Assembly: GCF_001038505.1 (NCBI RefSeq)
Contig: NZ_LDPY01000005.1
Location: 1-64,000 of the forward strand
Length of the DNA: 64,000 nucleotides
Direction of reading: 5' to 3'
DNA from: Puniceibacterium sp. IMCC21224
GTDB taxonomy: Bacteria; Pseudomonadota; Alphaproteobacteria; Rhodobacterales; Rhodobacteraceae
A model generated the notes under the pieces. That model saw only the letters and a list, made by a program, of their open reading frames with translations. It had not been told where the DNA came from and ran no database searches. Below are positions 1-64,000 of the stretch, one piece after another (position 1 is the stretch's first letter; the number at the start of each line of letters is the position of its first letter). Made by a program: the position numbers and the translations under genes.

Positions 1-1644
1 ATCTCCGTGCGGCGCACCGGCATAGCCCTCGAACATCGCCACGGAGGCATGCTGTACTGGATCTTTCCGGCAATCACGCCGAAAAGGGCGGTTCGCGATG
101 TACCATGCGATGGTGCGCCGGAACTGGCGGGTGCTGAAATGCCAGGGGCGTCCGTCGACATGTGGAATTGCGGGCGGGTTTGCGACCTTTGCATCCAGAC
201 CGTCGCGGAACATCTTGATGATCGGCGACGCCTGCGCGGCAAGGTAATCCGCCGTCCAGTCCCAAGGCTTCAACGAGACCCAAAGAGATCTCAGGTCGCG
301 CTCGCCGCGTGCGCGCCGTGACAGGACTTCCAAAGCATCGACCGCTCGGGCGACCGGCGCGATAGTGATCCAATCGGCGGAAACACCCGCCGCTCGCGGT
401 GCTTATAGACGTTGCTGCGTACCCGATAGCGCTCGATCAGGTTGTCAGCACTGCGTTCAACCGAAACGCAGCCCGGCTCCATGTCCTGCAACTCGCTGTC
501 GCGCATCCCCGTCAGATACGCGCAGACGATGTAGCAGGCCGCTGCAGCATCTGCTCTTCATGTGGCAGGCTGTCCGTGTCGAAACGCTCCCGCCAGGGCA
601 GGCCGGTATCGGGATCGAGGGTGATCGGGGTATCCATTCCGCCGACCTCGGTTCCCATCTCACCCGCCATCTGGTCCAGCATCCTCACGGTCGCGGTGGA
701 ACTACTGAGGTTCCCCGTTTGAGGACAGCCGATCTGAAGGCACATCAGCCTGAAATTATACGCGTTGCCTTCCCTAACATCGGGGACACCGCGGGTGGTG
801 TTTGGACGGCGCTCCCAGAGTGCACGCCCCGCCCTTCCGCCCGACGGGCCTCGAGCCAGGTGCGAAGACGGTAGCGAAACCGTTCGTGGCGGGTCTGGCG
901 CGCATCCTCGGCAATAATCTGGGCAGCGCGGGCTTTAAGGCGATCCAGCTCTTCGCGCGCCGCGAGGATATCCGGAGCGAAGACATCGACGTATCGCATC
1001 GACCAGTGGAGCAGTGCGCCGATGACCGGTTCGGGGATGCGCGGCGTGGTGTTCTCCGAGCTCGTCCGGCTCCGACCGCTGACATTGCTTGCCGTGCGCC
1101 CACCCCAGGGCAGGAAGGGAATGCCGCCCCCGGTCACCCATGGCCCAAAATGATGGAGGTCGATGGGGACATCGACATAGAGGCGGATCTGTTGCGATGA
1201 ACGTGCGCCGTCTGCCCCCAGATGCGCCAGATACGCGTCCAGCACTTGCTGGTCGACGCGCGCCAGTTCGACGGAACCGATACGATCGTGCAGGAACTCT
1301 CCGAAATGGCGCAGGAACAGCAATGTGCCCTTGGCGGTCGAGGGGCCGCAAGGGCCCCGGTAGCTGCGCAGAGGCGCCTGAAGGCGGGCAAGCATATACT
1401 CCTTGGCGAGCCGTCGAAGCGCGGGGTCTTCGATGGCGCCGAAGTCCACGCGAAACGCTGCCGGACGCGCGTTGGCGCGAAACATCGCTGGACTGAGATC
1501 CCAGACATCGTCGCCGAAGCGGGACAGCATCGACCGCTCCGATCCCGGTCTGAGCGGTCTGCCTGCGAGGATGTCGGTGTCGTCGGGATGGATTGCCGAT
1601 GGCAGCGATGGCCTTGCGGTCGTGCAGTCTGGATTTGCTCTCAT
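1..1644 (-). pseudogene. third recombinase of a tyrosine-recombinase trio, frameshifted and cut by the window edge
   Basis: The gene starts at ATG 1644 and overlaps the stop of the upstream recombinase by ATGA, so it was translated as part of a three-gene operon. The first frame runs to a stop at 745, but the homologous reading leaves that frame near 850 (GRALWERRPN follows in another frame). It shifts again near 540, where CAYLTGMRDSELQ resumes, and near 380. A pair of compensating shifts near 100 and 75 splits RPFGVIAGKIQY from HASVAMFEGYAG. The catalytic elements of a tyrosine recombinase are still readable: the first Arg in TGMRDSE, the second in RQFRRTIAW, and the late His with Tyr in FEGY. 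At least five indels mean no full-length product is made. The family is clear; the ancestral function within the trio is not known. Confidence 0.8.
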
Positions 1645-3467
1645 GCGAGACCCGCCTCCGGGGGAAGGTAGATCTGTGCCGATTGACTGGCCGTGAGGGC
1701 ACGCGCGGCGGCTAAATCGGGCTCAGAGAATTGCGGCAATATCTGCGCAGAGATCCTGTGGTGGACCCGCCCGAACTTCGCCTGCCAATCTGCTTCGGAC
1801 AAAACCTTGCGCTGGTCCACCACGAAATCCAGAAACGCCATCAGCGCGGGAAGCTTGCGAGTGGTGATGACGCCGTTGCGGCATTCGAGGCAGCCCCAGA
1901 ACGGCACCGGGCAGGCCTCTCCCGACGTGGCGAACGGGCTGCTGTAGAAGCCGGAACAGCTTGCCAGCCATACATCCTGTTCGCCTGCCAGCAATGCCGG
2001 AACATCGGTCGCCAAGCCCTCCGGAAAACCGGGCTGAGCCGAAGACGGAGCTGCCAAGACTTCGACCTCGGCCTCCGGGGTCAACACGGTAGGCTGCAAC
2101 GCATCTTCGACAGCGTCCATCAGCGCCTCGGCGATGGTAGCTTCGTGTATCGGCCGCAAGGCGGGAATGTCCCCATAGTGGTTCGCAGCAACCTCGACGG
2201 TATGTCCAACCGCAAACCGGCGCAGCTGACCGCCGGTCTTGCGATACCACGCAGCCTTGTGGGTCTTGCGCAAACGCGAGAGGCAGAGCTTCAACGGCTT
2301 CCCGTAATCATCCTGCAACCCGTGATGTTTGACCCAGACCTTTCTAGCGGATTGCATCGGCAGAACGACATCGGTCAGGCGCCCGCGGCAGTAAAACGTG
2401 AAAAGCTGCTCGCTCTTGAGATGACCGCGCGCCGTTGCGGTCCACTGAATTGCGAGGCGCAGGAGGCCGCCCGGGGTGCCTGACCCTCCGTCCCGAACCC
2501 GCAGCCGCTTCCACTCGGCATGACGGGCGCGGCGCTTGCAATACTCGATCTCGACATATCCGCTGGACGGGTTCTTGAGGCAGTCGGCACGCAGGGTCTT
2601 GATCGCTTCGATCTCGAGACCGGTCTCCAGCGACAGCAAAACAAAAAGGGCAATCAGATCGCCAAGAAGCAGATGCCGCGTGCCATGCATCCTGTCGCTC
2701 AGCCCCTCATTCGAAATCCCTGCATAGTTCCGTGCCCCGTAGAGTTGACGAAAAAGGTCGTTCTTGACGGTAATGAAACCGACACGGTCGATCTCCGCGA
2801 AGGCGTCCATCTCCAGCCGGTCGATGCGTGTCTCGCACTCCTGTTCAAGCGCCGGACGGAATCGCTGCATGATCGCTGCAACATCGGCACGTGCGGCCAC
2901 CTTCAAGGCCACCCGGACACTGTCGCTGTAGGCATCGCGCGGGCGCGGTGGAACACCCGGGCGCGTACTGACATAGAATAATCGGCGGGAAGCCTCTTCG
3001 GAAAGGCGGCCTGGTTCGCCCGCATCCGCCAACCGCAGCAGCATCACTACATCTCCCATCTGGTGGCGGCGATGGTTGGGATGCTGCCCGCGCTCATCCA
3101 TCCAGGCGTCGAAGCCTTCGATGGTAGCAACATCAATCTCGGCAAGCGCCTGTACGGATGAGTCTGTCGCATCGAGATAGCGCCAGAACCGATGGATGGC
3201 TTCGGCCAATGACATGGCGGTGCGGACGGTGCCGGCAGGGCCACCGACCTGACATGCCTGCCAGAGTGCCAGCGTGAAGGCCCGTGCAAGCGAATTGCGA
3301 CCCGGCAAACGCGTCAGGTCCATCGTCGCAGTCTGTCCGGCCAAGGCAATCTCGAAACGGCGGGCGGTGATGGCAATGGCGGCCGCGGGACCGGGATCGG
3401 AAAGATTGTCAGGAAAACTCGCGCGTCGCCCTGGGCGGGGCTGTGAGACGCGGGCTCTGCCGGTCAT
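1641..3467 (-). CDS. large site-specific recombinase of the trio (middle gene)
   Basis: This 608-residue protein lies between two other recombinase genes with 4-base ATGA overlaps on both sides, so translation is probably coupled. The N-terminal half is a core-binding-like helical region. The C-terminal half has the outline of the tyrosine recombinase fold, with an Arg-rich RLRKTHKAAWYR segment and a late AVGHTVEVAANHYGD segment that would supply His and Tyr. The usual first catalytic Arg (GxRxxE) is not obvious: the equivalent stretch reads GLEIEAIKTL. It may therefore be an accessory subunit or a divergent enzyme. The length resembles the long recombinase of Tn554-type elements rather than a normal integrase of 300-400 residues. 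Family assignment is good; activity is uncertain. Confidence 0.75.
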   Translation of the reverse strand: MTGRARVSQPRPGRRASFPDNLSDPGPAAAIAITARRFEIALAGQTATMDLTRLPGRNSLARAFTLALWQACQVGGPAGTVRTAMSLAEAIHRFWRYLDATDSSVQALAEIDVATIEGFDAWMDERGQHPNHRRHQMGDVVMLLRLADAGEPGRLSEEASRRLFYVSTRPGVPPRPRDAYSDSVRVALKVAARADVAAIMQRFRPALEQECETRIDRLEMDAFAEIDRVGFITVKNDLFRQLYGARNYAGISNEGLSDRMHGTRHLLLGDLIALFVLLSLETGLEIEAIKTLRADCLKNPSSGYVEIEYCKRRARHAEWKRLRVRDGGSGTPGGLLRLAIQWTATARGHLKSEQLFTFYCRGRLTDVVLPMQSARKVWVKHHGLQDDYGKPLKLCLSRLRKTHKAAWYRKTGGQLRRFAVGHTVEVAANHYGDIPALRPIHEATIAEALMDAVEDALQPTVLTPEAEVEVLAAPSSAQPGFPEGLATDVPALLAGEQDVWLASCSGFYSSPFATSGEACPVPFWGCLECRNGVITTRKLPALMAFLDFVVDQRKVLSEADWQAKFGRVHHRISAQILPQFSEPDLAAARALTASQSAQIYLPPEAGLA

Positions 3468-4885
3468 CGATCCTCCGCCATGAGTTCGTCGGTCCAGCGA
3501 TCCGCCGCCGCATCGACGAGTTCCTGCGCCTCGGCAAGGCTGTCGAGATAGATGTAGGTGCTAGCGATGTTCGCGTGGCCGAGGAGGTGCTGGAGATGGC
3601 GGAGCGGATCGCCAAGCATCTGCCGATAGGCAGCACCGTGCGCATCGGTCGGGTTGAAGATCCTGCCCACCTGTTCGCGGATCAGCATCGACAACATGTT
3701 GACCGCAAAGGTGTGCCGCAACATGTGCGGTGTGACGATGATATTGAGGCCGAAGGCCTGGCACCGCTGGCTTGCCCTACGAAACGCTACCTCCCAAGTA
3801 CCCGACGACACGGGCTGGCCGCGTTCCGTGAGCCAGAGCGATGCGTGTTCAGGCATCCCATCAGGCGATCGCAGCAGCCGTTGGCGGTCTTGCGCAAGGA
3901 GCCTGGTCAGCGCGATGCGCCGACCACTGTCATCAATGGCGTTGCGGCCATCGGGTGACAATACAAAGGGGACGGCCGGACGAGGCGGCGCCTTGGCGGC
4001 GGCAATCCGGCGCTCGATATCGACGTAATCCCCGATCTGCTTGAGCACCCGGCGCGGCAACCGGATGCGTCGCGGGCGTTCGCCCTTGGTGATCACGGCC
4101 GGCAGATCGAAAGGAAGTATCCGTGGGCTGTCGGAGATCAGCCGGGGCAGTTCGTCTATGATCAGGCTACCGGCCTCGCCGAGGCGCATGCCTGTCGTGA
4201 CGAGCAGTTCCGCGAAAACGGCATTCCGCTCGCCATTGCGGCAGCGCCAGGCTGGGTCCTCGGACCCGTCCGGCAATTTACCCCTCAGGCCGATATCCCG
4301 GAATACGAGGTAGCGCCCGAGATCGACGAATTGCATGTCATGCGGGCGCGCGGCACGTTCCCGCGCCCTGTTCCCCTCAACCACCTTCGGCGTTCCTCGC
4401 CCATGACCATGGCGAAAGGACAGGTCATATCGAAACGGCGAGGATGCGATCAGTCCCTCTTCAAGCGCCCACCGATACAGTTTGTCGAGCGCCGCGATCG
4501 CCCTGTTCCAACTGGATGCCGAAATCCGGAACGGTGCATCCGACAAACGCCGTGCATGGTGAAACGCGATGACATCGTTGTAATCGGCACGCCAAAGCTG
4601 CTTTCCACCACGCCGTTCTTCCAGAAACCGCATCCAGACGAAGATGTCATGGGCGTAGGCGCGCAAACTGTGCCGCGAACGCACCCCCATGGTCGGACAG
4701 GCGCGAAAGAACCGGTTCACGTCATGCAAGTAGCTTCCGTCCCGATCCAGTAAGAAGGGCATGCCATCCATCAGGTCGATCTTGCCAGCGGCCTCCGTCA
4801 GGGACACGGAAAGATCGGCCGGAACGCCTTCGACCGAAACGGGCGCGCGCAGCGCCGATCCGTCGGTGAAATAAAGCTGCGTCAT
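3464..4885 (-). CDS. tyrosine recombinase/integrase, first gene of the trio
   Basis: This 473-residue tyrosine recombinase has an intact catalytic set: Arg in TTGMRLGEAG (about residue 235), HxxR in TPHMLRHTFA, and the late His and nucleophilic Tyr in LLGHANIASTYIYLDS near the C-terminus. The N-terminal 170 residues contain a SAM-like core-binding domain. It cuts and rejoins DNA through a 3'-phosphotyrosine link. It leads an operon of three recombinases, an arrangement also used by RIT elements and Tn554-type transposons, although these proteins are larger than RIT ones. The upstream sequence (4886-5070) holds a strong dyad that may be the element end. Family confidence is high; the element type is unnamed here. 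Confidence 0.88.
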   Translation of the reverse strand: MTQLYFTDGSALRAPVSVEGVPADLSVSLTEAAGKIDLMDGMPFLLDRDGSYLHDVNRFFRACPTMGVRSRHSLRAYAHDIFVWMRFLEERRGGKQLWRADYNDVIAFHHARRLSDAPFRISASSWNRAIAALDKLYRWALEEGLIASSPFRYDLSFRHGHGRGTPKVVEGNRARERAARPHDMQFVDLGRYLVFRDIGLRGKLPDGSEDPAWRCRNGERNAVFAELLVTTGMRLGEAGSLIIDELPRLISDSPRILPFDLPAVITKGERPRRIRLPRRVLKQIGDYVDIERRIAAAKAPPRPAVPFVLSPDGRNAIDDSGRRIALTRLLAQDRQRLLRSPDGMPEHASLWLTERGQPVSSGTWEVAFRRASQRCQAFGLNIIVTPHMLRHTFAVNMLSMLIREQVGRIFNPTDAHGAAYRQMLGDPLRHLQHLLGHANIASTYIYLDSLAEAQELVDAAADRWTDELMAEDR

Positions 4886-4955
4886 CCATCCTCCAAAGGC
4901 GTTCGCGTCCAGAAAACGACGCCCGCGACTCCAGTCGCGCTAAAACCGAAGCGCC

Positions 4956-5005
4956 GCCAGCCCCGTCCCTACGGCCCTTTTGATGGAGAGCGGGCCGGGG
5001 CTGGC
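4956..5005. repeat. inverted repeat upstream of the recombinase trio
   Basis: The arm gccagccccg at 4956-4965 is matched exactly by its reverse complement at 4996-5005, with further partial pairing inside (ggccc/gggcc). It lies between the first recombinase gene and the broken DUF6915 gene, so it could be a recombinase-binding end of the element or a transcription terminator for the DUF6878 side. There is no T-run. Confidence 0.5.
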
Positions 5006-5071
5006 TCATCTCTCAATCCTAAGGTTCCGCATAACCCGCACCATGCACAGGAATAAGACGCTTCCATAGAG

Positions 5072-5224
5072 TCAGGATAAGGCATGGTGGCGCAAAGCAC
5101 GGTGCCGGAAATCCGCTGTGATCGATTTCGAGGCGTCAAACCAAGCGTGCACGGCCAGGGTATCGTCGACCGTACCGCCCCATTTCATCACCGAAGACAG
5201 GGCGTGGTGATAAGGATGTGCCAT
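5072..5224 (-). pseudogene. DUF6915 family protein, 3'-truncated
   Basis: The 50-codon reading begins MAHPYHHALSSVMKWGG and continues through VHAWFDASKSITADF and RHRALRHH, the characteristic start of DUF6915, a small protein common on alphaproteobacterial plasmids. The family normally continues well past RHRALRHH; here it ends after three more codons at TGA 5072. The start codon at 5224 follows a purine-rich GAGGGGGGCAACG stretch, and the gene is only 11 bases downstream of the DUF6878 gene, so the two formed an operon. The break falls at the edge of the recombinase-trio region, which suggests insertion or deletion there removed the tail. The function of the family is unknown. Confidence 0.7.
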
Positions 5225-5235
5225 CGTTGCCCCCC

Positions 5236-5727
5236 TCAGAAGTCGTGGGTGAAGAGTTCGGACGAGGTGAACCGCTCGTTGAACTTCAGATGGATGCAGC
5301 GCGCACCCGCGTCGAAGCAAAATTCGCCATAGGCACCGTCGTTGTTTTCCCACCCACCATGGGTGTAACTGAGTAAATCGTAGGCCAATTGTTCGACGAC
5401 ATCTTCCAGAGAGAGGCTCCGCATTTCAACCTCGGGGGCGTCCCACGTGATCGCGGCATAGGAGATTTCGGTCGCGGGTAAGTCGACGGCCTTATCGCCG
5501 GACCAGGCACCGATGCTTTCGATCTGGCCGCTGTCACCGGCACCGTCGAAGGTCACGGTAACATGGGTGATGTCGGCTGCCATAAGGCCGTCGAACAGGC
5601 GATCCTTGTTGCCGGGCCGAAGAGCCTCGATCCGGGCGGCTTGCTCGGCATGCCCGGCGAGGATCGCCCCGAAATCGACCGTGGAAGGCCGCATAGGGGC
5701 TGTAAGAGTGGGTTCAGTATGGGTCAT
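5236..5727 (-). CDS. DUF6878 family protein
   Basis: This acidic 163-residue protein matches the DUF6878 pattern as I know it: an N-terminal LxxHAEQAARIEALRPGNK helix, THVTVTFDGAGDSGQIE, a mid-region EDVVEQLAYDLL, and the closing HGGWENNDGAYGEFCFD with FNERFTSSE. Proteins of this family are found on Rhodobacterales and other alphaproteobacterial plasmids; their biochemical role is not known. No membrane segment or signal peptide is visible. The start at 5727 is preceded by CGGAGATTCCC, a good ribosome site. The leader further upstream can fold around a GAAGAGTG loop vaguely like leader motif 1, but less convincingly. It is co-directional with the truncated DUF6915 gene. Confidence 0.75.
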   Translation of the reverse strand: MTHTEPTLTAPMRPSTVDFGAILAGHAEQAARIEALRPGNKDRLFDGLMAADITHVTVTFDGAGDSGQIESIGAWSGDKAVDLPATEISYAAITWDAPEVEMRSLSLEDVVEQLAYDLLSYTHGGWENNDGAYGEFCFDAGARCIHLKFNERFTSSELFTHDF

Positions 5728-5831
5728 GGGAATCTCCGTTCAATGTGGACTGGTCAGACCCCTCGGGTGGCGCACTCTTCTGCACCCCCAAAGGCTCAAA
5801 CCCTCCCTGGCCCTCCTCTGTCTCTCTAGTC

Positions 5832-6350
5832 TCACGCCGCGATCTGCAGCGCCCGAGCGGCAAACGCGCGCCACAGCGGATCGACAAGGCGTGCGTCCAG
5901 AAGATCGGCCCGGTGACGCAGCCGCTGCGCGAGATCGGATTCGTCCCATTCGGCAGCGCGGGCGGCTTGTGTGCGGGACTGGCAAGCTTCGGTTACGACA
6001 GCGCGGGCCTCGACTGCGTTCGCAACAGGATTGCACCATGCGACTGCGCCGTCGCTGGCGGCCCCGGCCAGAACAAGACGTTCGTCGCGATCAAGTATCG
6101 CAAGAATCTGCGGGGCGGCATCAGGGCCGATATCTTCGGCATGGTCGATCGCCCCTCGCATGGCTTCGGCCAGCGTATCGAAACGATCCAGGATCTTGGG
6201 GTGCGCCTGTCCAGACATCATGGCGGCTGGCGTTCGCGTCGCAGTCGTCAACGTAAAGGATAAACAGGGATCGGCAGGCGGGTTCGGGAGCGCCGTCGCG
6301 AAGCCCGTAGAGTGTGTTATCGGCTGGATTTGGAAAGGAAGATCGAACAT
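5832..6350 (-). CDS. conserved plasmid hypothetical protein
   Basis: The function is not recognised. The start at 6350 is chosen because GGAG sits 8 bases upstream and leader motif 1 lies directly before it; longer (6401) and shorter (6221, MMSGQAH) starts are possible. From residue 44 the protein is mostly helical and rich in Ala, Asp and Glu, with ILDRFDTLAEAMRGAIDHAE and DPLWRAFAARALQIAA as distinctive stretches. There is no signal peptide or membrane helix. It sits between the DUF6878 and DUF932 genes and shares its leader with the DUF932 and ParB-like genes, which suggests that the three are expressed under the same conditions. Confidence 0.6.
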   Translation of the reverse strand: MFDLPFQIQPITHSTGFATALPNPPADPCLSFTLTTATRTPAAMMSGQAHPKILDRFDTLAEAMRGAIDHAEDIGPDAAPQILAILDRDERLVLAGAASDGAVAWCNPVANAVEARAVVTEACQSRTQAARAAEWDESDLAQRLRHRADLLDARLVDPLWRAFAARALQIAA

Positions 6351-6362
6351 GTGGGTATCTCC

Positions 6363-6399
6363 GACGGTGCGGGAAGCCTCTCTCCCCACTTCAACCGTC
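6363..6399 (-). promoter_or_regulatory. hairpin leader motif 1, copy A
   Basis: On the minus strand an outer stem GACGG/CCGTC encloses an inner hairpin GGGAG-AGAGG-CTTCC (one G-U pair), followed at once by the ribosome site GGAG and the start at 6350. The linker TTGAAG in the 5' arm is shared with copy B. Copies B (8253-8290) and C (17692-17732) have the same architecture. Confidence 0.6.
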
Positions 6400-6446
6400 A
6401 AAGACCAAACAGCTGCCCTCTCACTCGAAGGAGCGACAACGATCCG

Positions 6447-6947
6447 TCATTTGGACGCTGGTAAATCGCTCCATCGAACCCGCAGGTAGCGACCTTCGCG
6501 TTTTGGCAATTCCTTACGGTCGATCATTCTGGCCGAAACCTGAAAGTCCTCGTTGATCTTCACGACCAATAGCTTGTTGAAATTTCCATTTGTGTCGACC
6601 ACGACCACGTCTTTCGTTTTGAACGGCGTAATGGTTTTAACTTCCACGTGGTCGTTGCCAAGCCTTCCATCAGCCCCTTGGGCATAGGTTTTATTCAGCT
6701 TGATGCCGTATGTGATAGCACCAAAAAGTTCGCCGATATCGCCGTAGACAGAAAGGTGAAGGCCCGTTTCCAGATGATAGCTCTCAGCAAGCGAGATAAG
6801 ATTTTCAAAATAGGGGATCATGGACCTGATCGCGTTCGGGTATTTTGCGCCCCATTCCTTGTAGCGAAGCTGCTCGTCGATCTCCGACCAGGTAACCCAT
6901 TCGCCATCATCGTAAAATGCGCGATCCGACCAATCTATTTCTTCCAT
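6447..6947 (-). CDS. hypothetical protein, possible PD-(D/E)XK-like fold (DUF6998-like)
   Basis: This 166-residue protein has the sequence order expected of a small restriction-endonuclease-like fold. GDIGELFGAITYGIKL provides the first helix and a Glu, GADGRLGNDHVEVKTITPF resembles a D-x(n)-E-x-K catalytic strand (Glu-Val-Lys), and a C-terminal beta-rich part follows. That resemblance, and a looser one to DUF6998-type proteins, is my inference. It has no signal peptide. It lies between orf5832 and the DUF932 gene in a block with unusual base composition. It could be a nuclease involved in plasmid defence or anti-defence, or a non-catalytic relative. Confidence 0.45.
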   Translation of the reverse strand: MEEIDWSDRAFYDDGEWVTWSEIDEQLRYKEWGAKYPNAIRSMIPYFENLISLAESYHLETGLHLSVYGDIGELFGAITYGIKLNKTYAQGADGRLGNDHVEVKTITPFKTKDVVVVDTNGNFNKLLVVKINEDFQVSARMIDRKELPKREGRYLRVRWSDLPASK

Positions 6948-7008
6948 TTATGTTCGCCCAACTTGAATCACTTCAAGCAAGTAGCAATTCAATTTGGCAA
7001 TAAAGTGG

Positions 7009-7030
7009 CCGGAGGCAACAGAGCCTCCGG
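7009..7030 (-). terminator. hairpin terminator after the DUF932 gene
   Basis: The arms ccggaggc (7009-7016) and gcctccgg (7023-7030) form an 8-bp stem with a 6-base loop just beyond the DUF932 stop. On the minus strand it is followed by CCACTTTATTG, moderately T-rich, consistent with intrinsic termination. Confidence 0.55.
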
Positions 7031-7037
7031 CACTGTG

Positions 7038-8237
7038 TCAGCCGACCCGGTCGAGGAGCTTCTTAGCGCGCCCCTCCATGTCGAGGCGGGCATCCTGCTG
7101 GGTCTTGTCGCGCGCCAGCCGCGTGATCCCCTGCACGAAATCGAAGATGCTCTCAGGCGGGCGGCCCTCTTCCATCAACACCTTCTCGATGATCTTGCCG
7201 CTCTCCGCCTTCGAGAAGCCCCGTTTGCGCAGGAAATCTGCGCGATCCTCGTCGCTGCGCGCCACGATCTGCTGTCGCGCCGCCTTGATGCCATTCATGA
7301 AACTTTGCGGCGAGGAATTGGCAAACCGCGTCAGCGCGGGCGCGGCCTCGTGGGCGAAACGCGACGCGGCATATTTCGAGTGACGGATCTTGATCTCCTG
7401 AAAATCCTCGACGCCCCAGAGGTTGCGGTTCTGGCACACAGCCCGCAGGTAGAAGCTTGCCATGCCAAGGGTCTTGGCTCCGACCTCCGAGTTCCAGCAA
7501 TAGAAGCCCCGGAAGTAGAGATCAGGGGAACCGTCGGGCAGCTTGCCCGCCTCAATCGGGTTGCGATCGTCGACCAGGAATAGGAAGATATCGCGGTCCG
7601 AGGCATAAAGCGTAGTCGTGTCGCGGCTGATCTCGACATCGGGGTTGTAGACCCCAGTCGACCAGTCGAGCACGCCCGGCACCTTCCAGCGCGTATCGCC
7701 CGTGCCATTGCCCGCGATACGCTGCACCGCCTCGACCAGCTCGTGGTCATGGATGCGGCCATAGTCAGGGCCGGTGACCGCGCGCAGTTCCGTGCAGCCG
7801 TCTTCGGTCTCGAAGGTTTTCACCTGCTCGGCGCGGTGATTGGTCAGACCGTATTGCAGGTTGATACCCGCCAACGGCGCAGGCAACTGCCGCAGGTAGG
7901 ACGCCGGCGCGCCGACGATACTGGCAAGCTGGCCAAACGCCCAATGCGTGGGCGCGACAGGTTTATGCGCTTTCGGCAGGACCAAGTGCAGCAGTTCGGC
8001 GCTGTCGCGCGCGGCCTCGACGCGGATGTCCACCGTCTGCACCACGCGGCTGCGGCTGCGCTCGGACCGACCCTTCACATTGGCCCAGAGATCATCGAGC
8101 GAGAGATACCGCTCGTCATCAGGCCGATTGAACCATTCGGACGACACCCGCCCGTTCCGCTCACCCCGGCTCACGTCCACTTTCCAGCCGCCAGCCCGCG
8201 CCGGTTGCACCGGATCCAGAACTTCTACAACACTCAT
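7038..8237 (-). CDS. DUF932 domain protein
   Basis: This 399-residue protein contains the DUF932 core: LSLDDLWANVKGRSERSRSR near the N-terminus, the THWAFGQLASIVGAPASYLRQLP segment in the middle, then ELRAVTGPDYGRIHDHELVEAV and YASDRDIFLFLVDD. DUF932 proteins are typical of phages and conjugative plasmids and have been noted among genes of plasmid leading regions; the biochemical activity is not established. The start at 8237 (MSVVEVLDPV) is preceded by AGGAG at a good distance and by leader motif 1. A hairpin terminator follows the stop. Its neighbours on the same strand include ssb and a ParB-like gene, a set often seen together on alphaproteobacterial plasmids. Confidence 0.85.
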   Translation of the reverse strand: MSVVEVLDPVQPARAGGWKVDVSRGERNGRVSSEWFNRPDDERYLSLDDLWANVKGRSERSRSRVVQTVDIRVEAARDSAELLHLVLPKAHKPVAPTHWAFGQLASIVGAPASYLRQLPAPLAGINLQYGLTNHRAEQVKTFETEDGCTELRAVTGPDYGRIHDHELVEAVQRIAGNGTGDTRWKVPGVLDWSTGVYNPDVEISRDTTTLYASDRDIFLFLVDDRNPIEAGKLPDGSPDLYFRGFYCWNSEVGAKTLGMASFYLRAVCQNRNLWGVEDFQEIKIRHSKYAASRFAHEAAPALTRFANSSPQSFMNGIKAARQQIVARSDEDRADFLRKRGFSKAESGKIIEKVLMEEGRPPESIFDFVQGITRLARDKTQQDARLDMEGRAKKLLDRVG

Positions 8238-8252
8238 CGGATATCTCCTGCA

Positions 8253-8290
8253 ACGGGCGCCGGGAGCCACTCTCCCAGCCTTCAACCCGT
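8253..8290 (-). promoter_or_regulatory. hairpin leader motif 1, copy B
   Basis: On the minus strand the outer stem ACGGG/CCCGT encloses the perfect hairpin GGGAG-AGTGG-CTCCC, followed by GGCG and then the ribosome site AGGAG ahead of the DUF932 start. Compared with copy C, the middle inner-stem pair changes from G-C to A-T with the loop unchanged, a compensatory change pointing to a selected structure. Confidence 0.7.
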
Positions 8291-8360
8291 CACCGGGAAC
8301 CCGGCACTCCTCGGACTCTAAAAATGCGGATACCCACCATCAGTCTGAGAGCAAGACCAA

Positions 8361-9437
8361 TCAGGGGAGCTTTTTGTCGGGTACCAGTGCAGCCCAGCCA
8401 CGCACAGCATCTTGGTGTGAGATTAACCATTCGCGTAAGGAACGGGTTGCGACAATCCCTGTGCGCACGGACTCAATCTGCTCATCAAAGGGCGTGAAAT
8501 GATCCAACGCCGGAGTTGGCACCACCAGCATGAGACCGGCGCGCCCTGACTTACGCTTGTTTACCGTTGGGATAGCACGGATGCCCGTTCCGGCCAAATC
8601 TGCCGAGATTTGGGCAGCAAGTTCATTAAAATGATCGCCCCACGTGTAGAAGTTGATATTGGCATTTGCCTCGCGAAGCTGATGGACGATCCGCATCTGC
8701 GGCAAGAATGTCCATTTCGGTAGGGTTTCTGGAGCGAAGATCATGGTCACACTGTCGGCGGCGCTTTCGCGCAGCATCGAGGGTCCAGGGACGAGCTCAG
8801 GTGCGGTTTCGCGCAACAGCGCGACATAACGTTCGGTAAATTGCCGCTTGGCTGGATGGACAACCTGGGTATAGCCGCGCCGCTGTTTTTCGATAGCCTG
8901 CCGCATCATGCTAGCGCGATGCGCAAGCCGACCACCCAATTCGCCTGTCTCACGAGCGGCGCGGGTTTCAAAAAACTTGGCGAGACTTTCGTAGCTGATT
9001 GCGTGGTCGAAACCCGCGGCGAAGACCGCATTTGCAGCGCGATATTCCTGCGGACAAACAAGGATCGTGCGTACCAGATGATAACCAGCCGCCTGTTCGA
9101 CAGCTTCAGCACGATAGGATTCGGCCTGACGTGGCTGTTCAGATGTGTCGAGTTTGTTCTCGATCAACAACAGGACATCCCCAGCATTCGTCTGCACCCG
9201 AACCGAAATATCGATCTCGCGTCGACTGTGGATGCGGCGCACGGAGTGCATGACCGACGCGTGCTCAACTACCAATTCACTTAGGCTGATAGATCTTAGT
9301 ATGGCCGAAATGAACAAAGGTGAGGCAGCAAATTCCTCGACTAGCAGAAGATCGATATCACGCTCAGTGGCGTGGGTCAGGACAAGCATTTCGTTCACAC
9401 ACAGCACCTCAGTCAGCAAGTTGTGCAACAACGACAT
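8361..9437 (-). CDS. PD-(D/E)XK nuclease superfamily protein
   Basis: In this 358-residue protein the N-terminal 130 residues show the PD-(D/E)XK pattern: Asp in REIDISVRVQTNAGDV followed by the strand VLLLIENKLD (Glu-Asn-Lys) and a QxxxY-like QAESYR helix. This is the arrangement seen in nuclease-fold proteins of restriction and mobile-element systems. The C-terminal 200 residues are not recognised. A shorter start at 9389 (MLVLTHATERD) is possible. The base composition looks lower in GC than that of ssb and DUF932, and codon use differs, suggesting separate acquisition. It may be a defence or anti-defence nuclease; the substrate cannot be told from sequence. Confidence 0.6.
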   Translation of the reverse strand: MSLLHNLLTEVLCVNEMLVLTHATERDIDLLLVEEFAASPLFISAILRSISLSELVVEHASVMHSVRRIHSRREIDISVRVQTNAGDVLLLIENKLDTSEQPRQAESYRAEAVEQAAGYHLVRTILVCPQEYRAANAVFAAGFDHAISYESLAKFFETRAARETGELGGRLAHRASMMRQAIEKQRRGYTQVVHPAKRQFTERYVALLRETAPELVPGPSMLRESAADSVTMIFAPETLPKWTFLPQMRIVHQLREANANINFYTWGDHFNELAAQISADLAGTGIRAIPTVNKRKSGRAGLMLVVPTPALDHFTPFDEQIESVRTGIVATRSLREWLISHQDAVRGWAALVPDKKLP

Positions 9438-9527
9438 GCGAATGTGGCATTGCTCGGGCGGGACGGTGACCAGTCTACTATTCGGTCCACTTCGTGACTG
9501 AAATGAAGGCAGGTCGCTTAAGCCGAA

Positions 9528-9549
9528 CCCGGCGGTTAACCCCGCCGGG
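9528..9549 (-). terminator. GC-rich hairpin downstream of ssb
   Basis: The arms cccggcgg (9528-9535) and ccgccggg (9542-9549) form a perfect 8-bp stem with a 6-base loop, 22 bases past the ssb stop. There is no strong T-run, so it may act as a terminator or as protection for the mRNA 3' end. A second hairpin (9564-9581) places the ssb stop codon in its loop. Confidence 0.5.
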
Positions 9550-9571
9550 CCCTAGGGGGAGACCCCGTTCC

Positions 9572-9976
9572 TCAGAACGGGATCTCGTCGTCGCGGTCGA
9601 CCAGCTCGGGGTTTTCGTTCTCAGTCGACTTCGGGCGGCTCAGGAAGTCGACCTTCTCGGCGATGATCTCGCAGCCGTAGCGGTCGTTCCCCATGCTGTC
9701 GATCCATTTGGTGTAGTGGATTCGGCCGTGGACGAGGACCTTCATGCCCTTTTCGCAATGCTCCGCGACCGTCTTGCCGAGCCCGTTGAAGCAGGTGATG
9801 CGGTGCCATTCGGTGTCCATGACCCGGTAGCCGTTGTCGTCACGCAGCACGCGACCTTCCGAGAGGCGGGGGCGCGAGGTAGCGAGGCTGAAGTTGGTGA
9901 TGTTGGTGCCGCCCTGAGTGGTGCGAGTTTCGGGTTTCTGACCGATGTTGCCGGCGAGGATGACGATGTTCTGCAT
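9572..9976 (-). CDS. ssb: plasmid single-stranded DNA-binding protein
   Basis: This 134-residue SSB has the usual OB-fold opening MQNIVILAGNIGQKPETRTT, the WHRITCFNGLGKTVAEHCEKG core and VLVHGRIHYTKW, then a short linker and the acidic tip DRDDEIPF that recruits partner proteins. It is shorter than a typical chromosomal SSB because the Gly/Gln-rich linker is small. It coats single-stranded DNA during plasmid entry and replication. The start at 9976 has AGGAG seven bases upstream, and the long leader carries hairpin motif 2. Plasmid SSBs of this kind are commonly expressed early after conjugative transfer, which fits the DUF932 and ParB-like neighbours. Confidence 0.93.
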   Translation of the reverse strand: MQNIVILAGNIGQKPETRTTQGGTNITNFSLATSRPRLSEGRVLRDDNGYRVMDTEWHRITCFNGLGKTVAEHCEKGMKVLVHGRIHYTKWIDSMGNDRYGCEIIAEKVDFLSRPKSTENENPELVDRDDEIPF

Positions 9977-9992
9977 GATAAGCTCCTGTGTT

Positions 9993-10023
9993 TCCTGTCT
10001 TCGGGACCGTCCCTTCGACAAGA
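9993..10023 (-). promoter_or_regulatory. hairpin leader motif 2, copy A (ssb)
   Basis: On the minus strand TCTTGTC pairs with GACAGGA (one G-U) around an inner hairpin GGGA-CGG-TCCC; the ribosome site AGGAG follows. The same plan occurs before the 54-codon gene at 14551-14591, where the outer stem is TCCTGTC/GACAGGA. Confidence 0.6.
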
Positions 10024-10403
10024 CCCTGAAAAAGCCCGTCGGGTGACGCGTGCACGGTGGACAGCATGGACATCGGAAACCCCCAGAGGCCCGGGGTGGA
10101 GCGGGCAGGACGCCACAGGCGGCCAACACGGCCCGGGCTGACGCGGGGTTGTGCGCAGGAGACCGAACGGGGTTAGGGGATTGTCAGTCGAAGGGATGGA
10201 CCAGAAGCCAGAGAGGCGCGGATGGCTCATGCCAGACCCTGTCATCTTGCCAATCGAGGCTGCTTGACCCCAAGCCCAGCACACCAAAGGCGGCGAAAAC
10301 AAGGATCATCTGCTCCCGCCACCCCTACCCCTGCCTGCCGGGAGTTGCGGGCCCATGCCACGACGGGCTATCGATACCGGAACATTCAGAAAACGAGGCA
10401 CCA
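10024..10403. other. long ssb leader and intergenic sequence without a recognised gene
   Basis: This stretch upstream of ssb has no convincing reading frame on either strand. It is GC-rich and contains short dyads such as CCCGACGGG next to a T-run near 10030-10040. It probably carries the ssb promoter. The right end contains the region before the decayed H-NS-like gene. Confidence 0.4.
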
Positions 10404-10738
10404 ATGGCTGATTTCGATCTCTAGGCACCGTCGCTCATCGAGCTGAAGAAAATGCAAAATGACGTTACCAACGCGATTTCCACCTTCGAGGATCGGCAGA
10501 AACCGGAAGCCCGCGCCAGAGATGAGGCTTTGTCCACAGAGATGGGCAACTCCCTTGTCGAACTGATAGGCATCGACAGGAAAACAGCCCGCGTGCCTGC
10601 CGTTGCAAAATACCGGTAACCTGAGAGCCCGGCGATCACCTAGTCTGTCCTTGGGAGCAAGCCTCACCAGTTCATGGACGGGCTGACCGCTGGAAGAACA
10701 GCAAAGGGCTCTGCTATCGGTTGGGAACCGGAGAAAGA
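10404..10738 (+). pseudogene. H-NS/HvrA-like histone-family gene, nonsense-decayed
   Basis: The plus strand reads MADFDL, a stop, then SLIELKKMQNDVTNAISTFE, DRQKPEARARDEAL and PAVAKYR, a stop, PESPAIT, a stop, and finally FMDGLTAGRTAKGSAIG. This is the usual layout of alphaproteobacterial H-NS family proteins: an N-terminal coiled dimerisation part, then KYR-P-x-x-P-x-x-TW and a WF-x-x-GL-x-x-GK-T motif that binds AT-rich DNA. One stop replaces the Trp of the TW motif. Three in-frame stops mean it is dead. Such proteins silence foreign AT-rich DNA, so a plasmid copy would have been a stealth factor. Confidence 0.72.
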
Positions 10739-10871
10739 GTTAGCGGCGCTTACTTGACACTTGTGAAGCGTTGATGCCGCCGTGCAACTTCACGAAAAAG
10801 GACATTGGCCTGCAGTCCAATATCTATAAACGTCAAATAACTGCACATTTTCCTTAAAAATGAATGGCCTG

Positions 10872-13631
10872 TTAGTTGCTTCGATTAGTGTTCTCCATGG
10901 CATCTCGCGGATCGGTTATAGGTGCGGTTGTACGGCATCTAGGAAACGACGAACATCCGAGAAACGGCTGATTATTCTGCCCACTTCTAACCACCATCGT
11001 TCCCTGATTGCAGGTTGGACATGTAGCACCATCGGATATGGGCTTTTTCAGTCGAACCGTATGAGCTGACGTGGTTTCATTTGAGCTAAAAGACAAAAGT
11101 CTTTTGGTGTAACCACATCCTGGGTGCGCGCTACAGGCTTCGAATGGGCCATACCTACCAGTTTTCTGACTCAATGTGCCCGTTTCGCATTTTGGGCAAA
11201 ACTTCATCGTGGCCCCGTCTATTTTAATCTCGGTATGGCCATCCTTTGCGAGCTCGATAACAAACCGTGAAGGCTTGTCTTGCAGTGTATAGATACGTGT
11301 TTGGCGACGGGCGCGCGTCAGCGAAACATAGAATAAGCGACGTTCCTCAGCTAATGGGAAATCATCAGGCTCTGGCATTGCCAACTGCAGCACCGGATCA
11401 TCAACGATTTGACTGGGAAAACCCATCAGGCCTTCCGTCACATTGAGCAGCATAACGTAGTCAGCTTCCAGGCCTTTCGAGGCATGCGCCGTAGAGAAGC
11501 TGAGATCGAGTTGACTACCGAATGCACGCTTCCATGCGTTCAAGCTTGCAGGCTTGTCCTTGTGGTACCGTCCCAGCAGCATGACGGTGACCTTCTTGCC
11601 GTTTGCAATATCGAGATCACCAGCCTTTGCTGCACCAAATAGTTGCTCTAAATGCCTCTCCAGGCGATCTATCGCAGAGCTCATCGTCTCGGCTGCGAAT
11701 ACATGTAACGGCGGCGTCTCATAGGTGTTCGTGGTTTCGACGGTCTTCTTGATCTGTTTCGGGTTCTTCTGGATGAATTCGCTTGATGCGTCGCACAAGA
11801 TCTTCGGGCATCGAAATGTCTTACTCAAAGTCAGCCGGGTCGAATTCGGAAATGTCTTTTCGAAACCCGTCATGACCGAGATGTCTGCCCCCGCAAAGCG
11901 GTTGATGCCCTGCCAGTCATCGCCGACAACACACAGGTTTGACGACGGTTCAGCACTTTCCTTCAGAGTCTTGAGAAGTCGCATTTTTGCTTGCGACACA
12001 TCCTGAAATTCGTCCGCGAGAACCATTTTGTATGGGCTCTTGTATGTGCCGCACTCGATGTGGTGGATGGCGGCCAGCAGCATATCGTCAAAATCGACGC
12101 TTTCTTCTGATTGCAGAAGTCGCTGCCATTCATCGGCGACCCTCTCGTAAATCTTCACAAAACGGGTCAGCCGCTCACGGTGACCTCGTTCAAGCTTAGC
12201 GATTGCGTTGTGAAGATCCTGATGGCTTAGGCCATTGCTTTTGACGTGCTGTTGAAACGCGCGGATTGTGGAGGCCAGCTGTTTTGCTGGGATGGGTTCT
12301 TGTCCGGGCGACGGGCGGCTCTCATCAAATTCAAGGATCTCACCACGCTGTTCAAGCTCTACCCTTAGGCGATCAATGTCGTCGCCATTTCTTAGACCGT
12401 GCGATGTGGTTTCAAAGAGCTGCGTCTTCTTTTCTTTGTGCAGCGTTCTCTTCCAGCGGACTCCTGCGACATAGTCGCCGGAAAAATGCGCCGGTGCATT
12501 TCCTTTCACGTCGAGCGCAAAATGCTCGTGATAGAGATTGGTGCGAGGGTAGTAAAAATCTGGATGGTACTGCGAATGTTCCTCGGAGACGGTGTCATGC
12601 TCATAGGGAGATTCGTATTGATACGGGACGCCATAGTAGAACAGGAAGTCGCAAATCATCCGCTCTTCTTGGCTCTTCACGTACTTTCCGTCTGCAGTTT
12701 GAATGCTGCCTTGGCCGGTCGCGTCGGAGCGAGGTTGTTTGATGCTCTCCCATTCCCCAATGTCGCGACCGTAGACTGTCCTGAACATATCCCAGTCCAG
12801 TCTGAAACGAGGATCTCGCTGGCACAGATCATCCACAATCTCGGAGATTGCTTGAACATCTCCGCCAAGCTCAACCCAATCCGCCAATCTGGGTTTACGC
12901 CCAGTGCTTTTCCCGATCACTTCGAGACCAAAGGCGTTAAATGTCTTTACGCTGATAAGCCCGATATTTTCTATTCCGCTAAGGCGTTCTTTGATACGAG
13001 CTTCCAACTCGTCTTTCACAGACCGGTTGAACGCCAGTATCAAGATTTGCTCAGGCAGCGCGAGGCCTTCTCTCAATACATATCCAACACGTGCCACGAT
13101 CGTAGAGGTTTTCCCGGAACCGGCAGCCGCAACGATTTGCACTGCGTCGTCCATGCAGATGCAACATTCCACCTGCTCATCAGTCAAAGGGTTGCGTTCG
13201 ACCGAAGAGAAAAAATCAGATAGCTTTTCTCTCTGACTTATAAGAAATCTAGAATTGTGATGTGCGAACTCCAAACCGAGCGCTTCCTCGCACCGGGTCA
13301 AGCGAGATCTAGCTATTGAATCTGATATTATTGAAATACCCTGTTTAGCGACCGGCTCCTCCGGCGAGCCCCCATTTTCATAAGGTGGGAATTTCTGGGT
13401 GATCTCTGATGCTAAACTTTTCGGGATCCATTTGCTCCAGTTGACGGAGGGCTCCCACTTGTTTCGCCACTCAGAGAAATCTGAATCACTGCCAATAGAA
13501 GGAGGCTTTGGTTGCTCTATCTTGTTCTGTGTTTTTTGGTGTCTGGAGCCCATATGCGGGCGCTTTTCGTCATTGCCAAGCAATGAGCCCAGCCCACCCA
13601 GAACGGCAGCACCAATTAACCATTCAATCAT
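10872..13631 (-). CDS. UvrD/Rep-family helicase with embedded nuclease-like domain and C-terminal zinc fingers
   Basis: This is a 919-residue superfamily 1A helicase. A hydrophobic N-terminus (MIEWLIGAAVLGGLGSLLG) could be a membrane anchor. Walker A AAAGSGKTSTIVAR lies at about 168-181, LADEFQDVSQ is the Walker B/motif II, GDDWQGINRFAGA is motif III, and TAHASKGLEADYV with YVSLTRARRQ are motifs V and VI. Between motifs Ia and II an inserted segment has YQYESPY and HPDFYYPRTNLYHEHFALD, resembling Vsr/PD-(D/E)XK nuclease inserts. The tail has two Cys4 fingers of the topoisomerase type (CPKCETG and CPTCNQG). Base composition is lower in GC than the neighbours. It resembles helicase IV and also defence-associated helicases; its role is inferred as DNA repair or plasmid defence. 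Confidence 0.78.
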   Translation of the reverse strand: MIEWLIGAAVLGGLGSLLGNDEKRPHMGSRHQKTQNKIEQPKPPSIGSDSDFSEWRNKWEPSVNWSKWIPKSLASEITQKFPPYENGGSPEEPVAKQGISIISDSIARSRLTRCEEALGLEFAHHNSRFLISQREKLSDFFSSVERNPLTDEQVECCICMDDAVQIVAAAGSGKTSTIVARVGYVLREGLALPEQILILAFNRSVKDELEARIKERLSGIENIGLISVKTFNAFGLEVIGKSTGRKPRLADWVELGGDVQAISEIVDDLCQRDPRFRLDWDMFRTVYGRDIGEWESIKQPRSDATGQGSIQTADGKYVKSQEERMICDFLFYYGVPYQYESPYEHDTVSEEHSQYHPDFYYPRTNLYHEHFALDVKGNAPAHFSGDYVAGVRWKRTLHKEKKTQLFETTSHGLRNGDDIDRLRVELEQRGEILEFDESRPSPGQEPIPAKQLASTIRAFQQHVKSNGLSHQDLHNAIAKLERGHRERLTRFVKIYERVADEWQRLLQSEESVDFDDMLLAAIHHIECGTYKSPYKMVLADEFQDVSQAKMRLLKTLKESAEPSSNLCVVGDDWQGINRFAGADISVMTGFEKTFPNSTRLTLSKTFRCPKILCDASSEFIQKNPKQIKKTVETTNTYETPPLHVFAAETMSSAIDRLERHLEQLFGAAKAGDLDIANGKKVTVMLLGRYHKDKPASLNAWKRAFGSQLDLSFSTAHASKGLEADYVMLLNVTEGLMGFPSQIVDDPVLQLAMPEPDDFPLAEERRLFYVSLTRARRQTRIYTLQDKPSRFVIELAKDGHTEIKIDGATMKFCPKCETGTLSQKTGRYGPFEACSAHPGCGYTKRLLSFSSNETTSAHTVRLKKPISDGATCPTCNQGTMVVRSGQNNQPFLGCSSFPRCRTTAPITDPRDAMENTNRSN

Positions 13632-13748
13632 TCGGTTTCTCTATGGGATAGAGTTGAAGATCACAGTTGAAAACCCGAAGAAACCAAGTAAGCATCTGAC
13701 TCATAGCATTTGTTAAGGGGGGTGTACTCAAGATTGCGCGGTGAGACA

Positions 13749-14138
13749 TCAGAACGGCGGATCATCGTCGAATGAATGTCTTGGCTGCCCATCGTTAGGC
13801 ACAGATGTGCTTTCTGGCCCGCCACCTGGCTTTCCATCTGTGAAATAAATTTGGTAACCTTGATCACTACGGCTACGAACATGTGAGCGTGCGTTCGAAC
13901 TATCCCAGGCAGAAAGTTCCTCGTATGTACTAAATCTAGGTCCAGGTGCATAACCCTTTGCCATCATAGCAGCTGACCAAGCGTCAATGCCACCCTGTTC
14001 TTTGGAACTAGCATGTGATGATTCGCCGTTCCAATTTGACTTTTCGCTTCGACTTGAGCGTACATATTCGCGCGAATAGCCGTCGATTATATCCACCGCG
14101 TCTGCACCAGCGCCGTATACATCTTCAAAATCGCCCAT
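13749..14138 (-). CDS. hypothetical acidic protein
   Basis: This 129-residue protein starts at 14138, where GAGGTG lies 6 bases upstream; a longer frame to 14213 lacks a ribosome site. The sequence is polar, low in complexity (Ser, Gly, Asp), and ends PRHSFDDDPPF. That acidic Phe-terminated tail resembles the SSB-type tip DDDPPF/DDEIPF, which in SSBs binds repair and replication proteins. No domain is recognised. It lies immediately upstream of the helicase on the same strand, so it may be its partner or an SSB-tail mimic; this is inference from the C-terminus only. Confidence 0.5.
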   Translation of the reverse strand: MGDFEDVYGAGADAVDIIDGYSREYVRSSRSEKSNWNGESSHASSKEQGGIDAWSAAMMAKGYAPGPRFSTYEELSAWDSSNARSHVRSRSDQGYQIYFTDGKPGGGPESTSVPNDGQPRHSFDDDPPF

Positions 14139-14215
14139 ACTATCACCTCTTTTCAATTGACGAGAGTAGAAGCTTTTTCGCGCAAAAGAATGGCTTTTCT
14201 TAGTCGCGACCAACG

Positions 14216-14376
14216 TCCAATCAACTCATTGCCCAACTCCTGGCAAACGCCACCCCAAAGATACATAGGCTTGGCGTTGTTGCACAGCATTGACTGTGGG
14301 CGATTCACTTCGTGAAGCAATGCGTTTAGGTGCGGCGGTGCCATGCCCGAGCTCGTGGAAAGTGAGGCCAGAGGCC
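14216..14376 (-). pseudogene. possible HExxH metallopeptidase (ArdC-like) remnant
   Basis: In one minus-strand frame the sequence SGEASGLTFHELGHGTAAPK runs on for about 40 codons to a stop at 14218. HELGH is the zinc-binding HExxH motif, and ArdC antirestriction proteins have a similar FHELxHxT stretch. There is no start codon or upstream part, and part of the sequence near 14273-14292 resembles an insertion-sequence end (gttgttgcacag). It could be a coincidence. Confidence 0.25.
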
Positions 14377-14380
14377 TCAC
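14362..14380 (-). terminator. hairpin at the end of the small membrane protein gene
   Basis: gtgaggcc (14362-14369) pairs perfectly with ggcctcac (14373-14380) across a 3-base loop. On the minus strand it is followed by TTTCC. It overlaps the stop codon at 14377-14379. Confidence 0.5.
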
Positions 14381-14541
14381 CCGAAGGGATCGTATTCCGA
14401 AACGATTACGACCTCGTCGCCGTCGATTTCATCGGCGGGGACGGCGCCGAAGGTTCCATCTCCTGCCTGGAAGACGACGATCGAGACCATGAGCGTGGCG
14501 GCGAGGGAGGCTGCGAAGGCGTGTGCATCTTTGCGGGACAT
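14377..14541 (-). CDS. small single-pass membrane or exported protein
   Basis: The 54-codon gene starts at ATG 14541 with AGGAG 9 bases upstream. After MSRKDAHAF the stretch AASLAATLMVSIVVF is hydrophobic and long enough for one membrane helix or a signal anchor. The C-terminal half is acidic (ADEIDGDEVVIVSEYDPFG). The function is unknown. The leader is unusually structured, with motif 2 directly before the ribosome site and two more perfect hairpins upstream. A hairpin (14362-14380) overlaps the stop codon. The shared leader with ssb suggests the same timing of expression. Confidence 0.6.
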   Translation of the reverse strand: MSRKDAHAFAASLAATLMVSIVVFQAGDGTFGAVPADEIDGDEVVIVSEYDPFG

Positions 14542-14550
14542 CTGTTTGGC

Positions 14551-14591
14551 TCCTGTCTTGGAGGCGAGGGACCATCCCCCGCGCGACAGGA
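14551..14591 (-). promoter_or_regulatory. hairpin leader motif 2, copy B
   Basis: The minus-strand outer stem TCCTGTC/GACAGGA is perfect and encloses GGGA-TGG-TCCC. The ribosome site AGGAG of the 54-codon gene overlaps the 3' arm of the outer stem, so folding would hide it. Confidence 0.6.
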
Positions 14592-14621
14592 CCCCGCAGG
14601 CCCGAAGACTGGCTGACATCA

Positions 14622-14672
14622 CCGGGTGCGTTCGGCTCGTCCGAATCCACCCGGCGGCACGGGCTTGCCCGT
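14622..14672 (-). promoter_or_regulatory. tandem hairpins in the leader of the small membrane protein gene
   Basis: ccgggtg (14622-14628) pairs with cacccgg (14648-14654) and encloses ttcgg/ccgaa (14631-14635, 14641-14645). Next to it acgggc/gcccgt (14659-14672) forms a second perfect hairpin. Together with motif 2 this makes a 120-base leader folded into three structures. Confidence 0.5.
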
Positions 14673-14883
14673 AGTCCGACCCCTCGCGGGTTGATCTCGA
14701 AGACAGAATTTGGGCCAAGGAAGGGAATGGCGAGCGGGGGATGGTTCCCTGACGACTGGAGCGCGTTGTCCCGCTGATGCTTTTGCCGCCAGCCTCCCGG
14801 CTAAGCTCTTGGTTGAAGACCTCCTTCCTTGGGGATGGCTCCTTTGGCGCCCCGCGACATCGCGGGACAAGGTTGTGATGGAT

Positions 14884-14911
14884 GAGAGGCCCGCGCTTGG
14901 GCGGGCCCCTC
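14884..14911 (-). terminator. hairpin after the 157-residue hypothetical gene
   Basis: gagaggcccgc (14884-14894) pairs with gcgggcccctc (14901-14911) with a single G-U, 15 bases past the stop of the gene at 14926. No T-run follows, so termination strength is uncertain. Confidence 0.45.
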
Positions 14912-14925
14912 GGTTTCAGTTGGGC

Positions 14926-15399
14926 TCAGGCGGCCAGGTCCGCGCCCCCTGCCCTATCGCTGTTTTCATCGCCGACGATCTCGAGACGTGCATTGCGATA
15001 GCCCTCCCGCGCGATCCAGAGCTCGGCCGCGGTGATGGATTCCGCCAGATGCAGCAGTTCCGTGTTGCCACCGAAGTCGAGAAGTACGCGCACTTGGCCG
15101 GGCTTCGGCTCCTCGGCCACCTCGAAGACAAGGCGGCTGTCCGCCGAGTGACTGCGCATGATGGTGACGAGAATGACCCCGTCAGAGGCGAAGTTGCCCT
15201 CATGCAGCGTGAAGGAGGCCGGTGCCGTCCAGGTCGGATAGGACCGGGGCGGTTCCTTCTTCACGAGACGGCCGACGCCGTTCGAACGCTCCCAGGCCGC
15301 CAGCTTCTTGGTGAAGCGTGCGGGCGGCTTGGGGCTGCCGTCGGTGTAGCGAATGAGCGCCCCGAGGGGTGCGGTGTCGATGATGGTTGTTGCAGACAT
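14926..15399 (-). CDS. conserved plasmid hypothetical protein
   Basis: The function of this 157-residue protein is not recognised. It starts MSATTIIDTAPLGALIRYTDG with GAGGAATC upstream, has basic patches (RFTKKLAAWERSN, LVKKEPPRSYP), then a beta-rich region with TLHEGNFASDGVILVTIMRS and VRVLLDFGGNTELLHLAESI. No membrane segment or signal peptide is seen. It lies just downstream of the ParB-like gene on the same strand. A short inverted repeat in the leader (GAGTGCG-ATTACT-CGCATTC, one mismatch) may be an operator. Confidence 0.6.
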   Translation of the reverse strand: MSATTIIDTAPLGALIRYTDGSPKPPARFTKKLAAWERSNGVGRLVKKEPPRSYPTWTAPASFTLHEGNFASDGVILVTIMRSHSADSRLVFEVAEEPKPGQVRVLLDFGGNTELLHLAESITAAELWIAREGYRNARLEIVGDENSDRAGGADLAA

Positions 15400-15466
15400 G
15401 ATTCCTCATTCAGAATGCGAGTAATCGCACTCATCCTATTGATATTGTTCAGTTATCAGGTGGTTT

Positions 15467-15487
15467 GGGGGCGGAATGCCCGCCCCC
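15467..15487. terminator. GC-rich hairpin between the ParB-like and downstream genes
   Basis: gggggcgg (15467-15474) pairs perfectly with ccgccccc (15480-15487). It lies 13 bases past the stop of the ParB-like gene; no clear T-run is present on either strand. Confidence 0.45.
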
Positions 15488-15499
15488 TGCTGGATTATG

Positions 15500-17677
15500 T
15501 TACTCGGCGGCCAGCATCGACGCGCCTTCAGCAGGCAGGTCATCCGTCAGGAACGCGGGAAGGTCAGCTTCACTGACGCTGTCAGCCGCTTCGGCATCCA
15601 CCCCCTGCCTTTTGGCACAGTCCTTACCGTCCAGCGCCACGAGATCGACACGGCGCAGGACCTCGGGCAACCAGCCGCTGTCCTTCAGCAAGCGCTCGGC
15701 CTCACTGGCCATCTCGCCTTTCTTCAGGTGATCGAGGAGTTGGGCAGTCCCCTCCCCCTTGGCCTCACGTACGGCCTCAAGAATGCGGGCCTTGGGCACG
15801 CGGTTGAGATAGGTATCCACCGTCGGCTCCCAGCCCGCCTCGACCATGTCGAGATCAAGGGCTTGCCCCACGATATCCGCCTGCGCCATGCGCCGGGTGA
15901 GACCACCTGCAGAGATGCCTGCCCCGTAAGGGTTCACCTTCTCGTGCAGCGCGTTGACGCCGAAGCTGAGGCAATGCGCCAGCAAAGCCAGCCGACTGCC
16001 CTGGTCGAGGACCGTCAGATAGTCCCATAGTGCCGCATCATCGCCAGGCGGCAGATCGGCTTCCCATTCCGCGTGACGCTCGTCGACCAGCTTGGCCACC
16101 ACGCTGTCCTTCAGATCGCTCGCTTGCGCTGACATATAGACCTGACGCACGGAGGCCTCGAGGCAGCTGCCAGACGCTCCGGAGGTGCGGAAGGTGTCAG
16201 TGACGAGCTTCAGGAGCAGAAGCGTCAGCGCGACATCCGGCGAGCGCCCGATCGCTTCACGCAGCGCCAGCGTCCGGTGGGCCGTCAACTCCATGACCAA
16301 CCGCTCGGGCAGCGGCTTCAGCGATCCTTCATCCTCATCCTCCGGCAAGTCAGCTCCGATCGGCTGGCCACCTGACGTGATGACGGTTCCGACATGACCG
16401 GCACTGGCATGGCCATCGGTGAGATCACGATCATCCCCCTGCCCCGCCACCGCAGGATCACTACCATCCTGGACCGCGGTCTCCTCAACGGGCTCATCCT
16501 CTGGACGCACATATCCGCGATAGACTGCGAGCGCGCCGTAGCGATCGAGCGTGACGAACGCCCCTGCCCGTCCGATTTCCAACGGATCGAAGATCAACGG
16601 CCGGGTCTCGATCTTTTCCATCTCCGCTTCCAACACGCCGAGCCGCGTGTCGATCTCGTCAGGCAATTCATCCTGACCCGAGTATTCCTCTTCCAGCGCC
16701 CGATACTCGGCGAGCAGCTTGGCATGAGCCGCACCTTCGTCATCCGTCATCGGCGCCGGATCACCCGACAGGGACCGCAGCCCATGGCTGTAGCCGTAGG
16801 GCAGGTCAAGCGCGACCTCGATCCACTTCCAGCCCTCAACCGCAACCGTCTCAGCCTCGGCCTGGAGTTTTTCAGTCACCAGCCGATCGAGCAGGGCAGG
16901 GTCCTCGAGCCAACCGCCGTCATCACCCTGAAAGAGGTCATGCAGCATCGTGCCACCAGCCGCTTCATAGGTATCAATACCCACAAAGAACGCGCGCCGG
17001 TCGGAAACCCTGACCGAGGTCTCCGTCAGCATGCGCCGGATCTGGAATGGCTCCTTGTTCCAGGATGAATTGATCACATCCCAGACTTGAACCTGACGCG
17101 CGTGATCGAGGTTCACGGTGAAGGCCATGAGCTGCTCCAGCGTCATGCCATCCTCGGCGTAGACCTCAAGCAGGGCAGGGGCGACGGCTGCGAGCTTCAG
17201 GCGCTGCTTCACGATCTGCGGCGTCACGAAGAAGGCGGCAGCAATCTCTGCATCGCTCTGACCCTTGTCGCGCAGGGACACAAACGCGCGGAACTGGTCG
17301 AGCGGGTGCAGGGCAACACGCTGCATGTTTTCCGCAAGGGAATCGTCCTCGGCCAGGATCGTGGACCCCGCATCCCGCACGATGCAGGGAATGGGCGTCG
17401 TCTTCGCCAACCGCTTTTGCTTCACCAGCAATGCCAATGCTTGGAACCGACGGCCTCCGGCGGGGATCTCGAACGTGCCGGTCTCGGTGCCATCGTCAGC
17501 CAACACGGGCCGCACGCTCAAGCTCTGCAAGAGGCCACGGCGGGCGATGTCTTCGGCCAGTTCTTCGACCGACACGCCAGCTTTGATGCGCCGCACATTG
17601 GACTGGCTCAGCACCAGCTTGTCGAAAGGAATATCCCGGGACGAGGATAGGGTGATTTTCTGGACAGCTTTCGTCAT
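15500..17677 (-). CDS. large ParB/RepB/Spo0J-family plasmid protein
   Basis: This 725-residue protein begins with a ParB N-terminal domain: DIPFDKLVLSQSNVRRIKAG, the EIPAGGRRFQALALL box and AEDDSLAENMQRVALHPLDQFRAF. A helix-turn-helix follows (SDAEIAAAFFVTPQIVKQRL). The long C-terminal half is unique to this plasmid family and has a very acidic centre. Proteins of this type recur on Rhodobacterales and rhizobial plasmids beside DUF932 genes. They are distinct from the partition RepB at 19128 and are probably not the centromere-binding protein. ParB-like enzymes bind or hydrolyse CTP, and some act as nucleases; the role here is inferred as an early-entry or regulatory factor. The start at 17677 has GGAGAA upstream and leader motif 1. 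Confidence 0.85.
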   Translation of the reverse strand: MTKAVQKITLSSSRDIPFDKLVLSQSNVRRIKAGVSVEELAEDIARRGLLQSLSVRPVLADDGTETGTFEIPAGGRRFQALALLVKQKRLAKTTPIPCIVRDAGSTILAEDDSLAENMQRVALHPLDQFRAFVSLRDKGQSDAEIAAAFFVTPQIVKQRLKLAAVAPALLEVYAEDGMTLEQLMAFTVNLDHARQVQVWDVINSSWNKEPFQIRRMLTETSVRVSDRRAFFVGIDTYEAAGGTMLHDLFQGDDGGWLEDPALLDRLVTEKLQAEAETVAVEGWKWIEVALDLPYGYSHGLRSLSGDPAPMTDDEGAAHAKLLAEYRALEEEYSGQDELPDEIDTRLGVLEAEMEKIETRPLIFDPLEIGRAGAFVTLDRYGALAVYRGYVRPEDEPVEETAVQDGSDPAVAGQGDDRDLTDGHASAGHVGTVITSGGQPIGADLPEDEDEGSLKPLPERLVMELTAHRTLALREAIGRSPDVALTLLLLKLVTDTFRTSGASGSCLEASVRQVYMSAQASDLKDSVVAKLVDERHAEWEADLPPGDDAALWDYLTVLDQGSRLALLAHCLSFGVNALHEKVNPYGAGISAGGLTRRMAQADIVGQALDLDMVEAGWEPTVDTYLNRVPKARILEAVREAKGEGTAQLLDHLKKGEMASEAERLLKDSGWLPEVLRRVDLVALDGKDCAKRQGVDAEAADSVSEADLPAFLTDDLPAEGASMLAAE

Positions 17678-17691
17678 CAGTTCTTCTCCAT

Positions 17692-17732
17692 GACGGGCGC
17701 CGGAAGCCACTCTTCCGATCTCACTTCCCGTC
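17692..17732 (-). promoter_or_regulatory. hairpin leader motif 1, copy C
   Basis: On the minus strand the perfect outer stem GACGGG/CCCGTC encloses GGAAG-AGTGG-CTTCC, followed by GGCG and the ribosome site GGAGAA. The loop AGTGG and the GGCG joint are identical to copy B while one stem pair has co-varied. Confidence 0.7.
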
Positions 17733-17770
17733 ACCCTCAAACCAACACTCCTTTCCCTCTCACGGTGGTT

Positions 17771-17786
17771 CTTGACCGCGGTCAAG
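17771..17786. promoter_or_regulatory. parS-like palindrome 1
   Basis: A perfect 16-base palindrome CTTGACCGCGGTCAAG lies between repC and the ParB-like gene. It is repeated at 19142 and, with one centre change, at 19101, as expected for RepB-binding partition sites. Confidence 0.7.
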
Positions 17787-17790
17787 AAGC

Positions 17791-18924
17791 TCATGTGGGA
17801 GCAAGCTGTGTGCGTAGGATCCTTTCAAAATAGGCATCAGGGTGTTTGATCGTGTCTGCTCTTGCTATCAGGTAGTCGAAGACGAGAAGCAGTTTTCCTG
17901 CGCCAGCTTTCTGGATGCCGCGCCGCAGTTCGTCTTGGCTTATTCTAAGCAATCGACCGAGGTCGTATAGAATGCGGGTAAGGGCTTCTCCTGTGCGCGG
18001 CGGTTCTGGGAAAAATCCCGCAACATGGGTGAAGTCTTCCCATGCCATGCGTGCTGGGTCTCGGTTCATCGTGGGTTTGGTTTGTGCGGTTTGTTCACCG
18101 CGATTAACCGTAGCGGGAGCAATCTTATTAATATCTTTTTTTATAGACTCTATGTGCCGGACATTTTGTCCGTTTGTGGCGGGCAGATCGATGGAATTTG
18201 GCCTATGATGCCGGTGTTCGACAGCTTGTAAATTATCTTCGTTATTAGCTCTCGCTGCGGCATGGTGTTCACCGTAGCTTGCGTCTGTATCGGCTCCGAG
18301 GGCTCTGAGTTCCGAGATAACGCTCAGGACTGCATCAACGGTTAATGTTGCTCGACGCAGGACATTTCTGATCACGTTGAGGGTAGAGAGCTTTGCTTCA
18401 TCGAAGCGTGTCTGTTGGAGTAGCGAAGCACGTAGGGCCAACGCCTCAGCCTTCAGTGAGCGCAAGCGCTCGCTTTCTTCGGCGAGCTGTAAGGCTTGTG
18501 TCGCAAGCGAGCCGTACCTCTGGATCAAGGGCTTCAGGTCGATACCGAAGGCATCTCTGATAACGCCTCCATACCGCAGCGGAAAGCGTTTGCCATTTGC
18601 TGAGTTCTTGCGTTCGATCAGTTCAGCAGCTGAGAGGCGCCCCAGGCTGCGTCGAAGTGTTCTCTCATCGAGTCCATTGGCGCGCTCTGACAGAGAAGCG
18701 TTCGATGGGAACACGACAGTGAGCGTAAGTCGCTGGTCGTCCTGAATCTCAAGTTCTTTGCGGGGTAGGAAACTAATGAGCGCGGTCAGAACGGCGAGGT
18801 CATTGGTTGTGAGGCCGAGCTCCTTCCTCATTACGCGCACCGGGCCCAGAAGCTCATAGGGGTTAGGGCAGGGCAAAAATGTACGTTCCGCCAGGGCGGT
18901 TGTTCTTTTGTTTGCATGTCTCAT
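17791..18924 (-). CDS. repC: plasmid replication initiator RepC
   Basis: This 377-residue RepC has the typical N-terminal winged-helix part: NPYELLGPVRVMRKELGLTTNDLAVLTALISFLPR, then VVFPSNASLSERANGLDERTLRRSLGRLSAAELIERKNSANGKR, with the standard helix-turn-helix and wing. It continues with FGIDLKPLIQRYG, and the C-terminal part contains the AYFERILR motif. RepC binds the origin, usually inside its own gene, and is limiting for copy number. The start at 18924 (ATG) is preferred; a TTG at 18996 would overlap the antisense RNA promoter. A GGAAG/CTTCC hairpin sits just upstream and may hide the ribosome site, as expected for repABC control. It is third in the repABC operon. Confidence 0.9.
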   Translation of the reverse strand: MRHANKRTTALAERTFLPCPNPYELLGPVRVMRKELGLTTNDLAVLTALISFLPRKELEIQDDQRLTLTVVFPSNASLSERANGLDERTLRRSLGRLSAAELIERKNSANGKRFPLRYGGVIRDAFGIDLKPLIQRYGSLATQALQLAEESERLRSLKAEALALRASLLQQTRFDEAKLSTLNVIRNVLRRATLTVDAVLSVISELRALGADTDASYGEHHAAARANNEDNLQAVEHRHHRPNSIDLPATNGQNVRHIESIKKDINKIAPATVNRGEQTAQTKPTMNRDPARMAWEDFTHVAGFFPEPPRTGEALTRILYDLGRLLRISQDELRRGIQKAGAGKLLLVFDYLIARADTIKHPDAYFERILRTQLAPT

Positions 18925-18967
18925 GTTGTTTCGGAAGAAAAAGCTTCCCCGTTCACCGCGAGCGGTG

Positions 18968-18996
18968 TTGAAATCGATTCGTTTTAGGGGTATCAA
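18968..18996 (+). promoter_or_regulatory. promoter of the antisense RNA
   Basis: TTGAAA (18968-18973), a 17-base spacer and TATCAA (18991-18996) make a good sigma-70 promoter on the plus strand, opposite to repABC. Transcription should begin near 19003. Confidence 0.65.
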
Positions 18997-19002
18997 TCAG
19001 GT

Positions 19003-19058
19003 GTCGAGACTGATTGAGGCCCTTCGGAAGCACCGCTTTCGGGGGGTCTTTCTTTTTC
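19003..19058 (+). ncRNA. counter-transcribed RNA (ctRNA/incA) of the repABC replicon
   Basis: The predicted transcript of about 55 bases runs opposite to repABC in the repB-repC gap. It ends in a 12-bp hairpin (19020-19031 with 19035-19046, all positions paired allowing G-U) followed by TCTTTCTTTTT. In repABC plasmids a small antisense RNA of this size and position represses repC by base pairing with the leader and is the main incompatibility determinant. The promoter, length and terminator all fit. Confidence 0.75.
19020..19058 (+). terminator. intrinsic terminator of the ctRNA
   Basis: CCCTTCGGAAGC and GCTTTCGGGGGG pair along their full length across the 3-base loop ACC, and a T-rich tract follows. 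Confidence 0.75.
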
Positions 19059-19100
19059 TGGCCGGTCCTCCTTTCGTTTTCTGCTCGTTTCTCTTGATGT

Positions 19101-19116
19101 CTTGACCGTGGTCAAG
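19101..19116. promoter_or_regulatory. parS-like palindrome 2
   Basis: CTTGACCGTGGTCAAG is the same palindrome as at 17771 with one centre base altered. It lies in the repB-repC gap. Confidence 0.65.
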
Positions 19117-19127
19117 ACACGGGGTCG

Positions 19128-20051
19128 TCACTCTGGCCCATCTTGACCGCGGTCAAGAAGCTCGGTGACCAGCTTCCGGACTGCCTCCTCAACCCGCGGG
19201 GCAAGATCAGCGTCCACATCGATTGTGATGCGGTTGCCCTTGCGGCCGATCTTCACGCGCTCACTGGGATGTGTCTCCTGCGTCGACGGTTTGGTGGCCG
19301 TTAGCACGGTAACCGCCGCTTCGAGACGGTCGGGGCCCGGTATGTTGCGAGGGATTTCGCTGGCAACATACCGGGCTCTCGCGACGTCTTTCTCGCACAG
19401 TCTGAAAAGCTTTTCCCAAACCCTTCGACCAACGCCGTGTGCAGGTCCGATAGCCTGGATCAGTTCCATCGGGATGCCCGTAGCGATACGGTTCATCCGC
19501 GAGACGAGCGATTCATCGATCTGAAGTGCCCGATACGCGATCGTTTGAGCGTTCTTGCGCGTCTCGTCGGTTTTCCCAAGTTCTCGAATGATCCCAGCGA
19601 CAAACAAAGCCCTTTCGATGAACGATGGGTCTTGGCGCGCATTGTTCTCTACGCCTTGGGCAATGAGAGCTTCCTCGTCGGTCATCTCCATGACCGTCGC
19701 GCGCACTTTCTGACCAAGTTGGCGACAAGCGAGAAGCCGACGGCGTCCATAGACGATCTCAAGCGCACCGTCTTGGGTTCGGCGAACCAGCACTGGAACC
19801 TTTTGACCGTGCTCGCGGATCGACGAGACAAGCTCATCCAGACCATCGCTTGGATCGATGCGGTCCATGATCGCGGACATCCGTATGGCGGTCGGGTCGA
19901 TCAGCCGCGTGGCGTGTTTATCCTCTTCGAGCACGGATGCTTGTGCGCGAGCTACAGTCGGGCTCGTTCGCTTCACATCCAGATCCTCGTCCGAATGCGG
20001 CGTTTTGCCCATCGCGTTCTTGAGTGAGTCCCCGAAGACCTTACGCGCCAT
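19128..20051 (-). CDS. repB: plasmid partition protein RepB (ParB family)
   Basis: This 307-residue RepB starts at 20051, overlapping the end of repA by 11 bases. The N-terminal part is RepA-contacting. The ParB box is LEIVYGRRRLLACRQLG and the next conserved stretch is EGVENNARQDPSFIERALFVAGI (written here from ALIAQGVENNARQD onward). The middle helix-turn-helix (DESLVSRMNRIATG) recognises parS. The C-terminal dimerisation part is short. Its last codons run through a perfect parS-like palindrome (19142-19157), so the gene end doubles as a binding site. It works with RepA to segregate the plasmid and to repress the operon. Confidence 0.93.
   Translation of the reverse strand: MARKVFGDSLKNAMGKTPHSDEDLDVKRTSPTVARAQASVLEEDKHATRLIDPTAIRMSAIMDRIDPSDGLDELVSSIREHGQKVPVLVRRTQDGALEIVYGRRRLLACRQLGQKVRATVMEMTDEEALIAQGVENNARQDPSFIERALFVAGIIRELGKTDETRKNAQTIAYRALQIDESLVSRMNRIATGIPMELIQAIGPAHGVGRRVWEKLFRLCEKDVARARYVASEIPRNIPGPDRLEAAVTVLTATKPSTQETHPSERVKIGRKGNRITIDVDADLAPRVEEAVRKLVTELLDRGQDGPE
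19142..19157. promoter_or_regulatory. parS-like palindrome 3, inside the repB 3' end
   Basis: A perfect CTTGACCGCGGTCAAG identical to the copy at 17771. It lies within the last codons of repB. Confidence 0.7.
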
Positions 20052-21252
20052 GGCTACGCCCCCATGCTTTCAGAATTTCGCGCTCGACTTCGTCGGTCAC
20101 GCGCGAGACGGACTCGATCGCGCGCTCGTAAGTTCTGCGGTTCACGTCGCGAGGTTCGACCTCGAAGATGCTCTGCTGGGTGTTCGCAGCATCACCCACG
20201 GCTGTTGATTTCAGGAACTCGGCAGACAGCACGGCATCCCCGAGGACTGTCCGAAGTAGAGACGAAATCTGAACCTGCGGACCATCCGTATTTTCGTAGC
20301 GGGTGATCAGAACTCGCACGAAGTTCAGTCCATGTTCCGGGGCGTGTGCCTCGACGACGCCCATCAGGTTGCTCGCCATGCCCAGAAAGCTCGCCAGCGA
20401 CATGACATCGAGCATTGACGCGTTGAGCGGGATCAGGACTCCGGTTGATGCAAAGAGGGCAGAGATCACCGAGAAGTTCAGCTGCGGCGGGGTGTCAAAT
20501 ATTACTACATCATATCGATTCAGGACGGGCTCAAGCGCTTCCCGTATGCGGCTATGGAACGTGGTGGCGCCGTGTCTGAAGCTCAGGGCTACCTCGAACT
20601 CATACTCCATTATGTCCATGGATGCCGGGATCAGATCTACCGTCGGGAAGTTCGTTTTGCGAATGATCTCTGCTGCAGGTAGTGGATCGTCGGATCGGAT
20701 AAGATCGTATGAAGTCGGCATATCCGGGTCGAGCTCGGGAGTAACACCGAACAGGTTCGTCAGACTTGCCTGGCTATCAAGGTCGATCAGCAAGACCCGG
20801 TAGCCTCGTAGACCCAGTAGCTGCCCTACATGGGCAACAGATGACGTCTTGGCAGAGCCACCCTTCAGGTTGAAGATCGTCAACACCTGACAAGCCTCTC
20901 CCGGTCTTCTGTGCGGGTGTTCTTCTGGCTTGATCCTTCCAGTCTCGAGAAGCACGCGTTGTGCCTCGACCATCTCCTCTGCAGAGAAGCTACGGCGGTT
21001 GCCGCCCTCCAGGACACCTTCGGGGAAGCCTTCGAGGTTTGACACATGATGGCGGAAGGTGTTCTGATTAATGCGAAGAAGTTCAGCCGCTTCCCGCATG
21101 GCGAAGCGGCGGAGGCCCTTCTGAGCGTCCGGCGGAAAGGTTTCCTGCGCATGTTCACGCAACCGACTACCAAGCCGCTTGGACATGACTTCAAATCTCT
21201 GGGAGGCCCGTATCCCGTTCATTACTGCCCTCGAGTCTTTATTGTTTTTCAT
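20041..21252 (-). CDS. repA: plasmid partition ATPase RepA (ParA family)
   Basis: This 403-residue protein has an N-terminal DNA-binding part (RFAMREAAELLRINQNTFRHH, helix-turn-helix). It continues with the deviant Walker A of ParA ATPases in FNLKGGSAKTSSVAHV, the LLIDLDSQASLTNLFG motif and VVIFDTPPQLNF. It drives plasmid segregation with RepB and represses repABC transcription. The ATG at 21252 lacks a clear ribosome site, and Met11 or Met23 are alternatives. As first gene of repABC it places the replicon in the alphaproteobacterial repABC class. The upstream 21253-21479 gap has AT-rich stretches and probably the operon promoter. Confidence 0.93.
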   Translation of the reverse strand: MKNNKDSRAVMNGIRASQRFEVMSKRLGSRLREHAQETFPPDAQKGLRRFAMREAAELLRINQNTFRHHVSNLEGFPEGVLEGGNRRSFSAEEMVEAQRVLLETGRIKPEEHPHRRPGEACQVLTIFNLKGGSAKTSSVAHVGQLLGLRGYRVLLIDLDSQASLTNLFGVTPELDPDMPTSYDLIRSDDPLPAAEIIRKTNFPTVDLIPASMDIMEYEFEVALSFRHGATTFHSRIREALEPVLNRYDVVIFDTPPQLNFSVISALFASTGVLIPLNASMLDVMSLASFLGMASNLMGVVEAHAPEHGLNFVRVLITRYENTDGPQVQISSLLRTVLGDAVLSAEFLKSTAVGDAANTQQSIFEVEPRDVNRRTYERAIESVSRVTDEVEREILKAWGRSHGA

Positions 21253-21479
21253 AGCTTAACAGATATTGTGGATAAATCCAGACCAAACCGTTGAGCGGCC
21301 TAGGGGCGTTGAAGACACCTATTTCTGTCGACGGTAAACTGTTAAAAATCAGCGTCTTGGGCGACTGCGCTGTCACTCTACTTTAACACCTCGTTGCCAG
21401 CTATGAAGTGACCACAATATGTATTGTGAGTGCGTACAGAAATCAGTCGGCAGAATCGGATGGGCGATACTCGGGGATC

Positions 21480-21929
21480 TCAGTCGAGCAACCCCAGCTT
21501 CTCGGCCCGCTCCAACAGCATCTTCACCGACGAAGGCTGCCAGCTTGTCCGCCCGCGGGGCGTGCGCTCGCGCATCGCCCCCAGGCGGGTGCAGATCGCC
21601 TGAAGCGTGATGTCGGGATCCGCGCCCTTGATGGCGGCGACGATGGCGGGCAGGCGGTCGTCGGTTTCGCGGCGGCCGGCGCGGCCCAGCAAGGTCTCGG
21701 GCAGGAAGCCGTCGCGGATATAGGCCTTAACAGCGCGCAAGAGACGGCTTTGGGTCCAGCGACGCGCCTCGGGCAAGGGACCGTTGATGATGCGCAGCAC
21801 GTCCTCCCAGGCCAAGTCGGGGCGCAACCGGCGCACATGGGGCACCCAGTCCTGCGCCGTCTCGTTGTCGCGTTTAGTTCCCGATTTCAATTGAAGCAGT
21901 AAGCTGAAACTGAAGCGCTGGAATTTCAC
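21480..21929 (-). pseudogene. C-terminal fragment of a serine-recombinase-associated protein
   Basis: The frame has 149 codons. Residues from about 25 onward (HVRRLRPDLAWEDVLRIING, RRWTQSRLLRAVKAYIRDGF, DDRLPAIVAAIKGADPDITLQAICTRLGAMRERTPRG, SSVKMLLERAEKLGLLD) look like the C-terminal helical and helix-turn-helix part of resolvase-type recombinases. No catalytic Ser domain precedes it. Its first 20 codons are read through short repeats (TGAAGC) at the edge of the neighbouring unit, so the N-terminus is artificial. The gene was probably cut by insertion of the integrase/tni unit. Identification is by resemblance only. Confidence 0.5.
21890..21909 (+). repeat. 20-bp direct repeat, left copy
   Basis: ATTGAAGCAGTAAGCTGAAA matches 28389-28408 at 18 of 20 positions in the same orientation. 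The two copies enclose the integrase, DUF1403, scpB-like and tniQBA genes. Confidence 0.6.
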
Positions 21930-21941
21930 CTTAGCGCTTCA
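21911..21941. repeat. inverted repeat next to the direct repeat
   Basis: tgaagcgct (21911-21919) and agcgcttca (21933-21941) are perfect reverse complements. The site could bind a recombinase at the unit boundary. Confidence 0.5.
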
Positions 21942-21965
21942 CCAATGGGTCAAGAATCCTGAGCT

Positions 21966-23117
21966 TCACAGCCCTGCGGCTTTGGTCAGGTTCACCCGGA
22001 ACCTGTCGCGCCTGCGCTGATAGCGCCGGGTCATCTCGGCCGACGCATGTCCGAGTTGCTTTTGAACATAGCGCTCATCAACCTCTGCCGACGAGGCGAG
22101 CCCGGCACGCAAGGAATGCCCCGAGAACATTGCCAACCGTTTGGCTTCCGGCAAATCGGATCTGATGCCACTCTTCATAACGGTTGCCTTGATCAGTCGC
22201 GCTATGTGCTTGTCGGAAAGGCGGGACTCGAGGGCACGCTTGCCGTCCCGCGAGGTGCGCACGAAGACCGGCCCAAAGTCGATCTTCGCAAAGTGTAGCC
22301 ATTGCTCAAGCGCGTGGACGGGACAGGTCTGGCCGCTTGAGCCACGCCCGACCTCAACCTCGCGCCATCCGGTCTTGGCATTGAGGGTGAGCAGGGCGCC
22401 GCCGTCGAAGACTTCGACCCAGCCGCCGGAGTCCGGTGTATCGTCCTTATGCACATCGAGGCAGACCACCTCCGACCGGCGCAGGCCACCTGCATAGCCC
22501 AAAAGCAAGATCGCCCGGTCTCGGAGCCCGCGGAGATCGTAGGAAAGGGTGGCCACCATGGCCTGGATGTCCTCAGGCAGGATCGCTTCCTTCTGGACCG
22601 GCGGGCGCGCATGCTTGCGTTTGATCCCGGCCAGAACGGTGGCGATATGCCGGTCCTTGCGATCAAGAGTGAACCCGCGCTGTCTGTAGTTCCAGGCAAG
22701 CCCCGAGAGACGGCGCTCGATCGTGGAGACCGAAAGGGTAGGGGCCTTCCCGGTTGGTGCAGCCAGATCAGCCACATAAAGTCCAATCATCTCGGGCGCG
22801 GGGGGCAGAGGTTCCGTGCCTTTCAACCGGCACCAGCGGCTGAAGTGTTTCCAGTCGGCCGCATAGGCCTTGTTCGTGTTCCCGGCTGTCGAGGCCTCGG
22901 CGTAGCCACGGGCGGTATCGATCAGCCGGTCGAGTGCGCCGGAGCCGGCCACATTGGCGGGCAGGGCGATTGAGGCTCGGTCCCGAGAGGTTCTCTTGTC
23001 GTGTTCGTCACCGTTCAACGAGTCATAGGACGCTGAGCTCGAAATCTCTGCGCCAGACGCGTCGGAATCCTCGATTTTGGTGCTGTTATTCGTAGGACTG
23101 CTCATGTTTTCGAGCAT
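21966..23117 (-). CDS. tyrosine-type site-specific integrase
   Basis: This 383-residue phage-type integrase has an N-terminal SAM-like domain (residues about 60-160, with NKAYAADWKHFSRWC) and a catalytic domain. It carries Arg in GYAGGLRRSEVVCL, HxxR in GHSLRAGLAS and the final His and Tyr in KQLGHASAEMTRRYQRRRD. All key residues are present. It is divergent from the DUF1403-scpB pair across 114 bases that contain a dyad resembling a recombination core. Met5 (23105) is an alternative start. It may move the unit bounded by the 20-bp repeats or act in plasmid dimer resolution next to repABC. Confidence 0.88.
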   Translation of the reverse strand: MLENMSSPTNNSTKIEDSDASGAEISSSASYDSLNGDEHDKRTSRDRASIALPANVAGSGALDRLIDTARGYAEASTAGNTNKAYAADWKHFSRWCRLKGTEPLPPAPEMIGLYVADLAAPTGKAPTLSVSTIERRLSGLAWNYRQRGFTLDRKDRHIATVLAGIKRKHARPPVQKEAILPEDIQAMVATLSYDLRGLRDRAILLLGYAGGLRRSEVVCLDVHKDDTPDSGGWVEVFDGGALLTLNAKTGWREVEVGRGSSGQTCPVHALEQWLHFAKIDFGPVFVRTSRDGKRALESRLSDKHIARLIKATVMKSGIRSDLPEAKRLAMFSGHSLRAGLASSAEVDERYVQKQLGHASAEMTRRYQRRRDRFRVNLTKAAGL

Positions 23118-23130
23118 ATCATTTTTACGC

Positions 23131-23151
23131 CCGATAATGCAAGATTATCGG
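23131..23151. promoter_or_regulatory. dyad in the integrase-DUF1403 gap, possible recombination core or operator
   Basis: ccgataat (23131-23138) and attatcgg (23144-23151) are perfect reverse complements with 5 bases between. Seven-base arms around a 7-base centre is the spacing of Xer/integrase core sites. It lies 14 bases upstream of the integrase start. Confidence 0.45.
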
Positions 23152-23231
23152 ACATCATGGCAAAAGATAGAGCGAGGCGTTTTCTGTGCTATTTTCTGGA
23201 GCAAAGCGCCGCGATGGTTTAGGCTTCAGTC

Positions 23232-24116
23232 ATGACATTTGCCCGACCGGAACACTCCATCGACACAGACACTCTACCCCGGATGCCCGCATGGGTCACC
23301 TCGGCACGTCCTGAAGCCTTTGAAGATGTGGCGTTTTTGTCAGGTGCAGCGCTTACTCACCTGTATCATGTGTTTGCACGAGACGATGTCCCCCAAGCAT
23401 TGTTGCGGGACCGGCTGGCCCTGCACGCCGCAGAGGCATGCGTGGCGCTTTCCGGTCGGATGGAGAGGGCGGGGGAATTGCGCGACGCGGTGCACCTCCT
23501 GCGTCCCGGCGACCTTCCCGGTCCGGCAGGCGAAACCTACCTTGCCTGGCGTCGCGCGGTGGAACGGTCGGTGTCGGTCAAGGCTTTGAGCCGAGCTTTA
23601 CCGACCATCGAGTCTTGCCAGATCGCCACGTGGCTGGATGCGGGAAATGGGGCACCGCTGACCCGTACCGCGGTGGTGCTGGATGCTGTCCTGACGGAGG
23701 CACCCCGTGCCGAAGTCCCGGCGTTGATCCTCGCGGACGCCGCCCTCGCCCAGGCGCTTGGTTGGGATCATGTCGTGCCGCTGCTGGCCGCGGGTTTGAA
23801 ACGCACAGACCTGCGCAAGCGGGGTGACGATTTGCGCCTAGCCTGTCATCGCGCAGTGACCGCATCCGCGGTCGAGGCCGCGCGTCTGGCTGTCGATCTC
23901 GCGCGTCGGGCTTCGCTTTTGAAAGGAGTTGCACCAAAGCTTCGGGCCAAGGGGGCAGGGGCGGCGGTGAAAATATTCCTGACGCAGGACGCCGTGGCGC
24001 CCAGTGCCCTGCCTTTGCCGGACCGCGCGGCGCGGCGGCTCTGTGACCGGCTTGTCGATCTCGGCGCGGTCCGCGAGCTAACCGGGCGCGACACATTCCG
24101 GCTCTACGGGGTGTAG
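23232..24116 (+). CDS. DUF1403 family protein
   Basis: This 294-residue protein has the DUF1403 pattern: PAWVTSARPEAFEDVAFLSGAALTHL near the N-terminus, AEACVALSGRMERAGELRDAVHLLRPGDLPGPAGE, and a C-terminal LPDRAARRLCDRLVDLGAVRELTGRDTFRLYGV that looks like a winged helix. It is Ala-rich and helical with no membrane segment. The family occurs on rhizobial and Rhodobacterales plasmids beside scpB-like genes; its role is unknown. The stop is 2 bases before the scpB-like start, so the two are translationally coupled. Confidence 0.8.
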   Translation: MTFARPEHSIDTDTLPRMPAWVTSARPEAFEDVAFLSGAALTHLYHVFARDDVPQALLRDRLALHAAEACVALSGRMERAGELRDAVHLLRPGDLPGPAGETYLAWRRAVERSVSVKALSRALPTIESCQIATWLDAGNGAPLTRTAVVLDAVLTEAPRAEVPALILADAALAQALGWDHVVPLLAAGLKRTDLRKRGDDLRLACHRAVTASAVEAARLAVDLARRASLLKGVAPKLRAKGAGAAVKIFLTQDAVAPSALPLPDRAARRLCDRLVDLGAVRELTGRDTFRLYGV

Positions 24117-24118
24117 CC

Positions 24119-24775
24119 ATGAGCATGGACAGCGAAAGTGGGAACCGGTTTCGCGGTTCGGACATGCGACCGGAAAGGAAGTCGAAGGATCGACCAGAAG
24201 CTGAGCTTGATCGCGAGTTGCTCGACCTGCCACCGGAGTTGCGCTGGCGGGAATGGATGCGCCGGATCGAGGCGGTGCTGTTTGCCTCTGCCTCGCCTGT
24301 ACCGCGCGAGGATCTGGCGCGCATAGTGGGGCAGGGGACTTCGGTTGATCTGCTGTTGGAAGACCTTGCCGCTGATCTGGAAGGGCGGGCGTTCGAGATT
24401 GCCATGGTCGCAGGGGGGTGGATGTTCCGGACGCGGCCTGTTTACGCGCCTGCGATCCGCGCCGCAGCGGATGTCGGAGACCAGTTGCTGGACCTGAACG
24501 AGTTCGACGTCGCGATTTTGGCGGCCATCGCCTACCACCAGCCGATCACCCGCGATGGGCTCAAAGACATCTTTGGCAAAGAGATCAGCCGGGACCTGAT
24601 CGGAAGGCTGCATGCGCAGGGTCTGATTGGAACTGGGCCGCGCGCGCCGCGTCGTGGTGCCCCCTATACCTTCGTGACCACAGACGCGTTCCTCTCAGCT
24701 TTCGGGATGGAGAGCTTGCGCGACCTGCCAGACGCTGAACAGCTGAATGACGCTGGGCTGGCCGCGCGCCCTTGA
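24119..24775 (+). CDS. ScpB-like segregation and condensation protein
   Basis: This 218-residue protein has the two winged-helix domains of ScpB: RWREWMRRIEAVLFASASPVPREDLARIVG, then GWMFRTRPVYAPAIRAA, and LNEFDVAILAAIAYHQPITR with GLIGTGPRAPRRGAPYTFVTTDAFLSAFGM. ScpB normally joins SMC and ScpA in chromosome condensation. Here there is no scpA or smc nearby, and the partner is DUF1403, so this is a plasmid paralogue. It lies 16 bases from the convergent tniQ end. A role in plasmid segregation near repABC is plausible but unproven. Confidence 0.85.
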   Translation: MSMDSESGNRFRGSDMRPERKSKDRPEAELDRELLDLPPELRWREWMRRIEAVLFASASPVPREDLARIVGQGTSVDLLLEDLAADLEGRAFEIAMVAGGWMFRTRPVYAPAIRAAADVGDQLLDLNEFDVAILAAIAYHQPITRDGLKDIFGKEISRDLIGRLHAQGLIGTGPRAPRRGAPYTFVTTDAFLSAFGMESLRDLPDAEQLNDAGLAARP

Positions 24776-24791
24776 AACCTGCTTCAGACCA

Positions 24792-25802
24792 TCAGGGCAC
24801 CTGCCGCTGCTGATGGAGCCGCGCGGCCGCCTGAACGAGATCCGCCAAATGCGGGCCAGCGGTGGTAGAGCAAGGCCCAGCTTTGGGCCGAGGCAGGACG
24901 GCATCGCTGAAGGATGTGACCAGTCCGCTCCAAGCTGGCGCAGCCTGAGCGACGCGTTTCCAATAAGAGATCGCGGGACTTCTTCGCGTTCCGAAAGGCG
25001 TCGACCGCCCTTCCGTCAATTGCCGAAGCAGATGATAGCGATCTCGATGAGGGAGGCGCGCGATGGACATGCGCTGTTTACCAAATTGAAAGCAGGCTGA
25101 TCCAAGAAGGTCCGGGAGAGATCGCCCCTCTGCCATTCGATGCCCTGCTGCATGCAAACGAAGCAGATCGTCGATCAGGCGCTCCAGACGCCGAACTCCG
25201 TTGGCGGCGGGACGGGTGCGTTTGCAGAGGGCCGCGCCGCACCAGGCGCAGATCTGATGCGGCACAAGACGCTTCTGGCTGAACGGAGCCAATCCTTGTC
25301 CGCAAGACGGGCACCTGTCTCGAAGCCGACAACCGTGACGAAAGCAAGAAACGCGTGTCGCCAGGCTCCAGCCTCGGCGAAAATAGGGCGTTTCGTCTTC
25401 CGCCAGACAGGCCGGGCAGAATTGCAGCCAGGTCGCCTGCGTCTTTGGTGCGCAACTCTGCTGAGGCGATGCCCGCAGGGGCAAACGCAACCGGGCCAAG
25501 GGGTCAGGAGCAATGGTCAGAGCCGCGATGTCTTCCAAGGGTATGTGGGTATGTTCTCCCAGAAACTGCAGAATGCGATCTGGCATCGCTCGATCAAGAC
25601 GTGCCGACCAGTTCTGACCTGGCGCTCCGAGAAGCGCACCAAAATAGTGCGGAGGTATGCCGTTTGCGTAAGCGAGGCGGTGCAGCCAGCTCGACAGAAG
25701 TTCACCTGGTGCGGGCATAATGCTCATGGGCCAACGGTTTCCCGCCGCGCCTTCATACCGCTCTGCAGGCGTCACGGAGATCCCGGTCGGCCCAAACCTC
25801 AT
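24792..25802 (-). CDS. tniQ: TniQ family protein
   Basis: This 336-residue protein starts at 25802 with ATGA overlap to tniB. It has the TniQ opening PAPGELLSSWLHRLAYANG and two zinc-binding clusters: FCPACLAEDETPYFRRGWSL with FRHGCRLRDRCPSCG, and ICAWCGAALC. TniQ proteins are target-selection adaptors of Tn7/Tn5053-like transposition and link the TniB/TnsC ATPase to a target. No TnsD-like DNA-binding extension is obvious. It completes a tniA-tniB-tniQ operon without an adjacent tniR. Confidence 0.85.
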   Translation of the reverse strand: MRFGPTGISVTPAERYEGAAGNRWPMSIMPAPGELLSSWLHRLAYANGIPPHYFGALLGAPGQNWSARLDRAMPDRILQFLGEHTHIPLEDIAALTIAPDPLARLRLPLRASPQQSCAPKTQATWLQFCPACLAEDETPYFRRGWSLATRVSCFRHGCRLRDRCPSCGQGLAPFSQKRLVPHQICAWCGAALCKRTRPAANGVRRLERLIDDLLRLHAAGHRMAEGRSLPDLLGSACFQFGKQRMSIARLPHRDRYHLLRQLTEGRSTPFGTRRSPAISYWKRVAQAAPAWSGLVTSFSDAVLPRPKAGPCSTTAGPHLADLVQAAARLHQQRQVP

Positions 25803-26665
25803 GTCATCTCGTGACGCAAAGCGGAATTGCGGCGCCTCGAGAGAGGCACATAGCCAAGGTCCGACAGGGTTGCGCCCGTGATCCGGTCCTCACCGCGCGA
25901 GATTGCCGCAACTGCCGCCCTGGTGACTATTTCGATAACCTCGCCGATCAGCCCCTCTGACAGATCGTGGATGATCTTTGCCAAGGGTTCGCGCGACAGA
26001 TCGGAGGCATTGGCTAGCGGCAGACTTACCTCAAGGCTGTCCAGAAGTGTCGCGAAATCCTCGTCATACGCCCAGCGTGGAATGGGGATCGTATCGAAGC
26101 GTGAGCCCATTTCGTCCGTGTCATGCACCGCATCGTAGATCGCGATTTCGCCGACAAGGACGGGTGAGATGTCATGCACTCGTGCGATCCGCCGCAAGAA
26201 CGAGAAGATGGCCTTCACATCCTCGCGCCGCCCGCGCAACGCGCTGTGGAACTCGTCGAAGATCAAAAGGCGCGGCTTCAGGCGCTCCAGAAGATGATCG
26301 ACCTGATCGCCGGCGCGGGCCAGGCTGCGCCAGCCAGCGGCTTGTGGCGCGCGCAATCCGGACAGGATGCTGGCATAGAAATGCGACAGCCCTGCACCTT
26401 CCCGGGTCTGAATCACCCACACCTTTTGCTGCTCGGCAACACGCAGATGTTCGACGGCGAAGCGTTCGGCGATCATGGTCTTGCCGTTATGGTAGGGACC
26501 GGCAAGCAGCAAACCGCGTGGGCGCAGGGATGGCGGTCGCTCAAGCAGCAGTCGCATCGCGTCATGCGCCGCGCCGGCCGCCGGATGGCTGATCCAGCGC
26601 GGCGCGCGCACATGGGCGATCCGCACTGCGTCATCGGCCTGCAAGAGTGGGACGGTGGCGGACAT
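25799..26665 (-). CDS. tniB: TniB transposition ATPase
   Basis: This AAA+ ATPase of 288 residues begins at 26665 (MSATVPLLQADDAV), 16 bases after tniA. Walker A is LLLAGPYHNGKTMIAERF, and Walker B is RLLIFDEFHSALRG followed by sensor-like ISPVLVGEIAIYD. TniB/TnsC-type proteins form filaments on DNA, recruit the transposase and sense target. An upstream in-frame extension to 26794 has no ribosome site. It ends inside the start of tniQ (ATGA), so the three tni genes are co-translated. Confidence 0.88.
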   Translation of the reverse strand: MSATVPLLQADDAVRIAHVRAPRWISHPAAGAAHDAMRLLLERPPSLRPRGLLLAGPYHNGKTMIAERFAVEHLRVAEQQKVWVIQTREGAGLSHFYASILSGLRAPQAAGWRSLARAGDQVDHLLERLKPRLLIFDEFHSALRGRREDVKAIFSFLRRIARVHDISPVLVGEIAIYDAVHDTDEMGSRFDTIPIPRWAYDEDFATLLDSLEVSLPLANASDLSREPLAKIIHDLSEGLIGEVIEIVTRAAVAAISRGEDRITGATLSDLGYVPLSRRRNSALRHEMT

Positions 26666-26681
26666 GAGGTGGTCCGGCACC

Positions 26682-28367
26682 TTACCAATCCTCGATTGGG
26701 AAGACCCGCCGCGGACGATCCGGGTCGAGCTTTGCCTGGGCCGAGGCGGAAGGCGTAGCGAAGTCGGCATAAGGCTTCTTTGCCTCGGTGGCATGCCGGG
26801 CGCGGGTCATCTCCTTCAAACGGCTTTTGGGGGTTTTGGCGGCGGCAACAGTTGCGGCGATTTCGCGTCGGATCGCTGATGCCTCCTGCACAGGGCGCCG
26901 CTGGATTTCGCGCCGCCGCTGTCGATCCGCCTGGTGCTGCCAGAGCGTGATCGGCTCGGCCAGTCCGTCCCGTCGCCTGACCGGCCGCCAAGCCTGGGTA
27001 TCCGGATCCTTGACGTAGATATGGCTGATGTCGCGAGGATCATAGCACAGATCGAGCGGGGCCAGCCGGTCACGACGCGCAACCAGCGGGCCAAGCCAGG
27101 GCTCGAAATAGTCGATGGCGAAGAGACTGAAGCCCTGAGGTGAAATCTTCCGCGTCTTGCGTGGCAGGAAATTCAGCAGCACATCGACAGGTGCATCGAT
27201 CGGCCGGTCTTTCGGCTGGAACCGATCTTCCCACTCTTTCGCCGGAACGGTCAGCTTGCGCGCATTCTGGCTCAGGTTGTGGTCGATGATCGCGAGCGCG
27301 ATGCAGCGTTCGAGATCCGCGAAGCTGAGCCGTGCCCGCGCTTCCGAGGCATAGTCGCCCCGATCCGCGATGGAACGCCCCGTCTTGCCCGGCAAGGCGC
27401 GTAGCGCGGTGTTCACTTTCCCCAGCAGGCGTTCGACGACTCCGCCCCGATGCACGGTGCCCTTGTTCCGCATGCGAATGGAAATACCATAGTCCGCGCA
27501 TCCTCTGCTGAAGGTGCTGCTTTGGAATTCCTTGGCGGAATCGACGACGATCTGCTTTGGGCGACCGTGCATCGGCCAAGCATGATCGATACTGCGTTCT
27601 GCCAGCCAGTCAATCTTGCAGCACATCGCGTGCGCCAGACAAAGTGCCACAGACAGTCGCGACGGCCGCTCGAGGGTCAGGCAGAAGCCGATGATCGCGC
27701 TCGTGGCCACATCTGCAGCGATGGTCAGATAGGGGCGCCCAACGAAAACACCGTAGTCATCAATAACCTCGACAAACTGGATGTCTGCCGGCGTGTGATC
27801 GATCTGGACAACGTCGAGCGCGTGGTTAGCCCGGATGTAGCCCGGTCGCGGCTTTAGCCGGTGCAGGTGTTTACCATCTGACAGGCGGCGGCGGGCAATT
27901 TCTTCCGGGGCAAACAGAGTGGGGATCCGCCGGGCGACAGTGACATAGGCGGGCGGCCTGTGCCCTTCCTCTGCGCAACGGGCGCGGATCTCTTCAACGA
28001 TTGGTGCAAGGTCCGGCTGCTCGGGGCGCAACCACATCTCCCGCAGGGTCATCGCAATGATGCTCTCGACCGCGGGACTGATCCTAGGTTTCCTTGTTCC
28101 ACTCGTTTGCGGCAGCAGGGACGATACCCTGCGCTCTTCCCGATACCGCGCCAGATAGTTGTAGACTTGGCGTGTCGAGAGCCGCAGCTCGGATGCCGCG
28201 CGCACCACGGCCTCACGCACGGGCGCCACTCCGTCAAGAATCCGGTCCAGCTCACGCGCGGTACGCGTTGCCTTGGTCCACGCTTCATCCGAAACATGCC
28301 CTCCGCCGGACATCATCGGTATGACGCTTTCGAGACTGGCTGCGCCGTGCGCCAACAGAGCCGCCAC
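26682..28367 (-). CDS. tniA: TniA transposase (DDE, Mu/Tn5053-like)
   Basis: This 561-residue transposase has an N-terminal helix-turn-helix (LRLSTRQVYNYLARYREE) and an rve integrase core with catalytic Asp in VVQIDHTPAD, Asp in IVVDSAKEFQS and Glu in HRGGVVERLLGKVN. A Mu-type C-terminal domain (SLFAIDYFEPWLGPLVARRD) and a basic tail follow. It performs cut or nick and strand transfer together with TniB and TniQ. No tniR lies next to it; a serine recombinase at 30101 could serve. The upstream gap of 97 bases holds the right copy of the 20-bp repeat. Confidence 0.88.
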   Translation of the reverse strand: MAALLAHGAASLESVIPMMSGGGHVSDEAWTKATRTARELDRILDGVAPVREAVVRAASELRLSTRQVYNYLARYREERRVSSLLPQTSGTRKPRISPAVESIIAMTLREMWLRPEQPDLAPIVEEIRARCAEEGHRPPAYVTVARRIPTLFAPEEIARRRLSDGKHLHRLKPRPGYIRANHALDVVQIDHTPADIQFVEVIDDYGVFVGRPYLTIAADVATSAIIGFCLTLERPSRLSVALCLAHAMCCKIDWLAERSIDHAWPMHGRPKQIVVDSAKEFQSSTFSRGCADYGISIRMRNKGTVHRGGVVERLLGKVNTALRALPGKTGRSIADRGDYASEARARLSFADLERCIALAIIDHNLSQNARKLTVPAKEWEDRFQPKDRPIDAPVDVLLNFLPRKTRKISPQGFSLFAIDYFEPWLGPLVARRDRLAPLDLCYDPRDISHIYVKDPDTQAWRPVRRRDGLAEPITLWQHQADRQRRREIQRRPVQEASAIRREIAATVAAAKTPKSRLKEMTRARHATEAKKPYADFATPSASAQAKLDPDRPRRVFPIEDW

Positions 28368-28388
28368 TCTTTGAAATACGGAACCAAA

Positions 28389-28408
28389 ATTGAAGCCTTA
28401 AGCTGAAA
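28389..28408 (+). repeat. 20-bp direct repeat, right copy
   Basis: ATTGAAGCCTTAAGCTGAAA matches 21890-21909 at 18 of 20 positions and lies in the tniA-DUF1612 gap. Confidence 0.6.
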
Positions 28409-28464
28409 AATGATGTGTGCTTACCCCGTATCATCCAGAAATCACGTAATAATCATGTGCTGAA

Positions 28465-29463
28465 ATGGTGAAGAAAATGCGACACTGGTTTCTGCCGGGA
28501 CCACTCGAGGAAGAACCGGATGATTTGCCTCCTGGGCCACGTGCGGAACCGCCCGACACTGCTGTCATCGAAGACTGGGCAAAGGCAGAAAGCGTTCACG
28601 CTGCGCGACTGGCACGGGTCTCTGGACGTCTGGGTGCTCTGGATGACCGGCTGCTGCGCGGCCCGGAAGGCTGGCGGCATCGCCTCGCTTTGATCGAGGC
28701 AGCGAACCTCAGCTGGTTCGCAGGGGATCGGGTGAGTTCTGATCGTCTGGCGCTCTGGATATCGATGCGGCTCTCGGGCGCACAGGATGACCCAAATGCC
28801 CTTGCAAGAGTTGGATGGGCTGTTCGGCGCCTGACAGGCGGTCCCGGACCGAAGGCTGACTTGGCCGCCTTCCTGGATCGCCGCGATCCCGAGAACATTG
28901 AAGACAGCGCTGAGCGTTTCGAAGATCGTGCGGGCGGATGGCTGGAAGTAATGACAGCCGCAGCCGAGTTCCACCCAATCACCCGAGCTTGCATGGGCTT
29001 TCATCTCTGGAGTCTGGCGGGACTCGGACAGCACGGCGACCAGATCGAAGCCGCCGTCACCGCGTCCAGGATCGCGGCCTGCGACGGAAGCGGCGCCGTC
29101 TTCGCGCCGCTGGCTATGGGCGGGGCAGGGGGGCTGCGTGTCTCGGGTTTGCCAACCGAACGCTTGGCACGCTGGTTGGATGGGATGAACAGCGCAATTC
29201 TAACGGCGATGCGTCATCTAGATGGTACCCAAACATGGAGTGTTCGGGCGGAAGGAGCCATGTCTCAGCTTTCGGGCAGAACTCCGGCCGCTCTTCGGTC
29301 TGTGTTGACAGAGTGGCCTTTGGTGTCGGCCCCGATGGCGGAGGCCCTAACAGGCGCAAGTCGCGCGGCTGTTCAAAGGAACCTCGCATGGATGCAAGAG
29401 CGAGGCCTGATCCGAGAAGTGACGCAACAAGGACGATTCAGGATGTGGCGGATCAAGGACTAG
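28465..29463 (+). CDS. DUF1612 family helix-turn-helix protein
   Basis: This 332-residue protein resembles the RHE_PE00001/DUF1612 family of rhizobial and Rhodobacterales plasmids. An N-terminal part has WAKAESVHAARLARVSGRLGALDDRLL, a middle conserved ERFEDRAGGWLEVMTAAAEFHPITRAC follows, and the C-terminal winged helix (SAPMAEALTGASRAAVQRNLAWMQERGLIREVT) is DNA-binding. It was probably an integration or regulatory factor that accompanies the tni/DUF1403 set. It is divergent from tniA; the shared 97-base gap should contain both promoters. Function is unknown. Confidence 0.75.
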   Translation: MVKKMRHWFLPGPLEEEPDDLPPGPRAEPPDTAVIEDWAKAESVHAARLARVSGRLGALDDRLLRGPEGWRHRLALIEAANLSWFAGDRVSSDRLALWISMRLSGAQDDPNALARVGWAVRRLTGGPGPKADLAAFLDRRDPENIEDSAERFEDRAGGWLEVMTAAAEFHPITRACMGFHLWSLAGLGQHGDQIEAAVTASRIAACDGSGAVFAPLAMGGAGGLRVSGLPTERLARWLDGMNSAILTAMRHLDGTQTWSVRAEGAMSQLSGRTPAALRSVLTEWPLVSAPMAEALTGASRAAVQRNLAWMQERGLIREVTQQGRFRMWRIKD

Positions 29464-29619
29464 ACCGTTGTGATCAGATCCAGCGACGGGGACATTCTCG
29501 GTTCATTGAGGGAGGAGCGCCCACCGCCAATGCTTACGTTCATCGATGTCGCCAAAGGGTGGTTTGCATATCGACCTAGGTGTCTTGGTCAAAATCGCTC
29601 TGTGTGATCCGGCAACGAG

Positions 29620-29925
29620 CTATGGCAGCCTTTCGAAAAGATCCGGTGTTTCCTCGTCGCGCCGCCTGCTCAGACCCTCGCCAAGATGCAGACAAGGGTG
29701 CTTAATTCGTGTCAGGCCTTTGCCGCCCTCAAAATGGACCCACCCTCCTCTGGGCATGCCCACGCTTACGATCAGCGCCCCACATATCGGACAAGTCCGT
29801 CTGAACGATGCGCCCCTCTTGCTTTCACCATCGCCCCGAACTGCCCAACCGCCGCGGACGGATACCGTGCGCCCTGACGACAGACGGCGGGTGTGTGCCT
29901 TCCGGTAATACCAGCGGTCCGTCAT
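29620..29925 (-). CDS. small conserved plasmid protein, zinc-ribbon-like
   Basis: This 101-residue protein begins MTDRWYYRKAHTRRLSSGRT and ends HLGEGLSRRRDEETPDLFERLP. The TCPICGALIVSVGMP segment has a CxxC pair and a later Cys/His (KHPCLH), which could bind zinc. It is basic and lacks a signal peptide. I have seen this N-terminal pattern in small hypotheticals of the same bacterial order but no function is known. The frame extends upstream without a clear start; the ATG at 29925 is chosen from the conserved opening. Confidence 0.5.
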   Translation of the reverse strand: MTDRWYYRKAHTRRLSSGRTVSVRGGWAVRGDGESKRGASFRRTCPICGALIVSVGMPRGGWVHFEGGKGLTRIKHPCLHLGEGLSRRRDEETPDLFERLP

Positions 29926-30100
29926 CCCATACCCGTTCTTTCCTCGACCCGGCTGCCGCTTGGGGTCGAGCGCACGTAAAAGCCTTGTGGAATAGCCTCC
30001 TGCACCAGCCCGACGTGCGAGATCAGGCCGACGGCCCGGCTGCCCTCTGTCAGCGCAGCAAGAACTTGGGGTCTGATGCCGGAGGGGGCAGAATAGTACG

Positions 30101-30688
30101 CTAAGGGCTGATTTTGGCTCCTGTGCGGTGCAAAGTTCTGTAGATCGTTGGCCTTGAGACCGCAAAGACCTCTGCCAGGTCACTGATGGAATAGTCACCG
30201 GTGGCATGCATGCGTGCGAGTTCTTTTTGTTGCTTTTCAGAGAGTTTCGGCTGTTTCCCCCGGAGTTTGCCCTTTGCCCGTGCGATAGCCATGCCCTCCT
30301 TGGTCCGCAACCGGATGAGGTCGGCTTCAAACTCAGCAAATGTGGCCAGAATGTTGAAGAACATTTTACCCATTGGGTCCGTTGGGTCGTAGATGGAAAT
30401 CCCCAACGCGAGCTTGACGCCTTTTTTCTCTAACTGATCTGCGATCGCACGTGCATCGGGGACGGACCGGGCAAGGCGATCCAATTTTGGCACGACCAGC
30501 ACGTCACCTTCCCGGACGGCAGCTAGTGCTTGGTCGAGACCGGGGCGGGCGCGGTTGGTGCCCGTCAGCCCGTGGTCAGTATAAATGAGATCCTCTGATA
30601 CGCCCAAGGCGCATAGGGCCTGCCGTTGTGCGGTCAGGTCCTGTTTGTCAGTCGAGCAGCGGGCATAGCCAATTTTGGTCACAGTCAT
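30101..30688 (-). CDS. serine recombinase (resolvase/invertase family)
   Basis: This 195-residue serine recombinase has the catalytic Ser in IGYARCSTDKQDLTAQ, the Arg-rich LVVPKLDRLARSVPDARAI, and the C-terminal helix-turn-helix (YSISDLAEVFAVSRPTIYRTLHR). It would resolve cointegrates or invert DNA. It reads away from a dyad (gtacgatt/aatcgtac) that could be the res core. There is no tnpA next to it; the tni genes 2 kb away are a candidate partner as TniR-type resolvase. Start ATG 30688. Confidence 0.88.
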   Translation of the reverse strand: MTVTKIGYARCSTDKQDLTAQRQALCALGVSEDLIYTDHGLTGTNRARPGLDQALAAVREGDVLVVPKLDRLARSVPDARAIADQLEKKGVKLALGISIYDPTDPMGKMFFNILATFAEFEADLIRLRTKEGMAIARAKGKLRGKQPKLSEKQQKELARMHATGDYSISDLAEVFAVSRPTIYRTLHRTGAKISP

Positions 30689-30697
30689 AGCTTTAAA

Positions 30698-30735
30698 GTA
30701 CGATTAAGGGGCGGCATATGCGAATCAAATCGTAC
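30698..30735. promoter_or_regulatory. possible res/operator dyad upstream of the serine recombinase
   Basis: gtacgatt (30698-30705) and aatcgtac (30728-30735) are perfect reverse complements with 22 bases between, 10 bases upstream of the recombinase start, as in resolvase-binding subsites. Confidence 0.45.
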
Positions 30736-31294
30736 CACCTATACGAGATATTCTGAGGTGTGGTTTCTCTGACCCTGCCAACCTTTGCAATACATGTCCG
30801 GTGAAGGAACCTCTTACGGACAGCCGCTTTGATCTTGGAAGGAACCACATGTCGTTTTTCACAAATAAGTTCAGCAGCCTGTCACAGACGGTTCAGTGAA
30901 CGGCCGCAGCGTCGAAGCAGCCGTTCGCGCAGATCGCAGCGAACGGCTTGAGGGATGAAGATTTTCCGATGCGGGCCGGAGTGCGAGGTTGATGGCCGGA
31001 CTGACGGCGGCCCGCGTTGGAAAATCTCTCAGGGAGGAAGCTGCGGGGGTCTGGCAGTGCCCTATGGGGAAAGCGGCACGGCGTTGCTGGCGGTGGTGGC
31101 TGAGCGCCGGGTTTCAATCCAGTTTCGGACAGCTTTCCTGTGTTCTATGAGCGGTGTTCGTAGTCGGCGGAGGGTGTGCGGCGACGCTGCGGTGTCACCG
31201 TTTCTGGTTTGAAGAACGACCGGCGCACGGCGCCCTTGCCTCCGGAACGAGGGAGTGATCCGGACCGGGGTCGGCGGGAAGGATGGCCCTGTCA
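30736..31294. other. spacer before the first IS91 transposase, with the start of a truncated gene
   Basis: At 30849 a strong ribosome site (GGAAGGAACCAC) precedes MSFFTNKFSSLSQTVQ and a stop at 30897. It looks like the first 16 codons of a gene cut by insertion. The stretch from about 30893 to 31294 has no convincing gene and probably contains the 3' non-coding part of the IS91 unit. Short repeats of gaacgg appear near 30895-30945. Confidence 0.35.
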
Positions 31295-32491
31295 TCATGC
31301 AGCAGCCTTTCGGGGCGGAGCGCGGGTCACGGGGCGTTCGCCACGCCGGAAGGTCTCGACGATCCGCATTGCCCCGCCACACTCAGGGCAGGGCTCCCTG
31401 AGAGTGAGCGGTGGGGCCTGATCGGCAGTCGTCGCTTTGGCCGCAGCCGGCGCCTCGGCGCCGAGAAGACGGCGGATCGCCTCGACATTGCGCTTGCAGG
31501 CGCCACTGGCGAGCAGGCCGTAGTGGCGGATGCGGTGGAAGCCGGACGGGAGGACATGGATCAGGAAGCGGCGGATGAACTCGCCCGTGGCCAGCCGCAT
31601 GACCTTCATCCGATCCCCCCGTTTGATCCTGTAATCCTTCCAGCGGAACGCGACGGTCTCGGTATCGGCGCTGACGAGACGGTGGTTCGAAATTGCCACG
31701 CGGTGGGTGTAGCGGCCGAGATAGGCGAGCACGGCCTCGGGTCCGCCGAACGGAGGCTTGGCGTAGACCACCCATTCGGTTTTGCGGAGCGGCGCGAGAT
31801 ATCCGGCGAAGACCTGCGTATCTGCCAGGTCCTTCAGTTCGCCGAAATAGGCAAGCTGCCCGGCGTGGTGCAGCGCCATCAGCCCCTCGAGGAACAGGCG
31901 CCGGAACAACCGCGACAGAACCCGCACGTGCAAGAAGAACCCCGGGCGGCAGGCGACCCACCTCTTGCCGTCGGGCGACAGGCCGCCGCCGGGCACGATC
32001 ATGTGGATGTGGGGATGATGGGTCATCGCCGATCCCCATGTGTGGAGCACGCTTGTCATGCCGACACGCGCACCGAGCCGCTTGGGATCGGCGGCGAGGG
32101 TCATGACTGTCTTGGCCGAAGCGCGGAACAGCAGGCCGTAGACCGCCCGCTTGTTCCAGAAGGCGATCTGCGCGATCTCGGCCGGCAGGGTGAAGACGAC
32201 GTGGAAGTACTCCACCGGCAGCAGGTCTTCGGCGCGCGCCGCCATCCAGTCACGCGCCGCGGGCCCCTGACACCTCGGGCAGTGCCGGTTCTTGCATGAG
32301 TTATAGGCGATGTGCTGGTGTCCGCACTTTGTGCAAGATGCGACATGCCCGCCGAGCGCTTCCGTCCGGCATGCTTCTATCGCCGACATCGTCTTGAGCT
32401 GGTTCAGGCTGACATGCCCGGCATTGGCCTGCCGCCATTCGGGGCCATGGGCACGGAAGATGTCAGCGATCTCCAGCTCTGCGCGGGGCAA
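31295..32491 (-). CDS. IS91-family HUH transposase, copy 1
   Basis: This 398-residue rolling-circle-type transposase begins with a Zn-binding part (CTKCGHQHIAYNSCKNRHCPRCQ). It has the HUH motif HHPHIHMIVPGGGLS and the Tyr region YLGRYTHRVAISNHRLV. It nicks one strand, links to a 5' end through Tyr, and can drag adjacent DNA by failing to end correctly. It lies 10 bases downstream of a tyrosine recombinase gene. A second copy at 40686 is alignable along nearly the whole length, with differences scattered throughout, so the two are related but not recent duplicates. Confidence 0.92.
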   Translation of the reverse strand: MPRAELEIADIFRAHGPEWRQANAGHVSLNQLKTMSAIEACRTEALGGHVASCTKCGHQHIAYNSCKNRHCPRCQGPAARDWMAARAEDLLPVEYFHVVFTLPAEIAQIAFWNKRAVYGLLFRASAKTVMTLAADPKRLGARVGMTSVLHTWGSAMTHHPHIHMIVPGGGLSPDGKRWVACRPGFFLHVRVLSRLFRRLFLEGLMALHHAGQLAYFGELKDLADTQVFAGYLAPLRKTEWVVYAKPPFGGPEAVLAYLGRYTHRVAISNHRLVSADTETVAFRWKDYRIKRGDRMKVMRLATGEFIRRFLIHVLPSGFHRIRHYGLLASGACKRNVEAIRRLLGAEAPAAAKATTADQAPPLTLREPCPECGGAMRIVETFRRGERPVTRAPPRKAAA

Positions 32492-32501
32492 GGCCCGCGC
32501 C

Positions 32502-33389
32502 TTACCCCGTTCGGTCCTCGCGGGTCGGCAACTTCAATTGCTTCAAGGCCTCGAACGGGCTGGTGGTGTCCCGGATCATCTTGGTGGCGACCTGCGTGTA
32601 TCTGGCTGTCGTCGTCAGCTTGGCGTGGCCGAGCAGCACCTGGATCACCCGCACATCCGTTCCCCCTTCCAGCAGATGGGTCGCAAAGCTGTGCCGCAGC
32701 GTGTGCAGCGTCGCGGGTCTGTTGATCCCGGCCATGCGCTTGGCCGAGGTGAAAGCTCGGTTCAACTGGCGTGGGGAAATCGGGTTGATCTTCGGCTTGC
32801 CGGGGAAGAGCCATCCCTCGGGGCGTGCTTCGCGCCAATACGCGCGCAAAAGATCGAGCAGCCCGGGCGACAGCATCACCTTGCGGTCCTTCCGCCCCTT
32901 GCCCTGCACGACGTGGATCAGCATCCGGTCGCTGTCGATATCGCCGACCGTGAGATTACAGACCTCGGAGGCCCGAAGACCCGCGCCATAGGATATGCTG
33001 AGGGCGGCGCGATACTTGAGGCCCGGACCAGGTGCGACGGCCAGAAGTTCGGAGACTTCCTCGGCGCTCAGCACCGCGGGCAATTTGCGCGGCTCGGTGC
33101 GGAACTGCATGTACCGCTTCATCTCCTCGCGACCGCAGGTCATCCCGAAGAAGAAGCGCAAGGCGGTGATGCGCGTGTTGTAGACCGAGGGCGTGACCTC
33201 GGTGTCCGTCATGTGAAGCTGGTAGGCGCGAAGCTCCTCCGGCGTCGCCGTGTCCGGCGAGCGCCCCAGAAACCCGGCGAAATCCTTGATTGCCCGGATG
33301 TGGGCTTGCTGGGATTTGTCGCCCATCCCGCGGATGCGCATGTCCTCGATCATCCGCGCACGCAGCGGGCTCATCTTCTCCTGTGTCAT
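32502..33389 (-). CDS. IS91-associated tyrosine recombinase, copy 1
   Basis: This 295-residue tyrosine recombinase has Arg in SYGAGLRASEVCNL, HxxR in LHTLRHSFATH, and His plus Tyr in LLGHAKLTTTARYTQVA. This gene regularly precedes the HUH transposase in a subset of IS91 elements; its role is thought to be in resolution or integration of the circle. The same arrangement occurs at 41901. Confidence 0.9.
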   Translation of the reverse strand: MTQEKMSPLRARMIEDMRIRGMGDKSQQAHIRAIKDFAGFLGRSPDTATPEELRAYQLHMTDTEVTPSVYNTRITALRFFFGMTCGREEMKRYMQFRTEPRKLPAVLSAEEVSELLAVAPGPGLKYRAALSISYGAGLRASEVCNLTVGDIDSDRMLIHVVQGKGRKDRKVMLSPGLLDLLRAYWREARPEGWLFPGKPKINPISPRQLNRAFTSAKRMAGINRPATLHTLRHSFATHLLEGGTDVRVIQVLLGHAKLTTTARYTQVATKMIRDTTSPFEALKQLKLPTREDRTG

Positions 33390-33520
33390 GGAAACCTCCG
33401 ATCTGGCGCTTGAGAAGGTCCCAATCGTCAGGCCGGAGAGCCCATTCGGTGAAGCGCCGCGTTCAGATCAGTGTCAAACGCGCGCACCTGGCGCCCTGCC
33501 GCGAGAGCGGCTTAGTCCTT

Positions 33521-33714
33521 GAGCCCTTTTTGACGAATGCTGCCGAGCGACTGGACGGCCGCTTCGGCGGACCCGCAGCTTAGCGAGGTGTTCTCCGTTC
33601 GGGTCTAGACATACTCCGTAATGCGTTTCAACAAGGCGACACCGGCACCTGATAGAACGCCGCAAGAAGACGTAAGCTCTTGACGACGCCCGGTGTCGAG
33701 CGGGTGGGGTCCTG
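33521..33714. other. short gap after the IS91 end
   Basis: No gene is seen. The inverted arms cgacaccgg (33637-33645) and ccggtgtcg (33690-33698) flank the centre. It lies just beyond the end of the multicopper-oxidase remnant. Confidence 0.3.
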
Positions 33715-33903
33715 TTATGTGACCGTAAACTGCCCCATCATGCCCGCATCCTCGTGTTCGAGGATGTGGCAGTGATACATGAATGGTGTCTCTTCCGAAG
33801 CCAGCTTGTCGAACCTCAGCAGGATTCCGGTCGGACCCTGCACACGGACAACATCTTTCCAACCGATCTGCGCCGAGTCGACCGGCCGTCCGTTCTGACT
33901 CAC
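33715..33903 (-). pseudogene. multicopper oxidase C-terminal remnant
   Basis: The reading VRVQGPTGILLRFDKLASEE and then PFMYHCHILEHEDAGMMGQFTV is the C-terminal type-1/trinuclear copper motif HCHxxxHxxxGM of CopA/CueO-like multicopper oxidases. The rest of the oxidase is absent. The frame begins at GTG overlapping the arsR stop (GTGA), so a short peptide could be made by coupled translation, but it lacks the first three cupredoxin domains. It is a scar of a lost copper-resistance gene. Confidence 0.75.
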
Positions 33904-34244
33904 GCCTCACGATAATTGTCACACGCCTCAACGCCCTCTGCGACCACGTCGAGAAGTGCGTCCACATCGCTCAGAAGAACCGTGATGCGCGGGCTGCTGA
34001 TACGGTAGCGGATGAAACGCCCATGGCGATCGCTGGCGACAAGCCCGCACTCCAGCAGGCACCTCAGATGGTTGGAGACGTTGGGTTGCGATAGTTTCGT
34101 CCGCTCGACGAGCTCGTGAACGGCCAATGGCTCGTTACAAAGTGCACCGAGGATGGCCAGGCGGCTCGGGTCCGCGAAGCCGCGAAACAGCTTCGCCCGT
34201 CGCTCGATGGTTGCGCTCTTGCGGTCATCGACGAATTGCGCCAT
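33900..34244 (-). CDS. ArsR/SmtB-family metal-sensing repressor, CmtR-like
   Basis: This 114-residue winged-helix regulator has the usual LFRGFADPSRLAILGALCNEPLAVHELVERTKLSQPNVSNHLRCLLECGLV. The recognition helix carries CLLEC, a CxxxC pair like the CmtR sensor (Cd/Pb), and a Cys near the C-terminus (EACDNY). The third ligand could be that one. It is divergent from the CDF transporter gene at 34301, a gene order found in cadmium/zinc/lead resistance loci. It would release the promoter on metal binding. Confidence 0.85.
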   Translation of the reverse strand: MAQFVDDRKSATIERRAKLFRGFADPSRLAILGALCNEPLAVHELVERTKLSQPNVSNHLRCLLECGLVASDRHGRFIRYRISSPRITVLLSDVDALLDVVAEGVEACDNYREA

Positions 34245-34300
34245 ATCACTCCTCGCTGATATGTTGTTCTTTGATTCATCCTAGCAGGAATAGCGCGACC

Positions 34301-35155
34301 ATGGCCAACACCGAAAGTGCCGGATTGACGGCAGATGCCCCGCCCGTCCGTTACCGGGTTTCCGGTATGGACTGCGCCAAGGATGCCGCACAGATCGAGC
34401 GGGCGGCACAGTCGGCCGGAGTCGCGCCCGGCGATGTGAAGGTGTCGGCCGCAACTCACATCATGACACTGAATGCCCCCGAAGCGCGCCTGCCGGACAT
34501 CGAAAAGGCAGTCGCGGTGACAGGCTATGGCTTCGACCGGATCGATGGCGATGAAGACATTCCGCCGAATCCTGCCCATCAGGACCCGGCCTACCGCCGC
34601 GCCCTCTGGATCGTCGTGATCCTGAACGTGGGATACGGGGTCCTCGAAATGATCGGCGGTTTCATTTCCGGATCGCAGGCCGTGAAGGCCGATGCGCTCG
34701 ATTTCATCGGCGATGGCGCGATCACCTTCCTTGGCCTGCTGGCCATCGGCTGGAGCCTCGCTTGGCGGGCACGGTCGGCTCTGATCCAAGGCATCTTCCT
34801 CGGGCTCCTCGGTCTTGGCGTCCTCGGCACGACCATCGTCCGGGTCTTCGAACAGACGACGCCGGATGCAGGTCTCATGGGCCTGCTTGGCATGATCGCC
34901 CTTGTCGTCAACGCCATCTCCGTTCTGCCACTGCTGCGGTTCCGCAAGGGCGACGCGAACATGCGGGCCGTCTGGCTCTTCTCGCGCAACGACGCCATCG
35001 GTAATGCGGCGGTCGTCGTTGCCGCCGGTCTTGTGGCGTGGCTGGGCAGCGCATGGCCAGACCTCATCGTCGCTTTCGGTATCGCCGGGCTGTTCCTGCA
35101 CTCGTCATGGGCGATCATCCGCGACGCGCGGGCCGATCTGAAGGCAGCGGCATGA
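34301..35155 (+). CDS. cation diffusion facilitator with an N-terminal HMA-like domain
   Basis: This 284-residue protein begins with an HMA-like domain (VRYRVSGMDCAKDAAQIERAA, residues about 15-75). The usual CxxC reads CAKD, so only one Cys remains. Four or more membrane helices follow: RRALWIVVILNVGYGVLEMIGG, a central GAITFLGLLAIGW, GIFLGLLGLGVLGTTIV, and NAAVVVAAGLVAWLG. The DALDFIGD and NDAIGN pairs carry the metal-binding Asp residues of CDF exporters. The start at 34301 has AGGAA upstream. It ends ATGA with lspA. It probably exports Zn, Cd or Pb under the divergent regulator. Confidence 0.85.
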   Translation: MANTESAGLTADAPPVRYRVSGMDCAKDAAQIERAAQSAGVAPGDVKVSAATHIMTLNAPEARLPDIEKAVAVTGYGFDRIDGDEDIPPNPAHQDPAYRRALWIVVILNVGYGVLEMIGGFISGSQAVKADALDFIGDGAITFLGLLAIGWSLAWRARSALIQGIFLGLLGLGVLGTTIVRVFEQTTPDAGLMGLLGMIALVVNAISVLPLLRFRKGDANMRAVWLFSRNDAIGNAAVVVAAGLVAWLGSAWPDLIVAFGIAGLFLHSSWAIIRDARADLKAAA

Positions 35156-35652
35156 ACAGCCGCGTTCTGGGCGGGCTCTGCGCGATCGCGGCGTTCGGCC
35201 TCGATCAGGGTACCAAGGCGCTTGCGCTGAACACACCGGCGCTTGAGCGCGGCGTCGAGGTTCTACCCTTTCTCAATCTCGTGCGGGTTCTGAACGATGG
35301 AGTCAGCTTCGGTATGCTGGGCGGGATCGTGCCTTGGTGGGGTCTCATCGCGCTTGCTGGCGTGATCGTGGCATGGCTGCTGATCTGGTTGTGGCGCGCG
35401 CCGGACAGGCTGACGGCTGCCGCTCTCGGTCTGATCATCGGCGGCGCGCTCGGCAATGTCCTCGACCGGCTGCGTTATCAGGCCGTCCCGGATTTTCTGG
35501 ATTTCCATTACGGAACATACCACTGGCCGTCCTTCAATCTTGCGGATGTGGCGATTTTCTGCGGTGCGGCCCTGCTGTTCTGGGACAGCTTCCGCTCGGC
35601 GCAGAACAAGCCCGAACGTAACCACCGAGAAGAAAACGTTACGGGGAAATAA
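35152..35652 (+). CDS. lspA: lipoprotein signal peptidase II
   Basis: This 166-residue LspA has four predicted membrane helices and the two active-site motifs GGALGNVLDR and FNLADVAIF, with the catalytic Asp residues. It cleaves prolipoproteins before the lipid-modified Cys. Plasmid and island copies of lspA often accompany cadmium/lead resistance genes, where they are thought to process a lipoprotein partner. No such partner lipoprotein gene is seen here. It overlaps the CDF gene by 4 bases. Confidence 0.9.
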   Translation: MNSRVLGGLCAIAAFGLDQGTKALALNTPALERGVEVLPFLNLVRVLNDGVSFGMLGGIVPWWGLIALAGVIVAWLLIWLWRAPDRLTAAALGLIIGGALGNVLDRLRYQAVPDFLDFHYGTYHWPSFNLADVAIFCGAALLFWDSFRSAQNKPERNHREENVTGK

Positions 35653-35655
35653 TCG

Positions 35656-36903
35656 ATGTCCAGCATTCCATCCGCAAAGGGCATCGACAGCACGCTTGCC
35701 CTGCTGCGCAACCCATATGAGTTCATTCCGGACACATGCCGCGATCTTGAGGGCGACCTGTTCGAGACCCGCATCCTCTTTCAAAAGACGATCTGCATGA
35801 CTGGTGCCGCAGCTGCGGAGGTCTTCTATTCCGAGGATGGGCTCGTGCGCGCAGGCTCGATGCCGAAGCGTATCCAGAGAACCCTGCTCGGCGAAAAGGG
35901 CATCCAGGGGCTCGATGGCGAGGCCCACCGTCATCGGAAGCGGATGTTTATGTCACTCATGGCGTCGGAGCGGATCGAAGCTCTCGAAAACACGACGCGG
36001 GACCTGTTGGACCGCTACGCACGGGACTGGCAAGCGGCGGAGAAGGTCGTTCTCTACGACGAAGTGCGCGAAATCCTCACCAGAGCTGCCTGCGCCTGGT
36101 CGGGCGTGCCGCTTCCCGAAGCGGAGGTCGAGACGCGGACGGCGCAGATGACGGCGCTCTTCCAAGACGCCGGGGCGGTCGGCTGGAAGCACTGGGGTGC
36201 GCGTCTGGCGCGGCATCGCGCAGAGCGTTGGACAGCCGGGATTATTGAACGGCTGCGCGACGGAAGCCTTCAGACAGGACAGGAAAGCGCCGCCCATGTC
36301 GTCGCGACGTGGCGCGATCTGAATGGGGAGCTGCTGACCTCCAAGGTTGCCGCCGTGGAGCTTCTGAACGTAGTACGCCCGATCGTCGCCGTCTCTGCGT
36401 TCATCGCCCAGGCGGCGCATGCCCTGCATCGGCATCCCGAGTGGCGGCAAAAGCTGAAGGACGACGAGGGACAGCTCGAACCTTTCGTGCAAGAGGTCCG
36501 CCGTCTGTATCCGTTCTTTCCCGCGGTCGCGGCACGGGTGAAGAGTGATTTCGAGTGGCGCGGATATCGCTTTTCCAAAGGGTACAGGGTTCTGCTCGAC
36601 CTCTACGGCACAAATACCGACGCTCGCTCGTGGGACGCGCCGCAAGAGTTCCGGCCCGAGCGGTTTCACGATCGGGAGGTCACCCCCTACGACTTCATTC
36701 CGCAGGGCGGTGGTGATCACCACAGGAACCACCGTTGTCCGGGCGAGTGGATCGCGATCAGCCAGATGAAGGCGTTTTGCAGTTTCTTCGTGAACGCCAT
36801 CGACTACGAAGTGCCAGATCAGGATCTGGATCTGGAAACCGAAGAACTGCCGCCCATGCCTAAATCCCGGTTCATCATGCGCAACGTCAGGCGTCGGCAG
36901 TAG
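35656..36903 (+). CDS. CYP152-type cytochrome P450 fatty-acid peroxygenase
   Basis: This 415-residue P450 has the CYP152 signature: Arg-Pro in the I-helix (LLNVVRPIVAVSAFIAQAAH) instead of the acid-alcohol pair, so H2O2 drives hydroxylation with the fatty acid carboxylate as proton donor. The haem Cys lies in HHRNHRCPGEWIAI, with GGGDHH just before. Other P450 marks are the EEVRR-like QEVRRLYPFFP and the PERF motif FRPERFHD. Substrates in the family are medium- and long-chain fatty acids hydroxylated at alpha or beta. It lies 3 bases after lspA and overlaps the convergent CDF gene, so it is read as part of the metal operon. This is an unusual partner. Confidence 0.88.
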   Translation: MSSIPSAKGIDSTLALLRNPYEFIPDTCRDLEGDLFETRILFQKTICMTGAAAAEVFYSEDGLVRAGSMPKRIQRTLLGEKGIQGLDGEAHRHRKRMFMSLMASERIEALENTTRDLLDRYARDWQAAEKVVLYDEVREILTRAACAWSGVPLPEAEVETRTAQMTALFQDAGAVGWKHWGARLARHRAERWTAGIIERLRDGSLQTGQESAAHVVATWRDLNGELLTSKVAAVELLNVVRPIVAVSAFIAQAAHALHRHPEWRQKLKDDEGQLEPFVQEVRRLYPFFPAVAARVKSDFEWRGYRFSKGYRVLLDLYGTNTDARSWDAPQEFRPERFHDREVTPYDFIPQGGGDHHRNHRCPGEWIAISQMKAFCSFFVNAIDYEVPDQDLDLETEELPPMPKSRFIMRNVRRRQ

Positions 36904-37546
36904 CGTCGGCCTCCTCCGGCTCGACCGACCGCGCATCCTTGGTGGCCTCAAACGCTTCCCACGCAACGTAGGGCACGATCAGAAGCGCCGCGACCGGGTC
37001 GGCCCACCACCAGCCCATCCATTGCGTCAGACCGATCCCGGCCAACACCACGATTGTCTGATACTGGCAGATCATGGTGTCCTTGGCATCGTACTTCAGG
37101 GCGGGCGCATCGAGCCGTTTGCCATAGCGATACTTGCCCCAGGCGAGGAACGGGTTGACCACGAGCGAAGCACCCAGAATCGCGATACCCCACCAGTTGA
37201 AGCCCGGCGCCTTCTGCGAAATGAAGGCGGAGACCGCCTCGTAGAGGATCGCCGCGACGACGATCCAGAAGGCACAGGCAACCACGTAGAGCGCGACCTT
37301 CTTGCGGTGCAGGACCGTGCGCTTGCCGGCACCGTCCTTCTCCCCCTTCAAGCGCCAGATCAGCGTCGCGGCTGAGGTGGCTTCGACCGTGCTGTCGAGA
37401 CCCCAGCTTACCAGTGCCGCGCTGCCGGTCAGAAGTCCCACGGTGACGGATACGACGACCTCGATGATGTTGTAGACGAGGCTGGCGATCTCGACGCGGA
37501 TGCCGCGCGTCAGATTGGCCTGCCGGTTATCTTTCTGACTACTCAT
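36887..37546 (-). CDS. cation efflux (CDF) family membrane protein
   Basis: This 219-residue protein has about five or six membrane segments, the SWGLDSTVEATSAATLIWRL motif with its Asp, VAAILYEAVSAFI, and DAPALKYDAKDTMICQYQTIVV with Asp-Asp metal site elements. It lacks the cytosolic C-terminal domain of CzcD/YiiP. It is distinct from the transporter at 34301. The gene ends 17 bases inside the P450 gene on the other strand. Start ATG 37546. Its metal cannot be told. Confidence 0.8.
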   Translation of the reverse strand: MSSQKDNRQANLTRGIRVEIASLVYNIIEVVVSVTVGLLTGSAALVSWGLDSTVEATSAATLIWRLKGEKDGAGKRTVLHRKKVALYVVACAFWIVVAAILYEAVSAFISQKAPGFNWWGIAILGASLVVNPFLAWGKYRYGKRLDAPALKYDAKDTMICQYQTIVVLAGIGLTQWMGWWWADPVAALLIVPYVAWEAFEATKDARSVEPEEADATADA

Positions 37547-37606
37547 AATACCTCATAATGCGGAGCCTGCAGCAAAAGTTCGAGGCGGGAATTGATTGCC
37601 TTGCCA

Positions 37607-38263
37607 TTAGTGTTGCGCCACGAATCGAAAGCCGATGTTGTTCTTTTTCCAAGCTTCCTTAGTAGAGGCGAGCTTGCCCCTCATACATGAATACGAATGG
37701 CCTCGGAAGCCGGTGTCGAGCCGCTCGATCCGAAACCCGCTCTTCTCGACAAGGGCGTTCGTCGGGCGGTCAAGGTGACAGTTCCCGGCGCAACGCTTCC
37801 AGGCAGGCGTGAGCCAGCGCTGCCAGCGCCGGACACGGGCTTCCGGCGCCAAACCATGCTCGACGAAGCGGAAGATGCCGTCCGGCTTGAGAACGCGCCG
37901 GATCTCGGCGAGCGCCTTCTCCGGCTCCGACACGCTGCAGAGCGCCCAGGTGGCGACGACGCAGTCGACGCTGCGATCCTCCAGCGGCAATGCTTCGGCC
38001 ACGCCCTCGATCATCTCGGCCGCGGGCATCAGGCCATGGGAGGTTTGCGCGGCCCGAGAGAGGAGTTCGGGCGACGGGTCAACACCGATGATCTGACGCA
38101 CGGCCTCGGGGTAGAGCGCAAGGTTCAGGCCCGAGCCGATCCCGATCTCCAGCACACGTCCATGCAGCCCGGAGGCGGCGCGGCGCCGGTAGGGAAGAAG
38201 TTGATCCTGGCCCATCGCCAGATGCGTCAGCCGAGGGAGGATATGTTTCTCGTACAGTCGCAT
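37607..38263 (-). pseudogene. SAM-dependent methyltransferase with a frameshifted C-terminus
   Basis: The class I methyltransferase fold is clear: motif I VLEIGIGSGLNLALY, then IIGVDPSPELL, VDCVVATWALCSVSEPEKAL and EIRRVLKPDGIFRFVEHG. The family ends RPFVFMYEGQARLY; that ending is present in another frame at about 37705-37662 (stop 37659-37661). The actual frame runs on as SYSCMRGKLASTKEAW to a stop at 37607. A single indel near 37705 therefore gives a foreign tail of about 30 residues. It might still fold. Start 38263 (MRLYEKHILPRL) is preferred. It is the last gene of the ccmG-tlpA-ccdA cluster. Confidence 0.65.
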
Positions 38264-38267
38264 CTGT

Positions 38268-38996
38268 TCACCCGATCCGCGCAAGGACAGGGAAGGTGTC
38301 CAGCAGCCAGTAGGCCAGTGCGCTCAACCGCCCGGTCATCATCGCCAAACCCATCAGGATCATGACGCCGCCCGCAGCCTGATGCAGGCGGCGACCCCAA
38401 CGACCGATGCCGCGCAGCCTCCCGGCAATACTGTCGGTGAACCCCGCGACGACCAGAAACGGGATCCCAAGGCCGGCCGAGTAGAAGGCAAGCAATGCGA
38501 CGCCCTCGCCAATCGTCGCGCTTGTCGCGCTGGCGGTTAGGATGGCGCCGAGGATCGGCCCGATGCACGGTGTCCAGCCGAAACCGAAGGCGAGTCCGAG
38601 CACGTAGGAGGCGACCGGTTGCCCGCCCGGCAGGTCGAGATGAAAACGCAGGTCGCGCTCCATGGCCGACAGGCGCGCTGCCCCGATCATGAACAGACCG
38701 AACAGGATCACGATCGCGCCGCCGACGAGGTTGAGTTCGTAGCGCCACTGCAGCAGCGCCTGACCGAGCGCGGTGGCAGAGGCCCCAAGCGCGATAAATA
38801 TCGTGGAGAAGCCAAGGACGAAACAGAAGCTGAGCCAGACGGCCCGCCCCTTCGAAGGCGCTGCACTGCCGGTGACCGTACGTCCGGCAACGTAGGATAC
38901 GTAGCCGGGCACGAGCGGCAGCACGCAGGGCGACAGAAAGGAAACGGCACCGGCCAGCAATGCCGCCATTAGTCCAAGAGCGGAAAGTTCAATCAA
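38268..38996 (-). CDS. ccdA: cytochrome c biogenesis/thiol-redox membrane protein CcdA
   Basis: This six-helix CcdA/DsbD-type protein of about 243 residues has two paired cysteines, VSFLSPCVLPLVPGYVSYVAG and FGFGWTPCIGPILGAI, that carry electrons from cytoplasmic thioredoxin to periplasmic partners such as TlpA and CcmG. The frame extends further upstream, but the start at 38996 (TTG) has GGAG 8 bases before it and puts MIELSALGLMAALLAGAVSF first, as in the family; a GTG at 39002 is less likely. It lies between tlpA and the methyltransferase, on the same strand. Confidence 0.85.
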   Translation of the reverse strand: MIELSALGLMAALLAGAVSFLSPCVLPLVPGYVSYVAGRTVTGSAAPSKGRAVWLSFCFVLGFSTIFIALGASATALGQALLQWRYELNLVGGAIVILFGLFMIGAARLSAMERDLRFHLDLPGGQPVASYVLGLAFGFGWTPCIGPILGAILTASATSATIGEGVALLAFYSAGLGIPFLVVAGFTDSIAGRLRGIGRWGRRLHQAAGGVMILMGLAMMTGRLSALAYWLLDTFPVLARIG

Positions 38997-39084
38997 ATCC
39001 ACATCTCCAAACTGATCGGTAGACCGCCACCACGTGTGCGCACGGAGCGGAACGGCTGGCGCGGTCGTCGTGCTTTTCCATGTC

Positions 39085-39606
39085 CTATTGCTTACGTTCG
39101 TCAATAAGAGCGCTTATCTGCGCAACGGCTTCGGGGCTGTTCCATTCGGCCGGGCCTGCGAGGCGCCCGCGCTCGCGCCCAATGCGGTCGATCAGAATCG
39201 TTGTCGGCAGGCCCACCACGGCCAAGGCCAGCATCGCGCGCGTATCCTCCGCGATATAGAGATCGAGGTTGCGAATGCCGGTCTCTCGGTAGAAGCGGCG
39301 CACAGGTTCGAGACCGGCCCGATCGATCGACAGCGGCAGAACATGAAAATCCGATCCGCCGAGGCGCGCTTGCAGCGCGTCGAGCGTCGGCATCTCCTCG
39401 CGACAAGGCGGGCACCAGGTCGCCCAAATGTTCAGAAGCACGACACGTCCCTCGAAGTCCGCCAGCGTCAGATTCCGTCCATCTCCATCCACGAAAGGCG
39501 GCGACAGGAGATCACGCGGAGTCCCGTGATTAGGGATCGGTGGTCGGGCGGAGGCAGGGCTTGCCGCAAGCGCCAAGACTCCGGCAAGGACGTCACGTCG
39601 CCTCAC
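39085..39606 (-). CDS. TlpA-family periplasmic thiol:disulfide protein
   Basis: This 173-residue protein has a signal peptide (MRRRDVLAGVLALAASPASA) and a thioredoxin-fold domain with the active site NIWATWCPPCREEMPTLD and cis-Pro in VVGLPTTILID. It would be kept reduced by CcdA and reduce cysteines in periplasmic proteins. Its start overlaps the end of ccmG (ATGA), so the order ccmG-tlpA-ccdA is an operon. It probably matures a metal-binding or cytochrome protein. Confidence 0.88.
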   Translation of the reverse strand: MRRRDVLAGVLALAASPASARPPIPNHGTPRDLLSPPFVDGDGRNLTLADFEGRVVLLNIWATWCPPCREEMPTLDALQARLGGSDFHVLPLSIDRAGLEPVRRFYRETGIRNLDLYIAEDTRAMLALAVVGLPTTILIDRIGRERGRLAGPAEWNSPEAVAQISALIDERKQ

Positions 39607-40181
39607 GGGTCGCTCTCAGCCTGCAACCGGCGCACGACCGGCAGAATGTCCTCCTCAAGCGAGGCCTGATCAAAGGGGCCGACATGCTTGTATGCAATGC
39701 GCCCCTCGGCGTCGATTATGTATGTTTCCGGCACTCCATAGACGCCCCAGTCTATCGCAACGCGGCCTGATCGGTCCGCGCCGATGCGGGTGAAGGGATC
39801 GCCGAGCTCTTCGAGGAAACCCAGCGCCTCCTCGGCATCGTCCTTGTAGTTGATACCGTAGATCGGAACGGTGCCCGCTTCGGCAAGATCGACGAGAAGC
39901 GGGTTCTCCGTGCGGCAGGGGACGCACCACGACGCCCAGACGTTGACGAGAGAAACCTGGTCTAGCAGGTTCGCCGAGGCTAGGCCGTCCTGCCGCCCTT
40001 CGATGGGCGGGAGCGCGAATTCCGGGATTGGTCTTCCGATCAGCGTCGAGGGCAACCGGTCGTCGTTGTTCCAGAGGCCCCAGTAGAAGACTACGCCCAG
40101 CAACCCAAACAGAAGAATAGGCAAAATCATGAGCGGCCGTCCGCTCCGGCGCCGCTGTTCTTGGTTATCCTTCGAACTCAT
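39603..40181 (-). CDS. ccmG: CcmG/DsbE-like thiol:disulfide interchange protein
   Basis: This 192-residue protein is anchored by a membrane helix (LMILPILLFGLLGVVFYWGLW). The periplasmic thioredoxin domain contains IPEFALPPIEG, the active site VNVWASWCVPCRTENPLL and cis-Pro in VYGVPETYIID, all CcmG/DsbE marks. In cytochrome c maturation it reduces apocytochrome haem sites. The rest of the ccm system is absent here, so it may supplement a chromosomal pathway or serve the metal locus. First gene of the cluster. Confidence 0.87.
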   Translation of the reverse strand: MSSKDNQEQRRRSGRPLMILPILLFGLLGVVFYWGLWNNDDRLPSTLIGRPIPEFALPPIEGRQDGLASANLLDQVSLVNVWASWCVPCRTENPLLVDLAEAGTVPIYGINYKDDAEEALGFLEELGDPFTRIGADRSGRVAIDWGVYGVPETYIIDAEGRIAYKHVGPFDQASLEEDILPVVRRLQAESDP

Positions 40182-40685
40182 AGCCTGCCATCAATGCTTG
40201 GAAGGAATAAGGTATCAGCAACCGCTGATATGAAGCAAACCGTCGCCGATCACAATGCCGAACGATGGGGGAGGCTTGGCCGCGGCTTCGCAGACCCGAG
40301 CCATACTTACTGTCTAGATTCTTAAGAAATCAGCGAAAGGTCGGTATCTGAAGAGGCCGTTGAATTCAGACCTCTGAACGGCCCCTTCGTCTAAGGTTTG
40401 TGGCTGCTGGATGCTTGCCATCCAGCGGCGATAAATCTGACAAGGAGGAAAGCGCGGGCAGATTTCGGTGCTATGGGGATTGTGGCTCAGGTCCGGGCCG
40501 TGGATGCCCTGAACTGCGGCCCCATTGACGTTGAGGAGCGCGGGCCTGTCGATTTTCACGCTTCGAGGTCGGGGATTGATGTCTGGCTTTGCGGTCATCG
40601 GCCTGTCGTGATGCAGATTTTCGGCGATTGGGCATGCTGACGAGGCCGACGTCTCTGGATTGCAGGGCCGGTTGTGACGGTTGGA
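40182..40685. other. gap between the redox cluster and the second IS91 unit
   Basis: No gene is convincing. A hairpin tatcagc/gctgata lies at 40213-40230 near the ccmG start and could be an operator or promoter feature. The part from 40310 to 40680 probably contains the non-coding end of the IS91 unit. Confidence 0.35.
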
Positions 40686-41888
40686 TCATGCGGCATCCTC
40701 CCACGGCGGCGCGCGGGACTTCGGGGGCTGGCCGCGGGCGAAGGTTTCGATGATGCGCATCACGCCACCGCATCTGGGGCATGCCCGGCACAGGTCGTGC
40801 TCATCCGGGTCGGTACGGCCGTCCTCCCCGGTCGTCTGATCTGGCTCTCGACCCGTATCGATCAGACGCCTGATCTTCTCGATCCTGTCGCGGCGTATGC
40901 CGTTGGCGAGGAAGCCTGAGTGGCGGATACGGTGGAAGCCGGATGGCAGGACATGGTTGAGGAACCGGCGAATGAACTCTGCCACGGGCAGGCGCATGAG
41001 CTTCATTCTGTCACCGCGCTTGATGCGGTAGTCTTTCCACCGGAAGGCCACGGTGCCGGCGTCCGCGCTGACAAGGCGATGATTTGAGATCGCGACGCGG
41101 TGGGTGTATCGGCTCAGATAAGCCAGTACCGCCGCCGGGCCGCCGAAGGGGGGCTTTGCGTAGACGACCCAGTTGGCCTTGCGCAGCGGCACGAGATGAG
41201 CCGCGAATGTGTCGGGGTCGGCCAGTTCCGACAGATTGCCAAAGAACGCCAGCTTGCCAGCTTGGTGCAGCACCAATAGCCCTTCGAGGAACAGGCGTCG
41301 GAACAGCCTCGACAGGACCTTCACCGGCAGGAAGAACCCGGGACGACAGGCGGCCCACCGGGTGCCGTCTGGCGACAGCCCGCCACCCGCGACGATGACG
41401 TGGACATGGGGATGATGGGTCATCGCCGAGCCCCATGTGTGCAGCACGCTGGTCATACCGATCCGCGCTCCCAGATGCCTGGGATCGGCGGCGATGGTCA
41501 GCAGGGTCTGAGCCGACGCCTTGAACAGAAGGCCATAGACCGCTGACTTGTTCTGATAGGCGATGTCCGCGATCGGAGCTGGCAGGGTGAAGACCACGTG
41601 GAAATACTCGACGGGCAGTAGGTCTTCCATCCGGGCGGCCATCCAATCCCGCGCCGCGACGCCCTGGCATTTCGGGCAATGCCGATTGCGGCACGAGTTG
41701 TACGCAACGTGCTCGTGGCCGCATTTGGTACACGCCGCGACATGCCCGCCAAGGGCGGCGGTCCGGCAGTTCTCGATCGCCGACATCACCTTCAACTGCG
41801 GCAGGTTCAGGTGGCCAGCATTGTCACGACGGTAAGCAGCACCATGAGCGCGGAAGATATCCGCGACCTCCAGTCTGGGGCGGGCCAT
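40686..41888 (-). CDS. IS91-family HUH transposase, copy 2
   Basis: This 400-residue transposase has the same landmarks as copy 1: CTKCGHEHVAYNSCRNRHCPKCQ, HUH in HHPHVHVIVAGGGLS, and Tyr in YLSRYTHRVAISNHRLV. It diverges from copy 1 at scattered positions and has a different C-terminal tail (RTDPDEHDLCRACPRCGG). It is 12 bases downstream of a tyrosine recombinase gene. Confidence 0.92.
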   Translation of the reverse strand: MARPRLEVADIFRAHGAAYRRDNAGHLNLPQLKVMSAIENCRTAALGGHVAACTKCGHEHVAYNSCRNRHCPKCQGVAARDWMAARMEDLLPVEYFHVVFTLPAPIADIAYQNKSAVYGLLFKASAQTLLTIAADPRHLGARIGMTSVLHTWGSAMTHHPHVHVIVAGGGLSPDGTRWAACRPGFFLPVKVLSRLFRRLFLEGLLVLHQAGKLAFFGNLSELADPDTFAAHLVPLRKANWVVYAKPPFGGPAAVLAYLSRYTHRVAISNHRLVSADAGTVAFRWKDYRIKRGDRMKLMRLPVAEFIRRFLNHVLPSGFHRIRHSGFLANGIRRDRIEKIRRLIDTGREPDQTTGEDGRTDPDEHDLCRACPRCGGVMRIIETFARGQPPKSRAPPWEDAA

Positions 41889-41900
41889 CGGGGTCGGGGT

Positions 41901-42773
41901 TTATCCGGCTCCGGCCTCCCGTCGCACCAGCAGATCAAGCGGACTGGTCACATCCCGGATCGTCTTGGTCGCCACCTTGGTGTAGATCGTCGTGGTCTCC
42001 AGCTTGGCGTGGCCGAGCAGCACCTGGATCACCCGAATGTCGGTCCCACTCTCCAGCAGATGCGTCGCGAAGCTGTGCCGCAGGGTATGGGGCGAGACCT
42101 TCTTCTTGATCTCCGCGAAATCGCAGGCCACCCCGAACGCCCGATTGAACTGCCGTGTCGAGATCGGATCGATCCGATTGCGGCCGGGGAATAGCCAGCC
42201 CGCGGGCCGCGCTTCGCGGTAATAAGCACGCAAAAGCTCAAGCAGGCTGGGCGAAAGCATCACATGGCGATCCTTGCGGCCTTTGCCCTGGTCGACACGG
42301 ATCAGCATCCGGCCGCTATCGATATCGCCGACCTTCAGATGAGTGACTTCGTTCGCCCGCAGGCCACCACCATAGGCCACACTGAAGGCGGCTCGATATC
42401 TGAGCCCGGGCCCCGGGGCGGCTTCGAGAATGCGCGTAACCTCCCCGGCGCTGAGCACCACGGGGATCTTCTTCGCCGCCCGCTGATAGCGCATGTGCCT
42501 CTTCATCTCCGCACGCGGACAGGTCGTCGCGAAGAAGAAGCTCAGCACCGTCAGCCGGTTGTTGAAGGTCGGCGCACCGATGCCGCGCTCTTTCATGTCC
42601 AGCTGGAAAGCCCGTAGCTCCTCCGGCGTCGCCGTATCGGGCGAATGCCCCAGGAACCGGGTGAACTCGCGCATCGCCCGCAGGTACATCGTCTGCGTCT
42701 TGGGCATCAGCCCTTTGATCCGCATATCCTCAAGAAAGCGCCGCCGCAGGGCGGGAACATGCTGGTCCGTCAT
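41901..42773 (-). CDS. IS91-associated tyrosine recombinase, copy 2
   Basis: This 290-residue tyrosine recombinase has Arg in VAYGGGLRANEVTHL, HxxR in SPHTLRHSFATHLL and the final GHAKLETTTIYTKVATK. It is the counterpart of the gene at 32502, with scattered changes. Together with its transposase partner it completes the second IS91 unit. Confidence 0.9.
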   Translation of the reverse strand: MTDQHVPALRRRFLEDMRIKGLMPKTQTMYLRAMREFTRFLGHSPDTATPEELRAFQLDMKERGIGAPTFNNRLTVLSFFFATTCPRAEMKRHMRYQRAAKKIPVVLSAGEVTRILEAAPGPGLRYRAAFSVAYGGGLRANEVTHLKVGDIDSGRMLIRVDQGKGRKDRHVMLSPSLLELLRAYYREARPAGWLFPGRNRIDPISTRQFNRAFGVACDFAEIKKKVSPHTLRHSFATHLLESGTDIRVIQVLLGHAKLETTTIYTKVATKTIRDVTSPLDLLVRREAGAG

Positions 42774-42927
42774 TGGAACCTCCTGTCATCAGATTGAGAA
42801 GGTCCCAATTGTCCGACAGGCGCAGCCATCCACCAAATCACGGCGCCCCAATCAGCTCGCTACACTCGCCGCAGGCGCCCCTACCGCGAGAGCGGTTTCG
42901 TCCTCGTCCGCATAGCAGCCAGCGGAC

Positions 42928-43500
42928 CTAATCCGGGTCTGCGTCCGCTTTGGCACTTCCTGTATCCAGCGCTCTATATACGGTCATGCGCGAAACCCCC
43001 AGGTCTCGGGCAATCTGGGCTTTGGATGTGCCCGCTGCAGCCAGTCTCTGAATTTCAGCGTCATCGACCTTCTTCTGCCGCCCCTTGTAGATCCCCTTGC
43101 CCTTTGCGGCGTTGATCCCTGCGCGTTGGCGGTCGCGAATGAACTTCAGCTCCATGTCAGCGACCATGCCGAGGACAGTGATCACCATGCGCCCCATGTC
43201 GCCGGCCGTCGTCACCTCGGGTTCAAGGATACGCAACGACGCGCCCTTCGCATCCAACTCATGCACCAGATTCAGAACGTCTCGGGTTGACCGCCCAAGG
43301 CGGTCGAGGCGATGCACGACCAGCTCGTCACCTGCACGCAAAAACTCCAGGACGGTTGCCAGTTCGGTGCGACCGTCACGGGATGCTCCAGAGCCGGTTT
43401 CGGCGCGGACAATTTCACAGCCTGCCGCCTTCAGTTTGGCTTTCTGGATTTCGAGATCCTGACTTGTTGAGCTGACGCGGGCGTAACCGATCTTGGGCAT
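42928..43500 (-). CDS. serine recombinase, Tn3-type resolvase
   Basis: This 190-residue resolvase has the catalytic Ser in IGYARVSSTSQDLEIQ, LVVHRLDRLGRSTRDVLNLV, and a C-terminal helix-turn-helix (KAQIARDLGVSRMTVYRALD). It should act at the gap upstream (43501-43666), which holds the inverted TGTGACA/TGTCACA pair, typical of res subsites. There is no tnpA of the Tn3 family in the window, so it is orphaned, possibly by the IS6 or IS91 insertions on each side. Confidence 0.88.
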   Translation of the reverse strand: MPKIGYARVSSTSQDLEIQKAKLKAAGCEIVRAETGSGASRDGRTELATVLEFLRAGDELVVHRLDRLGRSTRDVLNLVHELDAKGASLRILEPEVTTAGDMGRMVITVLGMVADMELKFIRDRQRAGINAAKGKGIYKGRQKKVDDAEIQRLAAAGTSKAQIARDLGVSRMTVYRALDTGSAKADADPD

Positions 43501-43566
43501 GTAGAAATGTCACTTTAGGGTGGCTATATTCCTGATACTGTCACAATGCCTGTTGCGCCACTCATT

Positions 43567-43588
43567 TGTGACATTTTCTGCTGTCACA
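43567..43588. promoter_or_regulatory. res-like inverted repeat for the Tn3-type resolvase
   Basis: tgtgaca (43567-43573) and tgtcaca (43582-43588) are perfect reverse complements with an 8-base centre. Another gtcac element sits near 43537, within reach of the resolvase start. Confidence 0.5.
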
Positions 43589-43666
43589 TTCATGCGTCCC
43601 TCACGGGTATACCCATTATGACGCCTCTAGCCCTCCATAACCCAACGTGATGTCCGCCGTGGGTGA

Positions 43667-44473
43667 TGTCACGTTAACTGCCCTATTGTTGTTCGCGTCG
43701 CGATTTCTTCTTATCTGACTGCAATGCAGACATCGGCTATCAGCTACAAGCGCCATCGCTTTCCATCCCAGATTATCGCTCACGCGGTCTGGCTCTACAT
43801 GCGCTTCAACCTAAGCCTGCGTGAGGTTGAGGAGATGTTGCTCGAGCGCGGAATTGATGTGTCCTACGAAACCATCAGGCGCTGGACGGTCAAATTCGGG
43901 CCTCAGATCGCCCAGAATCTGCGACGGAGGCAAGCCCGTCCGGGTGATGTTTGGCATCTGGACGAAGTCGTCGTGAAGATTGCCGACAGGCCATTCTGGC
44001 TCTGGCGCGCGGTCGATCAACATGGGGTTGTGCTGGATGAAATCCTCCAGTCCAGTCGGAATAAGCCGGCTGCGAAACGTCTGATGCTCAGACTTCTCAA
44101 GCGTCATGGCTTCGTGCCAAAACGGATTATAACGGACAAGCTGCGATCCTATGGCGCTGCCAAGCGCGACGTAGCGCCCGGTTTGGATCATTGGTCGCAC
44201 AAGGGCCTGAATAATCGCGCAGAGAACAGCCACCTGCCGTTTCGAAAGCGGGAACGGGTGATGCAAGGACACCGATCACCCGGCGGCTTGCAGCGCTTCG
44301 TGTCTGTTCACTCAGCAACCCGAAACTGCTTCTTTGTCCCATCCTGCCGCCGCACAGCCTTAACCATCCGCTTCCATCGGTTGCAGGCACTTGATGTCTG
44401 GAAAACGGCTGCGAACATCGCCTGATCCCACTAACGCGATGCCTTCGCCGATTGCCGACAGGTTAACGTGACA
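43667..44473 (+). mobile_element. IS6-family insertion sequence
   Basis: The 807-bp element has terminal inverted repeats: TGTCACGTTAACTG at 43667-43680 and its counterpart CAGGTTAACGTGACA ending at 44473 (12 bp exact). It carries one transposase and inserted into the lpd gene, removing its 3' part. The 8 bases on each side (gtgggtga and acaccgtt) do not match, so there is no target duplication; this fits a deletion between two IS6 copies. Confidence 0.85.
43724..44425 (+). CDS. IS6-family transposase
   Basis: This 233-residue transposase shows the IS6/IS26-like features: an N-terminal helix-turn-helix (LSLREVEEMLLERGIDVSYETIRRW), then catalytic Asp in WHLDEVVVKI, Asp in IITDKLRSYGAAK and Glu in NRAENSHLPFRKRERVMQGHRS. 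It replicates by cointegrate formation and often drives deletion of neighbouring DNA. Start ATG 43724. Confidence 0.93.
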   Translation: MQTSAISYKRHRFPSQIIAHAVWLYMRFNLSLREVEEMLLERGIDVSYETIRRWTVKFGPQIAQNLRRRQARPGDVWHLDEVVVKIADRPFWLWRAVDQHGVVLDEILQSSRNKPAAKRLMLRLLKRHGFVPKRIITDKLRSYGAAKRDVAPGLDHWSHKGLNNRAENSHLPFRKRERVMQGHRSPGGLQRFVSVHSATRNCFFVPSCRRTALTIRFHRLQALDVWKTAANIA

Positions 44474-45484
44474 ACACCGTTCATAGCGTTTCTCGATCCG
44501 CTTCATCAGCGGCATTACCAGATCGCGATCCGCTTCGGGGATGATCTGATCCATCAGTTCAACAATGGTGATTTTCGATCCAAGAGCATCATAGACCTGC
44601 GCCATTTCGAGCCCGATGATCCCGCCGCCCACCACCAGCATCCGTTCAGGGATATCGGCAAGCGCCAGCGCGCCGGTGCTGTCGATCACGCGCGAATCGT
44701 CGGGCAGGAACGGCAGGCGCACGGGTTCCGACCCGCAGGCGATGACCGCATGATCAAAGCTGACGGTCTGCGTGCCCTCGGCAGTCTCTACACGAATGAC
44801 ATTGGGGCCCGCGAACCGCCCGGTGCCCCTGACGACGGTGACCTTACGCTTGCGCGCCAGACCATTCAGTCCGCCGGTGAGCTTGCCGACCACCCCATCC
44901 TTGAAGCTGCGAACGCCGTCCAGGTCGACCGTCGGGGCGGCGAAACTGACCCCGTGGGCGGATAACGCCTGCGCTTCGTCCATGGCCTTGGCCACATGCA
45001 GCAGTGCCTTGGACGGGATACACCCCACGTTCAGGCAGACGCCCCCCAGCCTGTCCCAGCGTTCGATCAGCGTGACCTTGAGTCCGAGATCGGCGGCGCG
45101 GAAGGCGGCTGTATAGCCACCCGGTCCAGCGCCAAGCACCAGGAATTCCGCGTGGCTGTCTGCGCCGCTGGCAGAGGCGGCGGTCTGCAGGGCCGGCACG
45201 GGCTGCCGTGCGGGCGCAGCCTCGGGGGGCGCTTCTGCGGTCGCTTCGCCTTCGGCCTCAAGCGTCATCACCAGACTGCCCTTGCTGACCGTGTCGCCTT
45301 CGGACACATGGATAGCGGTGACCTTGCCTGCCGCAGGCGCGGGAATATCCAGCGTCGCCTTGTCGCTTTCCAGCATCAGGATCGGATCATCCTCGGCGAC
45401 GATATCGCCCAATGCCACGGTGACTTCGATCACTGGCACATTGGAAAAATCGCCGATATCGGGGATTTGCACATCAATCTTCAT
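44474..45484 (-). pseudogene. lpd: dihydrolipoamide dehydrogenase, truncated by the IS6 element
   Basis: The first 337 codons are good lpd: an N-terminal lipoyl domain with ESDKATLDIPAP (residues about 1-80), the FAD-binding FLVLGAGPGGYTAAFRAAD, the redox-active Cys pair in VCLNVGCIPSKALLH, and NAD-binding LVVGGGIIGLEMAQVYDALG. The frame then enters the IS6 element (KRYERCCHVN) and ends at 44360. The C-terminal dimerisation domain with the catalytic His is missing, so E3 activity should be lost unless supplied by another copy. It is the third gene of the aceE-aceF-lpd operon. Confidence 0.88.
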
Positions 45485-45495
45485 CGCGTTTCCCC

Positions 45496-47088
45496 TTACA
45501 GGCTGATGCGCCGGAAATCCGACAGGATTGTTTTCATCGTCACCAGGAAATGCGCCGCCGCCACACCGTCGACCACGCGGTGATCCCAGCTTAGGCTCAT
45601 CGGCTGAACCAGACGGGGCTGGAACGCCGCGCCATCCCAGACCGGCCGAATCGCGGACCGGGTCATGCCAAAGATCGCAACCTCCGGCGCGTTGATGATC
45701 GGCGTGAAGTTGGTGCCGCCGATCCCGCCGAGCGACGAGATGGTAAAGGTCGCCCCCTGCATGTCACCGACCTTGAGTTTGCCCGCACGCGCAGCGCCCG
45801 CAAGTTTGGTCATTTCGGCTGCGATGTCGTAGATGCCCTTCTTGTCGGCATCCTTGATCACCGGCACGACAAGCCCTTCGGGCGTGTCCGCCGCGACACC
45901 GATGTTATAGTATTTCTTCAGGATCAGGCCATCGCCATCGAGCGATGCGTTGAACTTAGGGAACTGCTTGAGGGCAGCGACAGCCGCCTTCACCACGAAA
46001 GGAAGAATCGAGAGTTTCGTGCCATCCTTCGCCTCGCTGTTCACCATCTTGCGGAATGCTTCGAGATCGGTGACATCGGCGTCTTCGAAATTGGTGACAT
46101 GGGGAATGATCGTGGCGTTGCGCGCCAGGCTTGGCCCCGAGATTCTGGCGATCCGCGACAGAGGCACGCGCTCGATCTCGCCGAATTTGGCGAAATCGAC
46201 CTTGGGCCAGGGCAGCAGGTCAAGCCCCCTGTCGGCGCCGCTCGCCGCAGGGGCAGAGGGCGCGGCCAGCGCCGTCTTGACGAAATCCTGCACGTCCTCG
46301 CGGGTGATGCGGCCTTTGGGGCCGGTGCCGGAAACAGCGTTGATATCAACGCCAAGCTCGCGGGCGAATTTGCGGATGGCGGGCGAGGCATGCGCCAGCC
46401 TGGCCGGCTGAGCCGGTGCGCTGGGTGTCGGGGTCGGCCTGGCCACGGTCGCCGCAGCCGCAGCCGCCGGAACAGCTGTCGGCGTGGGCGCCGGGGCCGC
46501 GCTTTCGGGTGCGACCACCGCCAGCAGGCTACCGCGACTCACCTTGTCGCCTTCGGCGACGAGCAACTCGACAACCCGGCCCGCGACGGCCGAGGGCACA
46601 TCGAGCGTGGCCTTGTCCGATTCAAGAATCACCACCGTGTCGTCAACGTCAATAATGTCGCCTACCGCGATCACGATCTCGATCACCGGCACATCGGTGA
46701 AATCACCGATATCGGGCACGAGAAGCTCGATTTTTCCAGTAAGGCCCGCACCTTCGGCGGGTGCGGCGGCAGAGGCGCTCAGCTCTGGAACCGCATCGGC
46801 GGCCTCGCGCACATCAGGCCGGGTGGTGTCAGCTTCGGGGACTTCGCCCGCGGCCTCCAGTGTCATCACGAGGCTGCCCTCGCTGAGCTTGTCACCCTCG
46901 ACCACATGGATGGCGGCGATCTTACCGCCGGTCGGTGCGGGAATATCCAGGGTTGCCTTGTCGCTTTCCAGCATCAAGATCGGGTCGTCCTTTGCGACGA
47001 TATCGCCTACAGAGACGTTGATCTCGATCACGAGCACATTGGAAAAATCGCCAATATCAGGCACTTTCACGTCAATGGTGTTGGTCAT
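45496..47088 (-). CDS. aceF: pyruvate dehydrogenase E2 (dihydrolipoamide acetyltransferase)
   Basis: This E2 of 530 residues has two lipoyl domains (each with the lipoylated Lys in ESDKATLD, about residues 1-80 and 110-190), an Ala/Pro linker and a peripheral-subunit binding domain (LAHASPAIRKFARELGVDINAVSGTGPKGRI). The C-terminal catalytic domain ends with LSWDHRVVDGVAAAHF. It transfers the acetyl group to CoA and forms the core of the complex. The start at 47088 is preferred over 47106 because GGGGGAGG lies upstream. It lies 14 bases after aceE and 11 bases before lpd. Confidence 0.93.
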   Translation of the reverse strand: MTNTIDVKVPDIGDFSNVLVIEINVSVGDIVAKDDPILMLESDKATLDIPAPTGGKIAAIHVVEGDKLSEGSLVMTLEAAGEVPEADTTRPDVREAADAVPELSASAAAPAEGAGLTGKIELLVPDIGDFTDVPVIEIVIAVGDIIDVDDTVVILESDKATLDVPSAVAGRVVELLVAEGDKVSRGSLLAVVAPESAAPAPTPTAVPAAAAAATVARPTPTPSAPAQPARLAHASPAIRKFARELGVDINAVSGTGPKGRITREDVQDFVKTALAAPSAPAASGADRGLDLLPWPKVDFAKFGEIERVPLSRIARISGPSLARNATIIPHVTNFEDADVTDLEAFRKMVNSEAKDGTKLSILPFVVKAAVAALKQFPKFNASLDGDGLILKKYYNIGVAADTPEGLVVPVIKDADKKGIYDIAAEMTKLAGAARAGKLKVGDMQGATFTISSLGGIGGTNFTPIINAPEVAIFGMTRSAIRPVWDGAAFQPRLVQPMSLSWDHRVVDGVAAAHFLVTMKTILSDFRRISL

Positions 47089-47102
47089 GTCGCCTCCCCC
47101 TC

Positions 47103-49772
47103 TCATACGGTCCAGGGCGCCGGTGCCGAAGCATCCAGGCTGAATGCGTCCAGAGCCTTCGCCAGCGTGGCCGGTTCTTCGTCGCCTGCGCGCACCAGAG
47201 CCTCGATTACCGCCAGCGCGATGTTCTTGCGGTCCACCTCGAAGAAGGCGCGCAGGTCGGCCCGGTTGGCCGAACGGCCGAAGCCATCGGTGCCGAGCGC
47301 GATGAACCTTGCATCGACGTAGGGCGCAATCATCTGCGGTACGGCGCGGACATAATCCGTGGCCGCCACGATGGGGGCAGAACCGGCCAGTGTCTGGGAC
47401 ACATAGGCTTCAGTCGGGGTCGTGGTGCCGCCCAGACGGTTTTCCCGCTCCACCGCGCGCGCGTCGCGCGCCAGTTCGGAAAAACTGGTGGCGCTGAAAA
47501 GATCGGTGGCGATCCCATAATCCGTCGCCAGCATATCGGCGGCGGCGATCACCTCGGTCAGAATCGTGCCCGAGCCGATCAGGCGCGCTTTGGCGCCGCC
47601 CTCGCCGCGCGATCCAATCTGATAGAGCCCCTTCAGGATGCCTTGTTCGGCACCGTCAGGCATGCTGGGCTGGGCATAGTTTTCATTCATCACCGTCAGG
47701 TAATAGAACTCGTCGGCCTGATCTTCCATCATCCGCTTCATGCCGTCGTCCATGATCACCGCCAGTTCATAGGCATAGGCCGGATCATAGGCGCGGCAGT
47801 TCGGAACGGTCGCGGCGATGACGTGGCTGGTGCCATCCTGATGCTGAAGCCCTTCGCCCGACAGGGTGGTGCGCCCTGCGGTGGCGCCAAGCAGAAAGCC
47901 CCGCGCCCGCTGATCGGCCGCGGCCCAGATCAGGTCGCCCACCCGCTGAAACCCGAACATCGAATAGTAGATGTAGAACGGCAACGTCGGTGTATCGTGA
48001 ACGGAATAAGAGGTCGCAGCGGCCGACCATGACGAAATCGCCCCGGCCTCGGTTATACCCTCTTCCAGCAACTGGCCGTTCTTGGCTTCTTTGTAGAACA
48101 TCATCGACCCCGCATCCTCGGGTTCGTAAAGCTGCCCCTGCGGCGCATAGATGCCGATCTGGCGGAACAGGTTGTCCATGCCGAATGTGCGGGCCTCGTC
48201 GGCCACGATGGGCACGATGCGTGGGCCGAATGTCTTGTCTTTCAGCAGCCCGCCCAACATCCGCACCGCGGCCATTGTGGTGGACATCACCTTGCCGTCT
48301 GCCTCGGTCGCGAATCTGGCGTATTTGCTGCGGTCGGGCACGATCAGACGCTTGGGTTCCGGGGTTTTGGCGCGCCGTCTTGGCATGTAGCCGCCAAGGG
48401 TTTCGCGCTGCGCGTGCAGATATTTCATCTCGGGGCTGTCGGCGGCGGGCTTGTAGAACTTGAGTTCTTCCAGATCCTTCTCCGTCAGCGGCAGGCCGAA
48501 CCGGTCCCGGAAGGCGACCAACGCCTCCATGTCCAGTTTTTTCGACTGGTGAGCTGTCATCCGGCTTTCGCCCGCGTCCCCCATGCCAAATCCTTTCTTG
48601 GTCTTGGCAAGGATCACAGTCGGGCGGCCTTTGTGTGCCTTGGCGGCTGCGAAGGCAGCATACAGCTTGCGAAAATCGTGGCCGCCGCGTTTCAGCGCGT
48701 TGATTTCACCATCGGTCATATGCATGACGAGATCGCGGGTGGCGGGGTCGCGATCAAAAAACTTGGCACGGTTGTAGTCGCCGTCCTTGGAGCCCAGATC
48801 CTGATATTCGCCATCCACGGTTTCGGCAAAACGGCGCAGCAACACGAGGTCTTTGTCGCGGGCAAAGAGATTGTCCCATTCCGAGCCCCAAAGCACCTTG
48901 ATAACGTTCCAGCCGGCGCCGATGAACAGGCTCTCAAGCTCCTGAATAATCTGGCCGTTGCCGCGTACCGGCCCGTCCAGGCGCTGCAGGTTGCAGTTCA
49001 CGATGAAGGTGAGGTTATCGAGGTTCTCGCGCGCCGCCAGCGTCAGCGCGCCAATGGATTCCGGCTCGTCCATCTCGCCGTCGCCGAACACGCCCCAGAC
49101 GTGCCGCCCGGCGGTGTTGGCCAATCCGCGCCCTTCGAGGTAACGCATATAGCGCGCCTGATAGATCGCGCTCATCGGGCCGATGCCCATGGAACCTGTC
49201 GGGAACTGCCAGAAATCCGGCATCAGCCACGGATGCGGATAGGAACACAGCCCGTTTCCACCCACTTCCTGGCGGTAATTCGCCAGCCTTTCCTCGCTCA
49301 GGCGGCCTTCCAGAAAGGCGCGGGCGTATACGCCTGGCGCCGAGTGGGGCTGAAAATAGACCAGATCACCCCCGAAATCGTCTGATTGAGCGCGGAAGAA
49401 GTGGTTGAACCCGGTCTCGAAAATCTCGGCCGCCGAGGCATAACTGGCGATATGGCCACCCAGTTCGCCATAGGCCTTGTTGGCGCGCACCACCATCGCA
49501 AGCGCATTCCAGCGAATGATCGAGGTGAGCCGCTCTTCGACGTCAAGGTCGCCCGGATAATGCCCTTGCTGGGCCACCGGAATGGTGTTGCGATAGGACG
49601 AGAACGGCTGCCCCCCGGTGAAGACGCCGTTGCGGCGCGCCACGTCTTCAAGTCGGCGCAGCAGGTATTGCGCGCGCTCACTGCCGTTGGCCGCGGTGAC
49701 AGCCGTAAGCGCATCGATCCATTCCTGTGTCTCGACTGCGTCAATATCTTGGGTCGGTACTTGGATGCTCAT
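47103..49772 (-). CDS. aceE: pyruvate dehydrogenase E1 (homodimeric)
   Basis: This 889-residue E1 is of the homodimeric AceE type, common in gammaproteobacteria. It has the TPP motif GDGEMDEPES through FIVNCN, the opening TQEWIDALTAV, the NPVAQQGHYPGDLDVEER-like start of the catalytic part (here IPVAQQGHYPGDLDVEERL), and the C-terminal transketolase-like part ending TDGFGRSANRADLRAFFEVD. It decarboxylates pyruvate and acetylates the E2 lipoyl group. Most alphaproteobacteria use a heterodimeric E1 on the chromosome, so this three-gene operon with a divergent Lrp gene looks acquired. Start 49772 has GAGGA upstream. Confidence 0.95.
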   Translation of the reverse strand: MSIQVPTQDIDAVETQEWIDALTAVTAANGSERAQYLLRRLEDVARRNGVFTGGQPFSSYRNTIPVAQQGHYPGDLDVEERLTSIIRWNALAMVVRANKAYGELGGHIASYASAAEIFETGFNHFFRAQSDDFGGDLVYFQPHSAPGVYARAFLEGRLSEERLANYRQEVGGNGLCSYPHPWLMPDFWQFPTGSMGIGPMSAIYQARYMRYLEGRGLANTAGRHVWGVFGDGEMDEPESIGALTLAARENLDNLTFIVNCNLQRLDGPVRGNGQIIQELESLFIGAGWNVIKVLWGSEWDNLFARDKDLVLLRRFAETVDGEYQDLGSKDGDYNRAKFFDRDPATRDLVMHMTDGEINALKRGGHDFRKLYAAFAAAKAHKGRPTVILAKTKKGFGMGDAGESRMTAHQSKKLDMEALVAFRDRFGLPLTEKDLEELKFYKPAADSPEMKYLHAQRETLGGYMPRRRAKTPEPKRLIVPDRSKYARFATEADGKVMSTTMAAVRMLGGLLKDKTFGPRIVPIVADEARTFGMDNLFRQIGIYAPQGQLYEPEDAGSMMFYKEAKNGQLLEEGITEAGAISSWSAAATSYSVHDTPTLPFYIYYSMFGFQRVGDLIWAAADQRARGFLLGATAGRTTLSGEGLQHQDGTSHVIAATVPNCRAYDPAYAYELAVIMDDGMKRMMEDQADEFYYLTVMNENYAQPSMPDGAEQGILKGLYQIGSRGEGGAKARLIGSGTILTEVIAAADMLATDYGIATDLFSATSFSELARDARAVERENRLGGTTTPTEAYVSQTLAGSAPIVAATDYVRAVPQMIAPYVDARFIALGTDGFGRSANRADLRAFFEVDRKNIALAVIEALVRAGDEEPATLAKALDAFSLDASAPAPWTV

Positions 49773-49906
49773 CGGGGCTGTCCTCGGCTTCACGTTACTG
49801 GTTGCTCTGCATAGCGCAACTTGACCGGCAGGTGGCGCTAAAATGATGGCGTAGCTCCCCAGTCTGCGGCATGAACTGCCTCAACATGCATGAATTGGAG
49901 AGAATT

Positions 49907-50383
49907 ATGCCGGTGAGTGATCTTGACGCGACAGACCGAAGAATCCTGAAGCAGCTGCAGAATGAAGGCAAACTAACCAACATCGAGCTTTCAAACCGGA
50001 TCGGGCTGTCTCCGTCCCCCTGTCTTTCAAGAGTGCGCGCGCTGGAGCAGTCTGGCGTGATTTCCGGCTATGTTGCGTTGGTAAACCCCGAAGCCATCGG
50101 ATTGGGCGTCAACGTCTTTATCCAGATCACCCTGGAGCGTCAGATCGAGCAGGCGTTGGAAACGTTCGAAAACCGGATGGAGGCTTACCCGGAAGTTATG
50201 GAGTGCTTTCTGATGACCGGAGACAGCGATTATCTGATCCGCCTGGTTGTCCGCGATATCGCTGAACTCCAGCGCTTCATCCTGCAGAAATTGTCAAATA
50301 TTCCGGGTGTGGCCAACATTCGTTCAAGCTTTGCGCTCAAACAGGTGAAATATAGAACCGCCCTGCCGGTGGACGATCTCTAG
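49907..50383 (+). CDS. Lrp/AsnC-family transcriptional regulator
   Basis: This 158-residue regulator has an N-terminal helix-turn-helix (LDATDRRILKQLQNEGKLTNIELSNRIGLSPSPCLSRVRALEQSG) and a C-terminal RAM/AsnC ligand domain (VMECFLMTGDSDYLIRLVVRDIAELQRFI). The start at 49907 is chosen because GGAGAG lies 5 bases before ATG; earlier in-frame ATGs are at 49871 and 49886. It is divergent from aceE across about 134 bases, so it is likely the local regulator of the pyruvate dehydrogenase operon, perhaps responding to an amino acid. Confidence 0.88.
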   Translation: MPVSDLDATDRRILKQLQNEGKLTNIELSNRIGLSPSPCLSRVRALEQSGVISGYVALVNPEAIGLGVNVFIQITLERQIEQALETFENRMEAYPEVMECFLMTGDSDYLIRLVVRDIAELQRFILQKLSNIPGVANIRSSFALKQVKYRTALPVDDL

Positions 50384-50764
50384 CCCGAAGTCTCCTCCCG
50401 CGCGACCGTATCTGATCTGCCACGGGATTGTTCCTCCCCCGTTGATTAAAGTTCGACCTGACTTGAGGACGGACAATGAAGCCATAGGAGACTTACATTC
50501 CTGCCAATTTGGCGGCCGCGCAACGGTGCGGGTGGCGTTCGCTGTTCAGGCCACGCGAACGATGTCGGCTGTGCCGAACCGCCCTCATGAACCGCGTCAG
50601 TGCCGGTGAAATTCCCGAAAGCGTCCGCGTGGGATGGCGTCGGTGGGCAAAGGCGAAGTCACGCCTTTGGCGCCAGTTTTGCAACATATGTAACCGCCCC
50701 AAGCGCAAGAGGTATCTTCAGATCTGATTTTGGCGCGTTGTCGGATGCTGACATAAGACCGGTC
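50384..50764. other. gap with no recognisable gene
   Basis: No convincing gene is seen between the Lrp gene and the IS66 remnant. The sequence is GC-rich in the middle and AT-rich near 50690-50730. It is likely a scar of lost insertion sequences. Confidence 0.3.
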
Positions 50765-51019
50765 TCATGATGCGGCCATCAACATGCCGCGGGCCCGTAT
50801 GGTGTGCGAAGGTCGGGTCCAGATCAACACCGCGTGCTCACAGGCACTCTGTTGCAGGCTGGTTCTCCCGATGCCGCCGCGCTGTCGCTGAGACCTGCCG
50901 ATGTCCCCCACGGCTTTCTCGACCACCCTGATCTTGTCGGCATCGCTCCAGTGCCGACGACGCGGCGCATCCTCGGTGGACAGGATCTCGATCCGGGGTG
51001 TGAACGTAAGGTCGACCAT
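50765..51019 (-). pseudogene. IS66-type TnpA accessory-protein remnant
   Basis: The reading starts MVDLTFTPRIEILSTEDAPRRRHWSDADKIRVVEKAVGDIG and then loses homology through an indel. It resembles the small accessory protein (orfA/TnpA) of IS66 elements, whose WSxxEKxxIVxE pattern is present. No tnpB or tnpC is next to it. The right end near 51060-51090 (ccggcgggggccgtctg) may be an IS66 end. Confidence 0.55.
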
Positions 51020-51112
51020 AACGTCGGACTTATCATCGCCTCCAACGCCCCGTCAGACGGCCCCCGCCGGAGGGATACGCTTAAACGAGCACTTGGGGCG
51101 GCACGAAACTGC

Positions 51113-51646
51113 GACAGGTCCATGTAGCCTCGCAGCTGCCTGTGCTTTCGCTTCACACTGACGTGGTTCTTCTCGCCGTAGTGGCGCTTGCCGTGCTTCT
51201 TCTTCCGGCGATCGTCAGGGTCCGTCCGCCCGGCCCTCGGGTTCCCTGCCGTTCTCGTCTCGCATGTTGAGGTTGTACGACGGCCGCGCCGAGGATCTGT
51301 CCTGCCCGCGTGCGAAAGCGTATAGCGGTAAATTATTACCGCTATATCATTCGGCACCGGCCCACGAGATCGAGGCCAAAGAAGCGTATGAACAACAGCC
51401 GCTCGCGCAGTTGATACTTGATCTGGTTGCCGGACAGGGTGTAGACCGTGTTCAGCACGAGCGTCTTGAACATCAGCAACCGCATCCATCGACGCGCGAC
51501 TCGCTTTCCGCACCCGGTTTGCGGTGGCCCTGCTCAAGCGCCAGGCGAAACTCCTCTGACCGCACGAGCGCGTCGATCAGCGGATCTGTCGTGGCATCGA
51601 GAGTCGCGCAGCGTTTTCAAAGATCGAAGAACCCCATCTGCGCCAT
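51113..51646 (-). pseudogene. IS5-family transposase remnant, frameshifted
   Basis: Readable pieces on the minus strand are MAQMGFFDL (stop follows), then MFKTLVLNTVYTLSGNQIKY, QLRERLLFIRFFGLDLVG, and, in another frame, KKHGKRHYGEKNHVSVKRKH. These are N-terminal and central motifs of IS5-type transposases of the IS1031/IS427 group. Several stops and shifts show it is inactive, and the C-terminal part is missing. Confidence 0.65.
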
Positions 51647-51870
51647 CGCTTCATGCGCTGTACCGGTTTACCGCTTTATTGATGTCGCAGCGTCAAGAAC
51701 AAGGTAATTTTTCGAGGTGACCTGTAGTAACACCCAGATCGTTGCGCTATTCTTCCCATCAAGTCACGTTTTCTGAAGTCGCCGAACATGTGTATTGCAG
51801 AATTGACCGCGACTTCAGGACGCTTGTGATTCAATAACGTCACCTTGGAATCTTATATGGCACCGTTAGC

Positions 51871-52371
51871 ATGAACGAAGCAACACACAGCGAAATTGAT
51901 ATACACACTTTGCGAAGCCACCCCGGGCACTTGATCCGTCGTAGCTATCAGATATTCCTTTCAATGTTTGAGGCAGTCGGAAAGGACGTCGACCTTTCTC
52001 CGGTGCGCTGGATTCTCATCGCGACAATTCGCTTGCGTCCCGGCCTCTCGATGGCCGAGGTCTCCTTTATGACGGGCGTGGACAAAGCTTCAACGGGTCG
52101 CACTATACGCAATCTTGAAGGCTCTGGCCTGATCCGCGTTGTGCGCAGTGCGCACGACAAACGCGAGCGGCGGGTGTATACCACCACCAAAGGCGATAAA
52201 CTGGTTCATGCGTTCTATCCGCGCATAAAGATTCTGCATGATGATATTATGGCAGCATTCGAACCGGAAGAGGCCAAGGAATTTGTTCGATTGCTCGGAA
52301 AATTCATCGAAGTTAACGATCACAGAAGCCGTGCCGCCCTTTCTGACAACCTGAGCGTTGGCCCTCTGTGA
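51871..52371 (+). CDS. MarR-family transcriptional regulator
   Basis: This 166-residue winged-helix protein has LSPVRWILIATIRLRPGLSMAEVSFMTGVDKASTGRTIRNLEGSGLIRVVRSAHDKRERRVYTTT, the MarR recognition helix and wing (D-x-R-x-R motif). Its own neighbourhood is IS debris, so its target cannot be told. It may once have controlled the MBL-fold gene or the aromatic operon 5 kb downstream. Start ATG 51871. An upstream gap of 150 bases is AT-rich and likely holds the promoter. Confidence 0.85.
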   Translation: MNEATHSEIDIHTLRSHPGHLIRRSYQIFLSMFEAVGKDVDLSPVRWILIATIRLRPGLSMAEVSFMTGVDKASTGRTIRNLEGSGLIRVVRSAHDKRERRVYTTTKGDKLVHAFYPRIKILHDDIMAAFEPEEAKEFVRLLGKFIEVNDHRSRAALSDNLSVGPL

Positions 52372-52379
52372 ACGGCAGT

Positions 52380-53430
52380 GGCTCTGTTGCACAAATCCTG
52401 TGAGGGATTCATGTCGTGAATCCAGCGTGGTAGCTGTAGGACATGAGCATACCCACACCCCCGACCTACAAGACCAGGAACTGGCCGGCCTATAACGAAG
52501 CGCTCAAGCGCCGTGGCTCGCTGACGATCTGGTTCGATCCCGAGATGATCTGGGGTGCTGCGCCGACCGGCAAACGCGGCCGACAGCAGACCTACAGCGA
52601 CACTGCCATCCAGACATGCCTGACGATGAAGGTGCTGTTCGGCATGGCGCTACGGCAGACGACCGGGTTCGTCGAGAGCCTGTTGCGTCTGATCGGTTTG
52701 AACTGGGCGGTGCCGGACTTCAGCACGCTATCGCGTCGCCAGAAGACGCTGGCCGTGAACATCCCTTATCGCGGCTCCAAGGGTCCGTTGCACCTGCTGA
52801 TCGACAGCACCGGCATCAAGGTCGAGGGTGAAGGCGAGTGGAACGCGCGCAAGCATGGTGGGCCCAAGCGGCGGGTCTGGCGCAAGATCCATCTTGGGAT
52901 TGACGAGAAAACCCTCGAGGTCCGCGCCGTCGAGATCACCGGGAGCCACATTGGTGATGCGCCGGTGCTGCCCGATCTGCTCAACCAGATCCCGGCGAAC
53001 GAGGCGATCGGCAGCGTCACCGCAGACGGTGCCTATGATACCCGCAAATGCCACGACGTCATCGCTGACCGCGGTGCCCATGCCGTCATCCCGCCCCGCA
53101 AGAACGCGAAGCCGTGGCAGGCCATCACCGCGGGTGCGGTGGCGCGAAACGAGGCCCTGCGAGCTTCGAAATACCTCGGCCGCGCAATCTGGCGAAACTG
53201 GAGCGGATACCACCGCCGAAGCCGCGTCGAGACAAAGATGCACTGTGTCAAACTGCTGGGTCAGCGGCTCATGGCAAGGGACTTCGACCGACAGGTCGCG
53301 GAAGTACAGGTGCGCATCGCCGTCATGAATGGCTACACCGCCCTTGGCATCCCTGTCACAGAGGCCGTGGGATAAATCCGTCCGGGGAAAGGGGAAGTCC
53401 GCTCAGCGACGGCTTTGTGCAACAGAGTCC
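52380..53430 (+). mobile_element. IS5-family insertion sequence, intact
   Basis: The 1.05-kb element is bounded by GGCTCTGTTGCACAAA at 52380-52395 and its reverse complement (tttgtgcaacagagtcc) ending at 53430. It contains one full transposase gene. A deletion derivative of the same type of element lies at 56018-56645. Confidence 0.85.
52443..53375 (+). CDS. IS5-family transposase
   Basis: This 310-residue DDE transposase has catalytic Asp121 in LLIDSTGIK, Asp195 in VTADGAYDTRK and Glu263 in RVETKMHCVKLLG, the standard IS5/IS903-like spacing. The opening MSIPTPPTYKTRNWPAYNEA and the mid-region KHGGPKRRVWRKIHLGID are also typical. It cuts the element at the 16-base ends. Start ATG 52443. Confidence 0.93.
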   Translation: MSIPTPPTYKTRNWPAYNEALKRRGSLTIWFDPEMIWGAAPTGKRGRQQTYSDTAIQTCLTMKVLFGMALRQTTGFVESLLRLIGLNWAVPDFSTLSRRQKTLAVNIPYRGSKGPLHLLIDSTGIKVEGEGEWNARKHGGPKRRVWRKIHLGIDEKTLEVRAVEITGSHIGDAPVLPDLLNQIPANEAIGSVTADGAYDTRKCHDVIADRGAHAVIPPRKNAKPWQAITAGAVARNEALRASKYLGRAIWRNWSGYHRRSRVETKMHCVKLLGQRLMARDFDRQVAEVQVRIAVMNGYTALGIPVTEAVG

Positions 53431-53527
53431 GTCGTTCAGCGGAATTTATTTCACGTCTTGCGGCCAAGGGGGCGATGTCCTTTCCTCGGGCCGCAGGGCG
53501 TTGGCTGACAAACGGTGGCGATAACCA

Positions 53528-54361
53528 ATGACAAAGAGCAGCATGTTTTTCGCAGAGCCGGAACCTCCCCGTGCGCAATGCGTGCAGGTGGCCGAGGGCA
53601 TCCAGAGGATTGTCGCGAACAATCCTGGAAAGATGACCTACCATGGGACGAACACCTACCTCGTCGACACATCCGAGGGTCGGTATGTTATCGACCCCGG
53701 TCCGGTGGAAGACAGCGGTCACCTCGACGCGATTATCCGGAATCTGGGAACCAGCCCAACCGGGATTCTCGTCACGCATCACCATTCCGATCACTTTGGC
53801 GCGGCCCCGGTCTTGCGCGAAAAGACAGGTCTGCCGGTGTATGTCTCGCGGGTTTTTCCGGACGACGCGTTTCAACCTGACGGAGTCCTGGAGGACGCAG
53901 AGATGATCGCTGATCTCACTGTCCTGCACACACCGGGCCATGCGAGCGATCACCTCTGCTTCGCGCGCCGGGACGGGGTTCTGTTCAGCGGCGACCATAT
54001 AATGAGTTGGAACAGTTCGATCGTGAGCCCGCCCGACGGCAACATGCACGACTACTGTGCCCAGCTTCAGCGATTGATCGCGCGTGACGACAAGATTTAC
54101 CTGCCGGGTCACGGTCCGGTTCTGCGGAATCCGCAACCCTATGCCAAACGGCTGCTCGCCAATCGGGAGCGTCGGGAAGCGGAGATTCTCGCGCACCTTG
54201 CGAACACCTCGGATACGGTGAAAAACATTGCCGCTTCTGTCTACAGGAAATCCGATCCGCATATTGCAATGGCCGCAGAACGAAATGTTGCAGCGCATCT
54301 TGAGAAGCTTCTCTCGGAATCGCAGGTGGTGCAGGATGGAACGTACTGGAGACGAAATTAA
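53528..54361 (+). CDS. MBL-fold metallo-hydrolase
   Basis: This 277-residue protein has the metallo-beta-lactamase fold with motif GILVTHHHSDHFG (HxHxDH), HTPGHASDHLCF and SGDHIM, so it can bind two metals. It ends with a helical winged-helix-like region (LLANRERREAEILAHLANTSDTV), as in LACTB2-like and related hydrolases. Substrates of this group vary (thioesters, acyl-CoA-like, glutathione thioesters, RNA). It lies alone among mobile elements, 97 bases after the intact IS5. Start ATG 53528 (MTKSSMFFAEPEPP). Confidence 0.8.
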   Translation: MTKSSMFFAEPEPPRAQCVQVAEGIQRIVANNPGKMTYHGTNTYLVDTSEGRYVIDPGPVEDSGHLDAIIRNLGTSPTGILVTHHHSDHFGAAPVLREKTGLPVYVSRVFPDDAFQPDGVLEDAEMIADLTVLHTPGHASDHLCFARRDGVLFSGDHIMSWNSSIVSPPDGNMHDYCAQLQRLIARDDKIYLPGHGPVLRNPQPYAKRLLANRERREAEILAHLANTSDTVKNIAASVYRKSDPHIAMAAERNVAAHLEKLLSESQVVQDGTYWRRN

Positions 54362-54467
54362 CATAAAACGGATTATCCGTGTATTCTCTGTAAGCGCAAA
54401 GTTAAAATGCCCCGCATCTGCAAAGTAGAAGTGTCACTCTTCCCTTTCGGCGAGGAAGGATTGGAGC

Positions 54468-54946
54468 GTGACCGTGGGATGGGTTTTGATGAGCGAGCGC
54501 GAGCTGGATCGGGTTGAGGTTCTTAGTCAGGTGTCCCAGGGCCGCATGACGGCAGTGACGGCAGTGACGGCGGCCAATGTGCTCGGGCTGAGCCGCCGCC
54601 AGGTGCACAGGCTGCTGAAACGGTTCGAGTCTGAGGGCGCCGCTTCGATCCGGCACAAGGCACGCGGCCGACCGTCGACCCGCCGGATCGATCCCGGGCT
54701 GCGGGAATATGGCGTTTCTCTGGTTCGGGAGCAGTTTGCGGATTTTGGCCCGACGCTGGCAGCCGAGATGCTGGAGGACATCACGGGCTGAAGGTATCGC
54801 GCGAGACGCTGCGCAAATGGATGGCCGAGGACGGTCTGTGGCTGTCGCGCAAACAGCGCCGGGCATGCCATCAGCCGCGCCTTCGCCGGGAATGCTATGG
54901 CGAGCTGGTTCAGATCGACGGATCGGATCACCGTGTGCTTGTCGGA
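54468..54946 (+). pseudogene. ISNCY-type transposase, N-terminal part
   Basis: After the start comes MSERELDRVEVLSQVSQGRM with a helix-turn-helix (ANVLGLSRRQVHRLLKRFESEGAASIRHKARGRPS) and DFGPTLAAEMLED. A 1-base shift near 54785 ends this frame; the right frame continues HGLKVSRETLRKWMAEDGLWLSRKQRR and QIDGSDH to about 54946, where the inversion begins. A 9-base tandem repeat (acggcagtg) near 54550-54570 adds residues. The gene is not functional. Confidence 0.7.
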
Positions 54947-55095
54947 ATAAAAAGCAACCGGGCGACCGTGTGCGACCAGGTCGCCTTCCAGAGCCTCGAA
55001 ATAGCTGAAGGTGCTTTCCGATGTCACGAAGCGCAGCTGCATCAACGTGCTGGTGGCATCGTCGATGAAGACGAGCAGGGTGCAGGGTCGCGCAA
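54947..55095 (-). pseudogene. inverted internal segment of the ISNCY transposase
   Basis: Read on the minus strand this segment gives TLLVFIDDATSTLMQLRFVT, SESTFSYFEALEGDLVAHGR and PVAFYSDKHTV, the central catalytic-core stretch (with FIDDAT and SDKHTVFR-like motifs) that should lie between QIDGSDH and GMTQFGRAM on the plus strand. Its edges share short inverted sequences (ggatcaccg against cggtgatcc), which can explain the inversion. Confidence 0.75.
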
Positions 55096-55844
55096 CAAGG
55101 CGCGAAGTCGGGCCATGGCATGACCCAGTTCGGTCGGGCGATGAACGATCTCAACATCGAGATCCTTTGTGCCAACAGCTCGCAGGCCAAGGGCCGCGTC
55201 GAACGCGCCAACCGCAGGCTGCAGGACCGTCTGGTGAAGGAACTGCGGCTTGCCGGTATCTCGACATGGAGGCAGGCAATGCCTTCCTGCCCGGCTTTGT
55301 CGAGCGCTACAACGCGAAGTTCGCCAAGGCGCCGCGCCGCCCGGACACCCTGCACCGTGCGCTCAATAACGAGCCGGATCGCCTGCGGGGCATCCTGTGT
55401 TTGCGCGGCGAACGCTATGTCAGCCAGCAGCTGGCGTTCTCCTGCGAACGACGGCGCATCCTCCTTGAGGAGAACGACATCACACGCGGCCTGCCCGGCA
55501 AATACGTGGACAGTTACGAGTTTCCCGATGGCCGGCTGGAGTTTCGATGGAAGGGTGTCTCTCTCCCCTATCCCTATCCCTATCCCTATTCCGCCTTCGA
55601 CAAGGATCAGCGCGTGACCCACGCCGCGATCACCGAGAACAAGCATCTGAGCGCGGTGCTCGAGTTCCTCAAGGAGGAGCAGGACAAGGCGCCGCCCAGG
55701 AAACCGCGTGCGGGAAAGCAGCGGACGCGCTACGAACCGACCGGCCACAAACCGCCGGGAAGACCATCAAAACTCGACGCCTATTACGCCCGAAAACGCG
55801 CCGAGCGAGAGGCCCGCGCAGCCAGCCAGGGCTGCGACATGTGA
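55096..55844 (+). pseudogene. ISNCY-type transposase, C-terminal part
   Basis: The plus strand resumes with MTQFGRAMNDLNIEILCANS, SQAKGRVERANRRLQDRLVK and ELRLAGIS, carrying the catalytic Glu in KGRVERAN. A frameshift near 55260 moves the reading to MEAGNAFLPGFVERYNAKFAKAPRRPD and onward to a normal end at 55844. A hexanucleotide repeat (ccctat, four copies at 55567-55590) adds Tyr-Pro pairs. It is inactive. Confidence 0.7.
55567..55590 (+). repeat. hexanucleotide tandem repeat
   Basis: Four copies of ccctat lie in the C-terminal transposase part and translate as Pro-Tyr repeats. A 6-bp unit keeps frame; expansion by slippage in the dead gene is likely. Confidence 0.7.
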
Positions 55845-56017
55845 GGCCTCCGCCCTGCCAGGCTGCGCTCCCGTCAGCGCCCCAGCGGGACATTTCTACT
55901 TTGCGCAACCAGTGACATTTCTACTTGGTTGCAACATTCTCACCAAACCGGCCCATTGCAGGTGGTCAGTCCACGCATATCGTGGATCGGGTGTAGGATG
56001 AATCTTTCCGGCGCTGA

Positions 56018-56645
56018 GGGACCTTGTTGCGCACAGAAGGTGAAGGTCGGTGTTCCCCTTTCCCCGGACGCACTTATCCAACGGGCTCGGTGACAGGGAT
56101 GCCGAGCGCGGTGTCGCCGTTCAGCACGGCGACGTGGACCCGGAGTTCGGCGACTTGGCGATCAAAGTCGCGTGCCATTCGCCATTCTCCTTCGCCCGCG
56201 GCCTTGATGCCGGTGCTGTCGACCAGAAGGTTCAACGGGCCTTTTGAGCCGCGACAGGGGGTGGTCACTGCCAAAGACCTTTGGCGCTGGCTCAGCGTGC
56301 TGAAGTCCGGCACGGCCCCGGTCGAGGCCGATCGGCCGCAGCAGGCTCTCGACGAACCCGGTCGTCTGCCGGAGGGCCATGCCGTACAGGGCTTTCAACG
56401 TCAGGCACGTCTGGATCGCGGCATCGCTATATTGAGGCGGTCGGCTTCGCTTGCCGGTTGGCGGCGGCACCCACACCATGTCCGGATCGAACCAGATCGT
56501 AAGGGAGCCACGGTGCTTCAGCGCGTTGTTGTAGGCTGGCCAGTTTCTGGTCTTGCAGGTCGGCGGGATGGGCCTGCTCATGCAGACCAGCTGCCATGCC
56601 GGATTCACGAGATAAAACCCCCCTCGGCTCTGCACAACAAAGCCC
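56018..56645 (-). mobile_element. IS5-family deletion derivative
   Basis: The element is related to the intact IS5 at 52380 but in the opposite orientation and only 0.63 kb. Its transposase keeps MSRPIPPTCKTRNWPAYNNA, then a frameshift near 56360, then VDSTGIKAAGEGEW joined directly to RMARDFDRQVAELR. Residues equivalent to about 134-275 of the intact protein are gone, including two of three catalytic acids. Weak end matches (ggaccttgttgcgcac and ggctctgcacaacaaagcc) remain, so it could be moved in trans. Confidence 0.7.
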
Positions 56646-56980
56646 TATAGTATGCGCAAGATCAGCAGCCCCGCGCGATCCTGTCTCGCGCAAGGCGGAT
56701 GTTCTCTGGTCAGCCCATCCAGATGTTCAACGCCTGGTTGCGGGGGGTCGGCGCGGCGCCAAGCGCGACCTCTTTGCGGCGCGAGGGCCTGCCGATCTCA
56801 ATATCCAGAAGCGGCTTGACAGGTACCATTTGCAGTTAGTAAGCATGCGTAGGTCATCCAGGGGGAGGGATGTTCGCCTAGTTTCGCGACGCATCGTATG
56901 CGCGCTTTACATTCTTTATGCTCTCCGAAAATTTACTGAGCTGCGTGAAGATGTCGCGCACAATCAAACGAGGTGGCGAA
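56646..56980. other. gap upstream of the aromatic operon
   Basis: No gene is convincing. TTGACA (56816-56821) with a weak TAAGCA 18 bases on could be the promoter of the aromatic operon. The sequence from 56690 to 56810 is GC-rich and unrecognised. Confidence 0.35.
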
Positions 56981-57976
56981 ATGTCCGCGAAGAGAACTCT
57001 GCTTACTGTAGACGATGTAACTGGCTGTTGGGCAATTATGCCGACCCCGGCCAAGGACGACGCAAGCGACTGGCGCACCGAGTTTTCCGTGGATCTGGAC
57101 GAAACGGCGCGTGTCGCAAATGCTCTGGTGGAATCCGGGGTGGACGGTATTCTTGCCTTGGGTACATTTGGCGAAGGCGCCACGCTGACCTGGGAAGAAA
57201 AAGAAGCGTATGTGCGCACGGTGGTGGATGCAGTGGCCGGGCGGGTTCCCTTTTTCGCCGGCACTACCAGCCTGAACACCCGTGAGACCATTCGCCAGAT
57301 GCGCATCGTGCGTGACATCGGCGTTGATGGCGTGATGCTGGGCATTCCGATGTGGGTGGAAGCCGACACCGCAACCGCGGTTCAGTTTTACCGCGATGTA
57401 ACCGAAGCATGTCCCGATGTGGCAATCTGTGCCTACGCCAATCCCGAGGCGTTCAAGTACGAGTTCGGTCGTGCCTTCTGGGCCCAGGTTTCCGATCTGC
57501 CGCAGATCGTCTCGGCGAAATATCTCAACATGGGTGGGCTGTACCCAGATCTTAACCTGTCGAAGCGTCGCATTCGCCTGATGCCCCTCGATGTGGATTA
57601 CTATGCCGCAGCGCGTATCGACCCCGATCACTGCACCGCCTTCTGGACAAGCGGCGCAGTGTGCGGCCCTGAGCCTGCGATCCTGCTGCGCGATCTTATG
57701 GAGAAGGCGCGCAAGTCCGGAGACTGGGCCGAGGCGAAAGCACTGACCGACCGGATCGGCATGACCTACAAGACGCTGTTCCCGAACGGGTCGTTCAAGG
57801 AATTCTCGCGTTACAATATCTCGATTGAGAAGATCCGGATGGACGCTGCGGGTTGGATGAAGGCGGGTCCTTGCCGTCCCCCCTATCATGTCACGCCGGA
57901 GCCGATCCTTGAGGGTGGGCGCATTGCGGGTCAGAAGTGGGCTGAACTCGCTGAAAGCCTGCGGGCGGGCAATTGA
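56981..57976 (+). CDS. nahE: trans-o-hydroxybenzylidenepyruvate hydratase-aldolase-like enzyme (NahE type)
   Basis: This 331-residue enzyme of the dihydrodipicolinate synthase family has the NahE/PhdJ layout: GCWAIMPTPAKDDASDWR, GVDGILALGTFGEGATLTWEEKEAYV, FFAGTTSLNTRETIRQMR, the Schiff-base Lys in IVSAKYLNMGG, YYAAARIDPDHCTAFWTSGAVCGPEPAI and DAAGWMKAGPCRPPYHVTPE. It splits the side chain of ring-fission products of naphthalene-like aromatics to an aldehyde and pyruvate. The start at 56981 has GAGGTGG before it. Its end overlaps nahD (TGATG). The substrate could be a naphthalene, phenanthrene or related compound. Confidence 0.85.
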   Translation: MSAKRTLLTVDDVTGCWAIMPTPAKDDASDWRTEFSVDLDETARVANALVESGVDGILALGTFGEGATLTWEEKEAYVRTVVDAVAGRVPFFAGTTSLNTRETIRQMRIVRDIGVDGVMLGIPMWVEADTATAVQFYRDVTEACPDVAICAYANPEAFKYEFGRAFWAQVSDLPQIVSAKYLNMGGLYPDLNLSKRRIRLMPLDVDYYAAARIDPDHCTAFWTSGAVCGPEPAILLRDLMEKARKSGDWAEAKALTDRIGMTYKTLFPNGSFKEFSRYNISIEKIRMDAAGWMKAGPCRPPYHVTPEPILEGGRIAGQKWAELAESLRAGN

Positions 57977-58575
57977 TGCGAAAGCTGGACTTCTACTTCG
58001 ATTTCATGAGTCCATTCGCTTATCTGGCCTTTCAGAAGTTGCCTGAGATCGTGCAGGATCATGGGATTTCCATCGTCCTGCACCCGGTCGATCTGCCTCG
58101 TCTGAAAGTCCTCGCCGGCAACACCGGCCCGGCGAATGTCAGCATACCGATCAAGATCGCCTATCTGCGCGAAGATCTCGACCGCTGGGCGCTTCGCTAT
58201 GGTGTGCCTTTGGCATTTCCGGCCTCGCTCAAGTCCGCGCAGGCGAATGCCGCGGCAGTGCGCGTGATCGAGACGGTCTCGGCAGAGCAGTCTCAGCGCT
58301 TTGTGAAACTCGTCTGGGATGAAATCTGGGGGCGTGGGGGCGATCCGGAGGATCCGGGGATCATTGAACGCGCCAGCGCTGAAATCGGAGCGGACCCCGC
58401 TCCGCTACTGAACTTCGCCCGCTCCGGCGACGCTGCGACAAGGTTGGAGAGCTTGACGCAGCAGGCCAGCGAGGCTGGCGTATTCGGTGCGCCAACCATG
58501 GTTCTTGGTGACAAGATGTGGTGGGGGAATGATCGCCTCGATTTTTTAGCGGAAGCTCTGAAATCGGGCGTATAA
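57976..58575 (+). CDS. nahD: 2-hydroxychromene-2-carboxylate isomerase-like protein (NahD type)
   Basis: This 199-residue DsbA-family (kappa-GST-like) protein has the family opening KLDFYFDFMSPFAYLAFQKLPEI, the catalytic Ser in MSPFAY, and VFGAPTMVLGDKMWWGNDRLDFL near the C-terminus. It isomerises 2-hydroxychromene-2-carboxylate to trans-o-hydroxybenzylidenepyruvate with glutathione, the step before NahE. ATG 57976 overlaps the nahE stop (TGATG). Placing it straight after nahE supports a naphthalene-type lower pathway. Confidence 0.87.
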   Translation: MRKLDFYFDFMSPFAYLAFQKLPEIVQDHGISIVLHPVDLPRLKVLAGNTGPANVSIPIKIAYLREDLDRWALRYGVPLAFPASLKSAQANAAAVRVIETVSAEQSQRFVKLVWDEIWGRGGDPEDPGIIERASAEIGADPAPLLNFARSGDAATRLESLTQQASEAGVFGAPTMVLGDKMWWGNDRLDFLAEALKSGV

Positions 58576-58597
58576 GACAAACAAGGGAGATATCGAT

Positions 58598-59503
58598 TTG
58601 GCTTTACAGAAACTTTCGCACGCGACTCTGCGGGTCCCGGATCTTGAAAAATCGGTTGAGTACCACAAGTCGGTGCTGTGCCTCGAAGAGGTCACGCGCG
58701 CCGATGGCACGGTCTATCTTACTTGCGGCATCGACGGGATGTTCGATGTTGCGCTGACCGCGGGCGGCACGGGCTGTGAGAGCCTGGCAATCGCGGCGGA
58801 CGATGAGGAAGATCTGACCCGGATCCGCAAGGCGGTCGAGGCCGCGGGTGTCGCAGTCCGCGACATGAGCGATTGCGAACCCGGTGTCGCTCGCGCCATC
58901 GAGTTCGATCTTCCGCCCCAGGGGCAGAAGATGCAGATCGTCTTGATCGACGAGTCCCATCGTCAACATTACTACTCTCCGGGCGCGCGTCAGAAGAACC
59001 TGCGCGGCGGACTGGCACCGCAAGATCTGGACCACATTACCCTGCGCGCCGGATCGGACGTCACGACGACGATGAACTTCCTGTGCGACGTCATCGGCTT
59101 CCGCGCTTCGGATGTCGTCGAATTCCCCGGTGGACAAGGTCGTATGGCCGCTTGGCTCCATGTGGGCGACTATCATCACGACGTGGCTATGTTTGCCGGT
59201 GCGCCGCATGAAACGCTGGATCACCTGGCCTGGACGTTCCCGAATATCGAGCACATGAAGATGATGCTTGACCAGATGGCGAACTCGGACGTTGAGACCG
59301 AAGCCGGGCCTGGGCGTCATGGTGTCGGCAACAACCTTTACTCCTATTTCATCACGCCGGATGGAAATCGCTACGAACTTTCCGGAGAGATGCCGCGCTG
59401 CGTTGATCGCAAAGCTGGCCCGAAGCTCTGGCGGGCCGACGAGCCCGGCATTTTCAGTGCATGGGGCGCCCCGTTCCCCGAAAGCTTCAAAACCGGCTCC
59501 TGA
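58598..59503 (+). CDS. extradiol ring-cleavage dioxygenase (VOC/type I)
   Basis: This 301-residue two-domain vicinal-oxygen-chelate protein has a duplicated domain start (KLSHATLRVPDLEKSVEYHK and LDHITLRAGSDVTTTMNFL). The Fe(II) ligands fit His in LDHITLR, His in ETLDHLAWTF and Glu in NRYELSGEM. It opens a dihydroxylated aromatic ring beside the two OH groups, probably a 1,2-dihydroxynaphthalene- or dihydroxybiphenyl-type substrate given nahD and nahE. Start is TTG 58598 with GGGAGA upstream. A strong hairpin follows its stop. Confidence 0.85.
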   Translation: MALQKLSHATLRVPDLEKSVEYHKSVLCLEEVTRADGTVYLTCGIDGMFDVALTAGGTGCESLAIAADDEEDLTRIRKAVEAAGVAVRDMSDCEPGVARAIEFDLPPQGQKMQIVLIDESHRQHYYSPGARQKNLRGGLAPQDLDHITLRAGSDVTTTMNFLCDVIGFRASDVVEFPGGQGRMAAWLHVGDYHHDVAMFAGAPHETLDHLAWTFPNIEHMKMMLDQMANSDVETEAGPGRHGVGNNLYSYFITPDGNRYELSGEMPRCVDRKAGPKLWRADEPGIFSAWGAPFPESFKTGS

Positions 59504-59552
59504 TCCCTGGTATCAGGAAAGCGGCGGCCCAGCTGCGCCTAGGTTCAAAATT

Positions 59553-59578
59553 GCCGAGAGGTACTGCTACCTCTCGGC
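59553..59578 (+). terminator. strong hairpin between the dioxygenase and reductase genes
   Basis: gccgagaggta (59553-59563) and tacctctcggc (59568-59578) form a perfect 11-bp stem with a 4-base loop. No T-run follows, so it may be a partial terminator or an mRNA processing or stabilising element. Confidence 0.55.
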
Positions 59579-59602
59579 TCTAGACGGAAAAACGGAAAAG
59601 AC

Positions 59603-60829
59603 ATGAGTACGGACTCCGCCATCAATCACATCGTCATTCTCGGCGCAGGACAGTCAGCCGCATCCGCAGCGAAGACGCTGCGAAATGGGGGATATACAGG
59701 TGATCTGACGCTAATAGGTGAAGAAAATCATTTACCTTACGAGCGGCCGCCGCTGTCCAAGGCGCTTTTGACGGGGACAGCAACAGAAGAAAGTGTCTGC
59801 CTGCTTACGCAAAGTTTTGTCGAGCAGCATGATATCGACTTCCGAAGAAATGTCAGTGCCAGAAGTATTGATAGGGAAGCGCAGCACGTCATTCTCTCGG
59901 ATGGCGCTCAAGTGCCTTATGATCGGCTTCTGATTGCAACGGGAAGTCATCCGCGTCATTTGGGCAATGACCTGGACTCCAAATCGAACGTTTTTTATCT
60001 GCGAACGATTGAGGATGCCAGGGCGATCCGTTCCGCGCTTGTGCCTGGCGGCACGCTTCTGGCACTCGGTGCCGGTTGGATCGGCCTGGAAGTGGCGGCT
60101 ACCGCCCGCCGACTTGGCATGGATGTCGTCGTCGTCGAAATGGCGGATCGGGCCTGCGGTCGAAGCTTGCCGAACGAGGTCGGTGAAGCCTTGATCAAGT
60201 TGCACGAGGGGCACGGGACGCGTGTACTTCTGGCGACGCAGGTCTCGACGATCGAAGGGACCGACAAAGTCGAACGCGTCACGCTGAACAACGGAGAAGT
60301 TCTCGATATCTCGGCAGTGATCGTGGGCATCGGTGCAGTGGCAAATGATGATCTTGCACGCGCGGCCGAGCTTGAGGTGGTGGACACCGGCGGTATCGTC
60401 GTGGATCGGTTCACCCGCACATCCGATCCGCACATCTACGCAAGCGGCGATGTCGCTGTCGTCAAGGTAGGTGCGAATCTTGTCCGTTTTGAATCTTGGG
60501 CGAATGCACAGGATCAAGGCGTTGCAGCAGCCAAAAACATGCTGGGTCAGGACATTTCCTATGAACCGAATACATGGTTCTGGTCGGATCAATACGACAT
60601 CAACATTCAGATGATCGGCCGTATTACCGACCCCGGAGCGACCGTTCACACGCGTCCCGGTGAGAATGGCAGGTTCACGAACTTTTACGTCACGAATGGT
60701 CGGATCGACGGAGTCATCACATTCGGGCAGCCGCGCGACATGTCCTTTGCGCGCAAGTTGATCCAAAAAGGCTATGAAGTCACGGGCGACGAGTTGGTGA
60801 CAACAGAGAACTTGAGGAAACTCATCTGA
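59603..60829 (+). CDS. ferredoxin-NAD(P)+ reductase of an aromatic dioxygenase system
   Basis: This 408-residue FAD/NAD reductase has the FAD motif IVILGAGQSAASAAKTLRNGG, PYERPPLSKALLTG, the NAD motif LLALGAGWIGLEVAATARRLG and the second FAD motif IYASGDVAVVK, then a C-terminal interface domain with WFWSDQYDINIQMIG. This is the BphA4/NahAa-like class that passes electrons to a [2Fe-2S] ferredoxin for a Rieske dioxygenase. No dioxygenase subunit or ferredoxin is in the window, so the partners lie elsewhere. Start ATG 59603. Confidence 0.87.
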   Translation: MSTDSAINHIVILGAGQSAASAAKTLRNGGYTGDLTLIGEENHLPYERPPLSKALLTGTATEESVCLLTQSFVEQHDIDFRRNVSARSIDREAQHVILSDGAQVPYDRLLIATGSHPRHLGNDLDSKSNVFYLRTIEDARAIRSALVPGGTLLALGAGWIGLEVAATARRLGMDVVVVEMADRACGRSLPNEVGEALIKLHEGHGTRVLLATQVSTIEGTDKVERVTLNNGEVLDISAVIVGIGAVANDDLARAAELEVVDTGGIVVDRFTRTSDPHIYASGDVAVVKVGANLVRFESWANAQDQGVAAAKNMLGQDISYEPNTWFWSDQYDINIQMIGRITDPGATVHTRPGENGRFTNFYVTNGRIDGVITFGQPRDMSFARKLIQKGYEVTGDELVTTENLRKLI

Positions 60830-60835
60830 AGTATT

Positions 60836-60868
60836 CAGGTTGCCGGAATTGGGAGATTCGGCAACCTG
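60836..60868 (+). terminator. hairpin after the ferredoxin reductase gene
   Basis: caggttgccg (60836-60845) and cggcaacctg (60859-60868) form a perfect 10-bp stem with a 13-base loop 7 bases past the reductase stop; a moderate ctttct follows. Confidence 0.6.
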
Positions 60869-60922
60869 TCTCGCGCGCTTTCTAGACTGAAATCTCATTG
60901 ATGCTGACCGGGAGGATAAAGC

Positions 60923-61582
60923 ATGGGCAATAACGTATATACAAAGTCGGCCTTAGCGGCCGTACTTATCGCAACTCAGGGTGGATGGGCGGCCGCAGAG
61001 GAACAAGCCTTTGAAGGGTGGTATCTTCGGACAGGCCCCGCAGGGGTGTTTTTCAGGCCAAGTGCCGACCTTTCCATCGGCGGGGCATCTGTGCCCGGAG
61101 CGGATGTCAAGGTAGACGAAAACTATGCCATTTCGGTGGATATCGGCTATCGCTTTAGTAAACAGTGGTCGGCTACCTTGACGATTGGAACCCCGCCGGA
61201 AGCGGAGTTGCGCGGGGCTGGCAGCCTGCCCCCGGTCGAGCTCGGCAAATTGCGCTATGGTCCTTCGGTCCTGGCCGGTCAGTACCATTTCAAGTCAAAC
61301 AATCCGCGCTTTCAGCCATATATCGGGGCCGGCCTGAACTATGTGGTCAATCTTGGCGAAAGCGATGGGGCGGCATCGGACCTGGAAGTCAAAACCAAGG
61401 TTGGTCCGATGGTGCAGATCGGCTTTGAATCGATGGTCACTGAAGACGTCGGTCTTTACTTTGATGTGAAGAAACTCTGGGCCGAAGCCGATGTCTCCGG
61501 ATCTATCGGTGGCGCACCATTCGATGCGGAGGTCACGCTCGATCCGCTCATCGTTGGTACTGGAATAATCTGGCGGTTTTAG
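60923..61582 (+). CDS. OmpW-family outer-membrane protein
   Basis: This 219-residue protein has a signal peptide (SALAAVLIATQGGWAAAE) and an eight-stranded beta barrel, ending IIWRF with a terminal aromatic Phe. It shows GWYLRTGPAGVFFRPSADLS, YAISVDIGYRFSKQWSATLT and PRFQPYIGAGLNYVV. OmpW/AlkL/NahQ-like proteins let hydrophobic compounds such as naphthalene or alkanes cross the outer membrane, which fits the operon. GGGAGGATAAAGC before ATG is a good ribosome site. Confidence 0.88.
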   Translation: MGNNVYTKSALAAVLIATQGGWAAAEEQAFEGWYLRTGPAGVFFRPSADLSIGGASVPGADVKVDENYAISVDIGYRFSKQWSATLTIGTPPEAELRGAGSLPPVELGKLRYGPSVLAGQYHFKSNNPRFQPYIGAGLNYVVNLGESDGAASDLEVKTKVGPMVQIGFESMVTEDVGLYFDVKKLWAEADVSGSIGGAPFDAEVTLDPLIVGTGIIWRF

Positions 61583-61634
61583 GATTGCGCACGAAGTGCA
61601 TTCCGACCGCAATTAGACCCTAAAGGAGCCGCGT

Positions 61635-62243
61635 ATGAAACTCTACTATATCCCTGGTGCTTGCTCGATGGCGGCGCATATTGTCGCACTCGAGACAGGC
61701 ATTCCGCTCTCGTTCCACAAAGTTGACATGTCCGAGAAAGGCAAGTTCGTTGATGGGGAGGACTATGCCAACATCAGCCCGACATCGCTGGTGCCGACCC
61801 TTATTCTCGATGACGGCAACAAGCTGACCGAAGCGGCCGTCATCATGCAATATCTGGCAGCGCAGGTTCCCGAAAAGAACCTTGCGCCGGATGAAGGGAT
61901 GTTGCACTGGCGACTTCTGGAAGTTCTCAATTTCCTGTCGACGGAAGTTCACAAAAATTTCACGCCGTTGTTCAATCCTTCTCTTCAGGCCGACGCCCGG
62001 CAGCTGTTTGAAGATCTGTTGAAAAAGCGTCTGAGCTATCTTGCGGAAAACATGATCGGTCAATCGGGGTATCTCGTCGGCGACGATTATACGATCGCGG
62101 ATGCTTACCTCTTCACGCTTCTGGGCTGGGCGCAATTCCAGAAAATTGACCTGGGTTTTGCTCCGGCGCTGGGAGAATATGCCGGTCGTATCGGTTCTCG
62201 TCCCGCAGTGATCCAGGCATTGAAAGACGAAGGCTTAGCGTAA
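61635..62243 (+). CDS. glutathione S-transferase, beta/BphK-like
   Basis: This 202-residue GST has the N-terminal thioredoxin domain MKLYYIPGACSMAAHIVALE with the beta-class Cys (GACS), cis-Pro in SLVPTLILDD and the ESxx-like TEAAVIM. The C-terminal helical domain ends with YTIADAYLFTLLGWAQF. In aromatic clusters such GSTs (BphK, XylK) detoxify halogenated or electrophilic intermediates. AAAGGAG precedes the start. It is the third gene after the reductase, 52 bases after ompW. Confidence 0.88.
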   Translation: MKLYYIPGACSMAAHIVALETGIPLSFHKVDMSEKGKFVDGEDYANISPTSLVPTLILDDGNKLTEAAVIMQYLAAQVPEKNLAPDEGMLHWRLLEVLNFLSTEVHKNFTPLFNPSLQADARQLFEDLLKKRLSYLAENMIGQSGYLVGDDYTIADAYLFTLLGWAQFQKIDLGFAPALGEYAGRIGSRPAVIQALKDEGLA

Positions 62244-62307
62244 AACAACCAAAGAGCGCGGCCCTCGCCACGCCGGACTTTGACCATGGTTCGCAGGGAG
62301 AAACCAA

Positions 62308-63267
62308 ATGAAACGCATACGACATACCCTATTTGCAGCGCTCGTCGCGCTATCGTCGCCGGTGGCAGCACAAACTGTCTCGTTCGCGACGTCACCGCAA
62401 GGTTCTGTGTGGAATACCATGGCAGGGGCCATCTCGAACGCCGCGCGCGGCGAGGGCCAAAACATCATCGTGCAGCCTTTCGGCGGGAATGCCATCACCA
62501 TGGAGGCGCTCGACAGCGGTATTGCCGAATTCACGCTCAATGACGCCAACGATGTCTATACAGCGGTCACCGGCACTGGCGACTATACCAGGGAAATGCC
62601 GAAACTTCGGATCGTCGCGCAGATCAATACCTTCCCGGTTGGGCTTTTTGTGCGCGACGACTCCCACATCAAATCGCTTGAGGATCTGCGGGGCAAGCGC
62701 TTTCCGGTTGGCTGGAATGCCTTCCCCCTCAGCATTCCGTTGACGCAAGCGATCATCGCGACCGCCGGGCTATCGCTCGACGATGTCACGCCTGTTCTGG
62801 TTCCCGAATTGATCAGGGGCGCCGATGAGTTCATTGCCGGAAGGGTAGATACCGCGTTCTTCGCGGTCGGCGCACCAAAGGTTGCCGAAGCCAACGCCGC
62901 ATTGGGGGGCATCCGATATCTGGGTATTGATGCCAACGAAGAAACCCTTGCTGTGGTGCGCAAATACCGCCCCTACTACTACTTCACCGAAGTTTCACCC
63001 AGTCCGGTGCGGGTTGGTATCACCGAGCCGATCCAGATGATTGCCTGGGACAATGTGCTCGTCGCAGGGGAACATGTCTCCGATGAAAGCGTGACGGCGA
63101 TGCTGACCACAATCTTTGATCGCAAGGAAGATATCGTCGCAAGCTATCCCCCGCTCGCGTCCATATCGCTTGAAACCGCCTACCGTGAGTATTCCGGACT
63201 CGAATACCATCCCGCGGCGGTTGCCTTCTTCGAAAGCCGCGGCGTCGAGCAGGTGCCTCAGAAATAG
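62308..63267 (+). CDS. TAXI-family TRAP transporter solute-binding protein
   Basis: This 319-residue periplasmic protein has a signal peptide (MKRIRHTLFAALVALSSPVAAQ) and the TAXI fold: SFATSPQGSVWNTMAGAISN, GNAITMEALDSGIAEFTLN, IKSLEDLRGKRFPVGWN and GRVDTAFFAVGAPK. TAXI proteins bind the substrate of tripartite ATP-independent transporters with a fused permease. It is directly followed by that permease. The position at the end of the aromatic operon suggests uptake of an aromatic acid or pathway intermediate, but the substrate cannot be told. Confidence 0.88.
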   Translation: MKRIRHTLFAALVALSSPVAAQTVSFATSPQGSVWNTMAGAISNAARGEGQNIIVQPFGGNAITMEALDSGIAEFTLNDANDVYTAVTGTGDYTREMPKLRIVAQINTFPVGLFVRDDSHIKSLEDLRGKRFPVGWNAFPLSIPLTQAIIATAGLSLDDVTPVLVPELIRGADEFIAGRVDTAFFAVGAPKVAEANAALGGIRYLGIDANEETLAVVRKYRPYYYFTEVSPSPVRVGITEPIQMIAWDNVLVAGEHVSDESVTAMLTTIFDRKEDIVASYPPLASISLETAYREYSGLEYHPAAVAFFESRGVEQVPQK

Positions 63268-63307
63268 GTCCGGCCATTTAGGCTCGCTTTTATAGGACAC
63301 CGACAAG

Positions 63308-64000
63308 ATGTCTTCCATGGACCAGACTATCATGACTCCCGCAGAACGGGTTCGGCGCCTTGTCGTGCCCGTTCTCGCCGCGCTTCTGACATTGGCGGCG
63401 TTAGTGCAAGTTGCGAATGTACCGTCAATGTTGGGATACCTGTTCTATACCGAACAGTTCCTTGCTGTGGTCCTTGCCCTTGGACTGCCCGTGGTATTTC
63501 TTGGCAAGAGCCGCGATGGCAATCGGACGATACCGCGCATACTGCTCATAGCCTCTGACTGGATCTTTGCGGCGCTGAGTTTCGGCGCGGCGCTTTACCT
63601 CGCGCTGCGCTATCCCGAACTCGGCAGCGCTTGGCTCGCGAAACCGGTTGATGCGATGGTGGTGGCCGCGCTTCTGTTGCCGCTGGTCCTGGAAGCGTTA
63701 CGTCGCACTACGGGCTGGACGCTTGTAATCCTCGTGATGCTGATGCTCGCGATCGGGCTGTTTGGGCATAATCTGCAAGGCACCCTGCAAACCCGTCAAG
63801 TCGATGCGGATCGGCTGTTTCTCTATCTCATCTTTGACGCAAACGGCCTCCTTGGCCTTACGTTGAATGTCGCGGCGACAATCGTGATCGCTTTTGTGTT
63901 CTTTGGCGCGCTGCTGATGCGTTCGGGTGGGGGAGAGTTTTTCAACGATCTTGCCAGTTCTTCCATGGGCAGCCGTCGGGGCGGTGCGGCAAAAGTGTCT
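63308..64000 (+). CDS. TRAP transporter fused 4TM/12TM permease, cut by the window end
   Basis: The frame opens at ATG 63308 (in-frame ATG at 63317 also possible) and stays open to the window end. It has many membrane helices: RLVVPVLAALLTLAALVQ, QFLAVVLALGLPVVFLG, ILLIASDWIFAALSFGAALYLAL, AVVAALLLPLVLEALRRTTGW-like (MVVAALLLPLVLEALRRTTG), LVILVMLMLAIGLFGHNLQG and LGLTLNVAATIVIAFVFFGALLM. The order fits the DctQ-like first part and the start of DctM of a TAXI-TRAP fused permease. It works with the binding protein just upstream. The C-terminal two thirds are outside the window. Confidence 0.85.
   Translation, partial: MSSMDQTIMTPAERVRRLVVPVLAALLTLAALVQVANVPSMLGYLFYTEQFLAVVLALGLPVVFLGKSRDGNRTIPRILLIASDWIFAALSFGAALYLALRYPELGSAWLAKPVDAMVVAALLLPLVLEALRRTTGWTLVILVMLMLAIGLFGHNLQGTLQTRQVDADRLFLYLIFDANGLLGLTLNVAATIVIAFVFFGALLMRSGGGEFFNDLASSSMGSRRGGAAKVS

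Follow-up and report, generated by a model that had tools for sequence, protein, structure and literature searches.

Why should three unrelated genes on one plasmid share the same structured element ahead of their start codons? The question arises in a window of 64,000 nucleotides from Puniceibacterium sp. IMCC21224 (positions 1–64,000 of NZ_LDPY01000005.1, assembly GCF_001038505.1; positions 6,363–17,732 are the piece shown), where an earlier note had described three minus-strand hairpins of the same layout, each followed by a ribosome site. The three copies are indeed present where they had been placed, the second spanning 8252–8291 once its closing G-U pair is counted, and all of their features lie on the minus strand. 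In copy A, the hairpin (6363–6399) consists of the outer stem GACGG/CCGTC, the inner stem GGGGAG/CTTCCC, which carries the single G-U pair that had been noticed, and the loop AGAGG; the purine element CGAGTGAGAGG (6417–6427) lies 28 nt ahead of GACGG, the commonest spacing, and the Shine-Dalgarno GGAG (6359–6362) is at the stem base. The gene downstream (5832–6350, ATG at 6350) encodes a protein of 172 aa without a Pfam match, whose relatives on other plasmids are annotated as "DNA repair protein RadC".

Copy B has the purine element AGAGTCCGAGG (8309–8319), the outer stem GACGGG/CCCGTT, the inner stem GGGAG/CTCCC, the loop AGTGG and a Shine-Dalgarno GGAG at 8245–8248. It precedes a DUF932-like gene (7038–8237, 399 aa) that scores 21.9 bits against Pfam DUF932, slightly below the cut-off of 23. 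A DUF932 relative was also seen at 62 viral-contig loci. Copy C (hairpin 17692–17732) has the purine element AGAGGGAAAGG (17750–17760), the outer stem GACGGG/CCCGTC, the inner stem GGAAG/CTTCC, the loop AGTGG and GGAG at 17686–17689; it precedes a ParB-like gene (15500–17677, 725 aa) located directly after repC, with a ParB_N match above the Pfam cut-off. No Pfam family is common to the three genes.

Is the element confined to this plasmid? A covariance model, R1, was built from copies B and C and a fourth copy in the same genome (C5:176665), with copy A withheld. Searched against all 5.56 Mb of the genome, R1 recovered copy A (29.8 bits, E 2.3e-4) and found two more copies on the same contig; the genome contains six clear copies, every one on the window's plasmid. 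Within the order Rhodobacterales, 95 of 292 genomes had leader matches, and among the matches listed in a wider contig scan, 113 of 120 loci belonged to Alphaproteobacteria, in at least eight orders; one search was restricted to 80 genomes hand-picked among those with leader matches. The covariance search that the earlier note had proposed yielded many more copies, most of them ahead of genes from a small number of families found on plasmids and similar elements. The three copies are members of a large and apparently undescribed family. The genes downstream of 348 copies were ParB-like (175), DUF932 (73), ArdC (59), p182 (19), RadC-like (5) and other (17); the genes served include, besides ParB-like, DUF932 and ArdC, a family of 172–185 aa proteins.

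The conserved unit is larger than the hairpin and ribosome site originally recognized. It comprises about 90 nt. First comes a purine element, AGAG-NN-AGAGG, then a hairpin of two parts whose loop is conserved; the Shine-Dalgarno GGAG overlaps the base of the stem, and the ATG follows. In a set of 160 copies (after removal of 14 rows that were weak or truncated and of copies 88% similar), the first loop A was invariant (160/160), and the loop was AGAGG in 100 copies, AGAGT in 22 and AGTGG in 15. Upstream of the purine element, conservation ends abruptly. A second, related leader type lies before a DUF6878 gene (5236–5727) at 5723–5830 of the minus strand; it has the same AGAG..AGAGG element but another hairpin, and it scored only 14.9 bits (E 0.24) against model R2.

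Does selection act on the fold? In 47 copies picked by an 88% similarity limit and included in the 160-copy set, 94.6% of 794 cells were paired in the MAFFT alignment, two-sided changes numbered 35 compared with 10.7 in shuffles, and sliding the arms against each other reduced pairing to 38–51%. RNAalifold recovered the same helices, and the outer and inner stems both covary. Between copies B and C, the middle inner-stem pair changes from G-C to A-T, as had been claimed, and the fourth copy has the intermediate G-U at this position. Covariation beyond phylogeny was assessed on the 160-copy set with two nulls, both our own approximations to R-scape. When the null was tree-based and preserved the rate of every column, p ≤ 0.01 was reached by 7 of 18 structure pairs, compared with 0.30% of 3987 other pairs; on the other hand, a stricter all-against-all null, in which changes are spread evenly over columns, left one pair at E < 0.05. 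The proposal that conservation concerns the fold and not the sequence is only partly correct, since sequence is conserved along with the fold, in the loop and the purine element.

These two-sided changes, which preserve the fold, and the retention of the loop and purine element across unrelated genes and at least eight orders among the matches listed, make it scarcely credible that the leaders are relics, travelling with a few gene families without any present function, although leaders of one gene family do tend to group together (39 label changes, where shuffling gives 77 on average). Copies on one replicon showed no concerted evolution (63 locus-label changes; shuffled mean 63.5).

Which strand folds? 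G-U pairs far exceeded A-C pairs on the sense strand in every set: 120 versus 16 in the 47 copies, 240 versus 35 in 105 copies (of 286, once 7 weak rows and copies 85% similar had been removed) and 370 versus 57 in the 160 copies, where parsimony changes were 198 versus 50. The exceptions in the 160 copies, with more A-C than G-U, were pairs 50–71, 55–67 and 37–79. The predominance of G-U indicates that it is the sense (mRNA) strand that folds. Furthermore, fold energies were compared for 329 of the 348 copies that precede an open reading frame: the complementary strand was less stable in all 329 with RNA energies and in 324 with DNA energies.

These results bear on the suggestion that the element is a single-stranded, promoter-like DNA, as are the Frpo elements, in which the folded incoming strand lets the host RNA polymerase start leading-region genes before second-strand synthesis. 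Frpo/ssi elements likewise precede leading-region anti-defence genes, several per plasmid, with the genes read from the T-strand (PMC11541004). The gene content and orientation of the present leaders suit a leading region, several copies occur per element, no separate conserved promoter was found upstream, and the template strand retains a fold of about −10 kcal/mol when DNA energies are used. However, the strand such a promoter needs is the complement, on which each sense G-U becomes a C-A mismatch, and yet sense G-U prevails; with the T-strand taken as the template strand, the fold is not optimized on the T-strand. Neither −35/−10 sequences nor an AT-rich block was conserved in the upstream profile or the consensus, and inspection of both revealed no −35/−10 within the fold. 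In contrast to Frpo, the leader is GC-rich, with a near-fixed spacing to the start codon and a Shine-Dalgarno overlapping the stem base. We therefore consider a promoter of this kind very unlikely, and among the three functions the earlier note had offered, translational control is the best supported.

In most copies, the first two G of the Shine-Dalgarno GGAG form the closing pairs at the base of the stem: in 140 of 160, this GG pairs with a YC lying upstream. Among the leaders for which mapping succeeded (143 of 160), GG had a mean unpaired probability of 0.08 and the loop one of 0.88. The stem enters the Shine-Dalgarno by at least 2 bp in 144 of 160 copies (exactly 2 in 50) and by at least 4 bp in 82, and by less than 2 bp in 16. 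Pairing at this site was barely higher than with shuffled partners (0.92 versus 0.90, 0.96 versus 0.95) because the Shine-Dalgarno hardly varies. In a survey of 391 hits (10 rows dropped, 361 unique copies), 348 copies had an ATG frame downstream, counted if at least 40 aa long or running off the sequence in a search that preferred ATG. The ATG lay 13–15 nt past CCGTC in 289 of these 348; in 46, no CCGTC was found as a measuring point.

That the distance kept is to the ATG, and not to a promoter, also argues against a double-stranded DNA operator, an inverted repeat bound by a regulator that the plasmid encodes, for instance the ParB-like protein. The repeat is long and ParB-like genes are the commonest served (175/348), but the inner stem covaries as its sequence changes and the wobble pairs suit one strand, which leaves an operator highly improbable. 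Two candidates were rejected on inspection: a leader peptide within the hairpin (GTG ACG GG...), because arm and loop lengths vary and the frame is not kept, and a transcription terminator or attenuator, because no U-run follows the hairpin.

Could the hairpin instead be an mRNA processing or stability element which, once a long leading-region transcript has been cleaved, protects or marks every cistron at its 5' end? The sense-strand RNA fold and the purine-rich stretch ahead of the stem would suit this role, as would the closeness of 96 of 207 leaders to a preceding same-strand frame, whose stop lies no more than 80 nt before the leader; as only this portion is so placed, the leaders may have their own promoters at variable distance. 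The pairing of the Shine-Dalgarno with the conserved upstream YC and the strong conservation of the loop would be left unexplained, and we regard such an element as unlikely. We favor, with a probability of about 0.6 based on sequence comparison, a translational cis-regulatory RNA leader common to establishment and anti-restriction genes of alphaproteobacterial plasmids and related elements. The mRNA would be transcribed from promoters at variable positions, and the hairpin would hold the ribosome site closed until it is opened, either by something that recognizes both the loop and the purine element or by a ribosome arriving from upstream; alternatively, a factor may hold the hairpin shut. 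The ParB-like, DUF932, ArdC and further entry genes could thus be switched together at translation, e.g., on arrival in a new cell. No trans-acting factor for the leader was found; ProQ/FinO would be a purely speculative candidate.

Leaders whose Shine-Dalgarno is sequestered in a stem are known from autogenous r-protein leaders, RNA thermometers and CsrA operators. The present leader shares this feature but differs in that unrelated genes use one leader, and in the Rfam scans made, at gathering score (the window and five loci) and with permissive filters (12.8 kb; two loci), the copies scanned matched no family, STAXI included. The CsrA/RsmA operator consensus has GGA in the hairpin loop and over the Shine-Dalgarno; the commonest loops of the present leader, AGAGG, AGAGT and AGTGG, contain no GGA. 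STAXI (RF01728, Weinberg 2010) resembles the leader in being structured repeats near SSB, topoisomerase, anti-restriction and integrase genes, for which the same question of RNA or single-stranded DNA was posed, but it consists of tandem pseudoknots and is listed for Enterobacteriales (PMC2864571). The radC RNA (RF01754) is listed as a certain, probably cis-regulatory RNA of Proteobacteria (PMC2864571, Table 1), and several copies occur on one contig of one genome (G548). On the other hand, its 149-position model has several hairpins and another structure, radC RNA and the present leader lie on separate contigs in that genome, and no leader copy was matched among the radC RNA matches listed over gathering score, where one search covered 55 genomes.

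Where on the plasmids do the genes lie? The matches listed included 173 motif rows and 146 relaxase rows; after excluding 64 motif rows without a listed relaxase on the contig and 17 without one within 150 kb, 92 copies on 45 contigs were counted, and the copies were co-oriented with the relaxase gene on 44 of the 45, the exception being G255:C5, where they are opposite. Nic sites could be read, by consensus, on two plasmids, and they disagree. On pCHQ1, the site puts the genes in the leading region, the entering strand serving as their template; on pColt5.8d, the only copy, which precedes a broken gene, falls on the lagging side, and the sense strand is the one transferred. A MOBP nic site was not recognizable on the window's own plasmid or on NZ_CP136688. 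The leader-bearing genes probably lie in the leading region of plasmids and related elements. ArdC of R388 is required in recipients and not in donors (PMC7213743).

It is conceivable, although we hold it doubtful, that there is a class-wide RNA regulon for plasmid entry, in which one leader is read by one conserved factor at its AGAGG motifs, so that the leading-region anti-restriction and establishment genes would be translationally silent in residence and transiently open after entry; a second leader type, before strawberry-notch genes, would belong to the same regulon. To our knowledge, the timing of entry genes on plasmids outside enterobacteria is largely open. Samuel et al. (2024) sought Frpo elements from five known sequences and a −35/−10 consensus, and the words Alphaproteobacteria and Proteobacteria are absent from its main text. 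A sequence-defined leader that marks entry genes across at least eight orders, among the matches listed, gives a handle on such a regulon, can help to annotate genes for establishment and anti-restriction, and lends itself to a simple mutational test. If it exists, the regulon would be to Alphaproteobacteria, at the level of RNA, what the Frpo single-stranded promoters are to the plasmids of enterobacteria.

The earlier note had placed three leader hairpins on the minus strand of the window, and all were located there: A (6363–6399), B (8252–8291, including a closing G-U pair) and C (17692–17732). The exact pattern AGWGGCTYCCGGCGCCCGT matched B, C and a fourth copy of the same genome, at position 176673 of the window's contig, C5. 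A covariance model built from these three copies (R1), with copy A left out, was searched against the 5.56 Mb genome and recovered six copies, every one on the minus strand of C5 (6356, 8245, 17685, 154270, 156114 and 176665); copy A, outside the training set, scored 29.8 bits (E 2.3e-4) in this whole-genome search. C5 has 186,862 bases and carries repABC and, judged from its genes, is a plasmid. Close to repABC lie TniQ, TniB and Mu-type transposase genes (24792–28367, minus strand), which we take to be a Tn5053-like transposition module.

Covariance searches found further copies: at E ≤ 0.1, R1 had matches in 95 of the 292 genomes from this order. For a second model, from 47 aligned copies (R2), the genomes with matches at E ≤ 0.01 numbered 29 among the 385 of the class and 34 among the 398 of a phylum sample, the latter all of the same class (the sample's share of other classes is not given). 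A pattern scan of assembled genome contigs gave at least 120 loci; among those listed, 113 were alphaproteobacterial, 107 of them assignable to orders (eight represented), and the remainder were one gammaproteobacterial MAG and six loci without resolved taxonomy. The locus labelled Gammaproteobacteria MAG RI_92 (L219), with two leader copies, is either a misbinned contig or a genuine transfer beyond the class. The leader was also matched in three 'viral' IMG/VR contigs (L255, L256, L257); instead of phages, these may represent plasmids or integrative elements. Among 72,556 plasmid records, BLAST (E ≤ 1) matched B in 170, C in 175 and A in 48; Klebsiella records, with 33 aligned bases and among the weakest listed rows for copy A, look like chance.

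Conservation sets in abruptly at AGAG, 5' of the hairpin. Upstream of it, across 219 non-redundant copies, no column exceeded 0.07 bits at −230 to −111 or 0.12 bits at −110 to −29, and there was no AT-rich block. AGAG stood within about 3 nt of a 28-nt spacing before GACGG in 197 of the 219 copies (exactly 28 nt in 134, a base more or less in 63). The consensus is AGAG-NN-AGAGG-NN-GGCNGG-N5-CC-GTGACGGG-TTGGAGGTC-GGGAG-AGAGG-CTCCC-GGCG-CCCGTC-GCGGAG-AANNNCCN-ATG, the loop being AGAGG in 100, AGAGT in 22 and AGTGG in 15 of 160 copies. Of 361 unique copies, 348 are followed by an ATG reading frame, which in 289 of these 348 starts 13–15 nt past CCGTC.

Is the folding molecule the sense-strand RNA, or could the leader be an Frpo-like single-stranded promoter in the leading region of plasmids? 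In a MAFFT alignment of the 47 copies, 94.6% of cells were paired, compared with 90.1% in shuffles and 38–51% with slid arms; two-sided changes occurred at nine pairs in 35 cells (10.7 in shuffles), and RNAalifold returned the same two helices plus one extra pair reaching into the Shine-Dalgarno. Under a tree-based null with column-specific rates, 7 of 18 structure pairs reached p ≤ 0.01, compared with 0.30% of 3987 others; under a stricter all-against-all null, only pair 55–67 had E < 0.05, and structure pairs made up four of the five best-scoring column pairs. Sense G-U outnumbered A-C by 120 to 16 (47 copies), 240 to 35 (105 copies, in an alignment fitted to the covariance model) and 370 to 57 (160 copies; 198 to 50 as parsimony changes), except at pairs 50–71, 55–67 and 37–79, where A-C changes dominate in the 160 copies. 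These wobble pairs indicate that the folding strand is the sense strand. The sense strand was also more stable than the antisense strand in all 329 copies by RNA energies (−30.1 versus −20.3 kcal/mol) and in 324 of 329 by DNA energies.

The promoter alternative also concerns orientation to the transfer origin. Among the matches listed, 45 contigs carried leader copies and a PF03432 relaxase at most 150 kb away; the two shared a strand in 44, all copies lay upstream of the relaxase in 37, and co-oriented upstream copies lay a median of 23.6 kb from it. One contig (G255:C5) had the opposite orientation. All copies lay on one strand in 51 of 54 multi-copy contigs, likewise among the matches listed. 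In plasmid pCHQ1, an inverted repeat and then TATCCTG-C occupy the plus strand in the gap before the relaxase; elsewhere, the nic-site pattern has two more matches, both on the minus strand. By the RP4/VirD2 rule, the plus strand would be transferred with the leading region to the right, so that the entering strand would be the template of the leader genes. The nic site of pColt5.8d (Rhizobium rhizogenes) is presumably of MOBQ type, oriented opposite to that of pCHQ1. Its lone leader (L080, 19566–19657) precedes a short, broken ArdC-like frame and, if the site is of that type, would lie on the lagging side of the presumed transfer origin, with its sense strand the transferred one.

As read from sequence, three features point to control at the level of translation: the fold of the sense strand, the position of the Shine-Dalgarno at the base of the stem, and the conserved distance to the ATG. 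In 140 of the 160 copies, the GG that opens GGAG is paired with an upstream YC; the mean unpaired probability of these two bases is 0.08, versus 0.88 for the loop (143 leaders). Of the 160 stems, 144 extend into the Shine-Dalgarno by at least 2 bp and 82 by at least 4 bp. This YC is missing from the window's C type, so that its ribosome site would be less closed.

Behind the 348 copies stand ParB-like (175), DUF932 (73) and ArdC-like (59) genes, a 182 aa family (19), its 172 aa relatives (5) and 17 miscellaneous genes, some very short or broken frames. On an annotated Sulfitobacter plasmid, the module runs ParB-like, SSB, DUF932, RadC-like, DUF6878, strawberry notch, toprim, DUF2493, WGR and relaxase, all on one strand with a few opposite-strand genes interspersed; pRA04 and pCHQ1 are partly alike. 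Leading regions are reported to be enriched in anti-defence, SSB and methyltransferase genes (Samuel et al. 2024, PMC11541004), and R388 ArdC to be required in recipients (PMC7213743).

The AGAG..AGAGG element also stands 5' of another hairpin, which has a GAGAGAG loop and in which CTCTC precedes the Shine-Dalgarno; 35 pattern matches gave 16 non-redundant cases. In the window, the element recurs in degenerate form in the leader of DUF6878 (5723–5830, minus strand); further sites are near 26299, 27460 and 43752 of locus L081. On C5, R2 found the same six motif-1 copies, none below 62 bits, together with six weak matches (12.8–19.7 bits, E 0.015–0.82), the DUF6878 leader among them. In pCHQ1 and pSchITTGS70b the genes served carry the annotation strawberry notch, the others being known by their first residues alone, and RNAalifold gave a weak consensus fold (−5.8 kcal/mol). 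This second type probably belongs to the same regulon.

Rfam 15 had no match in the window or in five further loci; a permissive scan of 12.8 kb gave one chance match, and two more loci gave only terC RNA and chance matches, all away from leader copies. The terC RNA (RF03067; L079 27295–27361, minus strand, pRA04) exceeds the gathering score and lies about 85 nt 5' of a gene of the Bax inhibitor-1/YccA family, measured to its annotated start. The radC RNA model left the leader copies unmatched, found nothing over cut-off in the own genome, and exceeded it in one of 55 chosen genomes, G548. There, four radC RNAs (RF01754) lie on one strand of a 1.1 Mb contig (C4, 37277–77169; L350, L351); they look unlike the motif-1 leader, and the motif-1 copies sit on another contig. 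Among the papers listed in literature searches, no title or abstract opening described the leader, which is weak evidence of novelty because most subscription papers lie outside this coverage.

Leaders cluster by the gene served rather than by the locus in which they lie. Such grouping would fit better with a conserved factor common to the leaders, which the host or the element may supply, than with a fast-changing, plasmid-specific one.
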